Positions 1 through 64,000 of a stretch of DNA of 64,000 nucleotides are shown here, one piece after another (within the stretch, counting starts at the first letter, position 1; the number at the start of each line of letters is the position of its first letter). The notes beneath the pieces are model-generated. The model was not told the origin of the DNA. It made no database searches and worked only from the letters and a program-made list of their open reading frames with translations. The DNA is from Serratia ficaria (GTDB taxonomy: Bacteria > Pseudomonadota > Gammaproteobacteria > Enterobacterales > Enterobacteriaceae): the NCBI RefSeq assembly GCF_900187015.1, contig NZ_LT906479.1, positions 3,348,001-3,412,000 on the forward strand, given 5' to 3'. The translations under genes were made by a program, and so were the position numbers.

Positions 1-2
1 AA

Positions 3-938
3 ACCACCACGCTGCGCCTGCTGGCCGGCCTGGAGCACCCAACGTCGGGGCGCATCCTGATTGGCGGCAAGGAGGTTACGCATTTGCCCGCCAACGAACG
101 CGACGTCGCGATGGTGTTCCAGTCCTACGCGCTGTTCCCGCACATGAACGCGCTGGACAACGTGATGTACGGCCTGCTGGCCAGCGGCCTGTCGCGCAAG
201 GAGGCCCAGGCCCGGGCGCATGACGGCCTCAAGCTGGTCGGGCTGGAAAACATGGGCCGGCGCCTGCCCGCGGAGCTGTCCGGCGGCCAACAGCAGCGCA
301 TCGCCGTGGCGCGCGCGCTGGTGCTGGAGCCGCAGGTGCTGCTGCTCGATGAGCCTCTGTCCAACCTTGACGAGCGGCTGCGCCGCCGCGTGCGTACCGA
401 AATCCGCGAATTGCAGCAGCGCCTCGGCTTTACCGCCGTGTACGTGACTCACGATCAAGAAGAGGCTCTGGCGGTCTCCGATAAAATTATCGTCATGAAA
501 GAAGGGCATATTGCTCAGCAGGGCGCACCCCAGGAGCTTTACCACTCCCCGGCTTCGGTGTTTATCGCCGATTTTATGGGCGAGGCCAATATTCTGCCCT
601 GCGACATCGAACGGGTGGAGAATGGCGAGGCGCTGATCACCCTCGGCAGCCGCCAATACCGGGTGCCGGGTGCGCAGGCTCGCCCCGGCGCGGCGCAGCT
701 CTCGGTGCGCCCGCAGTTTATCACCCTGCAGGCCGGGCACAGCGGCGCCCTGAACGGCGAAGTGACCCACAGCACCTGGCTGGGCGACCATATCGAATAT
801 GAAGTGAAGACCGAGCTCGGCGCGCTGTTTATCGTCGACGTGCAGATGGAACGCCAACTGCCGCCGGCCACCCGCGTGGCCGTGGATTTCAAATCTCAGG
901 GGCTGGCGCTGATCGCCCGGCCATCCGCAACGCGTTAA
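3..938 (+). CDS. ABC transporter ATP-binding protein, PotA/UgpC type (5' truncated)
   Basis: This is the nucleotide-binding subunit of an ABC importer, working at the inner face of the cytoplasmic membrane. The reading frame is open from the window edge and begins inside the Walker A motif (the visible part reads TTTLRLLAGL), so about the first 40 residues lie outside. The Q-loop (VFQSYALFPHMN), signature LSGGQQQRIAVARAL, Walker B LLLDEPLSNLD and H-loop YVTHDQEEA are all present. They are followed by a C-terminal TOBE-like domain of about 110 residues, as in polyamine, iron and glycerol-phosphate importers. It lies 9 bp upstream of an inositol-monophosphatase gene, suggesting one operon. The substrate is not decidable because the partner permease and binding protein are outside the window. 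Confidence 0.9.
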   Translation, partial: TTTLRLLAGLEHPTSGRILIGGKEVTHLPANERDVAMVFQSYALFPHMNALDNVMYGLLASGLSRKEAQARAHDGLKLVGLENMGRRLPAELSGGQQQRIAVARALVLEPQVLLLDEPLSNLDERLRRRVRTEIRELQQRLGFTAVYVTHDQEEALAVSDKIIVMKEGHIAQQGAPQELYHSPASVFIADFMGEANILPCDIERVENGEALITLGSRQYRVPGAQARPGAAQLSVRPQFITLQAGHSGALNGEVTHSTWLGDHIEYEVKTELGALFIVDVQMERQLPPATRVAVDFKSQGLALIARPSATR

Positions 939-947
939 GGACCTTAT

Positions 948-1736
948 ATGAACCCACAGATTTCCCAGCGGCTGACGCTGGCCGAGCAGGCGGCGCGCGA
1001 AGCGGGCGCCAAAGCGCTGGACTACTTCAACCGCCGCGAAAGCCTGGTGATTGAAACCAAGCGCGATGCGCAGGATGTGGTCTCGATCGCCGACCGCGAA
1101 GTCGAATTGCTGATCCGCGCACAGATCGCCGGGCGCTTTCCGGACGACGGGTTTCTCGGGGAAGAGTTTGGCCTGCAGGCCGGCGATTCCGATTACACCT
1201 GGGTAGTCGATCCGATCGACGGCACCAGCCCCTTCGTAAACGGCATGCCGAACTGGTGCGTGTCCATCGCCGTCATTCATCAGGGCCAGCCGGTCATCGG
1301 CGCGATCGTCGCCCCCTGCCAGCAGGAATGCTTTATCGCGGCGCGCGGCGCAGGCGCCACGCTCAATGGCAAACCGCTGCGGGTGGATCCGACGCGCACC
1401 ATGCAAAATCACGTCACCGGCTTCGGCGCCAACAGCCATGTCCCCCCCGAGCGCGTCGGTGAGATTGCCGCCGGGATCACCGCGGCGGGCGGCAACTTCT
1501 TCCGCAACGGTTCCGGCGCCATGATGCTGGCCTGGGTGGCCGCAGGCCGGCTGGTCGGCTACTACGAACCCTATATGCACGCCTGGGATTGTCTGGCGGG
1601 ATATTGCCTGGTCAACGAGGCCGGCGGCTGGACGCACCCGTTCAACACCGCCGGTGATCATCTGCTGCGCGGCGCGCCGGTGCTGGCGGTGGCCCCGGGG
1701 GCCAGAGAGGCGTTAACGCAAATCGCGCAGTTGTGA
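948..1736 (+). CDS. inositol monophosphatase family protein
   Basis: This 262-residue protein is of the Mg2+-dependent phosphatase family that includes inositol-1-phosphatase, CysQ and histidinol phosphatase. The metal-binding signatures are visible: GEEFG near residue 71, WVVDPIDGT near residue 88 and AWDCLAGYCLVNEAGG near residue 212. Length and order of motifs are normal for the family. It sits 9 bp after an ABC-transporter ATPase gene, so the likely role is dephosphorylating an imported phosphorylated polyol or sugar. That role is inferred from context only. A ribosome-binding AAGGA lies just before the ATG. Confidence 0.85.
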   Translation: MNPQISQRLTLAEQAAREAGAKALDYFNRRESLVIETKRDAQDVVSIADREVELLIRAQIAGRFPDDGFLGEEFGLQAGDSDYTWVVDPIDGTSPFVNGMPNWCVSIAVIHQGQPVIGAIVAPCQQECFIAARGAGATLNGKPLRVDPTRTMQNHVTGFGANSHVPPERVGEIAAGITAAGGNFFRNGSGAMMLAWVAAGRLVGYYEPYMHAWDCLAGYCLVNEAGGWTHPFNTAGDHLLRGAPVLAVAPGAREALTQIAQL

Positions 1737-1750
1737 TCTGCGCCTGAATG

Positions 1751-1776
1751 CGTCACCCGGTTTGCGCCGGGTGACG
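1751..1776. terminator. hairpin between convergent genes
   Basis: There is a perfect 10-bp stem (CGTCACCCGG paired with CCGGGTGACG) and a 6-nt loop, placed between the convergent phosphatase and GAPDH genes. There is no strong T-run on either side, so its efficiency as an intrinsic terminator is uncertain. Confidence 0.5.
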
Positions 1777-1788
1777 TTAGCTGGGCGG

Positions 1789-2799
1789 TTACAGCCCGCG
1801 TTTTTCCATCAGCACCGCCAGATCGACCAGACGGTTCGAGAACCCCCACTCGTTGTCATACCACGCCAGGATCTTGACCAGCTTGCCGCCGATGACCAGG
1901 GTAGACAGCCCGTCGATAATCGATGAGCGCGGGTCGCCTTTATAGTCGCTCGACACCAGGGGCTCATCGCTGTAGCCGAGGATCCCCCTCAGCGGGCCAG
2001 ACTCCGCGGCCCGGCGGAACGCGGCGTTGATCTCGTCCGCGCTCGCTTCGCGTTTCAGCGTGACCGTCAAATCAACGATCGACACCACCGGCACCGGCAC
2101 CCGCAGCGAATAACCGGTCAGGCGGCCGTCCAGTTCCGGGATCACCTTGCCGAGCGCCCTGGCCGCGCCGCTGGAATAAGGCACTATCGACAGCGCCGCC
2201 GCCCGGGCGCCGCGCAGATCCTTTTCCGGCTGATCGTGCAGCGCCTGGCTGTTGGTGTAGGCATGGGTGGTGTTCATCAGGCCGTATTCGATGCCGAAGG
2301 TCTGATGCAGCACCTGCGCGGCGGGCGCCAGCCCGTTGGTGGTGCAGCTGCCGTTGCTGACCACCCGATGCCGGGCCGGATCGTATTGGCCGTCATTGAC
2401 GCCCATCACGAGGGTGATGTCGTCGTTTTTGGCCGGAGCCGAGATAATCACCCGCCTGGCGCCGCCTTTGGTGATATGCACTTCGGCCTGGGCCTTATCG
2501 GTAAAGAAGCCGGTGGCCTCGATCACGACCTCGACGCCAACGCTGCTCCAGGGAATGGCGCCGGGATCCCGCTCGGAGAACACGCGAATCGGCCGGCCAT
2601 CGAGCAGCAGCTGATTCTCACCGGCCGCTACGTCGGCGGCCAGCGTGCCCGACAGCGAATCGTACTTCAGCAAGTGCGCCAGCGTTTTGCTGTCCGTCAA
2701 ATCGTTGATCGCCACCACCTCGAAATCGTCGCGCCCCAGCGCCGCGCGCAACACGTTGCGCCCGATCCTGCCGAATCCATTGATGCCTACTTTGACCAT
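1789..2799 (-). CDS. type I glyceraldehyde-3-phosphate dehydrogenase (paralogue)
   Basis: This 336-residue phosphorylating GAPDH oxidises glyceraldehyde-3-phosphate with NAD and phosphate in the cytosol. The Rossmann start VGINGFGRIGRNVLR and the NAD-specifying Asp in INDLTD are present. The catalytic Cys lies in SNGSCTTNGLAP (Gly replaces the usual second Cys of CTTNC), and WYDNEWGFSNR is near the end. The ATG is preceded by GGAGGAG. It is the last gene of a minus-strand run (monooxygenase, SDR, GlxA-type regulator, GAPDH). Its place outside any glycolytic cluster suggests an accessory paralogue and not the housekeeping gapA. An erythrose-4-phosphate dehydrogenase role is less likely. Confidence 0.88.
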   Translation of the reverse strand: MVKVGINGFGRIGRNVLRAALGRDDFEVVAINDLTDSKTLAHLLKYDSLSGTLAADVAAGENQLLLDGRPIRVFSERDPGAIPWSSVGVEVVIEATGFFTDKAQAEVHITKGGARRVIISAPAKNDDITLVMGVNDGQYDPARHRVVSNGSCTTNGLAPAAQVLHQTFGIEYGLMNTTHAYTNSQALHDQPEKDLRGARAAALSIVPYSSGAARALGKVIPELDGRLTGYSLRVPVPVVSIVDLTVTLKREASADEINAAFRRAAESGPLRGILGYSDEPLVSSDYKGDPRSSIIDGLSTLVIGGKLVKILAWYDNEWGFSNRLVDLAVLMEKRGL

Positions 2800-2877
2800 G
2801 ATCTGCTCCTCCGTTATTGGCTCTGAGGTAAACTTAGCCCGGAGCGCGGGTGGCGTAAATGACGTTTTTAGATCTAT

Positions 2878-3852
2878 TTACGCCAAATTGCGGCTATGAA
2901 AACGCTGGCGATATTCGCTGGGGGTGAGCTGCAGGTTTCTTTCAAATACCCGCCGCAGGTTGAGGCCGTTGCCGAAGCCGGTGGTCGCCGCGATGCGTTC
3001 GATGCTTTCCGCACTCTGTTCCAGGCGCTGTCTGGCGCTGTGCAAGCGCCCCTCCTCAACAAACCTGGCGGGCGAAATGCCGGTTTCCCGGGTGAACACT
3101 CGGGTAAAGTTGCGCGGGCTCATCGCCACCCGCTCGGCCAGTTTTTCAACGGAAAGATCGTCGGTGAGATTTTCCAGGATCCAGCATTGCAGATCGCGGA
3201 TCGGGCCGGGCGTTTTCGCCTGGTTCAACGGGTAGCGGCTGAACTGCGACTGGCCGCCGGGCCGCCGCAGGAACATCACCAGATCCTGCGCCACTTCGCG
3301 GGCCTGAATAAAGCCGTAGTCGTCTTCTATCAGCGCCAGCGTGAGGTCGAAACCGGAGCTGACGCCGCCGGAGCTCCAGACCTGCCCATCCTGGACATAA
3401 ATCGGGCCGTTTTCGACGCTCACCTGCGGGAAGCGGGACTGCAGGGTCTCCAGCAATCGCCAGTGGGTGGTCGCCCGGCGGCCGTCGAGCAAACCGGCCT
3501 CGGCGAGCAGCAGGGCGCCGCCGCAAACGGAGGCGATACGCCGAGCGTTGGGCGCGGCGCGCCGCAGCCACTCCGCGACCAACGCCCCTTCTTCCTCGTT
3601 CGCCCCCCGGCCGGTCACCACTATGGTGTCGCGTTCCCGTTCGGGGTCAAGATCGCACAGGCGATGGTCGGCCAAGAGGTTCAGGCCGGACGAGCCGTGC
3701 ACCACCCGATGGGACTGCGTGGTGGCCACCGCGACCTGATACAGCGGCGCATCGGCGGGCCGCAAGCGGTTGGCCTGCATCAGAATGTCGGCGATGCCCG
3801 CCGATTCGAACAGCATGCCCCCTTCGGGGACGATAATCAGAAATGTATGCAT
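2878..3852 (-). CDS. GlxA family transcriptional regulator (DJ-1/PfpI plus AraC HTH)
   Basis: This is a transcription factor of about 324 residues. Residues 1-190 form a DJ-1/PfpI-type domain (IIVPEGGMLFESAG at the start, then SVCGGALLLAEAGLLDG carrying the nucleophile-elbow Cys). The last 100 residues hold a double AraC helix-turn-helix (LAERVAMSPRNFTRVFTRETGISPARF, then IERIAATTGFGNGLNLRRVFER). ATG at 3852 is preferred over an in-frame TTG at 3876, although its AAGGA lies unusually close. It begins 40 bp after the SDR stop and ends 78 bp before the GAPDH gene, so it may control this gene run. The ligand is unknown. Confidence 0.85.
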   Translation of the reverse strand: MHTFLIIVPEGGMLFESAGIADILMQANRLRPADAPLYQVAVATTQSHRVVHGSSGLNLLADHRLCDLDPERERDTIVVTGRGANEEEGALVAEWLRRAAPNARRIASVCGGALLLAEAGLLDGRRATTHWRLLETLQSRFPQVSVENGPIYVQDGQVWSSGGVSSGFDLTLALIEDDYGFIQAREVAQDLVMFLRRPGGQSQFSRYPLNQAKTPGPIRDLQCWILENLTDDLSVEKLAERVAMSPRNFTRVFTRETGISPARFVEEGRLHSARQRLEQSAESIERIAATTGFGNGLNLRRVFERNLQLTPSEYRQRFHSRNLA

Positions 3853-3892
3853 GTCCTTAAAATACAAAATGAGCAAAATAAGTCAATGCCGC

Positions 3893-4627
3893 TCAGGGCA
3901 TCGCCAGCGTTACGCCGGTCACCCGTTCAAGCTTCGCCAGCAAGGCGTCCTGAAAAGCCGGATCGCGCGTGGCGGCGTGCGGCGCCAGGCGGCGCTGGTG
4001 ATGCCAATAGCCGCCGGAAACCCGGGCCTGCGCATCTTCGCTGCCGACCAGCCACTCCTGCGTCAGGTGGCCCAGGCGTAAATCGCCGGGGGCGTTTTCG
4101 CCGCCCATCCGGGTCGGCACCCAGCCGGGATCGACGGCGCTACCGATCACCTCCGGCCAACGGCGCGCCACCGCCGCGGCAAGCGCCGTCACCAACAGTT
4201 TGCTGTCCGAATAGGGCATCGGCTGGTTTCCGCGCCAGTCCACCGCGTCGAGCGCGGCGCGGCCGTCGAAATGCATGCTGCTGCTCAAATACACCAAACG
4301 CGCCGGCCGGGCGATCAGCGCCGTCAACAGATAAGGCGCGATGACGTTCACCGCCAGCACCTGCGGCCCGCTGAAGACGCCGGCATTGTGAATCACCGCG
4401 TCCGGGCGGCCGATCCGGTTCACCTGCCCGGCCAAGGCTTGGGTTTGCTGCAGGTCAGACAAATCGCCGGTCACCGCCAGCGCACCGCGATCCAGCAGAG
4501 CGCGCATGCCGTGGAGCCGGCCAGGCTCACGCGCATGAACGATCACCTGATGCCCCTCGGCCAGCAAGGTTTCCGCCGCCGCGCGGCCCAGCCCGTCCGC
4601 CGAACCGGTAATGAAAATACGTGACAT
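3893..4627 (-). CDS. SDR family oxidoreductase
   Basis: This 244-residue short-chain dehydrogenase/reductase is presumably cytosolic and NAD(P)-dependent. The cofactor motif TGSADGLG is at residues 7-14, the NAG element is in VIHNAGVF, the catalytic Ser is in LVYLSSSMHF, and the catalytic Tyr and Lys are in YSDSKLL. The ATG is preceded by GGGAGG at good spacing. It lies 26 bp downstream of the LLM monooxygenase gene and upstream of the GlxA-type regulator, consistent with one transcription unit. The substrate is not known. Confidence 0.85.
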   Translation of the reverse strand: MSRIFITGSADGLGRAAAETLLAEGHQVIVHAREPGRLHGMRALLDRGALAVTGDLSDLQQTQALAGQVNRIGRPDAVIHNAGVFSGPQVLAVNVIAPYLLTALIARPARLVYLSSSMHFDGRAALDAVDWRGNQPMPYSDSKLLVTALAAAVARRWPEVIGSAVDPGWVPTRMGGENAPGDLRLGHLTQEWLVGSEDAQARVSGGYWHHQRRLAPHAATRDPAFQDALLAKLERVTGVTLAMP

Positions 4628-4653
4628 GGCTACCTCCCGTTATTGTTGCGCCA

Positions 4654-5676
4654 TCAGCGCCAGCCCAACGCCGGCGCGACCTGGGTCAGGATCGCTTCGA
4701 TAACGTGCGCGTTGTAGTCGACCCCCAGCTGGTTCGGTACGGTCAGCAGCAGCGTGTCGGCCTCGGCAATCGCCTCGTCCTGCGCCAGCTGTTCGATCAA
4801 CTGCTCCGGCTCGGCGGCATAGCTGCGGCCAAAAATCGCCCGGGTTTGCTGGTCGATATAGCCCACCTGATCGCCTTCCTTGCCGCTGCCGCCGAAATAA
4901 TTGCGGTCCCGCTGGTCCATCAGCGCAAAGATGCTGCGGCTGACCGACACCCGCGGCTCGCGCACATGGCCGGCCTCTTGCCAGGCGGCGCGGTAGGCGC
5001 GGATCTGGCTGGCCTGCTGCACATGGAAGGGTTCGCCGGTCTCGTCGTTCTTCAGCGTGGAGCTTTGCAGGTTCATGCCCAGTTTGGCCGCCCACACCGC
5101 GGTGGCGTTGGAACTGGCCCCCCACCAAATGCGATCGCGCAACCCGGCGGAAAACGGCTCGGGGCGCAGCAGGCCCGGCGGATTGGGGAACATCGGCTGC
5201 GGATTGGGCTCGGCAAAGCCTTCGCCGCGCAGGGCTTCGAGCAGCACCTCGGTATGGCGGCGAGCCATGTCGGCCTCGGTTTCGCCCTCGGCCGGCGTGT
5301 AGCCGAAATAGCGCCAGCCGTCGATCACCTGCTCCGGCGAGCCGCGGCTGATGCCGAGCTGCAAACGCCCGCCGGATATCAGATCGGCGGCGCCGGCGTC
5401 CTCGACCATATACAGCGGGTTTTCATAGCGCATGTCGATCACGCCGGTGCCGATCTCAATGCGGCGAGTTTTGGCGCCGATGGCGGCCAGCAGCGGGAAC
5501 GGCGAGCCAAGCTGGCGTGCAAAGTGGTGCACGCGGAAGTAGGCGCCGTCCGCCCCCAAATCTTCCGCGGCCACCGCCAGATCGATGGACTGCAGCAGCG
5601 CATCCGCCGCCGAACGGGTGCCCGACTGAGCGGAAGGCGCCCAATGGCCGAAAGAGAGAAAGCCGATCTTCTTCAT
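4654..5676 (-). CDS. LLM class flavin-dependent oxidoreductase (luciferase-like)
   Basis: This 340-residue bacterial-luciferase-like flavoenzyme uses reduced FMN or F420-type chemistry and is usually a monooxygenase. Family features include KKIGFLSFGHW at the start, IEIGTGVIDMRYENP in the middle, and SGGRLQLGISRGSPEQVIDGW, the typical GRxxLGxGRG-like segment. ATG at 5676 is chosen because GAGGA lies 8 nt before it; an in-frame TTG 21 nt upstream lacks a site. It heads the minus-strand run with SDR, GlxA regulator and GAPDH, and is divergent from the thiamine riboswitch. The substrate is not recognisable. Confidence 0.87.
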   Translation of the reverse strand: MKKIGFLSFGHWAPSAQSGTRSAADALLQSIDLAVAAEDLGADGAYFRVHHFARQLGSPFPLLAAIGAKTRRIEIGTGVIDMRYENPLYMVEDAGAADLISGGRLQLGISRGSPEQVIDGWRYFGYTPAEGETEADMARRHTEVLLEALRGEGFAEPNPQPMFPNPPGLLRPEPFSAGLRDRIWWGASSNATAVWAAKLGMNLQSSTLKNDETGEPFHVQQASQIRAYRAAWQEAGHVREPRVSVSRSIFALMDQRDRNYFGGSGKEGDQVGYIDQQTRAIFGRSYAAEPEQLIEQLAQDEAIAEADTLLLTVPNQLGVDYNAHVIEAILTQVAPALGWR

Positions 5677-5837
5677 GGGGTGTGTCCTCAGATTCAACGT
5701 AGCGGGATTACAGTGACAAAAATACCGCCGCCTGTGCCAGAAAAATCGCCCCCAATCGCACTAAACGAACCGATTTCCGCCGCCGCCGCGCCCTGCGGCC
5801 GGGCATTGTAATCAAAAAATAAATGTCGTATAACAGG

Positions 5838-5928
5838 CACCTCCGAGGGGTGTCCTGTTATGGGCTGAGATGGCGCAAGCCGAACCCTTTGAACCTGATC
5901 TGGGTCATGCCAGCGAAGGGACGGGTCG
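5838..5928 (+). promoter_or_regulatory. TPP riboswitch (thi box)
   Basis: The thiamine pyrophosphate aptamer is recognisable from its two conserved cores. GAGGGGTGTCC and GGCTGAGATGG lie at about 5845-5872. The THI-box core ACCCTTTGAACCTGATCTGG is at about 5884-5903, then TGCCAGCGAAGGGA. It lies about 75 bp upstream of tenA and of the whole thiamine-pyrimidine salvage operon. In this family TPP binding lowers expression by terminating transcription or hiding the ribosome-binding site. Confidence 0.95.
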
Positions 5929-6000
5929 GCAATAACGCCTTCGCTCATTGCCTGTTCATACCTCAGCGCGCCCGGATCTCCACTCACTTATGGAGGTCCC

Positions 6001-6681
6001 ATGTATACCACCATGTTCGAAACCGGCCTTTACGGACGGCTGCGCCAACAGGCCGGCGGTCACTGGCAGGACTACGTCGCTCATCCCTTTATTCGACAGC
6101 TGGCCGCCGGCACCTTGCCCGAGCCCGCTTTCCGCCGCTATCTGACCCAGGACTACCTGTTCCTGATCCACTTCGCCCGCGCCTACGCGTTGCTGGTCAG
6201 CAAGCTGCGCACCCTGCCGGAAATGCGCGCCGCCGCCGCCTCGCTCAACGCCATCGTCGCCGAACTGCCGCTGCACCTGGCCTACTGCGCCGGCTGGGGG
6301 CTGGACGAGGGTGAAATCGCCGCCCAGCCCGAAGCGCCAGAAACCATGAACTACACCCGCTACGTGCTGGACATCGGCCACGCCGGCGATGCGCTGGAGC
6401 TGCTGGCCGCCCTGCTGCCCTGCGTCGCCGGCTATGCCGAAATCGGCCTGCGGCTGCTGAACGATCCCGCCACCCGGATGGAGGGCAATCCCTACGCCTC
6501 CTGGATCAAAAATTATGGCGATCCGGGTTACTTGGCCGGGGTGCGGGCCGCCATCGAGCTGCTGGAAAACGTCGGCCGCCAGCGCGGCGCCGAGAGCCGC
6601 TTCGCCGAGCTGGCGCAGATTTTCACCACCGCCACCCGGCTGGAGTCGGCGTTCTGGCAGATGGGGCTGAACGCCTCATGA
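6001..6681 (+). CDS. tenA: TenA family aminopyrimidine aminohydrolase (thiaminase II)
   Basis: This 226-residue cytosolic enzyme salvages the thiamine pyrimidine by hydrolysing aminopyrimidine degradation products, giving hydroxymethylpyrimidine (HMP). The TenA fold is clear: HPFIRQLAAGTLPEPAFRRYLTQDYLFL near residues 28-55, the LPLHLAY helix, and the conserved nucleophile Cys in LLPCVAGYAEIG near residue 140. GGAGG lies just before the ATG, with a second Met at position 5. It is the first gene after the TPP riboswitch and overlaps the next gene by 4 bp, so it is translationally coupled to the transporter. Confidence 0.93.
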   Translation: MYTTMFETGLYGRLRQQAGGHWQDYVAHPFIRQLAAGTLPEPAFRRYLTQDYLFLIHFARAYALLVSKLRTLPEMRAAAASLNAIVAELPLHLAYCAGWGLDEGEIAAQPEAPETMNYTRYVLDIGHAGDALELLAALLPCVAGYAEIGLRLLNDPATRMEGNPYASWIKNYGDPGYLAGVRAAIELLENVGRQRGAESRFAELAQIFTTATRLESAFWQMGLNAS

Positions 6682-7415
6682 CGCCCCGCCAGCCACCCGG
6701 CATCGAGGTCCGGGATTTAACCCTGCGCTTTGGCGATCGGGTGATTTTCGAACGGCTCAGCTTCACGATCGACGGCGGCAGCTTCGTCGCCCTGCTCGGT
6801 GCCAGCGGCGCCGGCAAAACCAGCCTGCTGAAGATCATCGCCGGGCTGGCTCAGGCCACCTCGGGTAGCGTCTGCGGCAGCGACGGCCTGCCGATCGCCG
6901 GGCGCATCGCCTATATGGGGCAAAAAGACCTGCTCTATCCCTGGCTGACCATCGATGAAAACATCACGCTCGGCTCACGGCTGCGCGGGGAGAAAGCCGA
7001 TCGCCCATGGGCGGCCCACCTGCTCGAGCGGGTCGGGCTGAGCGGCTATGGCGGCGCCCTGCCCGCCGCGCTGTCCGGCGGCATGCGTCAGCGCGCCGCC
7101 ATCGCGCGTACCCTGTACGAGCGCCGGCCGATCGTGCTGATGGACGAGCCGTTCTCGGCGCTGGACGCCATTACCCGCGCCACTATTCAGACGCTGGCGG
7201 CCGAGCTGCTGGCGCAGAACACCGTGCTGCTGATCACCCACGATCCGATGGAGGCCTGCCGCCTGAGCCACCGCCTGCTGGTGCTGGCGAACTCGCCGAG
7301 CGGCATCGACGATAACCACCCGATCGGCGGGCAACCGCCGCGTGCGCCGGACGATCCGCACCTGCTGAAAAGCCAGGCGGAACTGTTGCGGCAGTTGGTG
7401 AGGGCGGCGCAATGA
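6678..7415 (+). CDS. thiZ: HMP/aminopyrimidine ABC transporter, ATP-binding subunit
   Basis: This 245-residue ABC ATPase is of the nitrate/sulfonate/taurine-type importer family. It has Walker A GASGAGKTS at residues 41-49, Q-loop MGQKDLLYPW, signature LSGGMRQRAAIAR, Walker B VLMDEPFSALD and H-loop ITHDPMEA. It overlaps tenA and thiX by 4 bp each (ATGA junctions). Control by the TPP riboswitch and the downstream NMT1-type binding protein identify it as the energising subunit for uptake of HMP or a formylaminopyrimidine, as in ThiXYZ systems. Confidence 0.92.
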   Translation: MTPRQPPGIEVRDLTLRFGDRVIFERLSFTIDGGSFVALLGASGAGKTSLLKIIAGLAQATSGSVCGSDGLPIAGRIAYMGQKDLLYPWLTIDENITLGSRLRGEKADRPWAAHLLERVGLSGYGGALPAALSGGMRQRAAIARTLYERRPIVLMDEPFSALDAITRATIQTLAAELLAQNTVLLITHDPMEACRLSHRLLVLANSPSGIDDNHPIGGQPPRAPDDPHLLKSQAELLRQLVRAAQ

Positions 7416-8179
7416 AACCGCAGACAGAAAGCGGCCTGAGCCGCCTGCGCCGCGGCCTGACGGTGTTCGCCGGGCTGCTGCTGCTGTGGTGGCTGCTCAC
7501 CCTGGGCAGCATTCCCGCCTTCCTGCTGCCCTCGCCCGCGGCGGTGGCGCAGGCGCTGTGGCATGGCCGCGATTACCTCGCCTGGCATACGCTGGTCACC
7601 GCCTCGGAAATCCTCAGCGGCTTGGCGCTGGGGGTACTGCTCGGCGCGGCGCTGGCGCTGGGCATGATCTTTTCCCCGCGCCTGCAGCGCTGGCTGATGC
7701 CGCTGGTGCTCACCAGCCAGGCGATACCGGTGTTCGCGCTGGCCCCGCTGCTGGTGCTGTGGTTCGGCTTCGGCATGAGCGCCAAGGTGGCGATGGCGGT
7801 GCTGGTGATCTTCTTCCCGGTCGTTTCCGCCTTCTTCGACGGGCTGCGCCGGGTCAATGACGACTATCTCGACCTGGCGCGCACCCTCGGCGCCTCGCGC
7901 TGGGCGCTGCTGCGCCACGTGCGGCTGATGGCGGCGCTGCCGGCCTTCGGCTCCGGGCTGCGCATGGCCGCCGCCGTCGCCCCGATCGGCGCGATCATCG
8001 GCGAGTGGGTCGGCTCGGCCGAAGGGCTGGGTTACCTGATGCTCAACGCCAACGCGCGCATGCAGACCGACCTGTGCTTCGCCGCGCTGTTTATTCTGGT
8101 GCTGATGACCGTGCTGCTGTGGGTCGCGGTGGATGCGCTGCTGCGGCGTCTGATCGTCTGGGCGCCGGAGAACCATTGA
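7412..8179 (+). CDS. thiX: HMP/aminopyrimidine ABC transporter, permease subunit
   Basis: This 255-residue inner-membrane permease is of the BPD_transp_1 (SsuC/TauC-like) family with about six hydrophobic segments. A clear one is near the N terminus (LTVFAGLLLLWWLLTLGS), and the cytoplasmic coupling loop reads DLARTLGASRWALLRHVRL, which fits the EAA consensus. Overlaps at both ends (ATGA with thiZ; ATGA at its own stop) show a tightly coupled operon under the TPP riboswitch. Confidence 0.92.
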   Translation: MKPQTESGLSRLRRGLTVFAGLLLLWWLLTLGSIPAFLLPSPAAVAQALWHGRDYLAWHTLVTASEILSGLALGVLLGAALALGMIFSPRLQRWLMPLVLTSQAIPVFALAPLLVLWFGFGMSAKVAMAVLVIFFPVVSAFFDGLRRVNDDYLDLARTLGASRWALLRHVRLMAALPAFGSGLRMAAAVAPIGAIIGEWVGSAEGLGYLMLNANARMQTDLCFAALFILVLMTVLLWVAVDALLRRLIVWAPENH

Positions 8180-8205
8180 TGATTTCAACCACTAAGGGAA
8201 CAACC

Positions 8206-9141
8206 ATGTTTAAAAAAACCGTCTGCGGCCTGCTGCTCGGCGCCGCCATGGCGAGCCAGGCCGGCGCCGCCGAAAAGCTGACGCTGGTGCTCGACTGGTA
8301 CATCAACCCCGATCACGCGCCGATCATGGTGGCCGAACAGATCGGCGCCTTCAGGGACGCCGGACTGGACGTCAAGATCGTGCCGCCGTCCGATCCGGCG
8401 CTGCCGCCGCGGCTGGTGGCGGCCAAACAGGCGGACCTCGCGATCACCTATCAGCCGCAGCTGCACTTCTTCGCCGATCAGGGCCTGCCGCTGGTGCGCG
8501 TCGGCACGCTGATCGACACGCCGCTGAACACCGTCATCACGCTGGATAAAGGCATCGCCACGCCGGCGGACCTCAAAGGCAAAAAGGTCGGGTATTCGGT
8601 CAGCGGCATCGAACAGGCGACGCTGGCCACCATGGCCAAAAATCAGCGCGTCAACCCTGACGACATCAAGCTAATCAACGTCAACTTCCAGCTGACCGGC
8701 GCCCTGCTGGCGGGCCAGGTGGACGCGGTGATCGGCGGCTATCGCAATATCGAAGCGCTGGAGCTGAAGCTGCAGGGCAAGGAGCCGCGGGTGTTCAACG
8801 TGGAAGACTACGGCGTGCCGGCCTACGATGAGTTGATCATCGTCGCCAGCCGCGACGCGCTGGCGGAGCCGAAGATCAAAAAATTCCTCGCCGCGCTGAA
8901 AAAAGGCGGCGACTACCTGCGCGCGCACCCGCAGCAAACCTGGCTGGCGTTCGCCAAAGCCTATCCCGAACTGGATACCGCGTTGAACAAGCAGGCCTGG
9001 CAGGCCAGCCTGCCGCTGTTCGCCACCGATCCGGCCAGGCTGGACAGCGCGCGCTACCAGGCTTACGAGCAGTTCCTGTTCGACAATAAGCTGATCAAGA
9101 AAATCACCCCGGTGGAGGAGTACGCGGTCGAACTGCGCTGA
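8206..9141 (+). CDS. thiY: HMP/aminopyrimidine ABC transporter, periplasmic binding protein
   Basis: This NMT1/THI5-like substrate-binding protein of about 311 residues is the periplasmic receptor for the thiamine pyrimidine. It has a Sec signal peptide (MFKKTVCGLLLGAAMASQAGA, then AEKLTLVLDWYINPDHAP). LDWYxNxDHAP is characteristic of this family. ATG at 8206 is preferred because AAGGGA lies at good distance; an earlier ATG at 8179, overlapping the thiX stop, would add nine residues before the signal peptide. It is the last gene of the riboswitch operon. Confidence 0.92.
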   Translation: MFKKTVCGLLLGAAMASQAGAAEKLTLVLDWYINPDHAPIMVAEQIGAFRDAGLDVKIVPPSDPALPPRLVAAKQADLAITYQPQLHFFADQGLPLVRVGTLIDTPLNTVITLDKGIATPADLKGKKVGYSVSGIEQATLATMAKNQRVNPDDIKLINVNFQLTGALLAGQVDAVIGGYRNIEALELKLQGKEPRVFNVEDYGVPAYDELIIVASRDALAEPKIKKFLAALKKGGDYLRAHPQQTWLAFAKAYPELDTALNKQAWQASLPLFATDPARLDSARYQAYEQFLFDNKLIKKITPVEEYAVELR

Positions 9142-9168
9142 GTTGCCCCGGCCGCGGCGGGAGCCCGT

Positions 9169-9909
9169 TTAGCCGGGCGCCTTGCCGCCCGCCACGGTCA
9201 CATCGCCCTGGCCGCTGCGCCGCAGCGCCTCGGCCACCCGGCCGTCGGCCTTGCAGCGTTCGATAAAATCGTTCACGTAGGCCGCACCCTGCGTTTTGCG
9301 CCGCGGCACCGCCATCGCCTGCCTGATCGCGGTGAAATGCCCTGCCAGCACCCGCAGCCCCGGGTTCGCGGCCGCAGCGGCCATCAGCGGTTGGCGCACC
9401 CCCGCCGCCGCCTCCAGCCCCTGCTCCAGAAACAGGCCGATCGCTTCGGCGGAGGTGCCTGCCCGCACCAGCTGCGCCTGCTGCAGCGTGCGCGACAGGA
9501 ACAGGTCATAGGCCGCGCCTTTGCCCACCGCAATGCGCACGCCCGGCCGATCCAGCTCGGCCACCTGCCGATAGGGCGCCGCCTCGGCCACCAGATAGGT
9601 GCCCTCGATGATCGCATAAGGTTCGCTGAAGGCGAGTTGTTCCGCACGCACCGGTTCGATGGCCATAAAGGCCAGGGTCCAGGCGCCGCTGTCGAGATCG
9701 GCGAACACCTTGCCCGCCGCATCATAGGGCACCAGCTCCAGCGCCACGCCCAGCTCGCCGGCCAGCGCCGCGGCCAGAGAGACCGAGACGCCCTGCGGCT
9801 CGCCGCCCGGCCCCCGCTGCGCCAGCACCGGGTTGCCGAAGTTGATCGCCGCGCGCAGGGCGCCCTGCGGCGCCAGTTCCTCGAGTACGGCTGCGGGAAT
9901 AGCCTGCAT
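9169..9909 (-). CDS. solute-binding-protein-like gene without a signal peptide
   Basis: This 246-residue protein resembles the periplasmic amino-acid binding proteins (SBP_bac_3). Features are LRAAINFGNPVL, a two-lobe pattern, WTLAFMAIEPVRAEQLAFSEPY and GVRIAVGKGAAYDLFLSRTL. The start ATG at 9909 follows AGGAGA at good spacing, yet the N terminus (MQAIPAAVLEELAPQG) has no signal sequence or lipobox. An extension to 9945 does not supply one. The product should therefore stay in the cytosol, where it may act as a ligand sensor or as a cyclohexadienyl-dehydratase-like enzyme. It is convergent with thiY. Confidence 0.75.
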   Translation of the reverse strand: MQAIPAAVLEELAPQGALRAAINFGNPVLAQRGPGGEPQGVSVSLAAALAGELGVALELVPYDAAGKVFADLDSGAWTLAFMAIEPVRAEQLAFSEPYAIIEGTYLVAEAAPYRQVAELDRPGVRIAVGKGAAYDLFLSRTLQQAQLVRAGTSAEAIGLFLEQGLEAAAGVRQPLMAAAAANPGLRVLAGHFTAIRQAMAVPRRKTQGAAYVNDFIERCKADGRVAEALRRSGQGDVTVAGGKAPG

Positions 9910-10022
9910 GTTTTTCTCCTGAATGACTGATAGGCGCGCCGGCATTCGACGCTACCCATTAATGGTAGAGCCAAAAGCCCGGCGAGCAATATTTCGGCGT
10001 TATCGGCCTGCGCGGCGTGATG

Positions 10023-10042
10023 ATTGTCACAGTATTGTCACA
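10023..10042. promoter_or_regulatory. 9-bp direct repeat at 11-bp spacing, Pho-box-like
   Basis: ATTGTCACA occurs at 10023-10031 and again at 10034-10042, an exact repeat with 11-bp period. The 7+4+7 layout matches the PhoB box (CTGTCAT, 4 bp, CTGTCA[CT]) with one or two changes per half. It lies 114 bp upstream of the minus-strand binding-protein start and 160 bp upstream of opgB. The rest of the 9910-10201 gap shows nothing else recognisable. Confidence 0.35.
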
Positions 10043-10201
10043 AAAACCGCCAATCGCCGCCGCCGAACGCCGCGCGGCGCAAACGCGCATTGCCCTGCCG
10101 CTTTCAATAGGCTATACCCTTCATTTTTCACGCCCCGGCAGCGTTGGCGGCGTGCGCCAGAACAGTAAAGATTTTCTTTCTAATCAGACAGGATTCGGTG
10201 G

Positions 10202-12505
10202 ATGGTTTCAGCACTCGCGTCGTTCGTTCTTTTTTTGGCCTCGATTTCAATCTATCGCACCCGGGCCGCCGCCAACCGCTGGTGGTTCGCTATCCTGCTG
10301 ACGCTGCTCGGCAGCTATCTGATCCTGAACGTTATCCTGATCGCCAGCAACTACTTCACCGGCGACGGCATTACCGATGCGGTGATCTACACCGTCACCA
10401 GCAGCCTGAAAGGCGCCGGCGTCGGCAAATACGTGCTGCCGTTTCTCGGCCTGCTGGCGGCGCTGGCGCTGATTTTCGCCCTGTTGGCCCGCAGCCTGCT
10501 GCGCCGCAAGGCCAAAAGCAGCAGCGTGATTTACAGCCTGATCGCCGTGCTGCTGGCGCTGTTTTCGGTCGGCACCACGCCGGCCTTTCAGGACATTTCG
10601 CTGCTGGTCAAAAGCCAAATCGGCGGCGATACCGCCGATTTCGCCACCTACTATAAAGCGCCGAAAAAGACCCTGCAGGGCAAGCAGCCTAACCTGGTGT
10701 ATATCTATGCGGAAAGCCTGGAACGCACCTATTTCGATCGGCACAGCTTCCCCGGCCTGACCGATGAACTGGACCGGTTGCGGGAGGACAGCATTGATTT
10801 CAGCAACACCCAACAGCTGCCGGGCACCGGCTACACCATCGCCGGCATGGTGGCCTCGCAGTGCGGCATCCCGCTGTTCGCCCCGTTCGACGGCAACGCG
10901 TCCAGCGCCGTTTCGACCTTTTATCCGGAAAACGTCTGCCTGGGAGACGTGCTGAAATCCGCCGGCTACGGCAACTATTTCTATCAGGGCGCCGAATTGG
11001 CGTTCGCCGGCAAGGACACCTTCCTCAAATCGCACGGCTTCGACCACGTTTACGGCTATAAGGAACTGCGCGCTCAGGTCAGCGATCCGGGCTATAAAAA
11101 CGACTGGGGCTGGTATGACGATACCCTGCTGGATCTGGTGTACGACAAGTTTGTCGAGCTCTCCAGCCGGCAGCAAAAATTTTCGCTGTTCGCCCTGACC
11201 GTCGACACCCATCACCCGGACGGTTTTATCTCCGCCAGCTGCAGCAAAAAAACCTACGCCTGGCAGAATAAAGACAACCGTTCACTGAGCGCGGTGGCCT
11301 GCAGCCAGCAACATATCGCCGCGCTGATCGAAAAAATCAAACGTTCGCCGTATTTCAGCAACACGGTGATCGTGGTGTCTTCCGATCATCTGGCGATGAA
11401 CAATACCGCCTATGACATTCTGGCCAAGCAAAAGCGGCGCAACCTGTTCTTTATCATCGACGGCACCCGCCCGCAGGCGGAACAGCGCAACGAGAAGCGC
11501 AGCACGCTGGACAACGGCGCCACCGTGCTGGACCGCATGGGCGGCGACAACTACATCGGCCTTGGCCGCAGCAGCCTGTCGGCCTCGACGCTGTCCACGG
11601 TGTTCCTCAACATCGACGAGAAAATCAACGGCTGGAAACCGGCGGTGATCAAGCAATGGGGCTTCCCGAACGGCATCACCGACTACAGCGTCGATACCCG
11701 GGGCCGCCGCTTCACCTTCTCCGGCGTAACCTTCAAGGTGCCGTTTATCCTCAAGGTGGCGGACAATAAGATTGAACCGATGTTTAACGTCTACCTGTCC
11801 ACGCCGCTGAGAAAGCAGCTGGCCGGGCTGGGCGCGGGCGAGAAATTCGTTTGGGTCGACAAATGCTATGAAATCGGCCGCGTCTGGGCGCCGAAGCTGG
11901 CGCTGAGCACCGACATCTGCGTCGCCTCCGGCACCCTGGCTTCGCCGCCGCAGATCGTGCGGGCCACCGGCGAGCGCTTCCGCGGCAAGGTGAGCTTCCA
12001 GAGCCCGGCGGCGGACAGCGTCGCCGGCTACCAGGACGCCATCGCCCGGCTGCAGGTCGACGACGCGGCGGTGAAGTATCAGGCGGAAGCCATCGAATTC
12101 ATGCTGCCGGGCATGCCCGAGCAGGTGAAAGCCATTACCGGGGTGTCCGGCGTCGAAGACTGGGGCCGCTGGTCCGACGCAAACCTGGCGCCGGCGGTGG
12201 ACATCGACTACGTAGAGCCGCTGCCGAAAACCTTCGATCTGGTGCTGCGCGCCCGCGCCTACGGCAAAAACGTCGGCGAGCCTATCTCGGTGCGCGTCGG
12301 CGACGAAGAGCGTTTCGTCTCGCTCGGCGAGCAGGACAGCACCGTCACGCTGCGCTTCGACAACCCGCGGGGCGCGCGCAAAATCAGCATCACCCCGCCG
12401 GCCCCCACCGAGCCGCAGGAAGGCGCCAGCGGCGGCTTCACGCCGAAAAAACTGGGCATCGGCCTGGTGTCGCTCAAGGTGGAACGGGCGGCTCCCGCCT
12501 CCTGA
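10202..12505 (+). CDS. opgB: phosphatidylglycerol--membrane-oligosaccharide glycerophosphotransferase
   Basis: This 767-residue inner-membrane enzyme transfers phosphoglycerol from phosphatidylglycerol to osmoregulated periplasmic glucans. About the first 140 residues hold several membrane segments. A large periplasmic sulfatase-like domain follows, with the metal/nucleophile region QQLPGTGYTIAGMVASQCGIP, FALTVDTHHPDGF and VVSSDHLAMNN. The protein closely follows the E. coli OpgB/MdoB pattern end to end (DYTIAGMVASQCGIPLFAPF-like core, C-terminal KLGIGLVSLKV). It is monocistronic, with a strong hairpin after the stop. Confidence 0.96.
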   Translation: MVSALASFVLFLASISIYRTRAAANRWWFAILLTLLGSYLILNVILIASNYFTGDGITDAVIYTVTSSLKGAGVGKYVLPFLGLLAALALIFALLARSLLRRKAKSSSVIYSLIAVLLALFSVGTTPAFQDISLLVKSQIGGDTADFATYYKAPKKTLQGKQPNLVYIYAESLERTYFDRHSFPGLTDELDRLREDSIDFSNTQQLPGTGYTIAGMVASQCGIPLFAPFDGNASSAVSTFYPENVCLGDVLKSAGYGNYFYQGAELAFAGKDTFLKSHGFDHVYGYKELRAQVSDPGYKNDWGWYDDTLLDLVYDKFVELSSRQQKFSLFALTVDTHHPDGFISASCSKKTYAWQNKDNRSLSAVACSQQHIAALIEKIKRSPYFSNTVIVVSSDHLAMNNTAYDILAKQKRRNLFFIIDGTRPQAEQRNEKRSTLDNGATVLDRMGGDNYIGLGRSSLSASTLSTVFLNIDEKINGWKPAVIKQWGFPNGITDYSVDTRGRRFTFSGVTFKVPFILKVADNKIEPMFNVYLSTPLRKQLAGLGAGEKFVWVDKCYEIGRVWAPKLALSTDICVASGTLASPPQIVRATGERFRGKVSFQSPAADSVAGYQDAIARLQVDDAAVKYQAEAIEFMLPGMPEQVKAITGVSGVEDWGRWSDANLAPAVDIDYVEPLPKTFDLVLRARAYGKNVGEPISVRVGDEERFVSLGEQDSTVTLRFDNPRGARKISITPPAPTEPQEGASGGFTPKKLGIGLVSLKVERAAPAS

Positions 12506-12513
12506 CCGCCCAA

Positions 12514-12550
12514 CGCAGCGGCGGCCCGGTGCGCCGCTGCGCTTTCTTTT
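12514..12550 (+). terminator. intrinsic terminator of opgB
   Basis: A perfect 10-bp stem (CGCAGCGGCG with CGCCGCTGCG) has an 8-nt loop and is followed by CTTTCTTTT. It begins 9 bp after the opgB stop. Confidence 0.8.
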
Positions 12551-12666
12551 CCCGCCCGCCATTTCGACCAAGCTTTTGCGCTCGTCTTCGGCTAACCTGT
12601 TGCGGTGAAATGATATCGGCATCCGCCCGCCTCCCGCCGCCGCGGGGGGAGAACCAAGGAGAGAGC

Positions 12667-14130
12667 ATGAGTAACGACCCATCCCGCACCGGCCTCAGCG
12701 CCGCCCAGGCGCTCGATAAACTGGAAGCCTTGTATGACGCCGCAGTCGACGCGCTGCGCCAGGCGGTCGGCGATTTTATCAGCCACGGCGCGTTGCCGGA
12801 CCCACAGGCGCGCGCCGCCGGGCAGTTCGTGTATCCCGAGCTGCGCGTCAGCTGGGACGGCAAAAAATCCGGCCAGAGCAAAACCCGCGCCTACGGCCGT
12901 TTCACCCACACCGGCAGCTACAGCACCACCATTACCCGTCCGCAGCTGTTTCGCCACTATCTGGCCGAACAGCTGGCGATGCTGGAACAGGATTACGCCG
13001 CCCATATCGAAGTGGTGCCGTCGCGGCAGGAAATCCCCTTCCCTTATGTGATCGACGGCTCCAGCCTGACGCTGGACCGCTCGATGAGCGCCGGCATCGC
13101 TCAGCATTTTCCCACCACCGAGCTGGCGCAAATCGGCGATGAAACCGCCGACGGCCTGTTCCACGCCACCGGCAACCATTTCCCGCTGTCGCACTTCGAT
13201 GCGCTGCGCGCGGATTTCTCGCTGGCGCGGCTGCGGCACTACACCGGCACGCCGGTGGAGCATTTCCAACCGTTCGTGCTGTTCACCAACTACACCCGCT
13301 ACGTGGATGAGTTCGTCCGCTGGGCCTGCGCGCAGATCGCCGATCCGGCCAGCCCTTACATCGCCCTGTCCAGCGCCGGCGGCACCTACATCACGCCGGA
13401 AACCGACGCGCCGGATCAGGCGGTGTCGGATTTGGCGTGGAAAAACCACCAGATGCCGGCCTATCACCTGATTTCCCGCACCGGCCAGGGCATCACCCTG
13501 ATCAACATCGGCGTCGGCCCGTCCAACGCCAAAACCATCTGCGATCACCTGGCGGTGCTGCGCCCCAGCGCCTGGCTGATGATCGGCCACTGCGGCGGGC
13601 TGCGCGAAAGCCAGTCGATCGGCGACTACGTGCTGGCGCACGCCTACCTGCGCGACGACCACGTGCTGGACTCGGTGTTGCCGCCGGATATCCCGATCCC
13701 GAGCATCGCCGAAGTGCAGCGCGCGCTGTACGACGCCACCAAGATGGTCAGCGGCATGCCCGGCGAAGAGGTCAAGCAGCGCCTGCGCACCGGCACCGTG
13801 GTCACCACCGACGACCGCAACTGGGAGCTGCGCTACTCCGTTTCTGCGTTGCGCTTTAACCTCAGCCGCGCGGTGGCGGTGGACATGGAAAGCGCCACCA
13901 TCGCCGCCCAGGGGTATCGCTTCCGGGTGCCTTACGGCACGCTGCTATGCGTGTCCGATAAACCGCTGCACGGCGAGATCAAACTGCCCGGCCAGGCCAA
14001 CCGCTTCTATGAAGGGGCGATCTCCGAGCACCTGCAAATCGGCATCTGCGCCATCGATTTATTGCGCGCCGAAGGCGACCGCCTGCATTCGCGCAAGCTG
14101 CGCACCTTCAACGAACCGCCGTTCCGCTAA
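12667..14130 (+). CDS. amn: AMP nucleosidase
   Basis: This 487-residue cytosolic enzyme hydrolyses AMP to adenine and ribose-5-phosphate. An N-terminal AMP-nucleosidase domain (residues 1-170) is followed by a purine nucleoside phosphorylase-like domain with SAGGTYITPETDAPDQAVSDL, IGVGPSNAKTICDHLAVLRP, MIGHCGGLRESQSIGDYVLA and the VDMESATIAAQGYRFRVPYGTLLCVSDKPLHGE region. ATG at 12667 follows AAGGAGAGAGC and gives the family length. It is convergent with nac, the same neighbourhood of amn, nac and asn tRNA genes as in E. coli. Confidence 0.96.
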   Translation: MSNDPSRTGLSAAQALDKLEALYDAAVDALRQAVGDFISHGALPDPQARAAGQFVYPELRVSWDGKKSGQSKTRAYGRFTHTGSYSTTITRPQLFRHYLAEQLAMLEQDYAAHIEVVPSRQEIPFPYVIDGSSLTLDRSMSAGIAQHFPTTELAQIGDETADGLFHATGNHFPLSHFDALRADFSLARLRHYTGTPVEHFQPFVLFTNYTRYVDEFVRWACAQIADPASPYIALSSAGGTYITPETDAPDQAVSDLAWKNHQMPAYHLISRTGQGITLINIGVGPSNAKTICDHLAVLRPSAWLMIGHCGGLRESQSIGDYVLAHAYLRDDHVLDSVLPPDIPIPSIAEVQRALYDATKMVSGMPGEEVKQRLRTGTVVTTDDRNWELRYSVSALRFNLSRAVAVDMESATIAAQGYRFRVPYGTLLCVSDKPLHGEIKLPGQANRFYEGAISEHLQIGICAIDLLRAEGDRLHSRKLRTFNEPPFR

Positions 14131-14142
14131 CCCCGACGCGCC

Positions 14143-15066
14143 CTATCGCACCAGCGCCAGGGCGCGTTTCTCCTGGCTGCGGCTGCCGGCGATCGACAGC
14201 AGCATCTCTTTCACCACCAGCGCCGGCGCAGACAGCGAATGCTGGCTGGAAATGCACAGCGACAACGGCACGGACAGCGTCGGCGCATTGATGCGCGCCA
14301 TCCACGCCTTGGCCGGCCCTATCATGGCGCGCGCCAGCGATTCCGGCAGAATAGTGGCGCCCAACCCGCTGGCGACGGCCGCGCTCAGGGTGCCGGTGGA
14401 CTCGATCTCCCCCACCACGTTGGCCGCCAGCTTGCGCAGCGCCATCGCTTCCTCCACCTGGCTGCGCACCACGTCGCCTTCTCGCGGCAGAAACAGGTTC
14501 AGCCGCGCCACGTCCAGCAGCTCCACGCTGTTGCCGGGGCTGGGCACCGCGCGCGTCGCCACCAGGTACAGGTCTTCCTTCATCAAGACGGTGGCGTGCA
14601 GGCCGGCGGGCATTTTGGCGCCGTAAATCATCGCCATATCCAGCGTTTGGCTGGCCACCTGCCCGGCCAGCGCCGAGCCGATGTTTTCATTCAGGCTGAG
14701 CAAGATGCCCGGATGCTGGTCGCGCACCGCCTGCAGCAGCGGCAGCGCCAGCTGCGAAGCCACGCTGCCCGGCGCCAGCCCGATGGACACCTGGCCGCTC
14801 ATCGCCTGCCCGGCGCTGTTGACCGCGCTCTGCGCCTGCTCGCACTGGCGCAGAATGGTCTGGGCGTGGGCGTAGAGGATATTGCCGGCTTCGGTGGGCA
14901 TCACGCCGCGCTTGGTGCGGATCAGCAACTGCTGCTTCAGCTCCCCTTCCAGCGTCGCCAACTGCTGGCTAAGCGCCGGTTGGGCGATATGCAGCACCTC
15001 CGCCGCCTGGGTCAGACTGCCGATATCGACGATTTTTACGAAATACTTCAGACGCCTGAGATTCAT
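14143..15066 (-). CDS. nac: nitrogen assimilation control LysR-type regulator Nac
   Basis: This LysR regulator of about 307 residues connects the NtrBC system to sigma-70 promoters in enteric bacteria. The N terminus MNLRRLKYFVKIVDIGSL, followed by TQAAEVLHIAQPALSQQLATLEGEL and LLIRTKRGVMPTEAG, is almost identical to Klebsiella Nac as I recall it. The C-terminal part keeps KEDLYLV, LFLP and GEIES. ATG at 15066 gives the family length. A sigma-54 promoter about 30 bp upstream of the start codon supports both identity and start. The position between amn and tRNA-Asn matches other enterobacteria. Confidence 0.94.
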   Translation of the reverse strand: MNLRRLKYFVKIVDIGSLTQAAEVLHIAQPALSQQLATLEGELKQQLLIRTKRGVMPTEAGNILYAHAQTILRQCEQAQSAVNSAGQAMSGQVSIGLAPGSVASQLALPLLQAVRDQHPGILLSLNENIGSALAGQVASQTLDMAMIYGAKMPAGLHATVLMKEDLYLVATRAVPSPGNSVELLDVARLNLFLPREGDVVRSQVEEAMALRKLAANVVGEIESTGTLSAAVASGLGATILPESLARAMIGPAKAWMARINAPTLSVPLSLCISSQHSLSAPALVVKEMLLSIAGSRSQEKRALALVR

Positions 15067-15107
15067 ATTGCCTCCGTCATGCCGCGAAACTGCGAATGGG
15101 AAATAGG

Positions 15108-15123
15108 AGCAAGATCCGGGCCA
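15108..15123 (-). promoter_or_regulatory. sigma-54 (-24/-12) promoter of nac
   Basis: Read on the minus strand the site is TGGCCCG-GATC-TTGCT, matching the sigma-54 consensus TGGCACG-N4-TTGC[AT] at all but one base. The -24 GG and -12 GC doublets have the required spacing. The predicted transcription start near 15097 gives a leader of about 30 nt to the nac ATG. Confidence 0.85.
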
Positions 15124-15221
15124 GAGTCGGCGAATTAGCATATGGGCAGGCTAATCACAGGAAAAATAACAATAAATGATATTCTGGCCTGCAGAGACGG
15201 CGCGGCCAACGGCGCGCGGGT

Positions 15222-15239
15222 TGCACCAAGATAAGGCAT
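15222..15239 (-). promoter_or_regulatory. candidate NtrC enhancer site for nac
   Basis: The plus strand reads TGCACCA-AGATA-AGGCATT, an imperfect dyad resembling the NtrC consensus (GCACCA, 5 bp, TGGTGC). It is centred about 133 bp upstream of the predicted sigma-54 transcription start, a normal enhancer distance. One arm is good and the other weak. Confidence 0.4.
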
Positions 15240-15391
15240 TCGGGCATCCGCGGCGGCGCTGCGCGCGGTTTCATCAACAAAAGCCATAAAAAGCAGCAGG
15301 TTGAATAATCTTGCAGCAAACGAAACGGCGCGGCGTTTTCAGGCTTTACAAGCCGGAAGCGCGCCGCTATGATTCGCCCCGTTCACACGAT

Positions 15392-15467
15392 TCCTCTGTA
15401 GTTCAGTCGGTAGAACGGCGGACTGTTAATCCGTATGTCACTGGTTCGAGTCCAGTCAGAGGAGCCA
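15392..15467 (+). tRNA. tRNA-Asn (GTT)
   Basis: A 76-nt cloverleaf folds completely. The acceptor stem is TCCTCTG with CAGAGGA, the D arm is GTTC-AGTCGGTA-GAAC, the anticodon stem-loop is GCGGA-CTGTTAA-TCCGT with anticodon GTT at 15425-15427, and the T arm is ACTGG-TTCGAGT-CCAGT. The discriminator G and encoded CCA are at 15464-15467. Its 3' 16 nt form the start of the 33-bp island repeat, so the gene remains intact after integration. Confidence 0.97.
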
Positions 15468-15484
15468 TATTAAAGAAGCCCGCT
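15452..15484 (+). repeat. left 33-bp direct repeat (att site) of genomic island
   Basis: From the T arm of tRNA-Asn through the first 8 nt of its terminator stem, the 33 bases recur exactly at 29378-29410. A repeat of a tRNA 3' end bracketing a distinct block is the usual mark of tyrosine-integrase insertion. Confidence 0.9.
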
Positions 15485-15507
15485 CAGGGAAACCTGAGCG
15501 GGCTTTT
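15477..15507 (+). terminator. terminator of tRNA-Asn (left copy)
   Basis: A 12-bp stem AGCCCGCTCAGG/CCTGAGCGGGCT has a GAAA tetraloop and is followed by a T-run. The second copy at 29403-29434 keeps the stem and loop but has a different, compensated lower-loop sequence. Confidence 0.92.
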
Positions 15508-15852
15508 GGCTTTTTTGACCGGCGGTTATGAGCGAAAAGCGGAAGTTGGCAACTGTTCTAACCACTGATAATGGCATCACTAAAATCGCGGTGTGTTAAT
15601 CAGCGGTGAGCAAGGCAGTCCGCTTGGAAAACCGAAACTATCCTACGCTAAGACTAACCTACGGCTTTATGACGAAATTTTTCTTACATTAGATAGGAAG
15701 GTATGCTGTTTTATAATCTGATAATTCGTGCCCTTGTCTGCAAACACAAATCGAGCCTGAAACGGAAACGATACCTCGATTTCTCCCTATAAGGCCTAAG
15801 ATAAGAGCCTGTTTAAACCACTCTTTCACTGCCTTCGCAATTCACAATATTA
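15508..15852. other. gene-free left end of the island
   Basis: About 345 bp lie between the tRNA-Asn terminator and the palindrome before the efflux gene. No gene, RNA or integrase fragment could be recognised here on either strand. Confidence 0.6.
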
Positions 15853-15867
15853 ATGAATGTCATTCAT
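15853..15867. promoter_or_regulatory. palindrome upstream of Bcr/CflA efflux gene
   Basis: ATGAATGTCATTCAT is a perfect 15-bp palindrome about a central base, 82 bp upstream of the efflux start codon. A 14/15 identical copy lies just after the gene at 17175-17189. This pattern suggests an operator, TetR-like in length and symmetry, but no regulator gene is adjacent. Confidence 0.55.
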
Positions 15868-15949
15868 AGTCCCTATCCTCCCACCTGTGGTTATCAGCAT
15901 GCACAAACCCGTTAACATGCCCTTATATCTTCATGTCCAACGGATCACC

Positions 15950-17170
15950 ATGCTTAATCAACAGGCACGTACACAGTCAACTACAGCTAAAAAAACCGGT
16001 CTATCATTTCTGCTCATTCTCAGTGCCCTGATGGCTGTTACCTCTTTATCAACCGATATCTACCTTCCGGCTATGCCCGTGATGGCAAAAGATTTACAGG
16101 GTGATGCAGAGCTGACAATTACAGGCTTCCTTATCGGTTTTTGCATTGCGCAACTGATTTGGGGACCGGTTAGCGATCGATACGGGCGTCGTCTGCCGCT
16201 TTTTATCGGTTTAGTTCTGTTTATCATCGGTTCGGTGGGTTGTGCGTTATCAACTGACATTGTTCAAATCGTCTTCTGGCGTGTTTTTCAGGCGTTAGGT
16301 GCCTGTACCGGCCCGATGCTGGCGCGAGCAATGATCCGCGACCTGTTTAGCCGCACTCGTGCAGCACAAATGCTTTCGACCCTGATGATCATCATGGCCA
16401 TCGCGCCGATTGCCGGGCCCCTAATCGGCGGCCAAATGATTAAAGCCACTTCGTGGCACGCCATTTTCTGGCTGCTGGCGATTATCGGAACATTAATGCT
16501 GATGTCTTTATTCTGGTTACCGGAAACATTACCTGCTGAAAAACGCTCGCAATCCTCCGTAACCAGAGCCTTTCAGAACTACTGTGCCTTGCTGACCAAC
16601 GCCAGTTACATGCGGTTTACTCTGTGCCTGACGTTCTATTACGTTGCGGCCTACGCCTTTATCACGGGCTCTCCGTTTGTGTACATCACGTACTTCGGCG
16701 TTGATCCACAGCACTACGGTTGGCTGTTTGCAGTAAACATCGTGGGATTAATGGCAGTGAGCATGATTAACAGACGCCTGGTTCATCGCTATCCACTGGA
16801 AGCGTTGCTCAGGAATGCGGTATTCATCGCCGCTATTGCGGCAATAGCGTTGGCGGGCGCAACAGACCTGGGCATTGGTGGAATTACCGTGATTGTCGGC
16901 GCTGTGTTCGTATTCTTCTCCATGAATGGCATCATCGCTGCAACCTCCACGGCTTGCGCGCTTGACGCAGTGCCTAATGTTGCAGGCTCCGCATCGGCGC
17001 TAATGGGGGCATTACAATACGGCAGCGGCATCATCTCTTCACTTCTTCTTGCTCTGTTCAGTGACGGCACACCATGGACGATGGGCTGGATAATTGCGTT
17101 GTTTACAGCAGCCAGCGCCTTGATGGCATTGACTGTTCAGGTAAAAAACAACCATCCCCTGTCAGAATGA
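15950..17170 (+). CDS. Bcr/CflA family multidrug efflux MFS transporter
   Basis: This 406-residue, 12-segment inner-membrane proton antiporter is of the Bcr/CflA drug-resistance family. TDIYLPAMP in segment 1 and the motif-A loop GPVSDRYGRRLPLF are typical, as is RVFQALGACTGPMLARAMIRDLF in segment 4-5. An upstream extension to 15857 is open, but ATG at 15950 gives the family length and begins just before the first membrane segment. It is the first gene inside the tRNA-Asn island and is less GC-rich than the backbone. Two near-identical palindromes bracket it. The substrate is unknown; bicyclomycin-like drugs or sulfonamides are known for the family. Confidence 0.88.
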   Translation: MLNQQARTQSTTAKKTGLSFLLILSALMAVTSLSTDIYLPAMPVMAKDLQGDAELTITGFLIGFCIAQLIWGPVSDRYGRRLPLFIGLVLFIIGSVGCALSTDIVQIVFWRVFQALGACTGPMLARAMIRDLFSRTRAAQMLSTLMIIMAIAPIAGPLIGGQMIKATSWHAIFWLLAIIGTLMLMSLFWLPETLPAEKRSQSSVTRAFQNYCALLTNASYMRFTLCLTFYYVAAYAFITGSPFVYITYFGVDPQHYGWLFAVNIVGLMAVSMINRRLVHRYPLEALLRNAVFIAAIAAIALAGATDLGIGGITVIVGAVFVFFSMNGIIAATSTACALDAVPNVAGSASALMGALQYGSGIISSLLLALFSDGTPWTMGWIIALFTAASALMALTVQVKNNHPLSE

Positions 17171-17174
17171 TTTT

Positions 17175-17189
17175 ATGAATTTCATTCAT
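17175..17189. promoter_or_regulatory. second copy of the ATGAAT/ATTCAT palindrome
   Basis: ATGAATTTCATTCAT begins 5 bp after the efflux gene stop and differs from the copy at 15853 by one base. The two copies bracket the transporter gene. Confidence 0.5.
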
Positions 17190-17259
17190 GGTGGCTATTA
17201 ACAAGGCGTAATTATCTTTCATCCCGACTCCGTTAATCTGAACGATAAATTCTGAATAA

Positions 17260-17283
17260 GTCGATACCCGCCAGGGTATCGAC
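17260..17283 (-). terminator. hairpin after secreted hydrolase gene
   Basis: A perfect 10-bp inverted repeat, GTCGATACCC and GGGTATCGAC, has a 4-nt loop. It starts 10 bp past the hydrolase stop on the minus strand and lies in the convergent gap with the efflux gene. The T-run is weak (TTATT). Confidence 0.6.
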
Positions 17284-17292
17284 AGATGCGAA

Positions 17293-18342
17293 TTAAATAT
17301 TCTTATCGAAGAAGACGTCTAACTTTTGCATAGCCTGGTCAACGTATTTAGGCACCCAATACGTCTCGATATGGGTAGCACCATCGATCAGGTAGAGTTC
17401 TTTGTCCTTCGTACCGGTGGCTTTCGCGAACGCATCTTCAGTCATATAGAGCGTATCGGCTTTTGTACCGGCAATCATCAGCAGCGGTTTATTGATGAGA
17501 TTGATATGGTCCGTTACGTCAAAGCTCATCAAATCCAGCAGACTGCTGGTGGTGTATTTAAACGTGGAGTTCGGGTGCGCGTGGGTTTTCCAGTAGTACT
17601 CGTAGCCCTGGCGATACAAGGCAAAAGGTAATTTAGCAATCTGTTCATCAGTCAGGTTGGCATCGCCGGAGTAAAGCACTTCTCCTCCGGCGGCTTCCTG
17701 AGCACGTGCGTCAGAAGCCTGCAGAAGACGCTGCTGGATAGTATCCAGCTGTGAATCCTGCATACCGTTGCGGCGCACAAGACCTGAATTAAACATGCTG
17801 ATGGTTGCAATCGATTTGAACCGTTTGTCCGTCTCGGCAGCAACAAGTGAATACCCGCCGCCACCGCAAATGCCAAGCAGACCGAGGCGGGAAGTATCAA
17901 CCCCCGGATACTGGCTGATGTAGTCAGCCATGCCGTGGATATCTTCGATGCGATTAGCGGGTTTATCCACGCTGCGCGGCATCCCACCGCTAGCGCCCTG
18001 ATAAGCCGCATCGGCGGTAATTGTGATGTAGCCCTGCTCGGCGAGACGCTGGGCATACAAACCCGCGACCTGCTCTTTTACGCCGCCATTAGGATGCGCG
18101 ACCACCACGGCAGGATATTTTTTGGCGGGATCGTAGTTAGCAGGGGTATAGACATTCGCGGCAATCTGGATGCCATGCAGATCGTATTTCACCGGATGAA
18201 TGTTGACCTTGCCTTTGACGTTCTCCGTGATGGCACCGTCATAGGCCAGTGTGAATGGATTTTTTTTGTAATCAGCCGCATTGACTGAGGTCACTCCAGC
18301 CATTGCCGTGAGTAGCATTGCACTGATAAGCGTGAATTTCAT
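17293..18342 (-). CDS. exported alpha/beta hydrolase with Cys nucleophile elbow
   Basis: This 349-residue protein has a Sec signal peptide (MKFTLISAMLLTAMAGVTSVNA, then ADYKKN), so it is predicted periplasmic. The fold is dienelactone-hydrolase/acetyl-xylan-esterase-like: PAVVVAHPNGGVKEQ supplies the oxyanion region. The nucleophile elbow reads LGICGGGG, with Cys where most relatives have Ser. A likely acid is in GTKADTLYM and the His in DGATHIETYW. It is divergent from the exported aldo-keto reductase across a 250-bp gap rich in GTCAG/CTGAC boxes. The substrate is unknown. Confidence 0.85.
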   Translation of the reverse strand: MKFTLISAMLLTAMAGVTSVNAADYKKNPFTLAYDGAITENVKGKVNIHPVKYDLHGIQIAANVYTPANYDPAKKYPAVVVAHPNGGVKEQVAGLYAQRLAEQGYITITADAAYQGASGGMPRSVDKPANRIEDIHGMADYISQYPGVDTSRLGLLGICGGGGYSLVAAETDKRFKSIATISMFNSGLVRRNGMQDSQLDTIQQRLLQASDARAQEAAGGEVLYSGDANLTDEQIAKLPFALYRQGYEYYWKTHAHPNSTFKYTTSSLLDLMSFDVTDHINLINKPLLMIAGTKADTLYMTEDAFAKATGTKDKELYLIDGATHIETYWVPKYVDQAMQKLDVFFDKNI

Positions 18343-18420
18343 GGTCTCTCCCGATGAGTGTCAGCCTGTTTATGCAGGCTCGCGGAATTAAATTTGCAGG
18401 CTCAGATTAGGGGGAGAGGG

Positions 18421-18470
18421 CTGTCAGCATCGTGACAGGAAAATAACATTTTTGTCAGGAAACTGACTGG
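18421..18470. promoter_or_regulatory. cluster of degenerate TGTCAG/CTGACA boxes
   Basis: TGTCAG at 18422, TGACAG at 18433, TGTCAG at 18453 and CTGACT at 18463 lie between the divergent hydrolase and aldo-keto reductase genes. The two TGTCAG copies are 31 bp apart. They are on the hydrolase side of the well-formed operator at 18486 and are probably weaker sites of the same regulator. Confidence 0.45.
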
Positions 18471-18485
18471 GATGGGTAAGTGTTT

Positions 18486-18513
18486 CTGACAACGCTGTCA
18501 GGTAGCCGTCAGC
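18486..18513 (+). promoter_or_regulatory. three-box operator, copy 1 (upstream of exported AKR and two-component genes)
   Basis: The site is CTGACA, 4 bp, TGTCAGG, 4 bp, CGTCAGC. All 20 box bases recur at 21896-21923 while the spacers differ. A -10-like CAGAAT starts 22 bp after the element and there is no -35 hexamer, as expected for an activated promoter. The inner TGACA-N4-TGTCA dyad has the same layout as the CusR/HprR box. The neighbouring OmpR-family regulator is the obvious candidate ligand. Confidence 0.75.
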
Positions 18514-18592
18514 TTTATGTTGGCAATCAAGCGGCAGAATGTTCTCGCTTAAATGAGATTCATGTTCAATTTTCTGAGAAAAGGAGTAATCA

Positions 18593-19759
18593 ATGAAAAG
18601 CCAGAATGACCCAACAATACCAGAGCGACGCAAGCTATTAGTCGCCGGGGCGGGTATTGCCGCCGCCTCGCTGATTCCCCACGTATCGGCGGCGAGCCAG
18701 TCCTCTCAGGTCGATTCCTCCAGACAAACCAGCCATCGCCCTGCTGCTCCGGGCAAGCGTAAACTCGGGAAGCTGGAAGTCTCAGCCGTCGGCCTGGGCG
18801 TCCAGAACATGAGTCGCAAATATGACACCTCTGTTCCCTGGCGTCCCGAGATGATCAATGTTATCCAGCGGGCATTTGATGAAGGGGTGACATTTTTCGA
18901 CGCTGCTGAAGCCTACGGTCCCTTTGAAGTCGAAAAAATTCTCGGGGAAGGCGTCGCCCCGTTCAGGGACAAAATCATTATCGCCACTAAGTTTGGCTGG
19001 AACATTGACCAACAGACAGGTAAGCGTCTGCCGGGCCTTAACAGCAGACCGGAGCATATCAGACAGGTTGTCGAAAACATGCTCAAACGCCTGCGTACCG
19101 ATCGTATCGACTTACTGTATCAACACCGTGTTGATCCGCAGATCCCGATCGAAGATGTCGCCGGTGTGGTTAAAGATTTAATGGACCAAGGGAAAGTCCT
19201 GCACTGGGGTCTGTCTGAAATGGGCATCAACACGTTGAGACGCGCCCATGCAACATTACCCGTTACCGCCGTACAAAGTGAATACTCCATGCTCTGGCGC
19301 GGCCCTGAAAAGCAGGCCCTTTCGGTGTGTGAAGAGCTGGGCATCGGGTTTGTGCCATGGAGCCCACTCGGCGTGCAGTTTTTAACGGGCTGGATTGATG
19401 AGAATACCCGGTTCGCTACCGGTGATTTCCGCGCGACAGAAACGCGCTTCTCGCCTGAAAACCTGCCACACAACTTACAGCTGGTTGAACTGCTAACATC
19501 ATGGGCAATAAGAAAAAATGCCGCACCGGGTCAGATTGCACTGGCATGGCTACTGGCCCGTAAACCCTGGATAGTTCCCATCCCTGGCACTACCAATAAA
19601 GACCATATGCTGCAAAACACAGCGTCTACCGGCATATCGCTGACTGCCGCAGATATGACCGAGCTCACCCGCTCACTGGATGCCATCACTATCCAGGGTC
19701 AACGTCTGCCGGATGCCGTACAGGTTTATTCAGATGTTGAAGCTCCGTTGAAAAGTTAA
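18593..19759 (+). CDS. exported aldo/keto reductase with twin-arginine signal
   Basis: This 388-residue protein has residues 60-385 forming an AKR12/YajO-type aldo-keto reductase barrel. Catalytic Asp and Tyr lie in DAAEAYG, Lys in ATKFGW and His in YQHRVD. NADPH-binding IPGTTNKDHM is near the C terminus. The N-terminal 35 residues carry PERRKLLVAGAG, a hydrophobic stretch and VSA-AS, a good Tat signal, which is rare for an NADPH enzyme. SD AAGGAG precedes the ATG. It lies 80 bp after the three-box operator and 14 bp upstream of the response regulator, so the three genes form one operon. Confidence 0.87.
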   Translation: MKSQNDPTIPERRKLLVAGAGIAAASLIPHVSAASQSSQVDSSRQTSHRPAAPGKRKLGKLEVSAVGLGVQNMSRKYDTSVPWRPEMINVIQRAFDEGVTFFDAAEAYGPFEVEKILGEGVAPFRDKIIIATKFGWNIDQQTGKRLPGLNSRPEHIRQVVENMLKRLRTDRIDLLYQHRVDPQIPIEDVAGVVKDLMDQGKVLHWGLSEMGINTLRRAHATLPVTAVQSEYSMLWRGPEKQALSVCEELGIGFVPWSPLGVQFLTGWIDENTRFATGDFRATETRFSPENLPHNLQLVELLTSWAIRKNAAPGQIALAWLLARKPWIVPIPGTTNKDHMLQNTASTGISLTAADMTELTRSLDAITIQGQRLPDAVQVYSDVEAPLKS

Positions 19760-19773
19760 GAGGAAGTCCCGTT

Positions 19774-20454
19774 ATGCGCCTGTTGTTAGTCGAAGATGAA
19801 GAAAAAACGTCAACCTATCTCAGCCGTGCGCTGGGCGAGTCTGGATTTACGGTAGACGTCTCTGCAGATGGAGCTGAAGGTCTTCATTACGCGCTGGAGT
19901 TCGACTACGACGCGATAATCCTGGATGTGATGCTACCGGGGATGGATGGCTACCGGGTGCTTGAGGGTGTGCGAGCAGCCAAACAGACGCCGGTGCTGAT
20001 GCTCTCGGCACGGGGATCGGTCGACGAGCGCGTTAAAGGGCTGCGTCTTGGCGCGGATGATTATCTGCCCAAGCCCTTTTCGCTTATTGAGCTGGTGGCG
20101 CGTATTCAGGCACTGGTGCGTCGCCGCGCTACGGATGGCGCAGACATCACCCAACTGCAAATTCACGATCTGCATCTCGACTTACTGGCTCGCCGCGTAT
20201 TCCGCGCCGGAACGAGACTGGAGCTGACCGCAAAAGAGTTTTCCCTGTTGAGCCTTCTGGCCCGGCATCAGGGGGAGATCCTTTCAAAGATGATGATTGC
20301 TGAGCAGATATGGGACATGAATTTTGACAGCGATGCCAACGTGGTTGAAGTGGCCATTAAACGTCTGCGGGCCAAAGTGGATGCTCCGTTCGACACCAAA
20401 CTGCTGCATACCGTTCGTGGCATGGGGTATGTCCTCGAAGTCCGGTCCGAATAA
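19774..20454 (+). CDS. OmpR-family response regulator, CusR/HprR-like
   Basis: This 226-residue DNA-binding response regulator has a receiver domain at residues 1-120, with acidic EDEEK, phospho-acceptor Asp in AIILDVMLPGMDG, Ser in LMLSARGS and Lys in YLPKPFS. A winged-helix effector occupies residues 130-225 (LTAKEFSLLSLLARHQGEILS, VEVAIKRLRAKVD, LHTVRGMGYVLE). It sits in an operon between the exported AKR and the sensor kinase. Length and sequence pattern fit the heavy-metal/peroxide group (CusR, HprR, PcoR). The repeated TGACA-N4-TGTCA box in this locus is the expected target for that group. Confidence 0.92.
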   Translation: MRLLLVEDEEKTSTYLSRALGESGFTVDVSADGAEGLHYALEFDYDAIILDVMLPGMDGYRVLEGVRAAKQTPVLMLSARGSVDERVKGLRLGADDYLPKPFSLIELVARIQALVRRRATDGADITQLQIHDLHLDLLARRVFRAGTRLELTAKEFSLLSLLARHQGEILSKMMIAEQIWDMNFDSDANVVEVAIKRLRAKVDAPFDTKLLHTVRGMGYVLEVRSE

Positions 20455-20469
20455 ATGAAGGGGATAAGC

Positions 20470-21927
20470 ATGCTTAAGCGTTCCATCTCAATTCATCTGG
20501 CGCTGATGTTTGCCTTATCCGCACTGCTGATTGTGTCCGTTATCGGCATCCTGCTGAGAAGCTCCTTGCATGATTCTTTGCAAAAGCAGATGCACAACGA
20601 ACTGCTGTTCCGGGAATCATTAATGAGTCCGTGGATCACCGCACGAACCTCGGCTGACGACTGGTCTACGCTGGCCAATAAATTCACCGTGTTAACCAAT
20701 TCTGAAGGTGAGCGCGTTCGCTACTGGATTGTGAGCGATAACCCGCGCTTCAGCATGGGGGGAACACCACCGGTGGGTGTCCAGTGGTCTTCTTTGCAGG
20801 AAGGTTTTAATAAAGTGCCCGGTGCATCGGAAAGCGCATGCTCATTGTTCCTGTTAGTGAAAACCATTCCCGCGAACGGTGAACGGCCTGAGCTGCGCTA
20901 TGTGGTTGCCATCGACTCCACGCCTTACATGGGGACACTCGATGCGTTCACCCGTACACTGCTGATCATTACCGCACTGGGCGTCGTGATTGTAGCCTTA
21001 CTGGGATACATCGTCTCGAGGATCGGTCTTCGTCCCGTTGGGGCGCTCAGTAAACAGGCCCGGCAACTCGCTCCCGGGGCCCCTGGCCAGCTCCTGAATA
21101 CCGAAGCATTACCTGACGAATTACAGCAGTTAGCCTCATCTTTTAATGGCGTACTGGAACGGCAAGAGGTCGCCTGGCGACAGCTCGAAAGCTTTAATGC
21201 CGATGTTGCGCATGAACTCAGGACCCCGCTGACCAACCTGATTGGCCAGACGCAACTGGGTCTCTCGCGCCGACGTTCGCAAGATGAATTGGAAGAGTTA
21301 TTGGGTTCAAATCTTGAGGAGCTTGAACGCATGACGTCGATAGTTAACGACATGCTGTTCCTGTCTCATGCGCACGCGGGTGAACATGCTTCCCAGCTTA
21401 CGCAGGTGTCCCTGCGAGAAGAAACCCTAAAAACAGCGGAGTATGTGGAACCCTCTTTTTCTGAAAAACAGCTCTCTCTGGATGTTGAGGGCGATGTCAC
21501 CGCGCACATCGACCGGCGACTGTTCCACCGCTCACTGGCTAATTTACTGGAAAACAGCGCAAGACATTCGCCCTCCAATAGCACGGTTAGGGTGCGGTTA
21601 AGCGAAAAAAACAATCAAGCCTGTGTTGAAGTTTCTAACCCGGGCGATCCGATTGCACCTGAGCACTTACACCGGCTTTTCGAGCGCTTTTATCGCGTCG
21701 ACACCTCCCGAGCAAGAAGTGATACCCATCATGGGCTGGGCCTGTCGATCGTACGCGCCGTCGCCATCATGCACAGGGGGGACGTCTTTGCACGTAGTGA
21801 AGGTGGTATCAATACCTTTGGCCTCACTTTTGAGATACAAGCGGATAAAACGGCGGGCAATGCTCACCCTGCCACTAAGCCGGGACCAGGGTTAACTGAC
21901 AGAATTGTCAGGGGGGCGTCAGCCTGA
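20470..21927 (+). CDS. heavy-metal-sensor-type histidine kinase
   Basis: This inner-membrane kinase of about 485 residues is paired with the preceding regulator. There are two membrane segments (residues 10-30 and about 160-180) with a periplasmic sensor between them, then HAMP. The H-box is DVAHELRTPLTNLIGQTQLG, the N-box LLENSARHSP, and the G-box DTHHGLGLSIVRAVAIMHRG. ATG at 20470 is chosen because AAGGGGAT precedes it; an earlier ATG directly after the regulator stop has no site. No His/Met-rich metal motif is evident in the sensor, so the signal may not be a metal. The 3' end of the gene contains the second three-box operator. Confidence 0.9.
   Translation: MLKRSISIHLALMFALSALLIVSVIGILLRSSLHDSLQKQMHNELLFRESLMSPWITARTSADDWSTLANKFTVLTNSEGERVRYWIVSDNPRFSMGGTPPVGVQWSSLQEGFNKVPGASESACSLFLLVKTIPANGERPELRYVVAIDSTPYMGTLDAFTRTLLIITALGVVIVALLGYIVSRIGLRPVGALSKQARQLAPGAPGQLLNTEALPDELQQLASSFNGVLERQEVAWRQLESFNADVAHELRTPLTNLIGQTQLGLSRRRSQDELEELLGSNLEELERMTSIVNDMLFLSHAHAGEHASQLTQVSLREETLKTAEYVEPSFSEKQLSLDVEGDVTAHIDRRLFHRSLANLLENSARHSPSNSTVRVRLSEKNNQACVEVSNPGDPIAPEHLHRLFERFYRVDTSRARSDTHHGLGLSIVRAVAIMHRGDVFARSEGGINTFGLTFEIQADKTAGNAHPATKPGPGLTDRIVRGASA
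21896..21923 (+). promoter_or_regulatory. three-box operator, copy 2 (upstream of cupin-CMD-flavodoxin genes)
   Basis: CTGACA, 4 bp, TGTCAGG, 4 bp, CGTCAGC is identical in all boxes to the copy at 18486. A -10-like TAAAAT starts exactly 22 bp downstream, the same distance as in copy 1, and the cupin ATG follows 70 bp after the element. The site lies inside the last codons of the sensor kinase gene. Confidence 0.75.
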
Positions 21928-21992
21928 CGACATGACTCCCTCGTTAAAATCATTGCAGGCAATCCCCCTCTTCATTGATAAGGACGCTTTGC

Positions 21993-22472
21993 ATGATCGG
22001 ACACTTACGTTACCTCGGGCTGTTACTGTCCCTCTTTACGTTTTCATCCTGGGCAGCGGAGCAAAATTCCGCTGTCCATATCGCACCGGCCGGAAGTCAG
22101 AATGCGGTGTATGGGCCAGCGGAGAATTTTACCGGTCGCGTCCGGGTTGATCCTCTCTTCAAACCTGATAAAGACATCGGCGTTTCCGGGGCTTATGTCG
22201 CCTTTGATCCCGGCGCTCGCTCCGCCTGGCATACGCATCCGGCAGGTCAGCGGCTTATTGTGACCTCTGGTGTCGGGCTCACCCAACAAGAAGGCCAGCC
22301 GGTGCAGGTCATCCGCGCTGGCGACGTTGTTTCTTGCCCGGCGGGGGTCAAACACTGGCACGGAGCGGCACCTGGCAGCGCGATGACGCACCTGGCGATA
22401 ACCGGGATTGTAGATGGCAAAAGCGTTAACTGGATGGAGAAAGTGACAGATGAACAATACCACGCCCATTAA
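21993..22472 (+). CDS. exported cupin-domain protein
   Basis: This 159-residue single-cupin protein has a Sec signal peptide (MIGHLRYLGLLLSLFTFSSWA, then AEQNSAV). The metal-binding pattern is clear: WHTHPAGQRLIVTSG with two His and a Gln/Glu position, then CPAGVKHWHGA. Relatives are often annotated together with carboxymuconolactone decarboxylases. ATG at 21993 follows AAGGA at good spacing. It starts 70 bp after the three-box operator and overlaps the next gene by 23 bp. Periplasmic location is inferred from the signal. The reaction is unknown; quercetin-dioxygenase-like or simple metal-binding roles are possible. Confidence 0.85.
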   Translation: MIGHLRYLGLLLSLFTFSSWAAEQNSAVHIAPAGSQNAVYGPAENFTGRVRVDPLFKPDKDIGVSGAYVAFDPGARSAWHTHPAGQRLIVTSGVGLTQQEGQPVQVIRAGDVVSCPAGVKHWHGAAPGSAMTHLAITGIVDGKSVNWMEKVTDEQYHAH

Positions 22473-23211
22473 AGCATTAACGGCAGCGGTACTGCTGACC
22501 TTTGGTTTTGGTCTCGCGGCGAATGCTGCGCCCGTCAATAAGGGAACCTCAGAAATGAACCACGAACAAAGGGTTTCAGATACGCTGTCAGCCAGCCAGC
22601 AGGCCATCCCCTTGATTGCGGCATCGATGGCCAGCAGTCAGATGGATAAGCTGAATGCAGCCCTGAATCAGGGACTTGATGCAGGACTCACCATAAATGA
22701 AACCAAAGAGATTCTTATCCAGCTCTATGCCTACACGGGCTTCCCTCGTAGCCTGAATGCACTTAGCGAACTGATGAAGGTCGTCGAAGCGCGTAAACAA
22801 CGTGGCATCGAAGACGTTGAGGGCAAAGAACCGGTCGCCACCATCCCCGTCGGGGATGAGCTTCGCCGCGTCGGTACCGCAAATCAGACTAAAATCTCAG
22901 GCGCTCCCGTCCAGGGCCCTCTGTTTGATTTTGCACCTGTCATTAATCAATTTCTGCAAACGCATCTGTTCGGCGACATTTTCGCCCGCGATAACCTCGA
23001 CTGGCAAAGCCGCGAGCTGGCAACGGTTGGTGCATTAGCGGCCACACCAGGCGTTGAAGCCCAGCTGTTATCGCATACGCGAGCCAGCATGCGGGTCGGC
23101 CTGACGGCAGCCCAGCTGCGCCAGCTGGCACAGGTTCTGCGTGAACATGGCGAAAATGATGCAGCTGTGCGGGCAGAAAAGGCACTGCAACAGGCGCTCG
23201 CACACAATTAG
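22450..23211 (+). CDS. exported carboxymuconolactone-decarboxylase-like protein
   Basis: This 253-residue protein has a Sec signal (residues 1-27, hydrophobic AAVLLTFGFGLAANA). Two CMD/AhpD-like helical repeats follow: LTINETKEILIQLYAYTGFPRSLNAL near residues 75-105, and RELATVGALAATPGVEAQLLSHTRASMRVGLT near residues 185-220. Neither repeat has the CxxC of AhpD, so a peroxidase-like thiol role is unlikely and the protein resembles the PcaC or YurZ branch. It overlaps the cupin gene by 23 bp and is 9 bp before the flavodoxin gene, so these three form one translational unit. Confidence 0.85.
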   Translation: MNNTTPIKALTAAVLLTFGFGLAANAAPVNKGTSEMNHEQRVSDTLSASQQAIPLIAASMASSQMDKLNAALNQGLDAGLTINETKEILIQLYAYTGFPRSLNALSELMKVVEARKQRGIEDVEGKEPVATIPVGDELRRVGTANQTKISGAPVQGPLFDFAPVINQFLQTHLFGDIFARDNLDWQSRELATVGALAATPGVEAQLLSHTRASMRVGLTAAQLRQLAQVLREHGENDAAVRAEKALQQALAHN

Positions 23212-23220
23212 GAGTTGATT

Positions 23221-23805
23221 ATGGAGCATGATCCCACCCGCAGAATGTTGATTACCGCGCTTGCCGGGCTCACGCTGGCGAACGTCTCCCTGGCGACAGC
23301 TGCCACCGGAAACGCAAACGTGCAGGGAAAAAGCCGTATTCTGGTGGCGTACTTTTCCCGCAGCGGAAATACTCGGGTTATTGCGGGCGTCATTCACCGC
23401 AGCCTGAATACCGATCTGTTTGAAATCGAACCGGCAACGCCTTATCCGGAAGACTATTTTCAGACCGTTGAACAGGCCAAAAATGAGCGTGAGCGGGGCG
23501 TAAAACCGGCATTAAAAAATAGCGTCACAGATATCCCACGCTATGAGACCGTGTATTTAGGCTTTCCGATCTGGGGGACCAGCGTGCCGCCTGTAGTGCA
23601 AACCTTTCTCAGCAGCCATAACCTTGCGGGCAAATTACTCATCCCCTTCATTACTCACGGCGGCTACGGTAAAGGAGACAGCGACGACATCCTTGCCAGT
23701 CTCGCCCCAACTGCGCGCCGGGAAAAACCGCTGGTCCTTGAATGCGACCAGGAACGAAGAACTACAGAAACGGTAACCAGTTGGTTAGAGACGATACGTA
23801 GTTAA
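23221..23805 (+). CDS. exported flavodoxin with twin-arginine signal
   Basis: This protein of about 194 residues begins MEHDPTRRMLITALAG, followed by hydrophobic residues and ATA-AT, a Tat-type signal. The mature part is a flavodoxin: ILVAYFSRSGNTRVIAG forms the FMN phosphate loop, VYLGFPIWGTSVPPVVQTFLSS is the isoalloxazine-side loop, and FITHGGYGKGD follows. Tat export fits a protein that must bind FMN before translocation. ATG at 23221 follows AGGAG. It belongs to the cupin-CMD-flavodoxin operon. A periplasmic electron carrier or FMN-dependent quinone reductase are the likely roles. Confidence 0.88.
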   Translation: MEHDPTRRMLITALAGLTLANVSLATAATGNANVQGKSRILVAYFSRSGNTRVIAGVIHRSLNTDLFEIEPATPYPEDYFQTVEQAKNERERGVKPALKNSVTDIPRYETVYLGFPIWGTSVPPVVQTFLSSHNLAGKLLIPFITHGGYGKGDSDDILASLAPTARREKPLVLECDQERRTTETVTSWLETIRS

Positions 23806-23912
23806 TCGTCCGCATCCATGAGTCTGCCAAATAAGGACAATCAGGGGTGCTAAATAATTAACGCTGACAACTCAGATATGATTGAACGGCAAACATAACA
23901 GAGGATGTAATC

Positions 23913-24977
23913 TTGAAGACAATCTTAAAAACCCTGGCCATCTGCGTAATGGCGGGTGGCCTGGTAGCTCAGTCGGTATACGCCGAGCCGCTGGTCATTC
24001 AGGAACAAGGAAGCTTTTCTGCTGGTGGCACTATCATCATCGCACCAGGAACATTTGACGCGAAAAAGCCGCTGGATTCTGCTGGCCAAACCTATCATGG
24101 CGATCATGCCTCAGTGTTCTACCAGATTCCGGAGAATCCGCATAAATACCCTATCGTCATGCTGCACGGCGCAGGTCAGTTCTCCCGTACCTGGGAAAGC
24201 ACCCCGGATGGTCGTGAAGGGTTCCAGAACATATTCCTGCGTCGTGGATTCTCAACCTATCTTGTCGATCAGCCACGCCGAGGCAGCGCCGGGCGCACGA
24301 CTGTAGAAGGTATTGTTTCGCCTAAACCGGATGAACAGATGTGGTTCAACCAGTTCCGCGTTGGCGTGTGGCCAGAGTATTTTAAGGGCGTTCAGTTCTC
24401 TCACGACAAAGAAGCACTGAATCAGTATTTCCGTCAGATGACCCCGAATACCGGGCCGTTTGATATCAACGTCATCTCTGATGCAATGTCCGCCGTAGTG
24501 GACAAATCCGGCCCTGCTATCCTCTTCACCCACTCTCAGGGTGGCGGACCAGGCTGGTATACGGCGATGAAAAACGACAAGGTCAAAGCCATTGTCGCCT
24601 TCGAGCCTGGCAGCAGCTTTGTCTTCCCGGAAAAAGAACTCCCTGCCCCTATGCCAAGCGCGTTCGACACGCTGAAGGGTGAGCCGGTGCCGATGGAGCA
24701 GTTTATGGCTCTGACCAAAATCCCGATTCTGATTATTTACGGCGATAACATACCAGATAAGCCTGTCGCCATGCCCGCGCAGGACAGCTGGCGCGTACGT
24801 CTGGCGATGGCTCGCGAGTGGCGTGACGTGGTGAACAAGCATGGCGGGGATGTGACGGTGACGCATCTGCCTGAAGTGGGAATTAAAGGGAATACCCACT
24901 TCCCGTTCTCTGATTTAAATAATGTGCAGATTGCTGATTTGGTGAGTCAGTTCCTGAAGGAAAAAGATCTGCAGTAG
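23913..24977 (+). CDS. exported alpha/beta hydrolase (esterase-like), TTG start
   Basis: This 354-residue protein has a Sec signal peptide (ILKTLAICVMAGGLVAQSVYA, then EPLVIQ). The hydrolase fold shows YPIVMLHGAGQFSRTW (oxyanion His-Gly), nucleophile elbow FTHSQGGGPGW with Ser, and a likely catalytic His in GNTHFPFSD. The only start consistent with the signal peptide is TTG at 23913, preceded by AGAGGA at normal spacing. A 107-bp gap after the flavodoxin gene may hold its own promoter. The substrate is unknown. Confidence 0.87.
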   Translation: MKTILKTLAICVMAGGLVAQSVYAEPLVIQEQGSFSAGGTIIIAPGTFDAKKPLDSAGQTYHGDHASVFYQIPENPHKYPIVMLHGAGQFSRTWESTPDGREGFQNIFLRRGFSTYLVDQPRRGSAGRTTVEGIVSPKPDEQMWFNQFRVGVWPEYFKGVQFSHDKEALNQYFRQMTPNTGPFDINVISDAMSAVVDKSGPAILFTHSQGGGPGWYTAMKNDKVKAIVAFEPGSSFVFPEKELPAPMPSAFDTLKGEPVPMEQFMALTKIPILIIYGDNIPDKPVAMPAQDSWRVRLAMAREWRDVVNKHGGDVTVTHLPEVGIKGNTHFPFSDLNNVQIADLVSQFLKEKDLQ

Positions 24978-24991
24978 GATGAATTAATCGC

Positions 24992-25013
24992 GAGCCTTCA
25001 TTATTGAAGGCTC
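24992..25013 (+). terminator. hairpin after the exported-hydrolase gene
   Basis: A perfect 9-bp stem (GAGCCTTCA with TGAAGGCTC) has a TTAT loop, 15 bp past the stop. No T-run follows, so it may act as a transcript end stabiliser and not a classic terminator. Confidence 0.5.
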
Positions 25014-25160
25014 AACACATACATAAGCCTTATAAATAATACAGTGGCTTAATCCTGACGGAAAAGTGACGGTCCGCCTTGCCACACAGCAGACCGTCAG
25101 CCCAACAATTAATGAGTGAATTTAATAAACCCTAGCTAATTACCCCATCTAATCGAATAA

Positions 25161-28042
<2,882 letters not shown>

Positions 28043-28141
28043 TGTTCATAGACACAATCATTTTAGCCCCATTACTGACAATAATGATAATTGATATTCT
28101 GGCCGTATCGGGAATAAGTCTGAATTATCATAAGGTTTATC

Positions 28142-28927
28142 ATGAAAATACTCGTTGCAGGGGCAACAGGAAGTATTGGTCTTCATGTCGTGAACACCGC
28201 TATTGAAATGGGCCATTACCCCGTGGCGCTGGTCAGAAATCGGCGCAAAGTAAAATTGCTTCCTCGTGGAACAGATGTTTTCTACGGCGATGTTTCAATG
28301 CCTGAAACACTCACCGATTTGCCGAAAGATATTGATGCCATGATCTTCACTCTCGGTTCCGATGGACAGGGTCGTATTGGTGCCAGAGCGATAGATTACG
28401 GTGGTGTGCGTAACATTTTGCGAACGTTCAAGGATACGCCTGTTCGCATCGGCTTAATGACCACGATTGGCGTAACTGAACGGCTCAGCACCTGGAATCA
28501 ACGCACTGAGGTTCATGACTGGAAAAGACGTGCCGAACGTCTGGTCAGGGCGAGTGGTCACCCCTATACCATCGTCAGGCCCGGCTGGTTTGATTACAAC
28601 AATGATGATGAGCACAGAATCGTTATGCTCCAGGGGAATCGACGCCATGCAGGAACGCCAGAAGATGGTGTTATATCCAGAAAACAAATCGCTCAAGTGC
28701 TGGTCAGTGCGTTGAGTAACGGTGCAGCAACAAATAAAACGTTCGAGCTGGTGGCTATACCAGGAGAAGCGCAGCAGGATCTTACTCCGCTGTTTGCTGG
28801 CCTGCAGACTGATAATCCTGAAAAAAATGATGGAGTTCTAGATATAGAAAATATGCCTCTGCATGAAGAACCTGAGTGCATTATTAACGAGCTGAACCTG
28901 TTTTCAAAACAAGTAAAATCAATCTAA
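28142..28927 (+). CDS. NAD(P)-binding protein (NmrA/atypical SDR)
   Basis: This 261-residue atypical SDR has the Rossmann motif VAGATGSIGLHVV at residues 5-17, then VRNRRKVKLLPRG for the cofactor phosphate, and IVRPGWFDYN in the active-site region. No YxxxK catalytic pair is evident, as usual for NmrA/HSCARG-like members, which can be redox sensors or quinone reductases. It is divergent from the LysR gene, which may control it. Confidence 0.85.
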   Translation: MKILVAGATGSIGLHVVNTAIEMGHYPVALVRNRRKVKLLPRGTDVFYGDVSMPETLTDLPKDIDAMIFTLGSDGQGRIGARAIDYGGVRNILRTFKDTPVRIGLMTTIGVTERLSTWNQRTEVHDWKRRAERLVRASGHPYTIVRPGWFDYNNDDEHRIVMLQGNRRHAGTPEDGVISRKQIAQVLVSALSNGAATNKTFELVAIPGEAQQDLTPLFAGLQTDNPEKNDGVLDIENMPLHEEPECIINELNLFSKQVKSI

Positions 28928-28961
28928 CACCTTTGACAATTTGGTCAAAGAGAAGTCGGTC

Positions 28962-29117
28962 TTATGACAGTTTGGATCCGGCCTTTACTCGAAGTATGGT
29001 TTGCCGGGTAGTGCTAAATTCTCGGGCAATAGAGCTGATGCTTAAGCCTAAATTAATACGCTCAATAACGACCTGTTTTGTTCTTCGTTCAGTGAACCAG
29101 ATTAATGAGCACAACTG
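28962..29117 (-). pseudogene. remnant of a recombinase/transposase-type HTH
   Basis: On the minus strand an open frame of about 50 codons without a start ends at the stop 28962-28964. It encodes [20 protein letters not shown] followed by [13 protein letters not shown]. This looks like the C-terminal helix-turn-helix of a serine recombinase or an IS transposase. Nothing else of such a gene is present. It lies near the right end of the island and could be the last trace of its mobility genes. Confidence 0.5.
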
Positions 29118-29377
29118 AAATTAGACATGCCCGCTTCTGGCTCTCAGCCGACAGTTAAACCTCTTTGCACACAGTTTCACATAGGATAAACACCTTCGAC
29201 GTTACCTCTAATTACGTTTCATTTTCAGAGAGTAAAATAGTAATGTTCACTCATGCTGCGGAACGCTCATACCAGAATTTATGGAACCCGCAACTATTGG
29301 TGGTCATTCTGGTGGTCCTGACAGGAAGGGAATTCAGGTTTGGATTACTTATTAGCCAGTTACTGGCAAAGGCGATC
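29118..29377. other. gene-free right end of the island
   Basis: About 260 bp hold no recognisable gene. TGGTGGTC occurs at 29298-29305 and 29310-29317, a 12-bp-spaced direct repeat about 60 bp inside the right att copy. Such repeats resemble integrase arm-type sites. No intact integrase reading frame was found. Confidence 0.5.
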
Positions 29378-29410
29378 CCAGTCAGAGGAGCCATATTAAA
29401 GAAGCCCGCT
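29378..29410 (+). repeat. right 33-bp direct repeat (att site) of genomic island
   Basis: This is an exact copy of 15452-15484: the last 16 nt of tRNA-Asn including CCA, the spacer and the first half of its terminator stem. It has no tRNA body upstream, as expected for the displaced 3' end after integration. Confidence 0.9.
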
Positions 29411-29434
29411 TAAGGAAACTTAAGCGGGCTTTTT
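29403..29434 (+). terminator. terminator at the right end of the island
   Basis: A 12-bp stem AGCCCGCTTAAG/CTTAAGCGGGCT has a GAAA loop and is followed by TTTT. It is the partner of the tRNA-Asn terminator at 15477, with paired base changes that keep the stem intact. Confidence 0.85.
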
Positions 29435-29474
29435 GCTGAAGAACCTTTCTGCTCCATCCCCTGCGGTTAATCTC

Positions 29475-30365
29475 TCAACCCGGCCCCTCGCTCCCAGCCG
29501 CCAGCAGCGGTACCAGCACCTCGCTGACGGGGGTGGGGATACCCAGTAACCGACCATAACGCCGTATCACGCCATTGCGGATATCCCACTCCAGCGGGCG
29601 GTTGGCCTGGCGGTCGGCAAGTATTGAAGTGCCTAAATCCGCAGGGGCACGATGAAAACCGTCAACGATCTCCTGCGGAACGTTATCGCTCAGCTGCGCC
29701 CCACTGGCACGCGCTACGCTCAAACACTCGCGCAGGTAAGCCAAAGCCAGTTCAGTGATATCTCCCCGCGAGAACATGCCGGCGCGGCGATTGGCCAGCA
29801 CCATCAGACCGGCGACCGCGTTCTGCAGCAGCTTGCGCCATGCGATGGAGATAAAATCGGCTGCCAGCTCAACCGCGCAGCCCGTGCCGCTGAACACCTC
29901 CGCTATCCGTTTTGCCTGCGGCGTATCGGGCAGCGTAAGGCGCGGTGCGGCGCGCAGCCAGACGGATGCATCCGGCTCGCGCTGCGCCGGGAACCACACT
30001 ACCGCAGGCAGCACCTTTGCGCCGTTGACGTAGGGCTCCAGCAGGGTTTCCTGCTCTACGCCATTTTGCAACGCACATACCAGGGTGTTTTCATCGCACA
30101 GCGCGGCCAACCAGTTGGCGCTGTCGGCAATTTGGGTGGTTTTCACCGCGACGAACACCAGATCGAACGGGTGGCCGACCGTCGCCGGATCGCTCAATAC
30201 CGGGCCCGGCACTACGATTTCCCGCTTATCGCGACGCAAAATCAGCTGCGCATGCGCGGTTCGCCCGCACAGGACCGGCGTTCGCTCAACTTCATGCAGC
30301 GCCGCGGCGATGGTGGTGCCGATAGCGCCCGGACCAATAAGAGCCAGCGTGGGATGCTCAGACAT
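29475..30365 (-). CDS. ketopantoate reductase family protein (PanE/ApbA-like)
   Basis: This 296-residue NADPH-dependent 2-dehydropantoate 2-reductase family member has GPGAIGTTIAAAL at the N terminus, VFVAVKTTQ and LQNGVEQE in the cofactor domain, and catalytic Lys in AWRKLLQNAVAG. The C-terminal helical domain ends with a conserved Glu in LEWDIRNGVIRRYG. ATG at 30365 follows AGGAG. It lies 20 bp after the EamA transporter gene, in an operon with it. A housekeeping panE elsewhere is likely, so this copy may reduce another 2-keto acid. Confidence 0.87.
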   Translation of the reverse strand: MSEHPTLALIGPGAIGTTIAAALHEVERTPVLCGRTAHAQLILRRDKREIVVPGPVLSDPATVGHPFDLVFVAVKTTQIADSANWLAALCDENTLVCALQNGVEQETLLEPYVNGAKVLPAVVWFPAQREPDASVWLRAAPRLTLPDTPQAKRIAEVFSGTGCAVELAADFISIAWRKLLQNAVAGLMVLANRRAGMFSRGDITELALAYLRECLSVARASGAQLSDNVPQEIVDGFHRAPADLGTSILADRQANRPLEWDIRNGVIRRYGRLLGIPTPVSEVLVPLLAAGSEGPG

Positions 30366-30385
30366 CGGGTGTTCTCCTGATTCGA

Positions 30386-31213
30386 TTAGCCCATCATCAG
30401 CGTGCCGGCGGCAATCACCGCGCACGCCAGCATTTTTCTCGGCGTTAACCTTTCGCCGAGAAACAGATAACCCAGCGCGGCGGCGAACAGCACGCTGGTT
30501 TCGCGCAGCGCCGAGACGGCGCCCATTGGCGCGGCCGTCATGGCATAAATGATGCTGCCGTAAGCGACCAGCGAAACCAGACCGCCAACCGCCGCATGGA
30601 GCACGCCGGGCCGCCGGCGCAGTAAACTTTTACTGTCGCGCAGCGCGATATAAAGCGCCGTCATCAGCCCGCCCCATAATGCGCCCATCCACAGGGTATA
30701 AGAGAGCGCATTGCCGGAAACCCGCACCCCGATACCGTCCACCACGCTATACGCGGCGATAAAAACGCCCGTTGCCAGGGCGTATTGCAGGCCCGGCGTC
30801 GCCAGCCGCCCCCCTTTCACGGCCAGCAGCAAAATACCCGCGGACACCAGCGTGATGCCGCCAAGGGTGCTGAATTCAATTTTTTCTCCGGCGAATATTG
30901 CCGCCGCGCAGGTCACCATCAGCGGCGAAGAACCGCGCGCAATCGGGTAGCTTTGCCCTAGCTCCCCCCACTGATAACTGCGTACCAGACACAGGTTATA
31001 GCCGACATGCAGCAGGGCCGAAAGCAGCGCGTACGGCCAGCTGGCGCGGGCGGGCAGCGGCAGAAACAGCGCGGCGGCGGCGCAGGCAAGCGCGATCGTC
31101 AGACACATCATGGTCATCGACCACAATCGGTCAGCGCCGCCGCGCAATAAGGTGTTCCAGCCGGCATGCAGCAGGGCGGCGAATAAGGTAAGCAAAACAA
31201 TGTGTCCAGGCAT
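30386..31213 (-). CDS. EamA/DMT family transporter
   Basis: This 275-residue inner-membrane carrier has about ten hydrophobic segments in two EamA repeats (residues 1-130 and 140-275), with the typical GERLTPRKMLACAVIAAGTLMM end. Members export amino acids or metabolites. It is co-transcribed with the PanE-like gene. A candidate operator for the upstream LysR protein lies 57-72 bp before the start. Confidence 0.88.
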   Translation of the reverse strand: MPGHIVLLTLFAALLHAGWNTLLRGGADRLWSMTMMCLTIALACAAAALFLPLPARASWPYALLSALLHVGYNLCLVRSYQWGELGQSYPIARGSSPLMVTCAAAIFAGEKIEFSTLGGITLVSAGILLLAVKGGRLATPGLQYALATGVFIAAYSVVDGIGVRVSGNALSYTLWMGALWGGLMTALYIALRDSKSLLRRRPGVLHAAVGGLVSLVAYGSIIYAMTAAPMGAVSALRETSVLFAAALGYLFLGERLTPRKMLACAVIAAGTLMMG

Positions 31214-31269
31214 GCGCCGATACTAAACGGCAGCCGCCCGGATTGACAGTGAAGTGTCGTCATTGCGGC

Positions 31270-31285
31270 ATGAGCAAATACTCAT
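31270..31285. promoter_or_regulatory. candidate LysR operator at the EamA promoter
   Basis: ATGAG-CAAATA-CTCAT, a 5-bp dyad with 6-bp spacer extended by G/C at the ends, lies in the 75-bp gap between the LysR stop and the EamA start. An equivalent dyad with identical arms and spacing lies before the LysR gene at 32210. Confidence 0.6.
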
Positions 31286-31288
31286 GCT

Positions 31289-32197
31289 TTAACGGTAGCT
31301 GAGCTGCGCCTGCTGTGACTCTGCCTGCAACCAGCGGCGGAATGCGGTGATGTGCGGCTGCGTTTCGATGCCTTTCGGGCAGACGAAATAATAGGCGGCC
31401 GGGGAAGGAAAAGGCACGTCAAACAGCCGCACCAGGCTGCCGTCGCCGATCTCTTTTTCCACGTGTCCGCTGCGCGCCAACGCAATGCCCTGCCCCAGTA
31501 ACGCGGCTTCAATCGTCATGTTTGTGTCGGCGAAGCGTACGCTTTCGTGCAACACATCGGTATTTATGCCGATCAGCTTAAACCAGACGTCCCATTTCGG
31601 CACCAAATCGGCGCCGTCACGCGTCAGCAGCGGATAGCGCAGCAGCTCGGCGGGTTCGGAGGGGGTGCCGAAGCGCCGCAATAACGCCGGGCTGGCAACC
31701 GGAAATAGCTGTTCGCGAAACATAAACTCGGTGTGCAGCGCGGGATAATGGCCGTGGCCAAAACGGATCGCCACATCGGAGTCTGTGCTGGCGAAGTTAA
31801 TGGCCGTGTCGGTGCTTTCCAGCGTCACCAGAATCTCCGGGTGCAAACGCGCCAAGCCGGGCAGGCGCGGCAGCAGCCACTTTAGCGCGAAAGAATAGGT
31901 GGTGTTAACGCGCAATCGCACCCGACCTTTTTGCTCGCGAAGGTCGGCCAACGTGGTTTCCAACTTGCTAAAGAATTCGCGCACCAGGGGGGCGAGCGCG
32001 GCGCCTGCGGGCGTCAGGCTGAGGGTTTTACCGCGCTCAAAAAGCTGCAGGCCCCAGATTTCCTCCAGATTTTTCAACTGGTGGCTGACCGCGCTTTGCG
32101 TAATGAAAAGCTCTGCGGCGGCGGAGGTAAAGGTGGTGTGGCGAGTGGCGACTTCAAAAGTGCGCAGCGTGGCTGTTGGGGGGAGATCGCGCATCAT
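31289..32197 (-). CDS. LysR family transcriptional regulator, GcvA-like
   Basis: This 302-residue regulator of the GcvA/AmpR-type branch starts MMRDLPPTATLRTFEVATRH, with helix-turn-helix FTSAAAELFITQSAVSHQLKNLEE, then LFERGKTLSLTPAG. The effector domain has VRLRVNTTYSFALKWLLPRL and DVAIRFGHGHYP. It lies 75 bp upstream of the EamA-PanE operon on the same strand. Matching dyads before its own gene and before that operon suggest autoregulation plus control of the transporter. Confidence 0.9.
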   Translation of the reverse strand: MMRDLPPTATLRTFEVATRHTTFTSAAAELFITQSAVSHQLKNLEEIWGLQLFERGKTLSLTPAGAALAPLVREFFSKLETTLADLREQKGRVRLRVNTTYSFALKWLLPRLPGLARLHPEILVTLESTDTAINFASTDSDVAIRFGHGHYPALHTEFMFREQLFPVASPALLRRFGTPSEPAELLRYPLLTRDGADLVPKWDVWFKLIGINTDVLHESVRFADTNMTIEAALLGQGIALARSGHVEKEIGDGSLVRLFDVPFPSPAAYYFVCPKGIETQPHITAFRRWLQAESQQAQLSYR

Positions 32198-32209
32198 TCG
32201 TTCCTGTCA

Positions 32210-32225
32210 ATGAGCTTATGCTCAT
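32210..32225. promoter_or_regulatory. candidate LysR operator at its own promoter
   Basis: ATGAG-CTTATG-CTCAT (the outer six bases pair on each side) ends 13 bp upstream of the LysR start. Its arms and spacer length match the dyad at 31270. Confidence 0.6.
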
Positions 32226-32349
32226 AACACCCTATGCCGGAAGCGCGGAAAAAGATAGCAGTAAACCTTGAGCGTGTTGCAAGCCATTACGCCTTAACGA
32301 AGGCGTAATGGCTCCTGATAGGGCTGGCTGGCCTGCCCTATTGAAACCG

Positions 32350-32520
32350 TCAGCACAGGCCACTGCGCGCCGGCGATGTCCCGTTGGAGAAAATCGCCTG
32401 GCGCAGCAGCACGATTTCCTTGGCCAGATCGTGGCACAACATGGCGGTCATCGCGTGAGACCGTGCTTCACCGGCATTAATCAACGGTTCCATTACCGTT
32501 TCTTCCCGTTCGTTCGACAT
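32350..32520 (-). pseudogene. internally deleted lactose/cellobiose PTS IIA relic
   Basis: A 56-codon frame reads MSNEREETVMEPLINAGEAR, then SHAMTAMLCHDLAKEIVLLR. The first part matches the N terminus of lac-type IIA proteins and the second matches their last helix (compare HLMNAILARELIAEMVELYQ in the intact IIA at 37786). About 50 central residues are missing, including the phosphorylated His of the VHAQDH motif. The junction stays in frame and is followed by an unrelated tail to a stop. It lies upstream of, and opposite to, the PTS operon that lacks a IIA gene. The product, if made, cannot carry out phosphotransfer. Confidence 0.75.
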
Positions 32521-32530
32521 AGCCCACTCA

Positions 32531-32542
32531 TTGGTATGCCAA
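32531..32542. promoter_or_regulatory. UxuR-like operator, box 1
   Basis: TTGGTATGCCAA closely resembles the core of the UxuR/ExuR box (TTGGTATACCAA). An identical box lies at 32626 and a perfect related palindrome between them. The GntR regulator downstream of this PTS operon is UxuR-like. Confidence 0.6.
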
Positions 32543-32558
32543 AAATAGCTTTTTTATC

Positions 32559-32576
32559 ATATTGGAATTCCAATAT
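32559..32576. promoter_or_regulatory. 18-bp perfect palindrome, related operator
   Basis: ATATTGGAATTCCAATAT is perfectly self-complementary and shares the TTGG/CCAA arms of the two flanking boxes. It lies between the IIA relic and the PTS IIC gene. Confidence 0.55.
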
Positions 32577-32625
32577 CGGCTTGTGAGAATGCGATCACAG
32601 AAAAATAATTCGATTGGCCTATTTT

Positions 32626-32637
32626 TTGGTATGCCAA
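32626..32637. promoter_or_regulatory. UxuR-like operator, box 2
   Basis: TTGGTATGCCAA, identical to box 1, ends 65 bp upstream of the PTS IIC start codon, a repressor-compatible place. Confidence 0.6.
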
Positions 32638-32701
32638 ATCGCGAAACGGCGGTACGCGAATCGGTCGTCTGAGCAAGCACAACACAACAAGAGGTGGTGT
32701 C

Positions 32702-34024
32702 ATGTCATTTCGGGACCGGCTAATAGACTCTCTGGGAGCCTTCGCCAATACGTTCAACAGTTACAGATACATTATGGCCATCAAGGCGTCGTTCATCACG
32801 TTGATGCCGGTGATCATCGTCGGCGCGTTTTCGGTGCTGATCTCCAATATGGTGATGGATCCCAAGAATGGCCTGGCGAGCTTCGCCATGTTTTCGTTCC
32901 TTGCGGACCTGAAGCCGATCATGAGCAGCATCAACTACGCCACGTTGAGCTTTCTCAACATTGGCGCGGTATTCCTGATCGGCATCGAATTGGGCAAGAT
33001 TAACGGCTCGCGATCGTTGTTCCCCGGCCTGCTGGCGGTGATCTGTTTTATTTCGGTCACGCCGACCACCGTTGAACTGATGGTCAACAACCAGATGCAG
33101 CTGGTGAAAGACGTGTTGGCAAAACAGTTTTCGGATACCCGCAGCCTGTTCCTCGGCATGTTTATCGCCATTTTGTCGGTGGAGATCTATTCCAAACTGG
33201 AAACGCTCGACCGGCTAAAAATCAAAATGCCGGAAAGCGTTCCGCCCAACGTGTCCGCGTCTTTTTCGGCGCTGATCCCGGCGATCATCACCGTGGTGGC
33301 AATCGCAACCTTCGGTTTTGTCTTCCACCGCCTCACCGGCATTTATCTGTATGACGCGGTATACCAGGTGGTGCAGCAGCCGCTGGAAACGGTGGTGCAA
33401 AGCCTGCCGGGCATCCTGATCCTGATGTTCGTGGCGCAGCTGTTCTGGGTCATCGGCATTCACGGCAATCAGATGGTAAAACCGATCCGCGAGCCGTTGC
33501 TGCTGGGGGCCATCATGGTCAATATGACTGCCTTTGAGCAGGGCAAGGACATCCCCAACATCATCACCATGCCATTCTGGGATGTCTATATGAGCATCGG
33601 CGGATCCGGCATCACGCTGGGGCTGCTGTTTGCGGTGATGATCGCCACCAAGCGCAAGGAGATGCGGGAAATCGGCAAGCTGTCGCTCGGGCCGAGCTTC
33701 TTCAACATCAACGAACCGGTAATCTTCGGCATGCCGATCATGCTCAACCCTATTCTGGCGATCCCGTTCATCATCACGCCGCTGATTACCGGCACCATCG
33801 GTTATTTCGCCACCAGCATCGGTTTTGCCGGCAAAGCGGTGGTGATGGTGCCGTGGACGACGCCGCCGATCATCAACGCCTGGCTATCGACCGCCGGTTC
33901 GATGGGCGCGGTAATCACCCAGCTGATTTGCATCGTGGTCGCCACGCTGATTTACCTGCCGTTCGTCAAAGTCGCCGCACGCCGTGCCGCACAGGCCGAA
34001 CAACCCGTTATACAGAATGCATGA
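32702..34024 (+). CDS. PTS transporter IIC component, cellobiose/lactose family
   Basis: This 440-residue inner-membrane sugar-translocating subunit is of the Lac/CelB (EIIC-Lac) family. Family motifs visible are IKASFITLMPVIIVGAF near the start, LFWVIGIHGNQM, PSFFNINEPVIFGMPIMLNP and VPWTTPPI near the end. AAGAGGTGG precedes the ATG. It overlaps the start region of the GH1 gene and is followed by IIB, but no IIA gene is in the operon. The probable substrate is a beta-glucoside or cellobiose-like disaccharide. Confidence 0.93.
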   Translation: MSFRDRLIDSLGAFANTFNSYRYIMAIKASFITLMPVIIVGAFSVLISNMVMDPKNGLASFAMFSFLADLKPIMSSINYATLSFLNIGAVFLIGIELGKINGSRSLFPGLLAVICFISVTPTTVELMVNNQMQLVKDVLAKQFSDTRSLFLGMFIAILSVEIYSKLETLDRLKIKMPESVPPNVSASFSALIPAIITVVAIATFGFVFHRLTGIYLYDAVYQVVQQPLETVVQSLPGILILMFVAQLFWVIGIHGNQMVKPIREPLLLGAIMVNMTAFEQGKDIPNIITMPFWDVYMSIGGSGITLGLLFAVMIATKRKEMREIGKLSLGPSFFNINEPVIFGMPIMLNPILAIPFIITPLITGTIGYFATSIGFAGKAVVMVPWTTPPIINAWLSTAGSMGAVITQLICIVVATLIYLPFVKVAARRAAQAEQPVIQNA

Positions 34025-34032
34025 GGTCAGCA

Positions 34033-35460
34033 ATGAGTCAGGTTTCAATCGAGATACCCGGGGATTTCATTCTCGGCGCGGCGGCTTCCGCCTGGCAAAC
34101 CGAGGGCTGGAGCGGTAAAAAACAGGGGCAAGATTCTTACCTTGATTTGTGGTATCGGCACGATCGCCACGTTTGGCATAACGGCTATGGCCCATCGGTC
34201 GCCACCGATTTTATCAACCGCTACCCGGAAGACGTGGCATTGATGAAACAAAGCGGCGTCAGCCACTACCGCACGTCGATCAACTGGGCGCGCTTTCTTA
34301 CCGATTATGAGCAAGGCGTGGTGGATGAAGATTACGCCGCCTATATCGACGCCTTGCTGGACGAAATGAAACGCCAGGGCGTCGAGCCGATGCTGTGCCT
34401 GGAACACTACGAGCTGCCGGGCTGCCTGCTGGAAAAATACGGCGGCTGGAACGCCAAGCGCGTGGTTGAACTGTTCGTGCTGTATGCCCGCCGGGTGTTC
34501 GAACGCTTCGGCGCCAAGGTGGCGCGCTGGTTCACCTTCAATGAACCGGTGGTGGTGCAGACGCGGGTTTATCTCGACGCCATCCGCTGGCCGTACGAGC
34601 AGAACACCACCAAATGGATGCAGTGGAATCACCATAAAAATCTGGCGACCGCCTCGGTGGTGCAGCTGTTTCGCCAAATGAACTGCGCCGGCAGCATCGG
34701 GGTGATACTTAACCCGGAGGTGACTTATCCCCGCTCCAGCGCGCCGCACGATCGGCGTGCCGCCGAGCTGTATGATTTGTTCTACAACCGGGTTTTTCTC
34801 GACCCGGCGATCAAGGGGGAATACCCTGCGGAACTGCTGGCGCTGCTGAAAAAGCATGAAGTGAATTTCGCCTGGACGCCGGAAGAAATGGCGTTGATCC
34901 GCGACAACACCGTCGACGAAGTGGGCATCAACCTGTATTACCCGCACCGGGTCAAGGCGCCGAGCCGCGCATGGCATAGCGCAACGCCGTTCCACCCGGC
35001 GATGTACTACGAGCATTTTGAACTTCCGGGGCGGCGGATGAATAAATCGCGCGGCTGGGAAATCTTGCCGAAAATCGTTTATGACATGGGCCTGCGCATG
35101 CGCGACGAGTACGGCAACATTCCATGGTTCATTGCCGAGAACGGCATGGGCGTCGAGGACGAGGCGCGGTTTAAAAACGCCGCGGGGGAAATTCAGGATG
35201 ACTACCGCATCGAGTTCATCCGCGAGCATCTCTATTGGGCGTTGAAAGCGGTGGAGGCCGGGGCGAACTGCCGAGGCTATATGCTGTGGGCGTTTACCGA
35301 CAACCTGTCGCCGATGAACGCCTTCAAGAACCGTTACGGCCTGATTGAGATCGATCTGGACAACCGGCGCAACCGGCGGCAAAAAAAATCAGCGCGCTGG
35401 TTCCGCGCGCTGAGCGACAGCCGGCGGCTGCTTCTGACGCTTGACGACGAAAATAAATAA
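34033..35460 (+). CDS. GH1 6-phospho-beta-glucosidase/galactosidase
   Basis: This 475-residue cytosolic glycoside hydrolase family 1 enzyme cleaves phosphorylated disaccharides delivered by the PTS. It has N-terminal FILGAAASAWQTEG, acid/base Glu in RWFTFNEPV and nucleophile Glu in WFIAENGMG. The C-terminal QKKSARWF is in the place of the sugar-phosphate-binding loop. ATG at 34033 follows GAGG; an in-frame ATG 12 nt upstream overlaps the IIC stop. It is the middle gene of IIC-GH1-IIB. Confidence 0.92.
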   Translation: MSQVSIEIPGDFILGAAASAWQTEGWSGKKQGQDSYLDLWYRHDRHVWHNGYGPSVATDFINRYPEDVALMKQSGVSHYRTSINWARFLTDYEQGVVDEDYAAYIDALLDEMKRQGVEPMLCLEHYELPGCLLEKYGGWNAKRVVELFVLYARRVFERFGAKVARWFTFNEPVVVQTRVYLDAIRWPYEQNTTKWMQWNHHKNLATASVVQLFRQMNCAGSIGVILNPEVTYPRSSAPHDRRAAELYDLFYNRVFLDPAIKGEYPAELLALLKKHEVNFAWTPEEMALIRDNTVDEVGINLYYPHRVKAPSRAWHSATPFHPAMYYEHFELPGRRMNKSRGWEILPKIVYDMGLRMRDEYGNIPWFIAENGMGVEDEARFKNAAGEIQDDYRIEFIREHLYWALKAVEAGANCRGYMLWAFTDNLSPMNAFKNRYGLIEIDLDNRRNRRQKKSARWFRALSDSRRLLLTLDDENK

Positions 35461-35470
35461 GGACCTGCTG

Positions 35471-35788
35471 ATGAAACGAATCGTTCTGGCCTGCTCGGCG
35501 GGCATGTCCACCTCGCTGGTGGTCACCAAAATGGAAAAAGAAGCGACAGCGCGCGGGCTGGCGTTGCAGATCTACGCCATCCCTGAACAGAATCTGCGCG
35601 ATGAGCTGCAAAGTTACGGCAACGACATCATCGCGGTGCTGCTGGGGCCGCAGGTGCGCTTCAAGCTGACGGAAAACAAAAAGCTCACCGACGAACACCG
35701 GATCCCCATCGCGGTGATTGATTCTGTGGCTTATGGCACGTTAAACGGCGCAAAAGTACTCGATCAGGCGTTGGATTTGGTAGACTAG
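35471..35788 (+). CDS. PTS IIB component, lactose/cellobiose type
   Basis: This 105-residue phospho-carrier domain protein starts MKRIVLACSAGMSTSLVVTK. Cys8 in the P-loop CSAGMSTS is the phosphorylated residue, and VLLGPQVRFKLTE is the typical central strand. It follows the GH1 gene by 10 bp. Its phospho-donor should be a IIA of the lac family, which this operon lacks; the IIA at 37786 is the nearest candidate. Confidence 0.92.
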   Translation: MKRIVLACSAGMSTSLVVTKMEKEATARGLALQIYAIPEQNLRDELQSYGNDIIAVLLGPQVRFKLTENKKLTDEHRIPIAVIDSVAYGTLNGAKVLDQALDLVD

Positions 35789-35877
35789 CGCCGCTGTCGT
35801 CCCAACGGACTTTTCAGGGCTAAAAGCCTCTTGCAGGCAAGGTATGGCATCGGCCAGGCGTATTTCAGAGTGAAACG

Positions 35878-36651
35878 GTGGGCAAAGTCGTGATTCCGCA
35901 GGAAAAAAAGCAGTATCAGGAGATTGGACGGGACCTTCGGCAGAAAATTCAGCAGGGCCATTTCGCTATCGGCACGCGTCTGCCGCCCGAGCGCAACATT
36001 GCCGAAACCTACGGCGTCAGCCGCACGATCGTTCGCGAAGCGCTGCTGATGCTTGAACTGGAAGGAACGGTGGATATTCGCCAAAGTTCGGGGGTCTACG
36101 TGATGCGTATTCCGAGCGAAACGGCGGAAGATGACGATCCGCTGCTGCAAAGCGAAGTCGGGCCGTTCGAAATGCTCCAGGCGCGGCAACTGCTGGAAAG
36201 CAATATTGCGGCGTTTGCCGCCAAAATGGCCACCAAGGCCGATATCGAAAATTTGCGGCGCACGCTGGAACAGGAGCAACGCGCCATCATCGCCAATGAC
36301 GAAAGCGGCGACAATGACAAAATGTTCCATTTGCTGATCGCCGGCGCGACGCAGAATCAGATGCTGCTGGATACGGTAAAAAGCATCTGGCAGCGGCGGG
36401 ATGCCAGCCCGCTTTGGCAGCAGTTACACAGCCGCATTGCCACTAAAGGCTATCGGCTGAAATGGCTGGCCGATCACCAGAACATTCTGGCGGCGCTGCG
36501 CCGTCGCGACGTGATGGGATCGTATCAGGCCATGTGGCAACACATGGAAAACATCAAGGGAACGCTGATGGAGCTGTCCGACGTCGATGCGCCGGAGTTC
36601 GACGGCTATCTATTTGAGTCGATACCGATCTTCCAGGGGAAATTGGTGTGA
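35878..36651 (+). CDS. FadR-subfamily GntR regulator, UxuR/ExuR-like
   Basis: This 257-residue regulator has a GTG start at 35878. The N-terminal GntR winged helix contains YQEIGRDLRQKIQQGHFAIG, LPPERNIAETYGVSRTIVREALLMLELEG and IRQSSGVYVM. An FCD effector domain follows (FEMLQARQLLESNIAAFAAKMA, DNDKMFHLLIAGATQN, DHQNILAALRRRD). The final part FDGYLFESIPIF matches the UxuR end. It lies 89 bp after the PTS IIB gene. UxuR-like boxes before that operon suggest it is the local repressor and may recognise a sugar-phosphate and not hexuronate. Confidence 0.88.
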   Translation: MGKVVIPQEKKQYQEIGRDLRQKIQQGHFAIGTRLPPERNIAETYGVSRTIVREALLMLELEGTVDIRQSSGVYVMRIPSETAEDDDPLLQSEVGPFEMLQARQLLESNIAAFAAKMATKADIENLRRTLEQEQRAIIANDESGDNDKMFHLLIAGATQNQMLLDTVKSIWQRRDASPLWQQLHSRIATKGYRLKWLADHQNILAALRRRDVMGSYQAMWQHMENIKGTLMELSDVDAPEFDGYLFESIPIFQGKLV

Positions 36652-36740
36652 TAAGCCAGAGCAGCGAACGGATATCCGCCGGCCTATCGCCAATGCCAAA
36701 AATATAAAGCCTGACACCAAATCGGGTCATTAACCGCAGG

Positions 36741-36772
36741 CCCGCTTTTTCGTCGTTAGCGTAAAAAGCGGG
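36741..36772. terminator. bidirectional terminator between GntR and LacI genes
   Basis: CCCGCTTTTT and AAAAAGCGGG pair over 10 bp around a 12-nt loop. The A/T-rich side of the stem provides U-runs for both convergent genes. Confidence 0.7.
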
Positions 36773-36805
36773 TCGATTTATAGACCATGTTCGCGAAACG
36801 GCAAG

Positions 36806-37726
36806 TCAGCGCGCCGTCAGGCTGCCGCGCAACAGGCTATGGTCTTCGTCGCCGGTCAGCAACGCCAGCGCACGCTGCGCCAGCGCTTCCAGTGAATATT
36901 CGATCGACGGCACCGCCGGCGCGCCGGGCCACTGCAACGAACCGTCCAGGCTGAATACCGTCACCTGCCCCGGCACCTGTCGTTGATACTGGTGCAGGAC
37001 GCTGAGGGCTTCCTGCGCCTGGCAGTCATCGGTGACCAGCAGGGCATTGAACGGCATATTGCCGTTCAACAGGCTTTGCAATGCGATCCGTGCTGACGGT
37101 TCGCCCTCCACGACCAACTGCCGGTTATAGGGGATCAGATGGGTCTCGAGCGCGCTGCAGTAGCCCTGCAGCACCTGCTGCGCGGCGTCGCCGCCGGCAA
37201 AATTGACCAGCGCAATCTGCCGTCGCTGCTGATTGGCGAGATAATGCACCGCGGTTTCGGCGGCAAACTGATGATCGAAGCCGATGCTTTTACCGGTGGT
37301 GGCGGACAGGCAGTCCAGACACATCACGCTATCCGGCAGCGGCGGCAGGCTAAAGCGCGCGCCGACCACAATCAGCGCATCGCACCAGCCGTTGCTCAGC
37401 TCCGCCACCGCGGCCGCCAGCGTCGGCGCGTCGTTGGCGAAACGCAACAGCAAGTGCTTCCTCTGTTGGCTAAGCTGTTTTTCCAACGCCTGCAAATAAC
37501 CGGTGGACTGCTGAATATGTTCGGTAGCGCACACCACGCCGATGCAGCCGGTTGATTGGCTGGTCAGGGACTGGGCAACGGCGTTCGGCCGATAGTTGAG
37601 CGTTTCCGCCGCCCGCAACACCGCCAGACGGCTTTCTTCCTTTACCCCGCGACTGCCGCTCAGCACCCGGGATACCGTGGCTTTCGACACCTGCGCCAGA
37701 CGGGAAACATCGTTGATATTGGCCAT
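36806..37726 (-). CDS. LacI family transcriptional regulator
   Basis: This 306-residue repressor has the LacI helix-turn-helix and hinge at residues 1-60: INDVSRLAQVSKATVSRVLS, then YRPNAVAQSLTSQST. The effector domain is a little short for the family (about 330 is usual) but complete in outline, with LIVVGARFSLPPLP and ALLVTDDCQAQEALSVL. It is the last gene of the IIB-IIC-GH1-IIA run, 59 bp after the IIA gene. The LacI-type palindrome at 41208 before IIB is its likely operator. AscG-like function is plausible. Confidence 0.88.
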   Translation of the reverse strand: MANINDVSRLAQVSKATVSRVLSGSRGVKEESRLAVLRAAETLNYRPNAVAQSLTSQSTGCIGVVCATEHIQQSTGYLQALEKQLSQQRKHLLLRFANDAPTLAAAVAELSNGWCDALIVVGARFSLPPLPDSVMCLDCLSATTGKSIGFDHQFAAETAVHYLANQQRRQIALVNFAGGDAAQQVLQGYCSALETHLIPYNRQLVVEGEPSARIALQSLLNGNMPFNALLVTDDCQAQEALSVLHQYQRQVPGQVTVFSLDGSLQWPGAPAVPSIEYSLEALAQRALALLTGDEDHSLLRGSLTAR

Positions 37727-37785
37727 AACTGCGGGTCTTCCTGCTGATGTTGAAAAACGGGCCGCCGGCCCGTTAACGATTATCC

Positions 37786-38103
37786 TTAACTCGCCGCCCG
37801 CTGTCGTTGATAAAGTTCGACCATTTCAGCGATCAGCTCGCGAGCGAGAATAGCATTCATCAGATGATCCTGCGCATGCACCATGATCAGCGTCATCGGC
37901 GTCTTCCCCTCGCCCGCGTCATGCTCAATCAGTTGGGTCTGTACCCGATGCGCCGCGCGGCAATAGCTATCCGCATCCTGCAAACGCGCCTGCGCCAGGG
38001 CAAAGTCGCCATCGCGCGCGGCCTGCAACGCCTCAAAACACAGGCTGCGCGTTTGGCCGGCATTGACGATGATTTCCATCACCGTGCTTTCCAGATCGTC
38101 CAT
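37786..38103 (-). CDS. PTS IIA component, lactose/cellobiose type
   Basis: This 105-residue helical IIA protein begins MDDLESTVMEIIVNAGQTRS. The phospho-acceptor is the first His in MVHAQDHLMNAILARE near residue 76, with the adjacent Asp as metal ligand of the trimer. It overlaps the GH1 stop codon by 1 bp. It is the only intact IIA in the two PTS operons of this window and may also serve the first operon. Confidence 0.93.
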   Translation of the reverse strand: MDDLESTVMEIIVNAGQTRSLCFEALQAARDGDFALAQARLQDADSYCRAAHRVQTQLIEHDAGEGKTPMTLIMVHAQDHLMNAILARELIAEMVELYQRQRAAS

Positions 38104-39494
38104 TATTCCGCTCCTTCAAAACCATTGGCCTCGGCGACGGCGGCAAACCACTCACCGCTTTTTTTGACGCTGCGTTTCTGCGTAGCCAGATCCAACTGCA
38201 CAAAACCATAGCGGTTTTTATAGGCGTTGCACCATGACCAGTTGTCGATAAAGGTCCACATATGGTAGCCCAGACAGTTGCTGCCCTCCTGAATGCCGCG
38301 ATGTACCCAGCGCAGATGGTCGCGCACAAAGGCAATGCGATAGTCATCCTGGATCTGCCCACCCCGTTCAAATCGCAGCTCATCTTCCACGCCCATGCCG
38401 TTTTCTGAAATAAAACAGCGCGGGTTGCCATAATTTTCGCGCAGGTTGGACAGAATATCGTAAACGCCTTTTTCGTAAATTTCCCAGCCGCGGTACGGGT
38501 TCATTTTACGGCCCGGCATTTCATAGCTGCTGAAGAACCATTCCGGCATAAAGGGACTGTCGGGGTTTACCAGGCTGTCGCGACACTGTATGCGGCGCGG
38601 CTGATAATAATTGACGCCCAGCAGATCCACCACGCCCTGCCGCAGCAACTGCGCATCCCCCGGCCGGCAGCTCGGCAATTGGCCGTGCTGTTGCAACAAT
38701 GCCACCAGTTCCTGCGGATACGCGCCGCGCAACGCCGGGTCGAGGAAACTGCGGTTGAACATCAGGTCGGCGACCTCGGCCGCCTTGACGTCCGCAGGGT
38801 TGTCGGAGCGCGGGTATGACGGCGTCAGGTTGAGAATGATGCCGATTTCCCCGCCCTGTTGCCGAGCGCGGTACTTTTTCACCGCCTGAGCGTGCGCCAG
38901 CATGGTGTGATACGCCACGGTGGCGGCGCGTTTGAAATCCACCACGTTCGGATAATGGAAATTGTACAGATAGCCGCCTTCCACCGGCACGATCGGCTCA
39001 TTGAAGGTAAACCAGTGCTTCACCCGGTCACCGAACAACCGGAAGCAGTTATCGGCGAATTCAGCATAGGCATCAACCACCTCGCGACTTTCCCAGCCGC
39101 CAAGCCGCTGCATCGCCATCGGCATGTCAAAATGGAACAGGTTGATAAACGGCGTAATGCCCTGCGCCAGCATTTCATCGATCGTCTGATTATAAAACGC
39201 CACCGCTTGCTGGTTGACGCCGCCGCGCCCCATCGGCATCAGCCGCGCCCAGGAAATCGAGGTGCGAAAGGTGTTGTGATTCAGCTGTTTCAACAGGGCG
39301 ATATCTTCGCGCCAGTGCCGGTAAAAGCCGGAGGTATCCTGCGGCCCGACCTGCTGGTGAAAGCGCCCCGGCTGCTGTGCAAACCACTCATCCCAAACGG
39401 TGGCGCTTTTACCGAAGTTCAGGCTTTCCCCTTCGGTCTGCGGCGCCGAGCTGGCGCTGCCCCACCAAAAATCTTGCGGGAACGAATATTTCAT
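38103..39494 (-). CDS. GH1 6-phospho-beta-glucosidase
   Basis: This 463-residue glycoside hydrolase family 1 enzyme begins FPQDFWWGSASSAPQTEG. The acid/base Glu is in HWFTFNEPIVPVEGGYLY and the nucleophile Glu in CFISENGMGVEDE. KRSVKKSGEWF occupies the position of the phosphate-binding loop. GGAGCAAT precedes the ATG. It is the third gene of the IIB-IIC-GH1-IIA-LacI operon and only distantly like the GH1 of the first operon in its N-terminal half. Confidence 0.92.
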   Translation of the reverse strand: MKYSFPQDFWWGSASSAPQTEGESLNFGKSATVWDEWFAQQPGRFHQQVGPQDTSGFYRHWREDIALLKQLNHNTFRTSISWARLMPMGRGGVNQQAVAFYNQTIDEMLAQGITPFINLFHFDMPMAMQRLGGWESREVVDAYAEFADNCFRLFGDRVKHWFTFNEPIVPVEGGYLYNFHYPNVVDFKRAATVAYHTMLAHAQAVKKYRARQQGGEIGIILNLTPSYPRSDNPADVKAAEVADLMFNRSFLDPALRGAYPQELVALLQQHGQLPSCRPGDAQLLRQGVVDLLGVNYYQPRRIQCRDSLVNPDSPFMPEWFFSSYEMPGRKMNPYRGWEIYEKGVYDILSNLRENYGNPRCFISENGMGVEDELRFERGGQIQDDYRIAFVRDHLRWVHRGIQEGSNCLGYHMWTFIDNWSWCNAYKNRYGFVQLDLATQKRSVKKSGEWFAAVAEANGFEGAE

Positions 39495-39507
39495 TATTGC
39501 TCCTTGT

Positions 39508-40833
39508 TCAGGAATTGGCGGCGGCGGCGACGTCGCTTTGCGGTTGATTGTTTTCCTGCTCTTGCTTGAGCAGGGTGCGTTCGTAGGCTTTCAGGAACGG
39601 GTAATACATCAGTGCCGACAACAGCATGCAGAACAGGCACATGAACAACGGACTGAGGGCCCAGTTGGCGGCCCAGGAGGCACCGATCGGCGCCGGCGTG
39701 GTCCACGGCGTTAGCGATACCACCTGCGCGATCCAGCCCAGTTTGGTGGCGATATAAGCGAAGGTGGCGTTGATCATCGGCACCAGAATGAACGGCAGGA
39801 AAAATACCGGGTTCATGATGATCGGCGCGCCAAACAGAATCGGTTCATTGATATTGAACATGCTCGGCACCACGCCCATCTTGCCGATGGCGCGCAGGTG
39901 GACGGCCCGGCTGCGCAGCAGCAAAAACGCCAGCGGCAGAGTTGAACCGACGCCGCCGATCAGCAGATAGTGATCCCAGAATCCTTGCAGGTAGATATGC
40001 GGCAACGGCGCGCCCGCGGCGAGTGCTGTTTGGTTCAGCGCCAGATTGGTCATCCAGAATGGATTCATTATGCCGGTTACGATCAGCGCGCCGTGAATGC
40101 CGGCGAACCACAGGATCTGGCAGATAAACACCGAAATCAAGATCGCCGGCAGCGAGTCCGACGCCGAAACCAGCGGCTCCAGCAGGTGCATGATGGCCTG
40201 CGGAATGATCATGCCGGTATAGCTCTGCACCAGCAGGTTAAGCGGGTGCAGCGTCGCCACGATCACCACCACCGGGATCAGGATCTCGAACGAACGCGCC
40301 ACCCCGGTCGGCACCTCTTTCGGCAGCCGGATAGTGACGTTGCGACGTTTGAGCCAGGCGTATAGCTCACCGGCATACAGCGCGGTAATGATGGCGGTAA
40401 AAATCCCCTGGCCGGAGAAATATTGCGTATCGATCACGCCGTCACGGTACGGCGCAGCCACCAGCAGGAAGGCCATAAACGCCAGCAGACCGGTCATGAT
40501 CGGATCAAGCTTGTAATGCCGCCCGAGGCTGGCGCCGATGCCGACCGAAATAAAGAAGGTCATCACCCCCATGCTGAGGTGAAACGGCAACATCAGCTGT
40601 TCACGGTATTTGAGAGAAAAGTTCAGCCAGCCGCGCGCAATCCCCCAACTGCTGTCGGCGGCGAACGGCGGGAAAATAAACACCAGCATGAACGAACCGA
40701 TAATCATGAACGGCAGCGCCGATACGAAGCCGTCGCGAATGGCTATCACATGCCGTTGCTGACCGACGCTGCCGGCCAACGGCGTGACCCGCTGTTCAAT
40801 GATCCTGACCATCGCCTGATAAAGGGAACTCAT
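39508..40833 (-). CDS. PTS transporter IIC component, cellobiose/lactose family
   Basis: This 441-residue EIIC-Lac family membrane protein has RDGFVSALPFMIIGSFML near the start, LWFAGIHGALIVTG, PSMFNINEPILFGAPIIMNP and LTPWTTPAPIG. It overlaps the IIB gene by 4 bp and precedes the GH1 gene by 13 bp. It differs clearly from the IIC of the first operon, so the two systems probably handle different beta-linked sugars. Confidence 0.93.
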   Translation of the reverse strand: MSSLYQAMVRIIEQRVTPLAGSVGQQRHVIAIRDGFVSALPFMIIGSFMLVFIFPPFAADSSWGIARGWLNFSLKYREQLMLPFHLSMGVMTFFISVGIGASLGRHYKLDPIMTGLLAFMAFLLVAAPYRDGVIDTQYFSGQGIFTAIITALYAGELYAWLKRRNVTIRLPKEVPTGVARSFEILIPVVVIVATLHPLNLLVQSYTGMIIPQAIMHLLEPLVSASDSLPAILISVFICQILWFAGIHGALIVTGIMNPFWMTNLALNQTALAAGAPLPHIYLQGFWDHYLLIGGVGSTLPLAFLLLRSRAVHLRAIGKMGVVPSMFNINEPILFGAPIIMNPVFFLPFILVPMINATFAYIATKLGWIAQVVSLTPWTTPAPIGASWAANWALSPLFMCLFCMLLSALMYYPFLKAYERTLLKQEQENNQPQSDVAAAANS

Positions 40834-41153
40834 GCGCGCGCTCCCTGCCGTGCGATCAACGCCAGCGCGAAGTCCAGCACCTTGTCGCCGCGCTGCATGC
40901 CATAATCCATCATGTCGATGGCCGCGACCGGCACGCCCTTCTCCGCTGCGCGGGCTGACAGCGCCGGCAGCATGTACTTGATCTGCGGGCCAAGCAGCAC
41001 CACGTGATAGTTCGGGAACTGCTGATCGAACTCGCTGGCGCTGAACGCCGCGATCTCTACCGCCAGTTGGCGGCCGGCGGCTTCAGCATTCATTTTATTG
41101 ACTAACAGACTGGTCGACATCCCCGCAGAACAACAAAGCATGATTTTCTTCAT
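40830..41153 (-). CDS. PTS IIB component, lactose/cellobiose type
   Basis: This 107-residue IIB begins MKKIMLCCSAGMSTSLLVNK. Cys8 of the P-loop is the phosphorylation site, preceded by another Cys. VVLLGPQIKYMLPAL and GVPVAAIDMMDYGMQRG follow. It is the first gene of the second PTS operon, 55 bp downstream of a LacI-type palindrome. Confidence 0.92.
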   Translation of the reverse strand: MKKIMLCCSAGMSTSLLVNKMNAEAAGRQLAVEIAAFSASEFDQQFPNYHVVLLGPQIKYMLPALSARAAEKGVPVAAIDMMDYGMQRGDKVLDFALALIARQGARA

Positions 41154-41207
41154 TATGATTACCCCAGTGACGATTCGTGGTCTTCCCGATCCTCATTGGA
41201 AACAAAA

Positions 41208-41223
41208 TGGAAACCGGTTTCCA
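41208..41223. promoter_or_regulatory. LacI-family operator of the second PTS operon
   Basis: TGGAAACCGGTTTCCA is a perfect 16-bp palindrome with the central CG typical of LacI-family operators, 55 bp upstream of the IIB start. A half site (TTGGAAAC) adjoins it at 41197. Confidence 0.75.
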
Positions 41224-41282
41224 ATGAATAAAAATCGATTTGAGAGGGTTCTCATGCATTAAAGATAAAATAGCGGAAACCT

Positions 41283-41298
41283 CGTGAGCTGGGTCACA
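41283..41298. promoter_or_regulatory. candidate CRP site
   Basis: CGTGA-GCTGGG-TCACA matches the CRP dyad TGTGA-N6-TCACA except for the first base. It lies about 137 bp upstream of the IIB start codon, beyond the LacI operator, as in a catabolite-controlled sugar operon. The rest of the 41154-41503 gap shows nothing else. Confidence 0.5.
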
Positions 41299-41503
41299 AT
41301 TTCAACGGCAGGCTAGCGGCCAGGCCAGGAAAAGAGCGGAAGAACTGCTATGGCGACGCGGTTATAAATCCGCATGTGTCAGCTGCGCGCGGTAGTTAAT
41401 TATGGACAGGGAGCAAACAGGCCCGCCCGACAAGTGCCGGCATACGGAATACAACGAACGCGCGTCGAGTATCAGGGGGCGTCAAGCCCCCCGGATATTA
41501 GCG

Positions 41504-42136
41504 TTAACGCGTGTCGTGCCGGTAAACGGGCACCGGCCGCGCCGTTCCCGTCAGGGTATCGGAGACCTCAGCCACCGAGGTGGCTATCTTCATACCGCCC
41601 TCTCTCAGCCGCCGCACCTCCGCCGCGATCCGCTGTATGCCGAGCCAGAAGAGGCCGTCCAGCGCCGTGACCGGCAGCCCGCTTTCCAGAGCCAATTTAA
41701 GGCGCTCCCGCGGCGCTTTCGCCTCTTGCGCGATTTGCCGGTAAGGGGCCGCGGTGATCCCCGCCGCGTCGACCCGCTGGATACGGGTCGTCAGACGGTA
41801 CTGAAATTCGTCCGGTATTCCGGCCAGATCGCTCTTCAGGCTGTAGATACAGCCGAAACGCTTACCGTTGAACAGCACGTTTTTTTGGCTGAGCGGCAGT
41901 TCATCGCGCACGCCGGCTATCAATTGCGGGGCGCGGGTGAGCAATAATCTGAAGGGAAGCTCAAAGCTCGTAACGTAATCCACGTTCAGCAATGCGATAC
42001 GCAGGCGCTCCTCCGCTCCGGCCTTATTTTCCCGACATTCGGCAATCACATCGGCCCATTGTCGGGTCAGGCGGGGGCTTTCCGTCGCTTCGGCAAAGCA
42101 ATACTTTTCAATCTGGTAGTCAACTCGTCCGGTCAC
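41504..42136 (-). CDS. hypothetical protein
   Basis: A 210-residue protein that I do not recognise. It is soluble, largely helical by composition and rich in Arg, Ala and Leu, with no signal peptide or membrane segment. Short runs such as WADVIAECRENKAGAEERLRIALLNVDYV and the later APRERLKLALESGLPVTALDGLFWLGI look like two related helical units (acidic/basic helix, then LRIALLNVDY versus LKLALESGLP), hinting at an internal repeat. It stands alone between the second PTS operon and a small membrane peptide gene. Confidence 0.6.
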   Translation of the reverse strand: MTGRVDYQIEKYCFAEATESPRLTRQWADVIAECRENKAGAEERLRIALLNVDYVTSFELPFRLLLTRAPQLIAGVRDELPLSQKNVLFNGKRFGCIYSLKSDLAGIPDEFQYRLTTRIQRVDAAGITAAPYRQIAQEAKAPRERLKLALESGLPVTALDGLFWLGIQRIAAEVRRLREGGMKIATSVAEVSDTLTGTARPVPVYRHDTR

Positions 42137-42361
42137 GCTGAAGCCTCTCCCGATCGCTCTTCGGTATCCGCCCCACTTTATCAGCGGGCGGAGATAACTG
42201 AAAGTCAGTTGTCAGGGAGAAGGCCGACGGAACGGCAGTGACGCGCTTTCCCCTTCACGCCCGGCCGTTATGGTGAATTATCGGTTTATGATTGAATCGT
42301 CTTTTCTTACTATGTCCTGACCTGATGGGACCCGCATGGCCATGATTAAGAGGGAGGATTT

Positions 42362-42460
42362 ATGCGGCTGGCGATAATCATAGTGATAGGGGTACTGGTA
42401 TGCATCAGCATGATGCTGTTCTTGCAATATGTCAGTGAGCAGCCTTGGCTGAACGGCTAG
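42362..42460 (+). CDS. 32-residue single-span membrane peptide
   Basis: A small frame encodes MRLAIIIVIGVLVCISMMLF, then LQYVSEQPWLNG and a stop. A strong ribosome-binding GGAGG lies 4-5 nt before the ATG. Residues 3-21 form one uninterrupted hydrophobic helix followed by a short polar tail, the usual shape of small inner-membrane regulatory peptides. It is flanked by non-coding DNA on both sides. The function is unknown. Confidence 0.65.
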   Translation: MRLAIIIVIGVLVCISMMLFLQYVSEQPWLNG

Positions 42461-42670
42461 AGCGTGATGCGCAGCGGGAAAGACGCTGCCCCTGCCGATG
42501 TTCAACCGCTTCGAACATTACGAGGCCGGCAACGGGGCAGCAGATTGTAGATAGGGTCAGTTGGCGAAATTTCAACTCCGCCCCGGTTTAGCTGAGTATG
42601 AAAATGTTATGCCGCACAAATTAACCCGTGCGCGGCCTTTTCATGGCGGAAAAAATGGCTTAGTATTTTA

Positions 42671-42684
42671 TCTAGTGCACTAGA
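42671..42684. promoter_or_regulatory. MarR-type operator palindrome
   Basis: TCTAGTGCACTAGA is a perfect 14-bp palindrome ending 28 bp before the MarR-family start codon. It probably overlaps the promoter and allows autorepression. Confidence 0.65.
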
Positions 42685-42712
42685 CAATCAACAACAAGGT
42701 AATGGAGCGGAT

Positions 42713-43147
42713 ATGAAAACGCAGACCCGCCGAGAAATCGGAACACAACTTTCGTTTGCGCTCTATGGTGCGGCCAGCCGGATGAACCGGTTGCATAAAC
42801 CTTTTCTGGCGCCTCTGGGCCTCACCTTCCCTCAGTACCTGGTGATGCTGGAGTTATTTAATGAAACGCCCCGCACCGTCGGCGATCTCGGCGGCAAGCT
42901 CGGCATGGACACCGGCACCATCACCCCGGTGCTCAAGCGTCTCGAGGCCGCTGGGCGGGTCCGCCGCACGCGTGACCGCACTGATGAAAGACGGGTGCTG
43001 ATTACCCTGACGGACGAAGGCAGAGCGCTGCAGGATGCACTCTGGCGCATCACCGATAACATCAAATCAGCCTGCCGGTTATCGGATGCCAAACTGGAAG
43101 AACTTCGCGACACCCTGAATGATTTTGCCCATCCGGCGGACCGTTAA
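42713..43147 (+). CDS. MarR family regulator, OhrR-like but lacking the sensor Cys
   Basis: This 144-residue winged-helix regulator follows the OhrR pattern (LSFALYGAASRMNRLHKPFL, LGLTFPQYLVMLELF, LDSGT-like MDTGTITPVLKRLEAAG, RTRDRTDERRVLITLTDEG). In OhrR the first motif is LCFALY and its Cys senses organic peroxides. Here that residue is Ser14, and the only Cys is near the C terminus (SACRLSD). It therefore probably senses something else. It lies 30 bp upstream of an NAD(P)-binding protein gene, with an operator palindrome before it. Confidence 0.88.
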   Translation: MKTQTRREIGTQLSFALYGAASRMNRLHKPFLAPLGLTFPQYLVMLELFNETPRTVGDLGGKLGMDTGTITPVLKRLEAAGRVRRTRDRTDERRVLITLTDEGRALQDALWRITDNIKSACRLSDAKLEELRDTLNDFAHPADR

Positions 43148-43177
43148 TCGCCTACGACTCGGATACGGAGGTATTAA

Positions 43178-43912
43178 ATGAAAATTGGCATCATTGGCGC
43201 CGGAAATATAGGCGCAACGCTGGCGCGTAAACTTTCAAGCCATGGGCACGCGGTCAAACTGGCCAACTCAAGGGGGCCGGACACCATTGCAGAGCTGGCG
43301 CGGGAAGCTGGTGCGGTCGCGGTTGAGCGTCAGGAAGCGGTGCACAATGTGGACGTCATCATCCTCTCCACGCCGTTTGACAAACATGCAGAATTGGCGG
43401 CGCTGTTAATTGGCGTACCCGAAAACGTGATTGTTATCGATACCTCTAACTACTACCCCTTCCGCGATGGCGATATCGCTGACATCAATAATGGGAAACC
43501 GGAGAGCGTCTTTGCCAGTGAAGTGCTTCAACGGCCTTTGATTAAGGCCTGGAATGCCGTTCTGGCGGCTACGTTGGCGGAGAAAGGCGTTGCAGACGGG
43601 TCTGGATCCCGTCTCGCCATCCCGGTTGCCGGCGACAGCGCCAATGCAAAAGCCATCGCGCTGGAGCTGGTTAATCAGACCGGCTTCGATGCGGTTGACG
43701 CCGGCCCGCTGAACGAATCATGGCGGCAGCAGCCCGGCACCCCGGCGTACTGCACCGAGCTGAAAATCGATGAGCTGAACCTTGCCCTGCAAACGGCGGA
43801 TAAAGCGCGGGCGCCTCTGAACCGAGACGCATTAATCAATGAGTTCATCGCCGCCGGCAGTTTACTCACGCACGATGCCATCATTGCGCGCAACCGGGCG
43901 GTGACGGCTTAA
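43178..43912 (+). CDS. NADPH-dependent F420-reductase-like NAD(P)-binding protein
   Basis: This 244-residue protein has Rossmann motif IGIIGAGNIGATLARKLSSHG at residues 3-23, LANSRGPDTI for cofactor phosphate, IILSTPFDKHAEL and VIDTSNYYPFRDG. This is the family annotated as NADPH:F420 oxidoreductase-like in bacteria that do not make F420, so the electron acceptor is uncertain. It is in an apparent operon with the MarR-type gene. Confidence 0.85.
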   Translation: MKIGIIGAGNIGATLARKLSSHGHAVKLANSRGPDTIAELAREAGAVAVERQEAVHNVDVIILSTPFDKHAELAALLIGVPENVIVIDTSNYYPFRDGDIADINNGKPESVFASEVLQRPLIKAWNAVLAATLAEKGVADGSGSRLAIPVAGDSANAKAIALELVNQTGFDAVDAGPLNESWRQQPGTPAYCTELKIDELNLALQTADKARAPLNRDALINEFIAAGSLLTHDAIIARNRAVTA

Positions 43913-43953
43913 TCCTTCGCCACCTTTAGCAAGGCGGCGCGTTAACAGGCCGG

Positions 43954-44958
43954 TCATTCGATTATCTTGACCACCACTTTGCCCTTCGCATGCCCTTGGG
44001 CAAGGTAGGCAAGCGCATTCTTGGTCTCGGCAAAGGGGAATACCTTGTCGATCACCGGGGCGATGCGTTCAGCTTCGATCAGTTTGCCGATTTGATCGAG
44101 CTGTTCGCCTTCAGGTCGAACGAACAGAAATGAATAGGCGATACCTCGCTTTTGCGCCAGACGCATTATCCTGCGGCTCATCATCCCAAACGCCAAGGTC
44201 AGCAAGAAGTTTAACCCCCGCGCCCGTGCGAATGCGGCATCTAACGGCCCGACGAGAGAAACAATCTTTCCTCCCGGCTTGAGGATCCGGATGGATTTTT
44301 CAATCGTATCGCCTTCGATGGTGCCAAGGACGGTGTCGTAGCCGCTCAACACCTTTTCGAATGCTTGCGTTTTATAGTCGACCACCTCGTCCGCGCCCAG
44401 CCGTTCAAGCCATGCGACGTTGCCCGTGCTGGTGGTGGTGCCTACCCTGGCCCCCAGGTATTTAGCCAGCTGGATCGCCAGGGTGCCAATTCCTCCCGAC
44501 CCTGCCGGAATGAAAATTTTCTGACCGGGCCGCAGCCCGGCGCGCTCCGTCAATGCTTGCCAGGACGTGAGGCTCACCATCGGCAGCGAAGCCGCCTGCA
44601 CGAAGTCCAGATTTGCCGGCTTCAAGGCGGCGACGCTCTCGGGCACCGTCGCAAACTCGGCAAGCGAGCCCGTTCCCGTATCGAAAATGCTGGCGAAGAC
44701 TTCGTCGCCTGGCGTAAAACGCGTCACGCGGCTCCCCACGGCAACGACAACGCCAGACAGGTCGCTGCCTAATGTGGCGGGAAGCTTAAACTGCAAAATC
44801 GGCTTGAATATGCCGGTCGGCACCCTGTTGTCGATAGGATTCAGCCCCGCTGCGTGCACTTTAACCAGAATGTCATTGGCGCCGGGTGTCGGATAATCTA
44901 CGTCATCGAACCCCAATTCGGGCGATTTGCCATAGCGTTTAAACCTGAAGGCTTTCAT
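43954..44958 (-). CDS. NADP-dependent zinc-less alcohol dehydrogenase/quinone oxidoreductase (MDR)
   Basis: This 334-residue medium-chain reductase begins MKAFRFKRYGKSPELGFDDV, with GLNPIDNRVPTG, LGSDLSGVVVAVG and cofactor motif IPAGSGGIGTLAIQLAKYLGA. No structural zinc Cys cluster is seen, so it belongs to the quinone oxidoreductase/enoyl reductase branch. ATG at 44958 is supported by a GGGGAAG site. It follows the SDR gene by 118 bp on the same strand and may share control by the divergent TetR regulator. Confidence 0.87.
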   Translation of the reverse strand: MKAFRFKRYGKSPELGFDDVDYPTPGANDILVKVHAAGLNPIDNRVPTGIFKPILQFKLPATLGSDLSGVVVAVGSRVTRFTPGDEVFASIFDTGTGSLAEFATVPESVAALKPANLDFVQAASLPMVSLTSWQALTERAGLRPGQKIFIPAGSGGIGTLAIQLAKYLGARVGTTTSTGNVAWLERLGADEVVDYKTQAFEKVLSGYDTVLGTIEGDTIEKSIRILKPGGKIVSLVGPLDAAFARARGLNFLLTLAFGMMSRRIMRLAQKRGIAYSFLFVRPEGEQLDQIGKLIEAERIAPVIDKVFPFAETKNALAYLAQGHAKGKVVVKIIE

Positions 44959-45076
44959 CGTCTTCTTCCCCCGCTGTACTTTCCGTTTCAATCGTTGCCT
45001 GCCGTCGCCTCGCCAATACCCGAGGGGGCCCCGCCACAAGCGCTGCGGGTTTATTTGCCCTGCTGAAACAAGGCCT

Positions 45077-45859
45077 TTAAAGGGTTTTATATCGCTCTGC
45101 GGGTTCATCTTGCCTGATGTCTGAAAGCAGCGCCTGTCGCGCGGCGTCGAGGGCCTCCCAGCGCGCCGCGTTGTGTAACGGTGGCATGGTAACGAGCTCG
45201 CGGCGATCAAAGCCAACCAGCGCCGCATCGACTAACGCCCCTGCCTCCATCATTTTGGGTGAGGCACTGATGTCGATGCCTGCGCGTTGCCAAATTTCCG
45301 TGTAAGTGCCGGCGGGAAGCACCGCCTGAACATAAATGCCCTTGGCGGACAGTTCCAGGTTCATTCCCTGCGACAGGAAAAGAACGAAGGCCTTGGTGGC
45401 GCCATATACCGACATGGCAAATTCGGGTGCCAGACCGACAACGGAGCTGATATTGACTATCGATCCTTCGCCGGCTTGCGCAAAGCGTGGCGTCACCGCG
45501 CTGGCGAGTCGCGTCAAGGCCGTGACGTTAAGCGCGATAAGCCGTTCGATCGCATCAGGAGACTGTTCCATAAAGCCGCCCGCCTGCGCGATACCCGCGT
45601 TATTGATGAGAATGCCTATCCGCTCATCGCTACGCAGGCGCGCTTCGACGGCCGCTAAATCATCCGCTTGCGTGAGGTCCGCGGGCAGAATATCGACGGA
45701 AATGCCGCTTTCCTGCCGCAAACGCTCGGCAAGGCTCTCAAGCTTTGCCTTGTCGCGAGCGACCAGAACGAGGTCGTGGCCCCGGCGTGCGAACCGTTCA
45801 GCGTAGACGGCGCCAATGCCCGTAGACGCGCCCGTAATGAGGACTGATGATTTGGTCAT
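45077..45859 (-). CDS. SDR family oxidoreductase
   Basis: This 260-residue short-chain dehydrogenase has cofactor motif TGASTGIG at residues 9-16, LINNAGIAQAGGF, catalytic Ser in VNISSVVGL and Tyr-Lys in YGATKAFVLFL. It is divergent from the TetR-family gene across 150 bp containing a long inverted repeat, so it is the likely primary target of that regulator. The substrate is unknown. Confidence 0.88.
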   Translation of the reverse strand: MTKSSVLITGASTGIGAVYAERFARRGHDLVLVARDKAKLESLAERLRQESGISVDILPADLTQADDLAAVEARLRSDERIGILINNAGIAQAGGFMEQSPDAIERLIALNVTALTRLASAVTPRFAQAGEGSIVNISSVVGLAPEFAMSVYGATKAFVLFLSQGMNLELSAKGIYVQAVLPAGTYTEIWQRAGIDISASPKMMEAGALVDAALVGFDRRELVTMPPLHNAARWEALDAARQALLSDIRQDEPAERYKTL

Positions 45860-45911
45860 GAGTTAATCTTCTTTATCAATGAATAAACAGGGGCCTAAGT
45901 CACGAAGTTAA

Positions 45912-45963
45912 TGATGATGATCATAATCTAAAAAGTCAATCGGTTTGATTACGATCATCATCA
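45912..45963. promoter_or_regulatory. 17-bp inverted repeat in SDR/TetR divergent promoter
   Basis: TGATGATGATC[A/G]TAATC occurs at 45912-45928 and, inverted, at 45947-45963, with one mismatch and an 18-bp spacer. It occupies the centre of the divergent promoter region and is a strong candidate for two TetR dimer sites or one extended operator. Confidence 0.7.
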
Positions 45964-46011
45964 ATGTATACTTGCAGCATGCGTTTTCAGTGGGGATCAG
46001 AAAGGGTGAAA

Positions 46012-46596
46012 GTGTCTAAAGAGCAGGTTCGCGAAAACCGAGCGCGTATTGTTGAAGCCGCCTCGGTGTTGTTTCGTGAACGGGGCTATGACGGCGTAGG
46101 CATCGCGGAATTGATGTCGGCGGCAGGTTTGACCCACGGCGGGTTCTATAAGCACTTCGCTTCCAAGGCGGATTTATTGTCGGAGGCGATGAGCTGCGGT
46201 TTTAGGCGATCGGCGGAAAGCTCGTTAGGCGTGGAGCGGGAAAAGTTTATCGCAGACTACCTCTCCCGCCAGCATCGCGATGCTATGGGTAAGGGTTGCG
46301 TGATGTCGGCGCTGGGTACCGATACAGCCCGTCAATCAGAATCAATCAAGGCGACATTTTCCGCCGGGATCGAACGACAGCTGAGCCTTTTAGCCGATGA
46401 AAACGGCGCGGGAAGCGCAACGCGTGCAGACCTGATCGACACCCTCGCGCATCTTGTCGGTGCTCTGGTGCTGTCTCGCGCCTGCCCTGATGATTCCACC
46501 CTGGCGGATGAAATTCTGGACGTTTGCCGTTCCCGCCTGCTCGCTCAGGAAGCTCAAGAAGATGTCGGCGGTGAATTTTCCGCGCCGATAACATAA
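46012..46596 (+). CDS. TetR/AcrR family transcriptional regulator
   Basis: This repressor is about 194 residues from GTG at 46012, which has AAAGGG 5 nt before it. An alternative GTG lies 6 nt upstream, and an ATG at 45979 would add eleven residues. The helix-turn-helix IVEAASVLFRERGYDGVGIA, with LMSAAGLTHGGFYKHFASKADLL, is typical of the branch that controls adjacent SDR or quinone-reductase genes. A C-terminal ligand domain follows. It is divergent from the SDR gene and its own promoter carries the 17-bp inverted repeat. Confidence 0.88.
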   Translation: MSKEQVRENRARIVEAASVLFRERGYDGVGIAELMSAAGLTHGGFYKHFASKADLLSEAMSCGFRRSAESSLGVEREKFIADYLSRQHRDAMGKGCVMSALGTDTARQSESIKATFSAGIERQLSLLADENGAGSATRADLIDTLAHLVGALVLSRACPDDSTLADEILDVCRSRLLAQEAQEDVGGEFSAPIT

Positions 46597-46599
46597 AAA

Positions 46600-46628
46600 A
46601 GCAGCCTTCCGGCGAAGGCCGCTTTTTG
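46600..46628. terminator. intrinsic terminator after TetR gene
   Basis: The stem AGC-GCCTTC / GAAGGC-GCT, with one mismatched pair and a CGGC loop, is flanked by A6 on the left and T5 on the right, so it can serve either strand. Confidence 0.75.
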
Positions 46629-47106
46629 CATGCATATTTTCGCTCGCCAACCCGGCCGGCGCTTTGGTGCCTTAGCGGAACGGCGCGTCGAGAGCAACTA
46701 TACTTCCCGTCCGGCTTTCCCTCCTGGCATCGGGTAAATAGTTATTTTACCTTATTCATGTTTTTGTCGAGAAATGGACAAATCTCCTGAGAGCGGCATC
46801 ACAATAATATTAATATATCTGCTTAGGCTACTCATTAGAAAAGTCAGGCGTTTTTTAATCCAATCACTTATATATTTAATTGACGCGAACAAATTACATT
46901 ATTCAGGCAACTCTACGAATAAACTAAAAAATTTCGCCAAACACCCCGTGCATCGTAAAAACTCATCATAAATTAATATATTACCCACAGAAAAATAATT
47001 TGGCACATCAGGCGCGAAACAAATAAAAACAGTAAAGAAAAAGTTAAATATCATTAGCTTTTCACGTAAGAGTGAAAATAAAATCGCTGCACAATAACCT
47101 ACCAGT
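46629..47106. other. AT-rich gene-free stretch before the siderophore receptor
   Basis: About 480 bp are strikingly AT-rich compared with the flanks. A 65-codon frame at 46774 exists but has no ribosome-binding site or convincing composition. No other feature is recognised. Confidence 0.5.
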
Positions 47107-47125
47107 GATTATAGTTCTCATTACC
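47107..47125 (+). promoter_or_regulatory. candidate Fur box
   Basis: The 19 bases at this position agree with the Fur consensus (GATAATGATAATCATTATC) at 13 places by my count, 25 bp before the receptor start codon. The match is modest, but the gene is of an iron-regulated class. Confidence 0.35.
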
Positions 47126-47149
47126 ATTTACATCAGGAAGATGATAAAA

Positions 47150-49468
47150 ATGAACTATATAAAAAATGTAAAAACTTCACCGGCCAGGATTTCGAACGAC
47201 CGGTTTTCATTCTCCGGCGTTAGCTCCTTAACCTTGTTTACCGGGCTTTGCATGGGGGCGAGTGGCGCCAGCCTCGCCGAAACCGCCTCCCCGGCTCCGG
47301 CGAGCGAAGAAAGGCTGGTGACCGCCGATGCGCCAGACTCGTTTTATATCCAGGCATCGGCCGACCCCAAATTTACCCGCCCGCAGAAAGATACGACGCG
47401 TACGATGGTGCTGATCCCTGAAGCGCTAATCAAAGAACAGGGCGCCACTACGCTGACCGCGGCGTTAAAAAACGTGGCCGGCGCAGGCGCTTTTTTCGCC
47501 GGCGAAAACGGCAACTCAACGACCGGTGATGCCGTCTACATGCGCGGGTTTGATACCTCCAACAGCCTCTACCTGGACGGCATGCGCAATATAGCCAGCG
47601 TTTCCAGAGACACCTTCAATACCGAGCAAATCGAAGTTTTCAAAGGCCCTTCAGGTGCAGACTATGGCCGCAGCGCCCCCAGCGGTTCGATCAATCAGGT
47701 CAGCAAGCAACCGCGCATGGATACCGGCCTGGACGCGTCGGCCAGCCTGGGCAGCGCCCGTTACCGCCGCGCCACGCTGGACTATAACCAGGCATTCGGC
47801 GAAACCTCGGCTATCCGTTTGAATCTGCTGGGTGAGAAAGCGCCGGAGGCCGGCCGTCGCCATGTGCGGCAAGAACGTTTCGGCGTTGCTCCCTCCTTCG
47901 CTTACGGCCTTGGCACTGCCACCCGCCTCTACCTGAACTACCTCCATCTGCAACAGGACAACGTGCCGGACGGCGGCGTTCCCACCCTCGGTTTACCGGG
48001 TTATTCCGCGCCGAGTGCCCGAACCGACGCGTTGAACGACGCGGGGAAAGTGAACAGCCGTAATTTTTATGGCACCCGAGACGATCGCGACAACTCGACC
48101 ACGGATACGGCAACGCTCCGCCTGGAACGGGATCTTACGGATAACCTCACGCTGCGCAATACCACCCGCTGGTCCCAGGTGAAACAGGATTATCTGTTGA
48201 GCGCCTTTATGATAGGCGACAAAAACGTGGTTATCGTCGATGCTAATCGTGTCGACACCTGGACCGCTTCACGGCTGGCCAATACCAAAGATGCGCGCAA
48301 CACCTTGCTGAGCAACCAAACCAACCTGACCGGCAAATTCAGTACCGGCACGGTGCGCCACGACGTTAGCGCCGGCGTGGAGTTTACGCGCGAGCGCCAA
48401 ACCCATTATGGCCTGCACGCCGTCGCCCTGCCGGCCGTCAATATCTACCGTCCCGAACCGTCGGTTTCCGCCCCCGCAGTGTCACGCAACGGCGCCAACG
48501 CCAACGGCACAACCGAGACTTTCGGCCTGTACGCGTTCGACACGCTTGAACTGGGCAGAAGCGTTGAAATTAACGGCGGCGTTCGCTTAGACAGCTACCG
48601 TACCTCATACGATCGCGCCACCGCCTGCGGCGGTTCCGGGCGCCGAGCCGTAGTCTGCCCGCCGGGCATAGCGACCAATACGCCCATCAACACGCTGGAT
48701 ATCGCCAAAACCGGCAACCTGTTCAATTGGAAAGCCGGCGCGCTGTACCATATCACCGAGCGCGGCAACGCCTACCTCAACTACGGCATTTCTCAACAAC
48801 CGCCCGGCGGCAACAACTTTTCGCTGGCGGAGTCCGGCTCAGGCAGCAGCGCCAACCGAACTGACTTCAAGCCGCAAAAGGCGAAAACCATCGAGATCGG
48901 CACCAAATGGGCGCTGTTGGGCAATCACCTGCTGCTGACGGCGGCGCTGTTCCGTACCGATATTGAAAACGAGGTGGGGAAAAATGACGACGCAACCTAT
49001 TCTCAATACGGCAAGAAACGCGTTCAAGGCTATGAGTTGGGCATGGTCGGCAATATCACCCCCGACTGGCGCCTGTTCGCCGGTTACACCTTGCAAAACG
49101 CCAGCATCCGCGACGGGGCCAATGCCGCACAGGACGGTTCATCGGCGCTGACCTACACGCCAAAACGGGCTTTCACGCTATGGACCCATTACCAAATCAC
49201 CGATCGGCTCACCCTTGGCGGCGGCGCGCGTTACGTCGGCGGGATGAAGCGCGGCAAAGACGGCGCGGTGGGCACGCCGGCTTACACCGAGGGATATTGG
49301 GTCGCGGATGCGATGGCGGGCTATAAGATCAATAAGCACGTCGATGTCCAGCTTAACCTCAACAACCTCTTCGACAAAGACTACGTATCGTCGATCAACA
49401 AAAGCGGCTATCGCTATCATCCTGGCGATCCGCGCACCTTCATGTTGACCACCAACGTGCATTTCTAA
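47150..49468 (+). CDS. fiu: TonB-dependent catecholate siderophore receptor, Fiu-like
   Basis: This outer-membrane receptor of about 772 residues imports ferric catecholates with TonB energy. After the leader (LFTGLCMGASGASLA, then ETASPAPASEE) a plug domain runs from about residue 60 to 200 (TRTMVLIPEALIKEQGATTL, YMRGFDTSNSLYLDGMRNI, IEVFKGPSGADYGRSAPSGSINQVSK). A 22-strand barrel then ends in FMLTTNVHF with terminal Phe. ATG at 47150 follows AGGAAG. The ybiX-type gene downstream repeats the fiu-ybiX pairing of E. coli, which supports the assignment. Confidence 0.88.
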   Translation: MNYIKNVKTSPARISNDRFSFSGVSSLTLFTGLCMGASGASLAETASPAPASEERLVTADAPDSFYIQASADPKFTRPQKDTTRTMVLIPEALIKEQGATTLTAALKNVAGAGAFFAGENGNSTTGDAVYMRGFDTSNSLYLDGMRNIASVSRDTFNTEQIEVFKGPSGADYGRSAPSGSINQVSKQPRMDTGLDASASLGSARYRRATLDYNQAFGETSAIRLNLLGEKAPEAGRRHVRQERFGVAPSFAYGLGTATRLYLNYLHLQQDNVPDGGVPTLGLPGYSAPSARTDALNDAGKVNSRNFYGTRDDRDNSTTDTATLRLERDLTDNLTLRNTTRWSQVKQDYLLSAFMIGDKNVVIVDANRVDTWTASRLANTKDARNTLLSNQTNLTGKFSTGTVRHDVSAGVEFTRERQTHYGLHAVALPAVNIYRPEPSVSAPAVSRNGANANGTTETFGLYAFDTLELGRSVEINGGVRLDSYRTSYDRATACGGSGRRAVVCPPGIATNTPINTLDIAKTGNLFNWKAGALYHITERGNAYLNYGISQQPPGGNNFSLAESGSGSSANRTDFKPQKAKTIEIGTKWALLGNHLLLTAALFRTDIENEVGKNDDATYSQYGKKRVQGYELGMVGNITPDWRLFAGYTLQNASIRDGANAAQDGSSALTYTPKRAFTLWTHYQITDRLTLGGGARYVGGMKRGKDGAVGTPAYTEGYWVADAMAGYKINKHVDVQLNLNNLFDKDYVSSINKSGYRYHPGDPRTFMLTTNVHF

Positions 49469-49519
49469 TCTTCGCGCCGTCCCGCGGGGCTGTCCTGCGG
49501 GAGGCAAGGAACGCCAATC

Positions 49520-50197
49520 ATGATGCTGCATATCCCGGAAGTGCTAACCCCCGAAGAAGTCCATTGCCTGCTGCATACGCTGGCCGAAACCCCGTGGGTC
49601 GACGGCCGCGTCAGCACCGGAGAACAAGGCGCCAAAGTCAAAAACAATCGGCAGTTGGACATGCAAAGCGCAGGCTACAAAAAAGCGCAGGCCGTGGTCG
49701 GCGCGGCGCTGCAGCGCAATCCGCTGTTCTTTGCCGCCGCGCTGCCCGCAAGGCTGTCCAATCCGCTGTTCAACAGCTACCGGAATGCGCAGTTTTACGG
49801 CTTTCATGTCGATGGCGCCATGCGCCAAAACGACGCCAGCGGCTGGATGCGCACCGATCTGTCCGCCACGCTGTTTTTGGTTGATCCCGGCGGCTATGAA
49901 GGCGGTGAACTGGTCGTCAACGACAGCTATGGCCAACACAGCGTCAAACTGCCCGCCGGCGATATGATCCTGTACCCGGCGAGCAGCCTGCACTGCGTCA
50001 CGCCGGTCACCAAAGGCCACCGCGTCGCCTCTTTCTTGTGGGTTCAGTCCATGGTGCGCGACGACCGGAAACGCACCCAACTGTTCGAACTTGATCAGAA
50101 TATCCAGAAATTGCGCACCGCATTCGGCGAGCAGGATGAGATCCTGTCGCTGCTGAACCTGTACCACAACCTATTGCGCGAATGGGCCGAGGTGTAG
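49520..50197 (+). CDS. ybiX: PKHD-type Fe(II)/2-oxoglutarate hydroxylase YbiX (PiuC-like)
   Basis: This 225-residue cytosolic dioxygenase of the PiuC/YbiX group is found beside catecholate receptors and is thought to help with siderophore or iron handling. The 2-His-1-carboxylate motif begins with [11 protein letters not shown]. The jelly-roll continues with [20 protein letters not shown] and [30 protein letters not shown], which carries the second His and the 2-oxoglutarate Arg. AAGGA precedes the ATG, and the gene lies 51 bp after the receptor. Confidence 0.92.
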
Positions 50198-50351
50198 CCC
50201 CCTTGCCGACGTAATGGCGCAACAATTAGCGAAATGTGGTAGGCGAAAGGCAACCCGCGCTCCGCTTCGAAGACGCCCGGGAGCCAAATTTTGACGCCGC
50301 GCACCTCGAAAAGGATGCGCGGCGTTTATCACTTCGGCCATTCCTTGCCGG

Positions 50352-52916
50352 TCAGAAGGTAACCTGCAGCTGGGCGTTAACCGAATTGGCCTGCAGATCC
50401 GCACCGTATTGCCCCTGATAGGAAATCCCGATACGCGTGGAGCGCGTCAGCTGAACATCGACACCCGCGCCCACTATCGCCACATCCTTATCGATCGGCG
50501 CTCCCTGGGTCGTGAAAGCGTCGCCGGTGGCAAACGCCATCCTGGCCGAGGTGTCCGTATCGCCATAGGCATGCTGCCAACCCAGGGTGCCGTGCAGCGT
50601 CAGATCGACACCGCCCAGCGGGAGCTCGCTTGCACCACGCAGCCCCAACGTCGAGTAGAAGGTATTCATGGTTTCGTCTTCGACGCGCAACGCCGCCGCC
50701 CCGCCCTGTTCCTCAACGTTGTCGGTATGCAAGCGCACATAGCTTAGATTGGCGAAAGGCTCCGCGCTGACCGTCTCATTCCCCAGCCGATAGCCCAGCT
50801 CGGTGAACGCATGCAACGCGTTGGCGTCGTAGTCAGCGGACAAGCGATCCGAGAATGTGCTGAAACCGACATTGCGCGTGCTTTCAATGCGATTCCAGGT
50901 ATATCCCAGGCCGCCGCGCAAGGCGAGCGCATCCTTTTGGCCGCCGGCATACAGACCGAGGTGGTAGTTATCGCTATGGCCGGAGGAGGCGCGGTTATCA
51001 ACATCGAAACGGGTGCGGCTGTAGCCCGCATAGGCGCCGGCCCGCACGTTGTCGCTGAACTCACGATCGGCGCCAACCAGGAAACCGCCGGTATCGCTGT
51101 CGAGCTTGCCGATATTGCTGTCGCCCTGAGTGCGCGTCCAGGTGCCAAATGTCTGCCCCCAGGCGCCGTTGCGTTCGCGTTCGCCCCCCTGCACCAGGCT
51201 CATGGCCATTGGCGGCACCGGCAAGACGCCGTTATCGTCAAACATCGTCAGCATATGCTGATTAACGACATTGCCGACCAGCATGCTGCCCTGTTGCAGG
51301 CTGGACTGCACCGATGCGAACTGTTCGCCGGAAAGCTGATTGAACGCCTCGCGCGCTTCCGACGCGCTCAGCATCAATAACCCATTGTACAGGGCCAGTG
51401 AAGGACCTTCCTGCGCCAGGGTCCCCAGCGCTCCGGCGGTAGTCCATTGGTTGCCCGTAGTGGCGACGGTCTGGAAGATCCCCGTCGACCCCGCATTGCC
51501 GTCGCCACCGCCGGTATTGCCGTCATCGCCGCCGGTATTGCCGTCACCGCCGCCGGTATTGCCGTCATCGCCGCCGGTGTTGCCGTCGCCGCCGCCGGTA
51601 TTGCCGTCACCGCCGCCGGTATTGCCGTCACCGCCGCCGGTATTGCCGTCGCCGCCGCCGGTGTTGCCGTCGCCGCCGCCAGGCGTACCCCCACCGGTAT
51701 CTTTTTGTGCGATAGCCAAATAAACATATTGCCGGTCGCGGGTTAACGTTGCGTCGAGGAATGCCGACTTCAGCACCGCCTCGCTGAACATGCCCTTGAT
51801 CCCGCCGCCCGAACTCAGAATGCGGTAGCTTTGCCCATTCTGGTAGCTGGTATGCGGGTCAAGCGCATTCACCAGCACCTTAACGTTATTGCCGATCGTC
51901 GTCTCGCCCTGCATGCCCAACTGATCGCTGCGGCCGTCCGCGGCAATGTCGACGTCATAAAACGATCCGTCCTGGAAAGTCAGCCAGCTTCTAATCGTCA
52001 ACTTGCCAATATCGCCATCACCGGGGGAAATATGCCCGCCGGTTTCCACCAGGGTTCTGCCAAAGGTTCCTTTGCCGCCCAGAACGCCCCCGGACTTGAC
52101 GAATGCCGACGTTGAAAACGCGAGGCTACCGGACCCGGAGCCAGAAGCAAATGTGCCCGCCGTTCCATTGATGATCAAGGTAGCCCCATCCTCAACGGTC
52201 AACGCCTGATACTTGTAAGCAGTATCAACTTCCGTATTGACGTCGCTATTGAGGATCAGCTTCCCGCCTTTGGCAGTAATGTTCCCCTCGAAAAAAAACA
52301 TATCCCCGCTTAAAGTTGTTTGCCCCGCGTAATTCAGGATCGTCGCGAACCCATCTATTTTATTTTTTAGTTCATAGTCATTTGAATTATGATTAAAAAT
52401 AATATCGGCGTCGGGAATAAATCCAAAACTGCTGGTATGTATCACCGTATTGTCATCAATGACTCCGGGTGCCTGCGCCGCACCCAACTTTACTTCTGGG
52501 TATGCCCAATCAGGCTCATTCGGGTCATATTCAAAATGAGCATCGCTGCCAATGACCAACGCACCAAGATTCAGGTATATATTGCCGCCCTGGGTATTTA
52601 CAAATGAATTTGCCCCGCGCAGAACCAACAACGCCGAAGACTCGACCCCTACGTTCTTTATATATATGTTTTTGGCATTTAACCCACCGCCGTCTATCAA
52701 TAATTTTCCATCATTCATTGCCGAACCGATAGTCACATTGCCGTCATAGGATACCGTTTCAGTGATGCGATGATCGCCCTCAAAGACGACATCGTCCGCA
52801 CGAGCAAGATCTATATTCCCGACGATCGTCAATGGCGCAATGGCCAATGCAAGATAGAGTTTGGATAACCGGGTTTTTACCGGTGATGGATAATACCCCC
52901 AGAGTATATTCACCAT
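50352..52916 (-). CDS. type V autotransporter with passenger-repeat and Gly/Asp-rich linker
   Basis: This 854-residue protein has a signal peptide (hydrophobic LYLALAIAPLTIVGNIDLARA). The beta-helical passenger covers about residues 45-400, with a passenger-associated repeat (FVKSGGVLGGKGTFG, then TLVETGGHISPGDG). A linker near residues 413-475 is made of nine seven-residue units of the type GGGDGNT. A C-terminal translocator barrel of about 270 residues begins at GAWGQTFGTWTRTQGD and ends in Phe (LQVTF). AAGGAGAAA precedes the ATG. No protease triad or adhesin motif is recognised in the passenger, so surface display or adhesion is only an inference. Confidence 0.9.
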   Translation of the reverse strand: MVNILWGYYPSPVKTRLSKLYLALAIAPLTIVGNIDLARADDVVFEGDHRITETVSYDGNVTIGSAMNDGKLLIDGGGLNAKNIYIKNVGVESSALLVLRGANSFVNTQGGNIYLNLGALVIGSDAHFEYDPNEPDWAYPEVKLGAAQAPGVIDDNTVIHTSSFGFIPDADIIFNHNSNDYELKNKIDGFATILNYAGQTTLSGDMFFFEGNITAKGGKLILNSDVNTEVDTAYKYQALTVEDGATLIINGTAGTFASGSGSGSLAFSTSAFVKSGGVLGGKGTFGRTLVETGGHISPGDGDIGKLTIRSWLTFQDGSFYDVDIAADGRSDQLGMQGETTIGNNVKVLVNALDPHTSYQNGQSYRILSSGGGIKGMFSEAVLKSAFLDATLTRDRQYVYLAIAQKDTGGGTPGGGDGNTGGGDGNTGGGDGNTGGGDGNTGGGDGNTGGDDGNTGGGDGNTGGDDGNTGGGDGNAGSTGIFQTVATTGNQWTTAGALGTLAQEGPSLALYNGLLMLSASEAREAFNQLSGEQFASVQSSLQQGSMLVGNVVNQHMLTMFDDNGVLPVPPMAMSLVQGGERERNGAWGQTFGTWTRTQGDSNIGKLDSDTGGFLVGADREFSDNVRAGAYAGYSRTRFDVDNRASSGHSDNYHLGLYAGGQKDALALRGGLGYTWNRIESTRNVGFSTFSDRLSADYDANALHAFTELGYRLGNETVSAEPFANLSYVRLHTDNVEEQGGAAALRVEDETMNTFYSTLGLRGASELPLGGVDLTLHGTLGWQHAYGDTDTSARMAFATGDAFTTQGAPIDKDVAIVGAGVDVQLTRSTRIGISYQGQYGADLQANSVNAQLQVTF
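51492..51680 (-). repeat. nine 21-bp tandem repeats inside the autotransporter gene
   Basis: Nine head-to-tail 21-bp units encode GG[G/D]DGN[T/A]. Units are near-identical, differing mostly at third positions or Gly/Asp. Because the unit is a multiple of three, gain or loss of copies changes linker length without breaking the frame. Confidence 0.95.
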
Positions 52917-53182
52917 TTTCTCCTTGTTATTTTGGCAGTTAATAATTTTTAACCTTATACATTGCTGATATTCGAACGCAAAAAAAGAGCCGGCAGCGGC
53001 TCTGAGAAGCTCAATAAGATTGGCATAGGCAGGGGGATCTCGCCATGCAGGCGGAAATTTTCAGATTATTTCGGCATTGCCAGAGCCGTGTTCCAGGCGC
53101 AAATCCGGCATTGCCGTTAAATCATCGTCAGCCAAAACCGGCAATCCAGTACGGTTTGCCGGCAGGAAAGTGCGGGGAACCG

Positions 53183-53476
53183 TTAATTTTTACCCGGCCG
53201 GTTATAGCCGGCACAAAAGAACTTTTCCGCCAGGCGGCTGGCGCCGCCGGAGAAAAACTCGCCCATTGACTCACCGCCGAGGCCATAATCCCGGCACAGC
53301 CTTCCCGCTTCGAACGCCGCCTGATTCTCATCGCCGGTGCTTTCCGCCAGACGGTGCGCATAGCCCAGCACGAAGCCGCGTTTGTAGTCGGAGCAAAACT
53401 TCGACAGTTCCGCCGCCGGTTTCAGGTTCTGCGCTTTTAATCCCGCCAGCAGCCCCTTGCCGAAGTGATTGCCCAT
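53183..53476 (-). CDS. yghW: DUF2623 family protein (YghW-like)
   Basis: This 97-residue soluble protein matches the E. coli YghW pattern along its length: GNHFGKGLLAGLKAQ at the start, FCSDYKRGFVLGYAHRLAE, then TGDENQAAFEAGRLCRDYGL. ATG at 53476 follows GGAG; an in-frame ATG 12 nt upstream lacks a site. The function of the family is not known. Confidence 0.85.
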   Translation of the reverse strand: MGNHFGKGLLAGLKAQNLKPAAELSKFCSDYKRGFVLGYAHRLAESTGDENQAAFEAGRLCRDYGLGGESMGEFFSGGASRLAEKFFCAGYNRPGKN

Positions 53477-53571
53477 GGTGGACTCCATTTCATACCGATA
53501 TATAAATAATTATGCAGCGATTGACGGCAAGGGAACATACCCTCCGGGTTTTATCCGCGGATTTGAGGCAT

Positions 53572-53594
53572 AAAAAAGCCCGCCAAGCGGGCCT
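53572..53594 (-). terminator. intrinsic terminator of the nitroreductase gene
   Basis: On the minus strand GCCCGC-TTG-GCGGGC is followed by six T, 14 bp after the nitroreductase stop. Confidence 0.85.
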
Positions 53595-53607
53595 CGATCG
53601 GATTCGG

Positions 53608-54195
53608 TCACAGGCTGAAATTCAGCCCCTCAATCACGGTTTTTTCCAGCTGCAGGCGGCCCGAAGGGATCTCTTTATCCTGCAGGAAGTCCGGCAGGCG
53701 CGATTTATCGCCCGGTTTGCCGATCGCCACCATGCCGTGCACCACGTAGTTGTCCGGCAGCTTCAGCGCGGCCTTGATTTTATCGTGGTGTACGCCGCCC
53801 ATGCAGTGGGTCAGCCAGCCTTTCAGGTGCGCCTGCTGCGCCAGGTTGGCCCAGGCGGCGCCGGTGTCGAAGGAATGGCTCGGGTTGCCGACTTCCTGCT
53901 CGCCGTTCACGCTGGTGGTTTTGGAGATGATCACCACCAGCGCCGAGGCGTGCTGCGCCCAGCTGCGGTTGAACTCGATCAAAAACTCCAGGTAGTCTTC
54001 CCAACTGTCGGAGCCGTGCTTGCTGTAGGCGAAGCGCCACGGCTGAATGTTGTAGGCGGAAGGCGACCAGCGCGCCGCTTCGAAGAAGCTCAGCAGCGTT
54101 TCATCGTCGAGCGGATCGTTTGCCAGCGCGCGCGGCGACCAGCGTTCGATAAACTGCGCATCAATCGGGTAATCAGGGATTCTGGGCTGACTCAT
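53608..54195 (-). CDS. nitroreductase family protein
   Basis: This 195-residue FMN-dependent oxidoreductase has RWSPRALANDPLDDETLLSFFEAARWSPSAYNIQPWRF at the start (Arg-Ser-Pro-Arg phosphate loop and Ser-Asn at the flavin). DTGAAWANLAQQAHLKGWLTHCMGG and MVAIGKPGDKSRLP near the end complete the fold. ATG at 54195 is preferred over an upstream in-frame start because it begins at the conserved region. It likely reduces nitroaromatics or quinones. It stands as a single gene with its own terminator. Confidence 0.9.
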   Translation of the reverse strand: MSQPRIPDYPIDAQFIERWSPRALANDPLDDETLLSFFEAARWSPSAYNIQPWRFAYSKHGSDSWEDYLEFLIEFNRSWAQHASALVVIISKTTSVNGEQEVGNPSHSFDTGAAWANLAQQAHLKGWLTHCMGGVHHDKIKAALKLPDNYVVHGMVAIGKPGDKSRLPDFLQDKEIPSGRLQLEKTVIEGLNFSL

Positions 54196-54281
54196 GGGGC
54201 GTTCTCTCGTTGAAGTGAATACGGAAGTTATCTGATATTCCCACACCTTATGCCAGAAAAACTTCTATTTTGTGCGCTGAT

Positions 54282-55163
54282 TCAGCGCGGCAGTTCCTGC
54301 TGCAGCCAGGACAAAAACGCCCTGACCGGCGGATGGCGTTCGCGGCCGGGCGCGCACAGCACGCTGTAAGCGGCGCCCGGCACGCGGATCTCCGGCCTGA
54401 CCGCCGCCAGCAGGCCATTGTTCACCAGATCGGACACCATCACCGAACTGGCCAGCACCAACCCCTGCCCGGCCACCGCGGCCTGCAGCGCATAATGTTC
54501 CTCATCGTAACTGCGCAGCGCCGCATGCCGCCGCCACCAGTCCACCCCCGCGGCCTGGCACCAGTCGCGCCAGCCGGTATCGTACAGCGCGGAATCGCCC
54601 CATTTGACGGTGATCAGCACCGGTTTCTTCGGCTCAGCGGCGGCAAAGCCCGGCGCGGCGTACACGCCAAACGACTCTTCCAGCCGCGCCGCCTGATGCA
54701 GGGCGGGATACCGAGCGCGGCTGTAGCGCACCGCGATGTCCACGCTGGCGTCCTGCTGCAGATCGATCACCTCGGCGCAGGCTTCCAGCCGCACCAGATA
54801 ATGCGGATAGGCCTGATAAAACCGGCCCAGCCGCGGCACCAGCCACAGCGCGGCGAAGGAGTGCGTAACGGAAACGCACAGCGATCCGGCGCTGGGCACC
54901 GGCCGCAGCGTCTCCAGCGTATTGGCGACGTCCAGCAAGGCGCCGTGCACGCCGCTAAACAGCCGCTCGCCCTTCGGCGTCAGCCGTACGCCGCGCGGCA
55001 CCCGTTCAAACAGCGCAAAACCCAACTGCTGTTCCAGGCTTTTGATCTGATGCGAGATCGCCGTTGGCGTCACCGCCAATTCCTCCGCCGCCAGCTTGAA
55101 GCTGCGCAAGCGGGCGGCGGACTCGAAGGTGCGCAAGGCATTGACGGGCAGCGTGGCGAACAT
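54282..55163 (-). CDS. LysR family transcriptional regulator, GcvA-like
   Basis: This 293-residue regulator starts MFATLPVNALRTFESAARLR with the helix-turn-helix FKLAAEELAVTPTAISHQIKSLEQ and LFERVPRGVRLTPKGERL. The effector domain has SLCVSVTHSFAALWLVPRL and VDIAVRYSRARYPAL. It is divergent from the FMN-reductase-like gene at 55283. The dyad at 55180-55196 between them is the likely shared operator. Confidence 0.9.
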   Translation of the reverse strand: MFATLPVNALRTFESAARLRSFKLAAEELAVTPTAISHQIKSLEQQLGFALFERVPRGVRLTPKGERLFSGVHGALLDVANTLETLRPVPSAGSLCVSVTHSFAALWLVPRLGRFYQAYPHYLVRLEACAEVIDLQQDASVDIAVRYSRARYPALHQAARLEESFGVYAAPGFAAAEPKKPVLITVKWGDSALYDTGWRDWCQAAGVDWWRRHAALRSYDEEHYALQAAVAGQGLVLASSVMVSDLVNNGLLAAVRPEIRVPGAAYSVLCAPGRERHPPVRAFLSWLQQELPR

Positions 55164-55179
55164 GACGGTGGCTCCAATA

Positions 55180-55196
55180 GATGAATTTAACTCATC
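55180..55196. promoter_or_regulatory. candidate LysR operator (T-N11-A type)
   Basis: GATGA-ATTTAAC-TCATC forms 5-bp arms around 7 bp, 17 bp upstream of the LysR start in the divergent region with the oxidoreductase gene. Confidence 0.5.
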
Positions 55197-55282
55197 CTGG
55201 CAGAAAAGCCGTCATTTGTCGCCCGGCGCCGTTATCTTCTAGATTAGGGCCGGTAACCTCACCCGCAACGCTGGAGACTGAC

Positions 55283-55918
55283 ATGAGCACAACTCATCAA
55301 CCGAAACGCCTAATCGTCCTGGTCGGCAGCCCGCGCCGCGACGGCAACAGCGCCGCCCTCGGGCAGGCGGTCATCGATGGCGCCACCGCAGCAGGCAGCG
55401 AGGCCAGCCTGCACTTTATCGACGACTACGTCAGCGGCTTTCTCAGCGACGAGCGGCATGCGCCGCCGGCGGACGATCGCTACGCCGAACTGTTTCTGGA
55501 GCGTTTTCTGCCGGCCGATGCGGCGGTATTCTGCACGCCGGTTTATTGGTACGGCATGTCGGCGCAGACCAAGGCCTTCTTCGACCGCTCCTTCAGCTTC
55601 TATTCCGACGCCTACCCGCAGGCGGAGCAGGTACATCGGCGCATGCGCGGCAAACGCATCGGGCTGGCGGTGGCTTCGGAAGAAACTTACCCCGGCGCGG
55701 CGTTGGGCATCGTGCATCAGATCCAGGAGTTCAGCCGCTACACCCATTCCGAGTTTGTCGGCCTGGTCCACGGCGCAGGCAACAAGCGCGGCGAAATCGC
55801 CCGCGACCCGCGCGATCCGCTGCAGGCGGCGCGCGCGCTGGGACGCGAGATCTTCACCCGCAGCTACTCCGACTACCGCATGGACAGCCCGCGCAGCACC
55901 CAGGTGTGGCCGGAGTAA
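55283..55918 (+). CDS. NAD(P)H-dependent FMN reductase-like oxidoreductase
   Basis: This 211-residue flavodoxin-fold reductase has LIVLVGSPRRDGNSAALG forming the FMN phosphate loop. FCTPVYWYGMSAQTKAFFDRSFSF is the signature of NADPH-dependent FMN reductases, with AVASEETYPGAALG near residue 135. ATG at 55283 gives the usual N terminus. Control by the divergent LysR gene is likely. It might supply reduced flavin to the DszC-like and DszA-like monooxygenases encoded just downstream, which is inference from context. Confidence 0.87.
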   Translation: MSTTHQPKRLIVLVGSPRRDGNSAALGQAVIDGATAAGSEASLHFIDDYVSGFLSDERHAPPADDRYAELFLERFLPADAAVFCTPVYWYGMSAQTKAFFDRSFSFYSDAYPQAEQVHRRMRGKRIGLAVASEETYPGAALGIVHQIQEFSRYTHSEFVGLVHGAGNKRGEIARDPRDPLQAARALGREIFTRSYSDYRMDSPRSTQVWPE

Positions 55919-55960
55919 CCTGACCGGGCGGCCTCGCCGCCCCTGACTTTCGCCCGTTCC

Positions 55961-57178
55961 TCAGCCGCCGCTGCCGATTTGCCAGATAAAGGTCGGCGCA
56001 TGGCGGTTAATTTCCCAGTCGCCGATGTCGCGCGCCTTGTAGATCACCGGGTTATGCGAAGAAAGCGTGCGGGCGTTGCGCCAGTGGCGATCCAGCGCCT
56101 TGCCGGTGCGGGTATCCGAGGCGCCCAGCGCGTTGAACAGCTCGCCGGCGGCGCGCTGCACCCATTCCCCGGCGATCACCTGCGCCCTGGCGGCATCCAG
56201 TTCCGCCGCCACGTTAAGCGCCTGCAGCCGCGCCTCATCGCCAGAGTCATGCGCCTCGTAAGCCTGCTGCAGCGAGGCGGTCGCCTTCAGCACCGTCGCC
56301 TCCACCGCGTAAGCCCAGGCGCTGATGTGCCCCACCACCTGCTGGATCTGCACGTCGTCCTTCACCCAGCCGGCGTTGCCGTGGCTGTAGACCCTTTTGC
56401 GCCGCCGCACCCCCTCGCCGACGTCACGCAACACCGCGCGGCCAATGCCCGCCAGCGTCGCCAGCAGCACGTGCTGGTAGAACGCCGTCTGGTAACGAAA
56501 GCGTTCGGCAAAGTCATACACGTGCGCCCGCTCGACCCGCGCGTCGATAAACCGCGTGGTGCCGCTGCCGGTGGTGCGCTGGCCAAAGCCGTCCCAGTCG
56601 TCGTCGCGCTCCACGCCGGGCTGGCCGACGTTCACCACGGCGATCACCGCGCCGCCGTTGTCGCTGCGCTCGGCGTAGACGTCGATCCAGTCGGTGAACA
56701 GGCTGCCGGTGCTGTAAAACTTCTCGCCGTTGAGCAACCAGCCGTCGGCCTGCGGCGTCACCCGGGTGTTGACCTGCCCCAACTTCACGTCGCCGATCTC
56801 GGTCCAGCCGCTGCCGACCAGCTCGCCGTCGAGAAAGCGCCGGAACCAGCGATCGCGCTGCGGGTCGTCCGGGGCGTTCAGCCGATCTTCGACAAAGGCG
56901 AAATGCGCCCGCAGCGCCTGCGGCAGGTTGGAATCCGCCTCCGCCAGTTCGGTCAGCAGTTCGAACAGCTGCGGCAGCGAAGCGCCGTCGCCGCCCTTCT
57001 CGCGCGGAATGCGCAGCGCGCCGAAGCCCGCCTCTTTCAGCCAACGGATCGGCTCGTGCGGCAGGGTGCGCGACAGCTCACGCTCCACCGCGCCGGCGGC
57101 GATGTCGGCGAAAATGGGCCGAAAACGCGCGGCCAATTGCTGATAGTCCGCGCCGGTGGATAACAGATGCTGAGTCAT
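55961..57178 (-). CDS. acyl-CoA-dehydrogenase-fold flavin monooxygenase (SfnB/DszC-like)
   Basis: This 405-residue flavoprotein has the three acyl-CoA dehydrogenase domains: helical RWLKEAGFGALRIPREKGGDGASLPQLFELLTELAEAD, the beta domain WTEIGDVKLGQVNTRVTPQADGWLLNGEKFYSTGS, and a C-terminal helical bundle. The usual catalytic Glu of acyl-CoA dehydrogenases is not evident and the pattern fits the SfnB/DszC monooxygenases acting on sulfur compounds. The ATG at 57178 overlaps the stop of the MFS gene, so the two are translationally coupled. Confidence 0.85.
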   Translation of the reverse strand: MTQHLLSTGADYQQLAARFRPIFADIAAGAVERELSRTLPHEPIRWLKEAGFGALRIPREKGGDGASLPQLFELLTELAEADSNLPQALRAHFAFVEDRLNAPDDPQRDRWFRRFLDGELVGSGWTEIGDVKLGQVNTRVTPQADGWLLNGEKFYSTGSLFTDWIDVYAERSDNGGAVIAVVNVGQPGVERDDDWDGFGQRTTGSGTTRFIDARVERAHVYDFAERFRYQTAFYQHVLLATLAGIGRAVLRDVGEGVRRRKRVYSHGNAGWVKDDVQIQQVVGHISAWAYAVEATVLKATASLQQAYEAHDSGDEARLQALNVAAELDAARAQVIAGEWVQRAAGELFNALGASDTRTGKALDRHWRNARTLSSHNPVIYKARDIGDWEINRHAPTFIWQIGSGG

Positions 57179-58629
57179 GGCAGTTTCCTCTGTGGTTGGG
57201 GCGATTCGCCCAGGTCGTCGATGTCGTGCGCCGTCGGCTCGAAGCGAATGGCCAGCAGGAAGGCGATGGGGATAGCCGCCGCCAGCGAAACAATCCAGAA
57301 CATGTCGGTGCCGAAGTGCGCCTGCAGGATCGGCAGAATAAACAGCGCCAGCGCGCTGCCGATGCCGGACAGCGAGCGGCCGAAGCCGACGCCGGTGGCG
57401 CGGATCGCCGTCGGGTAAGACAGCGCCGGGTAGATCATCATCTGCGCGCCGGGGCCGAAGCCTTCGGCGAACAGCCACAGGCCGAGCATCAAAATCGCCA
57501 GCCCGACGCCGAACGCCGCCTGCGGGTGGCCGATCAGCGCCAGCGAAATCAGCGCGATAAACTGCAGCGCAAAGCCGGCGATCGCCACGTGGCGCGACGG
57601 GTACTTCCACGCCAGCCGCATGCCGAGCAGGCCGCCGGTAAAGGCGAACAGCACGTTCAGCCCGAGCGAAGCGGAGATGGTTTCAAATACCCCGGCGCCG
57701 AGAAACTGCGCCAGAATCGACGGCAGGAAGAAGGCGATGGCGGTGTATTCAAAGGAAATGCAAACGTTCATCACGCTGGAAACCAGGGTGCGTTCGCGGT
57801 ATGGCTTCTGAAACAACACGCGGAAGCTGACCTTCGGCGGCGGCGGCGGTTTGGCGGCGTCAGGTTCCGCCTCATGGGCGGCGATGCCGTAAGACTCGCG
57901 CAGGATGCGCGCCGCCTCTTTCAGATCGCCCTGATTGGCGGCCCACAGCGGCGACTCGTTCATGAACTTGCTGCGCACCATGATGATCAGCAGCGCCGGC
58001 ACGGCGCCGAAAATCAACGAGGCGCGCCACAGCCAGTCGGCGTGTTCGGCCGGCAGCAGAAAATAGAGCGCGAAGATGATCAGAAAGCACACCGACGACG
58101 CGGCGTACCACATCGGGCACCAGGCGGCCAGGCGCGACGCCTTGTTGGCCTTGCCGGTGAATTTGGAGAACTCGGCCAGGTAGGCCATCGCCACCGGCAA
58201 ATCGATGCCGACGCCGATGCCCATCAAAAAGCGCGCGCCGATCAGCACCCAGACGTTGGGGGCCAGCCCGGCGGCAATGGCGGAAACCACAAAGAACAGC
58301 ATATCGGCCATAAACACCTGGTAGCGGCCGTACCTGTCGGTCAGCCAGCCGCCGACCAGGTTGCCGAGAATGGTGCCGACCATGATCGACGAGGTCACCA
58401 CCCCGGTCAGCAGCGGGCTGAGGCTGAATTCGCGCACCACGTCGTCGATGCCGTAAGACAGCGTGGTCAGGTCATAGGCATCGAGAAAAACGCCGCCCAG
58501 CGCCAACAGCACTATCATGCGCGCATGGGTATTTTTCTCGCTGCGTTGGTTAATCAAACGCGCCACATCGCTGGCCGAGCCGATGGGCGCAGATAACGGC
58601 GGTGCGGTATCAATATTTAAGGTACTCAT
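57175..58629 (-). CDS. MFS transporter, sugar/aromatic-acid:proton symporter type
   Basis: This 484-residue, 12-segment carrier has motif-A GNLVGGWLTDRYGRYQVFMAD between segments 2 and 3. FLMGIGVGIDLPVAMAYLAEF, typical of the metabolite:proton symporter group, is in segment 4-5, and a long central loop (PPPPPKVSFRVLFQKPYRERT) follows. ATG at 58629 follows GAGGAAACT. It is coupled to the DszC-like gene and lies 183 bp after the ABC transporter operon, so its substrate is probably an organosulfur compound or aromatic acid. Confidence 0.88.
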   Translation of the reverse strand: MSTLNIDTAPPLSAPIGSASDVARLINQRSEKNTHARMIVLLALGGVFLDAYDLTTLSYGIDDVVREFSLSPLLTGVVTSSIMVGTILGNLVGGWLTDRYGRYQVFMADMLFFVVSAIAAGLAPNVWVLIGARFLMGIGVGIDLPVAMAYLAEFSKFTGKANKASRLAAWCPMWYAASSVCFLIIFALYFLLPAEHADWLWRASLIFGAVPALLIIMVRSKFMNESPLWAANQGDLKEAARILRESYGIAAHEAEPDAAKPPPPPKVSFRVLFQKPYRERTLVSSVMNVCISFEYTAIAFFLPSILAQFLGAGVFETISASLGLNVLFAFTGGLLGMRLAWKYPSRHVAIAGFALQFIALISLALIGHPQAAFGVGLAILMLGLWLFAEGFGPGAQMMIYPALSYPTAIRATGVGFGRSLSGIGSALALFILPILQAHFGTDMFWIVSLAAAIPIAFLLAIRFEPTAHDIDDLGESPQPQRKLP

Positions 58630-58812
58630 AGTTTCCTCGTTGCAATTGGCGGGTGACACCTCGTTTATAGGGTGAAACACGCACGCCGACAAACAACAAA
58701 TTTCGCTATAAATATGATTAATATCAATTAATTACATAAAGTTACGACGTAACGAAAATGCCGGATTAACCCGCGTTAATCCGGAACTCATCCCCCTCAT
58801 CCCGAGCGGCGA

Positions 58813-59688
58813 TTATTCTGCCGATACCGGCACCAGCACGCCTTGCACCAGCGGATCGTCGGTGCTTTTCAGCCACGCCTGCAACCGGGGGTCGGCGAAC
58901 GCCTGCTGCAGCTTGCGAATGTTTTCGTCCTGCAGATAAGGCGTGCCGATCACCAGCTGCGAGGCGAAGGTCTTCGGCGCCGGCGGGAACAGAATGCCCT
59001 TCTCGCGCGGCACCTTGCCGGCGTCGAACTGCGACACGTAACCAATGGCCGCATCCACCGAGTTCAGCGCGCGCGGCATGGTCAGCAGGTCCAGCTCTTT
59101 GAAGTTGAAGTGGCGTTTGTTCTCGCGAATGTCTTTCAGCCTGGCGGTGCGCGCCTCGATCGCCGGGTCAAGCCCGATCAGCCCAATGCGCTGCAGCAGC
59201 CACAGCGCCTGCCCCTGATTGGCGCCGTCGTTGGGCACCAGGATCTCCGCGCCGTCCGGCAACGCGGCGATCGACTTATAGCGGTCGGAATAGATGCCGA
59301 ACGCCCACTGGAACACCGGCAGCGTCGGGGTCAGCTTGAAGCCGTTGGCGTCCACCACCTGCTTTAGCCACCACTGGTGCTGGTAGAGAGTGGCGGCGTA
59401 CTGCCCCTGCGCCACCGCGCGATCGGCCTGCACCGGATCCTGCAGCCCGACCGCCTCCAGGCGGAGGCCGTAATCCGGCGCGATATGTTCGCCGACGTAC
59501 TCGATCACCCGCTGTTCTCCGGCCATCGCCGGCTCAAAATGCACCTGCAGCGTGCTGCCGAACTGCACCGCCTGCTGCTGGCGGGCGGTGAAGTGCCAAA
59601 CCGCGGCGGCGATAATCACCACCGCCGCGATACCCACCGGCCACGGCCAGCGTTTCTTCTTCGCTATCTCAAAGTCGTTGTTAGGCAT
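58813..59688 (-). CDS. MetQ/NlpA-family solute-binding protein with membrane anchor
   Basis: This 291-residue binding protein resembles MetQ: STLQVHFEPAMAGEQRVIEYV in place of the usual methionine-binding start, LEAVGLQDPVQADRAVAQGQYAATLYQHQWWL, and VPNDGANQGQALWLLQRIGLIGL. Unlike MetQ it has no lipobox. Residues 16-34 form an uncleaved-looking membrane segment after a basic stretch (KKKRWPWP), which would tether it to the inner membrane. It lies just after the permease gene. The ligand may be a methionine-like or other sulfur compound. Confidence 0.85.
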   Translation of the reverse strand: MPNNDFEIAKKKRWPWPVGIAAVVIIAAAVWHFTARQQQAVQFGSTLQVHFEPAMAGEQRVIEYVGEHIAPDYGLRLEAVGLQDPVQADRAVAQGQYAATLYQHQWWLKQVVDANGFKLTPTLPVFQWAFGIYSDRYKSIAALPDGAEILVPNDGANQGQALWLLQRIGLIGLDPAIEARTARLKDIRENKRHFNFKELDLLTMPRALNSVDAAIGYVSQFDAGKVPREKGILFPPAPKTFASQLVIGTPYLQDENIRKLQQAFADPRLQAWLKSTDDPLVQGVLVPVSAE

Positions 59689-59690
59689 GA

Positions 59691-60395
59691 TTAAAAGGTT
59701 TCCTGATGATGACGCAACGCGGCGACCAGGCGGTCACCAATAAACTGGATCAGTTGAATAGTGGCGATCAGCACCACAATGGTGGCGATCATGATGTGAT
59801 TGTCGAAACGCTGGTAGCCGTACACCACCGCCAGATAACCGATGCCGCCCGCGCCTATGGTGCCGGCGATGGCCGAATATTCGATCATCGAGATGACGTT
59901 CAGCGTGATGGCGGCGACGATCGCCGGCAGCGCCTCGCTGAGCTGCGCCCGGGTGATTATCTGCCAGGTCGAGCCGCCGGACACCAGCCCCACCGCCGTC
60001 ACCTCCGGCGGCAGTTCGCGCAGCGCGTTTTCCACCAGCCGGGCGAAAAACGGAATGCCGGCGACGATCATCGGGATCACCGCCGCCGGAATGCCGATAG
60101 TGGTACCGGTCAGCCAGAAGGTGAACGGAATAATCGCCGCCATCAGCACCAGAAACGGCAGCGAACGGCCCATGTTCACCAGCCAGCTCAGCGCCCGGTG
60201 CAGCGCCGGCCGCGGAAACAAGCCGCGCGATGAAGTGTTGAACAGCACCACGCCGACCGCGCCGCCGATCGTCACCACAAACAGCATCACGATACCGACC
60301 ATCAGCCAGGTTTCGCCGTAGGCCGGCAGCATCAGCCGATGGATCTCGTTCCAGGGAGTGTCCTGGCTCATCACGCCGTCAGGCAGCGTCTTCAT
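59691..60395 (-). CDS. MetI-like ABC transporter permease
   Basis: This 234-residue inner-membrane permease has five to six segments. The MetI signature is seen in NMGRSLPFLVLMAAIIPFTFWLTGTTIG, ALRELPPEVTAVGLVSGGSTWQI (the EAA loop) and YSAIAGTIGAGGIGYLAVVYGYQRF. It overlaps the ATPase gene by 4 bp and precedes the binding-protein gene by 2 bp, forming one import system. Confidence 0.92.
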   Translation of the reverse strand: MKTLPDGVMSQDTPWNEIHRLMLPAYGETWLMVGIVMLFVVTIGGAVGVVLFNTSSRGLFPRPALHRALSWLVNMGRSLPFLVLMAAIIPFTFWLTGTTIGIPAAVIPMIVAGIPFFARLVENALRELPPEVTAVGLVSGGSTWQIITRAQLSEALPAIVAAITLNVISMIEYSAIAGTIGAGGIGYLAVVYGYQRFDNHIMIATIVVLIATIQLIQFIGDRLVAALRHHQETF

Positions 60396-61411
60396 ACCGC
60401 CTCCCGCAGCGCCAACCGCTGTTCCAGCACCTCGGCGAGAATGCCCAACCGCCGCAGCTCGCCCTGCAGCTCGGCCACCGAACGCGAACCGCCGCCAAAA
60501 CGCACCGCAATTTCCAACCGCCCGGCCAGGCTGCCGCCCACCACTTCAACGTGGCCGCCCAGCAGATCGATCTGCACGTCGAGCTGGCGGCTGATGCGGC
60601 TGATCCAGTCGGTGGCCGCCGGCTGGCGGGCGGAATAGGTCACCTGCAGCCGCAGCGCGGCGTCGGACGCCAGCGCCTTCAGCGGAAACAGCTGGCGGCC
60701 CAGCAAGGAATCGGACGCCGCCAGCAGCTCGCGCACCGGCCCCTGCTGCACAATCACGCCGTCGCGGATCTCGGCCACCGCGTCGGCGGCGTCGCGCACC
60801 GCGTCCATCTCGTGGGTGATCAGGATGATCGACAGGCCATAGTCGTCGCGCAGCTGTTTAAGCAGGCCGAGAATGGCCCCGGTGGCGTCCGGATCCAGCC
60901 CCGAGGTGGCTTCGTCCGCCAACAGCACCGACGGATTCAGCGCCAGCGCGCGGGCGATGCCGACCCGCTGGCGCTGGCCGCCGGACAGCTGCGCCGGGTA
61001 AAACGCCGCCTTGTCCGCCAGCCCCACCGCCGCCAGCAGCGTCTTCACCCGCCTGTCGATATCGCGCGGCACCACGCCCAGATAGGCCAACGGCAACGCG
61101 ATATTCTGCCAAGCGGTTTTGCGCTGCAGCAGCGCGGAAGACTGAAACACCGTGCCGATCGCCCGCCGCTCCCGGCGCAGCGCCTCGCCCGACAGCCGCG
61201 ACAAGTCCTGGCCGTTGACCCGAATGCTGCCGCCGCTCGGCCGTTCCAGCAGGCTGATGCATTTCGCCAGCGTCGATTTGCCCGCCCCGCTGGGGCCGAC
61301 CACCGCGGTGATAGATCCGGCCGGCACCTGGAGCGAAACCCCCTTCAGCACCTCAATCCGCCGCCCGTCCGGCGCGCGGTACGCCTTGTGCAACCCCTCA
61401 ATCTCTATCAT
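60392..61411 (-). CDS. MetN-like ABC transporter ATP-binding protein
   Basis: This 339-residue ATPase has Walker A GPSGAGKSTLAKCI at residues 38-51, Q-loop VFQSSALLQRKTA, signature LSGGQRQRVGIARALAL, Walker B VLLADEATSGLDP and H-loop LITHEMDAV. The C-terminal 95 residues resemble the regulatory NIL domain that senses methionine in MetN. It lies 7 bp after the DszA/NtaA-like gene, linking monooxygenase and transporter in one operon. Confidence 0.92.
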   Translation of the reverse strand: MIEIEGLHKAYRAPDGRRIEVLKGVSLQVPAGSITAVVGPSGAGKSTLAKCISLLERPSGGSIRVNGQDLSRLSGEALRRERRAIGTVFQSSALLQRKTAWQNIALPLAYLGVVPRDIDRRVKTLLAAVGLADKAAFYPAQLSGGQRQRVGIARALALNPSVLLADEATSGLDPDATGAILGLLKQLRDDYGLSIILITHEMDAVRDAADAVAEIRDGVIVQQGPVRELLAASDSLLGRQLFPLKALASDAALRLQVTYSARQPAATDWISRISRQLDVQIDLLGGHVEVVGGSLAGRLEIAVRFGGGSRSVAELQGELRRLGILAEVLEQRLALREAV

Positions 61412-61418
61412 CGCATCC

Positions 61419-62825
61419 TCACTTGACGCTCAGTTCGTCGGCCAACGGCGCGCCGGCCGGCCAGCGGTAGCCCACCGCCGGGTGCGGCTCCGCCAGGCGC
61501 GGCCCCTGGTTGAACAATTTTTCCCGCAGGGTGCCCGCGGCGTAGTCGCGCTTGTACGCCCCGCGCTTTTGCAGCTCGGGGATCAGCAGTTCCACCACGT
61601 CGGTGAAGGTCTCATGGGTGACGGCGTAGGCCAGGTTGAAACCGTCGACGTCGGTTTCCTCCACCCACGCCTGCAGCTCGTCGGCCACGGTTTGCGGGCT
61701 GCCCACCAGCAGCGGGCCGAAACCGCCGATGCCGACCCATTCGGCGATGCCCTGCACCGTCCATTCGCGGCTGGGATCGGCGCTGGAGAAGGTTTCCACC
61801 GCCGACTGAATGGCATTAGTGTGCAGATGCTTCAGCACCTGATCCGGCTGATACTGACCGAAATCGATGCCGGTCCAACCGGACACCAGCGCCAGCGCGC
61901 CTTCGTAGCTGGTATAGGATTTGTATTCCCGCCATTTTTCCTGCGCCTGCCGGTCGGTTTCGCCGACGATCACCGTCTGCAGGTTGAAGATCAGAATGCT
62001 GCGCGGATCGCGCCCTGCCTCGGCGGCGCGGCGGCGAATGTCGGCCACGGTTTTTTTCAGCAGCGCTTTCGAGGGCGAGGCGACGAACACGCATTCGGCG
62101 TGCTCGGCGGCGAACTGCTTGCCGCGGCTTGAAGCGCCGGCCTGATACAGCACCGGCGTGCGCTGCGGCGAAGGCTCGCTCAGGTGAATGCCCGGCACCT
62201 GGAAAAACGCCCCTTGGTGGTTGATCGGATGGATCTTCGACGGGTCGCTGAAGATGCGTCGCCGGCGATCGCGCAGGATCGCGCCGTCTTCCCAGCTGCC
62301 TTCCAGCAGCTTGTAAACCACCTGCAGGTATTCGTCGGCATAGTCGTAGCGCGCATCGTGATCGGTCTGCGCCTGGTGGCCAATGTTGCGCGCGCCGCTC
62401 TCCAGATAGGAGGTGACGATATTCCAACCGATGCGCCCCTTGGTCAGGTGGTCTAGCGTCGACAGCCGGCGGGCGAAAGGATAAGGATGCTCGAACGACA
62501 GCGAGGCGGTCAGCCCGAAGCCGAGATGCTCGGTGACCAGCGCCATCGGCGTCACCAGCGCCAGCGGATCGTTGACCGGTACCTGGGTGGCCTGGCGAAT
62601 CGCCGCGTCGCCGCTGCCGTTCAGCACGTCGTAAATGCCCAGCACGTCGGCGATAAACAGCCCGTCGAACTTGCCGCGCTCCAGCAGGCGCGCCAGATCG
62701 GTCCAGTATTCAAGATCCTTGTACTGCCAGGAACGATCGCGCGGGTGCGCCCACAGCCCCGGCGACTGATGGCCGACGCAGTTCATATCAAAAGCGTTAA
62801 GGCGAATTTCACGTTGCGATGACAT
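61419..62825 (-). CDS. LLM class flavin monooxygenase, NtaA/SnaA/DszA family
   Basis: This 468-residue reduced-FMN-dependent monooxygenase begins REIRLNAFDMNCVGHQSPGLWAHPRD. It carries family segments KGRIGWNIVTSYLESGARNIG, DHDARYDYADEYLQVVYKLLEGSWE, VLYQAGASSRGKQFAAEHAECVF and FNLAYAVTHETFTDVV. The group oxidises nitrilotriacetate, dibenzothiophene sulfone and related compounds. ATG at 62825 follows GGAGATC. It heads an operon with the MetNIQ-like transporter, pointing to uptake and oxidative desulfurisation of an organosulfur compound. Confidence 0.9.
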   Translation of the reverse strand: MSSQREIRLNAFDMNCVGHQSPGLWAHPRDRSWQYKDLEYWTDLARLLERGKFDGLFIADVLGIYDVLNGSGDAAIRQATQVPVNDPLALVTPMALVTEHLGFGLTASLSFEHPYPFARRLSTLDHLTKGRIGWNIVTSYLESGARNIGHQAQTDHDARYDYADEYLQVVYKLLEGSWEDGAILRDRRRRIFSDPSKIHPINHQGAFFQVPGIHLSEPSPQRTPVLYQAGASSRGKQFAAEHAECVFVASPSKALLKKTVADIRRRAAEAGRDPRSILIFNLQTVIVGETDRQAQEKWREYKSYTSYEGALALVSGWTGIDFGQYQPDQVLKHLHTNAIQSAVETFSSADPSREWTVQGIAEWVGIGGFGPLLVGSPQTVADELQAWVEETDVDGFNLAYAVTHETFTDVVELLIPELQKRGAYKRDYAAGTLREKLFNQGPRLAEPHPAVGYRWPAGAPLADELSVK

Positions 62826-62910
62826 AACGATCTCCACAATTATCTGCCGGCCGCGGGCGTTGCCGGGCCGGATATCGGTTTTTTAGGATGTTAAAAACGG
62901 GAATGGACGA

Positions 62911-64000
62911 TCAGCGTGAGGCTGGACATCGCGCCAGCAGGTATTGCGCGACGCTTTGGGCATGTTCCGCCACCTGCGGCAGCCCCATCAGTTCGCCGAA
63001 GCGGCCGCGCGCCGCCGGGCCGGCCACCAGCAGGCGCGGGTTGGCTCGGCCGTGGCGGTCAATCGCCTGGCTGTCGGCGCTGACCAACAGCCCCAGGCCG
63101 AGCGGGTCGGCGCGCAGCACGCCCTGCTCCGCCAGCCCGCCAAGCAACGGGCCGCTGGCGAGCAGCCCGGCGTGCGCCGGCCCGGTGGTGACCAGCAGCC
63201 GCTGTACCCGCAGGGTTTCCGCACCGCCGCCGCGCAGCGCCAAATCCAGCCTGACGCCCTGCGGTTCCAGCTCCGCACGTTGCAAACGCGCCGCCAGCAC
63301 CCGCAGGCTGCCCGCCGCGCGTTTTTCTTCCAGCAATGTGCTGACCTGCGGTGCGATGCGGTAGCGGTGCACGTCCCAGTAGGCGCGCAGATGGCGCAAA
63401 AAACGCCGCTGCTCCACCGGGCTGAAGGCTTGCCACAGCCGCTGGCCGTTGGCGCGAACGTCGTCCAGCACCGCCTGCCAGGGCACTTGCTGCGCGGCGG
63501 CGCGGGCCACCTCAAGCCGCACCTGTCGCAGCCAATGGCCGAGCTTCGGCGCCGCCGGCGCGATCGGCCAGGCCGGGTAATCCCCTTCGGCGTTGGGGCG
63601 CGGCAGCAGGCCATGGCGAGAAAACGCCACTATCTGCCCGCGATGCCCGCGCCGCCGCAGCGCCGCCACCGCGTCGGCCATGGTCAGCCCGGCGCCGACG
63701 ATCGCCAGCGGCTCATCCGCCGCCACCTGTTCCAGCGCGTCCGCCGCCCAGGGGTTGGCGATCAGCCGGGCGCTCTGCGCCAGCCCGGCCGAAATCTGGC
63801 GCGGCGGCGACGGCGGCGGATGACTCACCGCCAACACCACATAGTCGCCCCACAGACGTTCGCCGCTGGCGGTCGTCACCGTCGCCCCCTGCGCATCCGG
63901 CTGCAGGCTCACCGCCCGGTCGCGCAGATGGCGCAGCGAGGCGCTGCCGGAACGCGCCGCCTGATGAAACCGTTGCTCAACGTAGCGGCCAAAGGCATTG
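62911..64000 (-). CDS. FAD/NAD(P)-binding protein (5' end outside window)
   Basis: The frame is open to the right edge of the window; the visible part starts NAFGRYVEQRFHQAA. This is a flavin-binding domain of the FAD-NAD(P) group, with YVVLAVSHPPPSPP and LAIVGAGLTMADAVAALRRRGH (second Rossmann motif GAGLTMAD). LLVTTGPAHAGLLASGPLLGGL and RLLVAGPAARGRFGELMGLPQV near the C terminus complete the pattern. It is on the same strand as, and 85 bp upstream of, the DszA-like operon, so it may take part in the same pathway. The full length is unknown. Confidence 0.8.
   Translation of the reverse strand, partial: NAFGRYVEQRFHQAARSGSASLRHLRDRAVSLQPDAQGATVTTASGERLWGDYVVLAVSHPPPSPPRQISAGLAQSARLIANPWAADALEQVAADEPLAIVGAGLTMADAVAALRRRGHRGQIVAFSRHGLLPRPNAEGDYPAWPIAPAAPKLGHWLRQVRLEVARAAAQQVPWQAVLDDVRANGQRLWQAFSPVEQRRFLRHLRAYWDVHRYRIAPQVSTLLEEKRAAGSLRVLAARLQRAELEPQGVRLDLALRGGGAETLRVQRLLVTTGPAHAGLLASGPLLGGLAEQGVLRADPLGLGLLVSADSQAIDRHGRANPRLLVAGPAARGRFGELMGLPQVAEHAQSVAQYLLARCPASR

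Follow-up and report, generated by a model that had tools for sequence, protein, structure and literature searches.

Six putatively exported enzymes and one response regulator/sensor kinase pair of the CusRS/HprRS family form, as read from their sequences, a conserved unit that Serratia ficaria carries on a tRNA-Asn island and that has putative operators at both of its promoters. The window analyzed here is a stretch of 64,000 nucleotides, and the module block (17293–24977) comprises eight genes, all present as open reading frames, whose products match named families in Pfam and NCBIfam (Table 1). With modest confidence, we favor the reading that this is a horizontally spread, periplasm-first module for detoxification or repair, which probably senses a small toxic molecule and defuses it ahead of its entry into the cell. 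The original prediction was aware of no described system of this composition, and our limited search of open-licence PMC papers likewise found no description of the module. Its delimitation, six exported enzymes with a two-component system (TCS), stood in content but not in extent: the unit is larger, adding an MFS pump, two cytosolic aldo-keto reductases (AKRs), a LysR regulator, and an SDR, and the mobile island had been overlooked.

Table 1. Features of the island and its module, with positions in the window
Feature	Position	Strand	Basis
Left attachment repeat, 3' end of tRNA-Asn gene (gene 15392-15467)	15452..15467	+	ARAGORN; 16-base exact repeat at 29378
Genomic island, ~13.9 kb	15468..29393		GC steps; empty site in congeners L127, L128
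MFS drug efflux transporter, accessory	15857..17170	+	PF07690; present in 23/38 TCS loci
abH1, putatively Sec-exported dienelactone-hydrolase-type alpha/beta hydrolase, Cys nucleophile	17293..18342	-	PF01738/PF02129; Cys 76/76
Putative operator 1, TGACAACGCTGTCA, divergent abH1/tatAKR promoter region	18487..18500		Palindrome search
tatAKR, putatively Tat-exported aldo-keto reductase	18593..19759	+	PF00248; RR signal 27/28; D/Y/K/H 28/28
Response regulator, CusR/HprR family	19774..20454	+	TIGR01387 300.4 bits, cut-off 279.2
Sensor histidine kinase, CusS/HprS family	20455..21927	+	TIGR01386 403.7 bits, cut-off 292.55; Cys129 39/39
Putative operator 2, TGACAGAATTGTCA, 3' end of kinase gene, ~79 nt 5' of cupin start	21897..21910		Palindrome search
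Putatively Sec-exported Mn-type cupin, (R)-mandelonitrile lyase family	21975..22472	+	NF049940 174.8 bits, cut-off 140; 4bif 158 bits
Putatively Sec-exported CMD-family protein without cysteine; 23 nt overlap with cupin gene	22450..23211	+	PF02627
Putatively Tat-exported Flavodoxin_4, FMN loop S-R-S-G-N-T	23215..23805	+	PF12682; 3klb; RR signal 40/41
abH2, putatively Sec-exported esterase-713-like alpha/beta hydrolase	23913..24977	+	PF12697; 4q34, 8gol group, 1qlw; S/E/H 58/58
Cytosolic DkgA-like aldo-keto reductase, accessory	25167..26060	+	PF00248; signal flagged in 1/37 of family
Cytosolic aldo-keto reductase, tatAKR paralogue	26086..27075	+	PF00248; 174/327 aligned residues identical to tatAKR
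LysR regulator	27100..28032	-	Homologues beside core in 29/46 non-TCS loci
NmrA-like NAD(P)-binding protein (SDR)	28142..28927	+	PF13460
Right attachment repeat, copy of tRNA-Asn 3' end	29378..29393	+	Similarity runs on to ~29438 through tRNA terminator

Export was assigned by a simple rule (an uncharged hydrophobic stretch, an A-x-A-like site, and at most one transmembrane segment), applied to 53 window genes hand-chosen from the open reading frames. Eight were flagged as exported soluble proteins; six are exactly the non-regulator genes of the module, and the other two lie at 50352 and 58813. As a random draw, calculated post hoc, this overlap has a chance of ∼1e-6 (C(8,6)/C(53,6)). The predicted routes are Tat for tatAKR and the flavodoxin and Sec for the two hydrolases, the cupin, and the CMD-like protein. 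The twin-arginine signal is kept in nearly all relatives of both Tat proteins (Table 1), the sole tatAKR exception (L009) being interrupted by a contig edge, and the hydrophobic core is above threshold in 57/58 relatives of abH2, 57/76 of abH1, 68/89 of the CMD protein, and 41/65 of the cupin. Controls were mostly clean across relatives: the rule flagged 0/40 regulators, 0/89 LysR proteins, and 1/37 and 0/38 members of the two cytosolic AKR families, and a laxer twin-arginine test found 1/38 in the second of these. The SDR, flagged in 14/17, is a false positive of the rule. The original prediction had addressed all six enzymes to the envelope, the two cofactor proteins by Tat, and this pattern agrees with it: rather than cytosolic proteins encoded by scattered genes, we find predicted signals kept across relatives and a conserved gene order.

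Catalytic positions are also retained. abH1 scores above the Pfam DLH cut-off (39.4 vs 21), with Peptidase_S15 slightly better (41.7 vs 23), and its invariant Cys nucleophile is that of a dienelactone hydrolase; the nearest solved chains are 5xb6 (YcjY) and 2hdw (PA2218). abH2 matches the 8gol/7y0l group, which we take to be that of the sulfonylurea-herbicide esterase SulE (7y0l itself presumably being SulE), and esterase 713 (1qlw), and it shares their S/E/H residues, but among solved structures its closest relative is 4q34, an uncharacterised protein. The cupin resembles 4bif, presumably the Granulicella cupin hydroxynitrile lyase, in sequence and in six His/Gln positions, kept in 65/65 relatives, that we assume to be metal ligands. 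Unlike 4bif, it is putatively exported and coupled to a CMD protein, to which it is fused in 16 relatives and, in reverse order, in a 17th. The CMD protein falls below the PcaC (4-carboxymuconolactone decarboxylase) cut-off (TIGR02425, 46.2 vs 155.7), and an AhpD-type peroxidase was ruled out because it has no Cys and hence no C-x-x-C. An excerpt of a HOCl review (PMC7464077) describes a CMD gene that HOCl induces in biofilms of B. cenocepacia, not shown there to be the CMD gene of the module.

The same enzymes could serve periplasmic catabolism, with growth on a plant-derived ester, lactone, or glycoside that the exported hydrolases, cupin, and CMD protein degrade and the TCS senses. We regard this as possible but improbable. 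By profile, a DLH-type hydrolase with a CMD protein resembles what we take to be the lactone arm of aromatic catabolism, a cytosolic reductase set comes after the core, and some carriers are recorded from plants (Pantoea from Rubus and olive knot, Klebsiella from Alhagi). However, only three unlabelled families recur as neighbors in at least six compared loci, and the surroundings of the module show no recurring genes for uptake transport or central pathways; the transporter that is present is of efflux type (presumably Bcr/CflA, its relatives being annotated “multidrug effflux MFS transporter”), and the TCS belongs to a stress family. We give still less credence to the inactivation of an ester- or lactone-bonded signal or antibiotic, with the module as plasmid cargo. 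Carriage on plasmids typed as conjugative, together with an efflux-type pump, is consistent with this role, as is the closeness of abH2 to the 8gol/7y0l group, but the match of abH1 to the UilS AHL lactonase family is weak and below the curated cut-off (NF047920, 80.1 bits vs 400), and the cupin, CMD protein, flavodoxin, and AKRs would be left unexplained.

The module block is the core of the tRNA-Asn island, for which two congeners show the empty site. Island GC is 0.43–0.58 in 500-base windows, compared to 0.67–0.68 immediately to the left and 0.57–0.64 over the first 3 kb on the other side. On plasmids of Klebsiella and E. coli, and also on E. coli chromosomes, the same gene order recurs with a DNA identity of ∼92%; for Pantoea plasmids the identity is 84–90%. 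At least 80% of 17200–28100 lies in one place in 12 of 43 matching plasmid records. The gene order elsewhere, which the original prediction had proposed as a check, is thus kept on both plasmids and chromosomes. Carriers of the module include many bacteria of gut, plant, and soil. Within the order it is rare: of 295 genomes sampled, 3 have it, the present one counted. One variant lies on a conjugative plasmid of a strain whose name bears NDM5 and OXA48. In the portions of three papers considered, the genes of the Pantoea onion-virulence regions (PMC5817063) differ from the module, and the contexts of a FosA13 paper (PMC11933065) and a Yersinia plasma paper (PMC2631605) are unrelated to it.

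It is quite unlikely that unrelated exported genes with no common task accumulated on the island by chance. tatAKR (21/38 TCS loci), the flavodoxin (29/38), DUF4405, a nitroreductase, and FGE are all optional across loci, as such accumulation would allow, but abH1 and the cupin occur together in 38/38 TCS loci, over 12 kb, and the cupin–CMD fusions and shared operators speak against it. The core also stays together in other bacterial orders under a different regulator: in Pseudomonas and Burkholderiales it is found without the TCS, often with LysR, indicating that the sensor is no intrinsic part of the module's chemistry.

The single CusRS/HprRS-type pair of the original prediction is borne out by the scores of both proteins, which exceed the CusR/CusS heavy-metal subfamily cut-offs (Table 1). 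The palindrome TGACA-n4-TGTCA, which matches the site at E. coli cusR–cusC in arms and spacing and is, as for CusR/CusS, present in the promoter of the TCS itself, is likely the operator of the module at both block promoters. The 5.2-Mb genome contains five such sites (two in the module, one before a paralogous regulator, and two within open reading frames); a reversed-pattern control gave 0. Across loci, the operator is found in the intergenic region in 30/35 (27 exact) and ahead of the cupin or the flavodoxin variant FLD1 in 31/39, and it is repeated ahead of the cupin in all six loci in which FLD1–DUF4405 directly precedes that gene. Exact operators number 73 in 38 TCS loci versus 4 in 47 non-TCS loci and 3 in shuffled TCS loci. 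Despite these subfamily scores and operators, a copper/silver tolerance module whose enzymes only seem metabolic is very improbable, as the kinase lacks the His/Met-rich periplasmic metal loop of CusS (alignment with MG1655 CusS), the CusR and Cu/Ag kinase equivalog cut-offs are missed (NF007346, 277.7 vs 420; NF007345, 248.1 vs 423), and the island encodes enzymes in place of the metal efflux of CusRS–cusCFBA, with no metal efflux or metal-binding protein gene.

The E. coli HprRS–hiuH–msrPQ system is similar in that its TCS, of the same regulator family, neighbors the genes for a hydrolase and for a redox enzyme that has a membrane cytochrome; MsrP is periplasmic and Tat-exported. The module differs in its enzymes, with no MsrP/MsrQ, in its sensor domain, and in having the CusR rather than the HprR palindrome: the HprR box TTACA-n4-TGTAA is not found in the module promoter region, and the regulator misses the HprR equivalog cut-off (NF008567, 269.6 vs 353). 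The host TCS preceded by the third operator adjoins a cytochrome b561 and molybdopterin oxidoreductase gene pair, and a second such pair lies past another TCS. As with E. coli hprRS beside hiuH–msrPQ, this placement of the host paralogue suggests that the regulator family already serves periplasmic redox systems.

Both redox proteins fall clearly within their families. tatAKR scores 207.2 bits against PF00248 and retains the catalytic tetrad; at two positions that usually hold NADPH and are basic in most cytosolic AKR paralogues, the Tat form has N/Q and H. A loss of NADPH binding was weakened on recount, as 19/28 relatives have K/R one position after the changed lysine. The flavodoxin (PF12682, 95.8 vs 24; solved match 3klb) has S/T, S/T, and N at its loop columns in 41/41. 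The original prediction had cast the NADPH enzyme and the flavodoxin as a working pair, which is not supported: the genes are gained and lost separately (of 39 TCS loci, 21 have both, 2 the reductase only, 10 the flavodoxin only, and 6 neither). Their co-occurrence gives Fisher p values of 0.045 (39 TCS loci) and 0.0008 (84 loci), among loci that are related; tree-corrected pairs show no link, but the five usable pairs are too few to exclude an obligate pairing.

Putative electron-supply components differ among variants. FLD1, a Sec-type Flavodoxin_4 beside a DUF4405 protein, has an insertion close to the N terminus that bears an ApbE-type SGAS motif; [S/T]GA[S/T] is present in 8/9 FLD1 proteins of the variants, the ninth (L020) being split, and the DUF4405 cytochrome occurs in 9/38 TCS loci. 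These variants resemble the ApbE/DUF4405/flavinylated Flavodoxin_4 systems described in the sections consulted of PMC11334425 (earlier form, preprint PMC10979944), where the apbE-linked form is predominantly from Firmicutes; the module variants are in Enterobacterales. The window lacks these components: its flavodoxin is putatively Tat-exported, with SRSGNT, a non-covalent-type FMN loop, instead of the ApbE-type motif. No membrane b-type cytochrome, such as a quinol-fed periplasmic system like MsrPQ would have, was found in the island, and no DUF4405 scored above cut-off in the whole genome.

In the detoxification reading that we favor, the kinase would respond to an oxidant or other reactive small molecule present in the periplasm; its candidate sensor residue is Cys129, invariant and between two predicted transmembrane segments. 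The regulator would then switch on abH1, tatAKR–regulator–kinase, and cupin–CMD–flavodoxin–abH2. abH1 and abH2 may open lactone or ester bonds, and the coupled Mn-cupin and CMD protein could act sequentially on a cyanohydrin-, lactone-, or β-keto-like intermediate. tatAKR and the flavodoxin would catalyze redox steps, each having received its cofactor in the cytosol ahead of Tat export, and in some relatives the ApbE-motif flavodoxin and DUF4405 cytochrome could draw membrane electrons. Substrate escaping inward would meet the cytosolic AKRs, the SDR, and the efflux pump. As to substrate class, our guess is a reactive carbonyl, quinone, ester, or lactone; one target molecule shared by six enzymes is a supposition.

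Signals, catalytic positions, and gene order are kept, an empty site exists, operators lie at both promoters, and the accompanying genes encode aldehyde/quinone-type reductases and a pump of efflux type, all of which favor detoxification. Against it stand the optional tatAKR and flavodoxin, the lack of a membrane electron donor in the window, the TCS-less cores elsewhere, and the rarity of the unit. A periplasmic AKR would need a cofactor route, here hypothetical. Glucose-fructose oxidoreductase, which is exported by Tat with a nucleotide that is loaded beforehand and does not leave, provides a precedent, although its fold and chemistry differ from those of tatAKR. A bolder version, which we offer tentatively and think unlikely, is a complete extracytoplasmic line for processing small molecules: a Cys-hydrolase, an esterase, a cupin–CMD unit, an AKR that keeps a locked-in nucleotide and regenerates it in place, and flavodoxins that carry electrons in the periplasm, supplied by the DUF4405 cytochrome from the quinol pool in some variants, all induced by a thiol-sensing CusS relative and spread as plasmid and tRNA-island cargo. 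The AKR of such a line is perhaps NAD-type or dismutating, given the changes at the usual 2'-phosphate positions.

Because nucleotide and flavin cofactors are hard to renew outside the cytoplasm, redox enzymes that depend on them are considered rare there. With an AKR and a flavodoxin predicted to be exported by conserved Tat signals, and with its own sensor and putative operators, the module is a compact system in which the supply of electrons to the periplasm can be tested. To our knowledge, the natural role of Mn-cupin “hydroxynitrile lyases” is not known, and the module gives these proteins a conserved genetic partner and a predicted compartment. It is also carried on conjugative plasmids of Enterobacterales, and it opens to study a trait that bacteria acquire again and again.

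All eight open reading frames that the original prediction had placed in named families were located, and profile matches bore out the assignments. The regulator and kinase score above heavy-metal subfamily cut-offs and below all CusR, HprR, and Cu/Ag-kinase cut-offs. The cupin matches NF049940, (R)-mandelonitrile lyase, at 174.8 bits against a cut-off of 140, while the CMD protein is a PF02627 member scoring far lower than the PcaC cut-off. A simple sequence rule for export, applied to 53 window genes hand-picked from the open reading frames, flags eight as predicted exported soluble proteins; six of these are the six module enzymes, in agreement with the six predicted earlier.

Relatives and cytosolic controls were scanned with the same approach. 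The twin-arginine signal is retained in 27 of 28 Tat aldo-keto reductases (tatAKR) and 40 of 41 flavodoxins. The hydrophobic core exceeds the threshold in 57/76 and 57/58 copies of the alpha/beta hydrolases abH1 and abH2, respectively, in 68/89 CMD proteins, and in 41/65 cupins; failures among the matches listed include copies with a weak core, copies with a misplaced start, and CMD proteins that are fused, in which the signal lies ahead of the cupin part. Cytosolic controls were rarely flagged (regulator, 0/40; LysR, 0/89; cytosolic AKRs, 1/37 and 0/38), and a laxer twin-arginine test gave 1/38 in the second cytosolic AKR family. The SDR was flagged in 14/17 cases, a false positive of the rule.

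Predicted active-site residues were compared across the same families. The dienelactone-hydrolase-type Cys of abH1 is present in 76/76 copies, S/E/H of abH2 in 58/58, the cupin metal positions in 65/65, and E189 and H209 of CMD in 88/89 and 89/89; the window CMD copy has no Cys. In the window, the last 23 nt of the cupin gene also belong to the CMD gene, and 16 of the 19 open reading frames matched by both queries are cupin–CMD fusions (Pseudomonas, Burkholderiales). One more is a reverse-order fusion, adjoining a normal module in L040, and the remaining two, in L026 and L027, are short deletion scars. The tatAKR and its cytosolic paralogue have a common catalytic tetrad. In the C-terminal motif after IPGTT, K is changed to N or Q in 27/28 tatAKR sequences and R to H in 28/28, compared with retention of K in 36/38 and R in 33/38 cytosolic paralogues. 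From the AKR literature, we take this K and R to hold the 2′-phosphate. A K or R one position further in 19/28 tatAKR sequences counts against a strong claim on changed 2′-phosphate positions.

The module flavodoxin has the FMN loop. Variant modules (L006, L007, L014, L020, L022, L025–L027, and L029) carry an inserted Sec-type flavodoxin with an ApbE-like SGAS motif, FLD1, together with a DUF4405 cytochrome. DUF4405 is present in 9/9 FLD1 loci and in two more loci lacking FLD1. With the starts first chosen, only 1/9 FLD1 proteins were flagged for export; read from a GTG conserved in 8/8 unsplit copies, FLD1 has a Sec-type signal. DGFSGAS occurs near the N terminus in 8/9, the ninth copy being split, and agrees with the [S/T]GA[S/T] motif described in PMC11334425. 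That paper finds the apbE-linked form mainly in Firmicutes, whereas the FLD1–DUF4405 carriers are Enterobacterales. Tat for a folded, flavin-loaded flavodoxin and Sec for an ApbE-motif form would fit two ways of keeping flavin outside.

Positions of features in the window and in compared loci
Feature	Record	Position
tRNA-Asn gene	window	15392–15467
Repeat of tRNA-Asn terminal 16 bases	window	29378–29393
Island edges	window	15468–15856; 28928–29474
DNA joined to tRNA-Asn flank in L127, L128	window	29472–30401
Two PTS EIIC genes, LacI regulator, family-1 glycosidase, beside island	window	32702–40833
Decayed module copy	L002 (E. coli LF82)	1538874–1560024
SIR2 and ATP-binding pair	L003 (E. coli)	22912–25802
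SGAS flavodoxin and DUF4405	L006	10745–12064
SGAS flavodoxin and DUF4405	L007	13492–14805
FGE-sulfatase-like protein	L007	16765–17652
FGE-sulfatase-like protein	L042	
FGE-sulfatase-like protein	L054	
Reverse-order CMD–cupin fusion	L040	11893–12966
Regulator-less CMD locus, one exact operator	L023	9447
Regulator-less CMD locus, one exact operator	L033	9753
Regulator-less CMD locus, one exact operator	L036	9907
Regulator-less CMD locus, one exact operator	L049	7405
Paralogous host two-component system and neighbouring genes	L139 (host contig G000:C1)	1656–9651 (about 1613155–1621150)

A one-per-species genome scan kept the best 80 of 184 relatives as loci, and gene content was compared in 84 loci over 12 kb, the window and annotated records L002–L007 included. 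Loci with the regulator (n = 38) contain abH1 in 38, cupin in 38, and abH2 in 31; those without it (n = 46) contain abH1 in 33, cupin in 21 (fused cupins uncounted), abH2 in 23, and LysR in 29. In an unrooted CMD tree of 81 rows (excluding L002–L007 and matches below 60%), one branch (SH-aLRT 99) sets apart 34/34 rows with the two-component system (TCS) and 11 others; of these 45 rows, all but two are from Enterobacterales, the exceptions being an Aeromonas and a record titled Chryseobacterium. L031, so titled (Bacteroidota), carries an Enterobacterales-like module at 81–93% protein identity (MFS part, 74%), reflecting either contamination or transfer. Some modules come with an FGE-sulfatase-like protein whose N terminus is signal-like.

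The module is rare, with a close CMD in 2/29 other genomes of the genus sample (93% and 75%) and 3/295 order-sample genomes positive at E ≤ 1e-90, host included. Window positions 17200–28100 match 43 plasmid records, 12 with at least 80% covered at a single place; by best place, 15 are at 90–95% identity, 23 at 80–90%, and five below. The gene order of the module is likewise found on plasmids. Partial matches occur in 2180/5426 E. coli genomes, three with at least 80% coverage. The LF82 copy, between hipA and fimbrial genes, is annotated with a frameshifted abH1, a missing kinase, and a LysR with an internal stop; KH_005 has a 92% version in the same neighbourhood plus two integrases. In L003, abH2 and the cytosolic AKRs flank the SIR2 and ATP-binding pair; in Klebsiella plasmids, matches H5–H8 overlie an annotated SMEK-domain gene. 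This is possibly an insertion spot for defence-like genes.

In the window, GC falls from 0.67–0.68 to 0.43–0.58 past the tRNA-Asn gene, climbs to 0.64 near 29500, and fluctuates between 0.43 and 0.64 rightward to 54 kb. In two of four congener stretches compared, L127 and L128, the 13.9-kb island is missing, since the tRNA-Asn flank continues directly into DNA from beyond the island. L131 has ~1 kb of other DNA at its place, and L132 is without tRNA-Asn. Pfam found no integrase among the island genes, and the edges contain no ATG-started open reading frames above 56 codons.

Spacers between abH1 and the next gene were found in 37 cases; two were excluded for length, leaving 35 in the alignment. 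The putative operator TGACA-n4-TG[T/A]CA occurs in 30 (27 in exact form) and is missing from L005, L008, L028, L030, and L032. A second putative copy precedes the cupin or FLD1 in 31/39 loci, mostly 31 nt ahead of the kinase stop, and where FLD1–DUF4405 lies directly upstream, the cupin keeps a separate putative copy (6/6 loci). Exact sites number 73 in 38 TCS loci (window and LF82 left out), of which 37 have at least one; the 47 other loci contain 4, and shuffling the TCS loci gives 3. The host genome holds five, two in the module and two inside open reading frames, with one genomic site ~50–70 bp upstream of the closest paralogous regulator (57% identity); the reversed pattern gave none genome-wide. 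The paralogous TCS adjoins a cytochrome b561 and MsrP-like molybdopterin oxidoreductase gene pair, and a second b561–molybdopterin oxidoreductase pair lies past another TCS in L139. The operators of four regulator-less CMD loci, 94–554 nt upstream of the CMD start in L023, L033, and L036 and ~1.8 kb downstream in L049, could reflect trans control or remnants. The E. coli cusR–cusC and hprR–hiuH spacers contain TGACAATTTTGTCA and TTACAAAATTGTAA, respectively.

Finally, the module kinase lacks the His/Met-rich loop of CusS. Cys129, Met46, His47, Met57, and Met159 are conserved in 39/39 kinases; such invariance alone is weak evidence because the kinases are 77–91% alike (21 aligned). We infer that the kinase may act in thiol sensing. 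The module resembles a stress or detoxification unit more than a metal system, and we give this functional reading roughly even odds.
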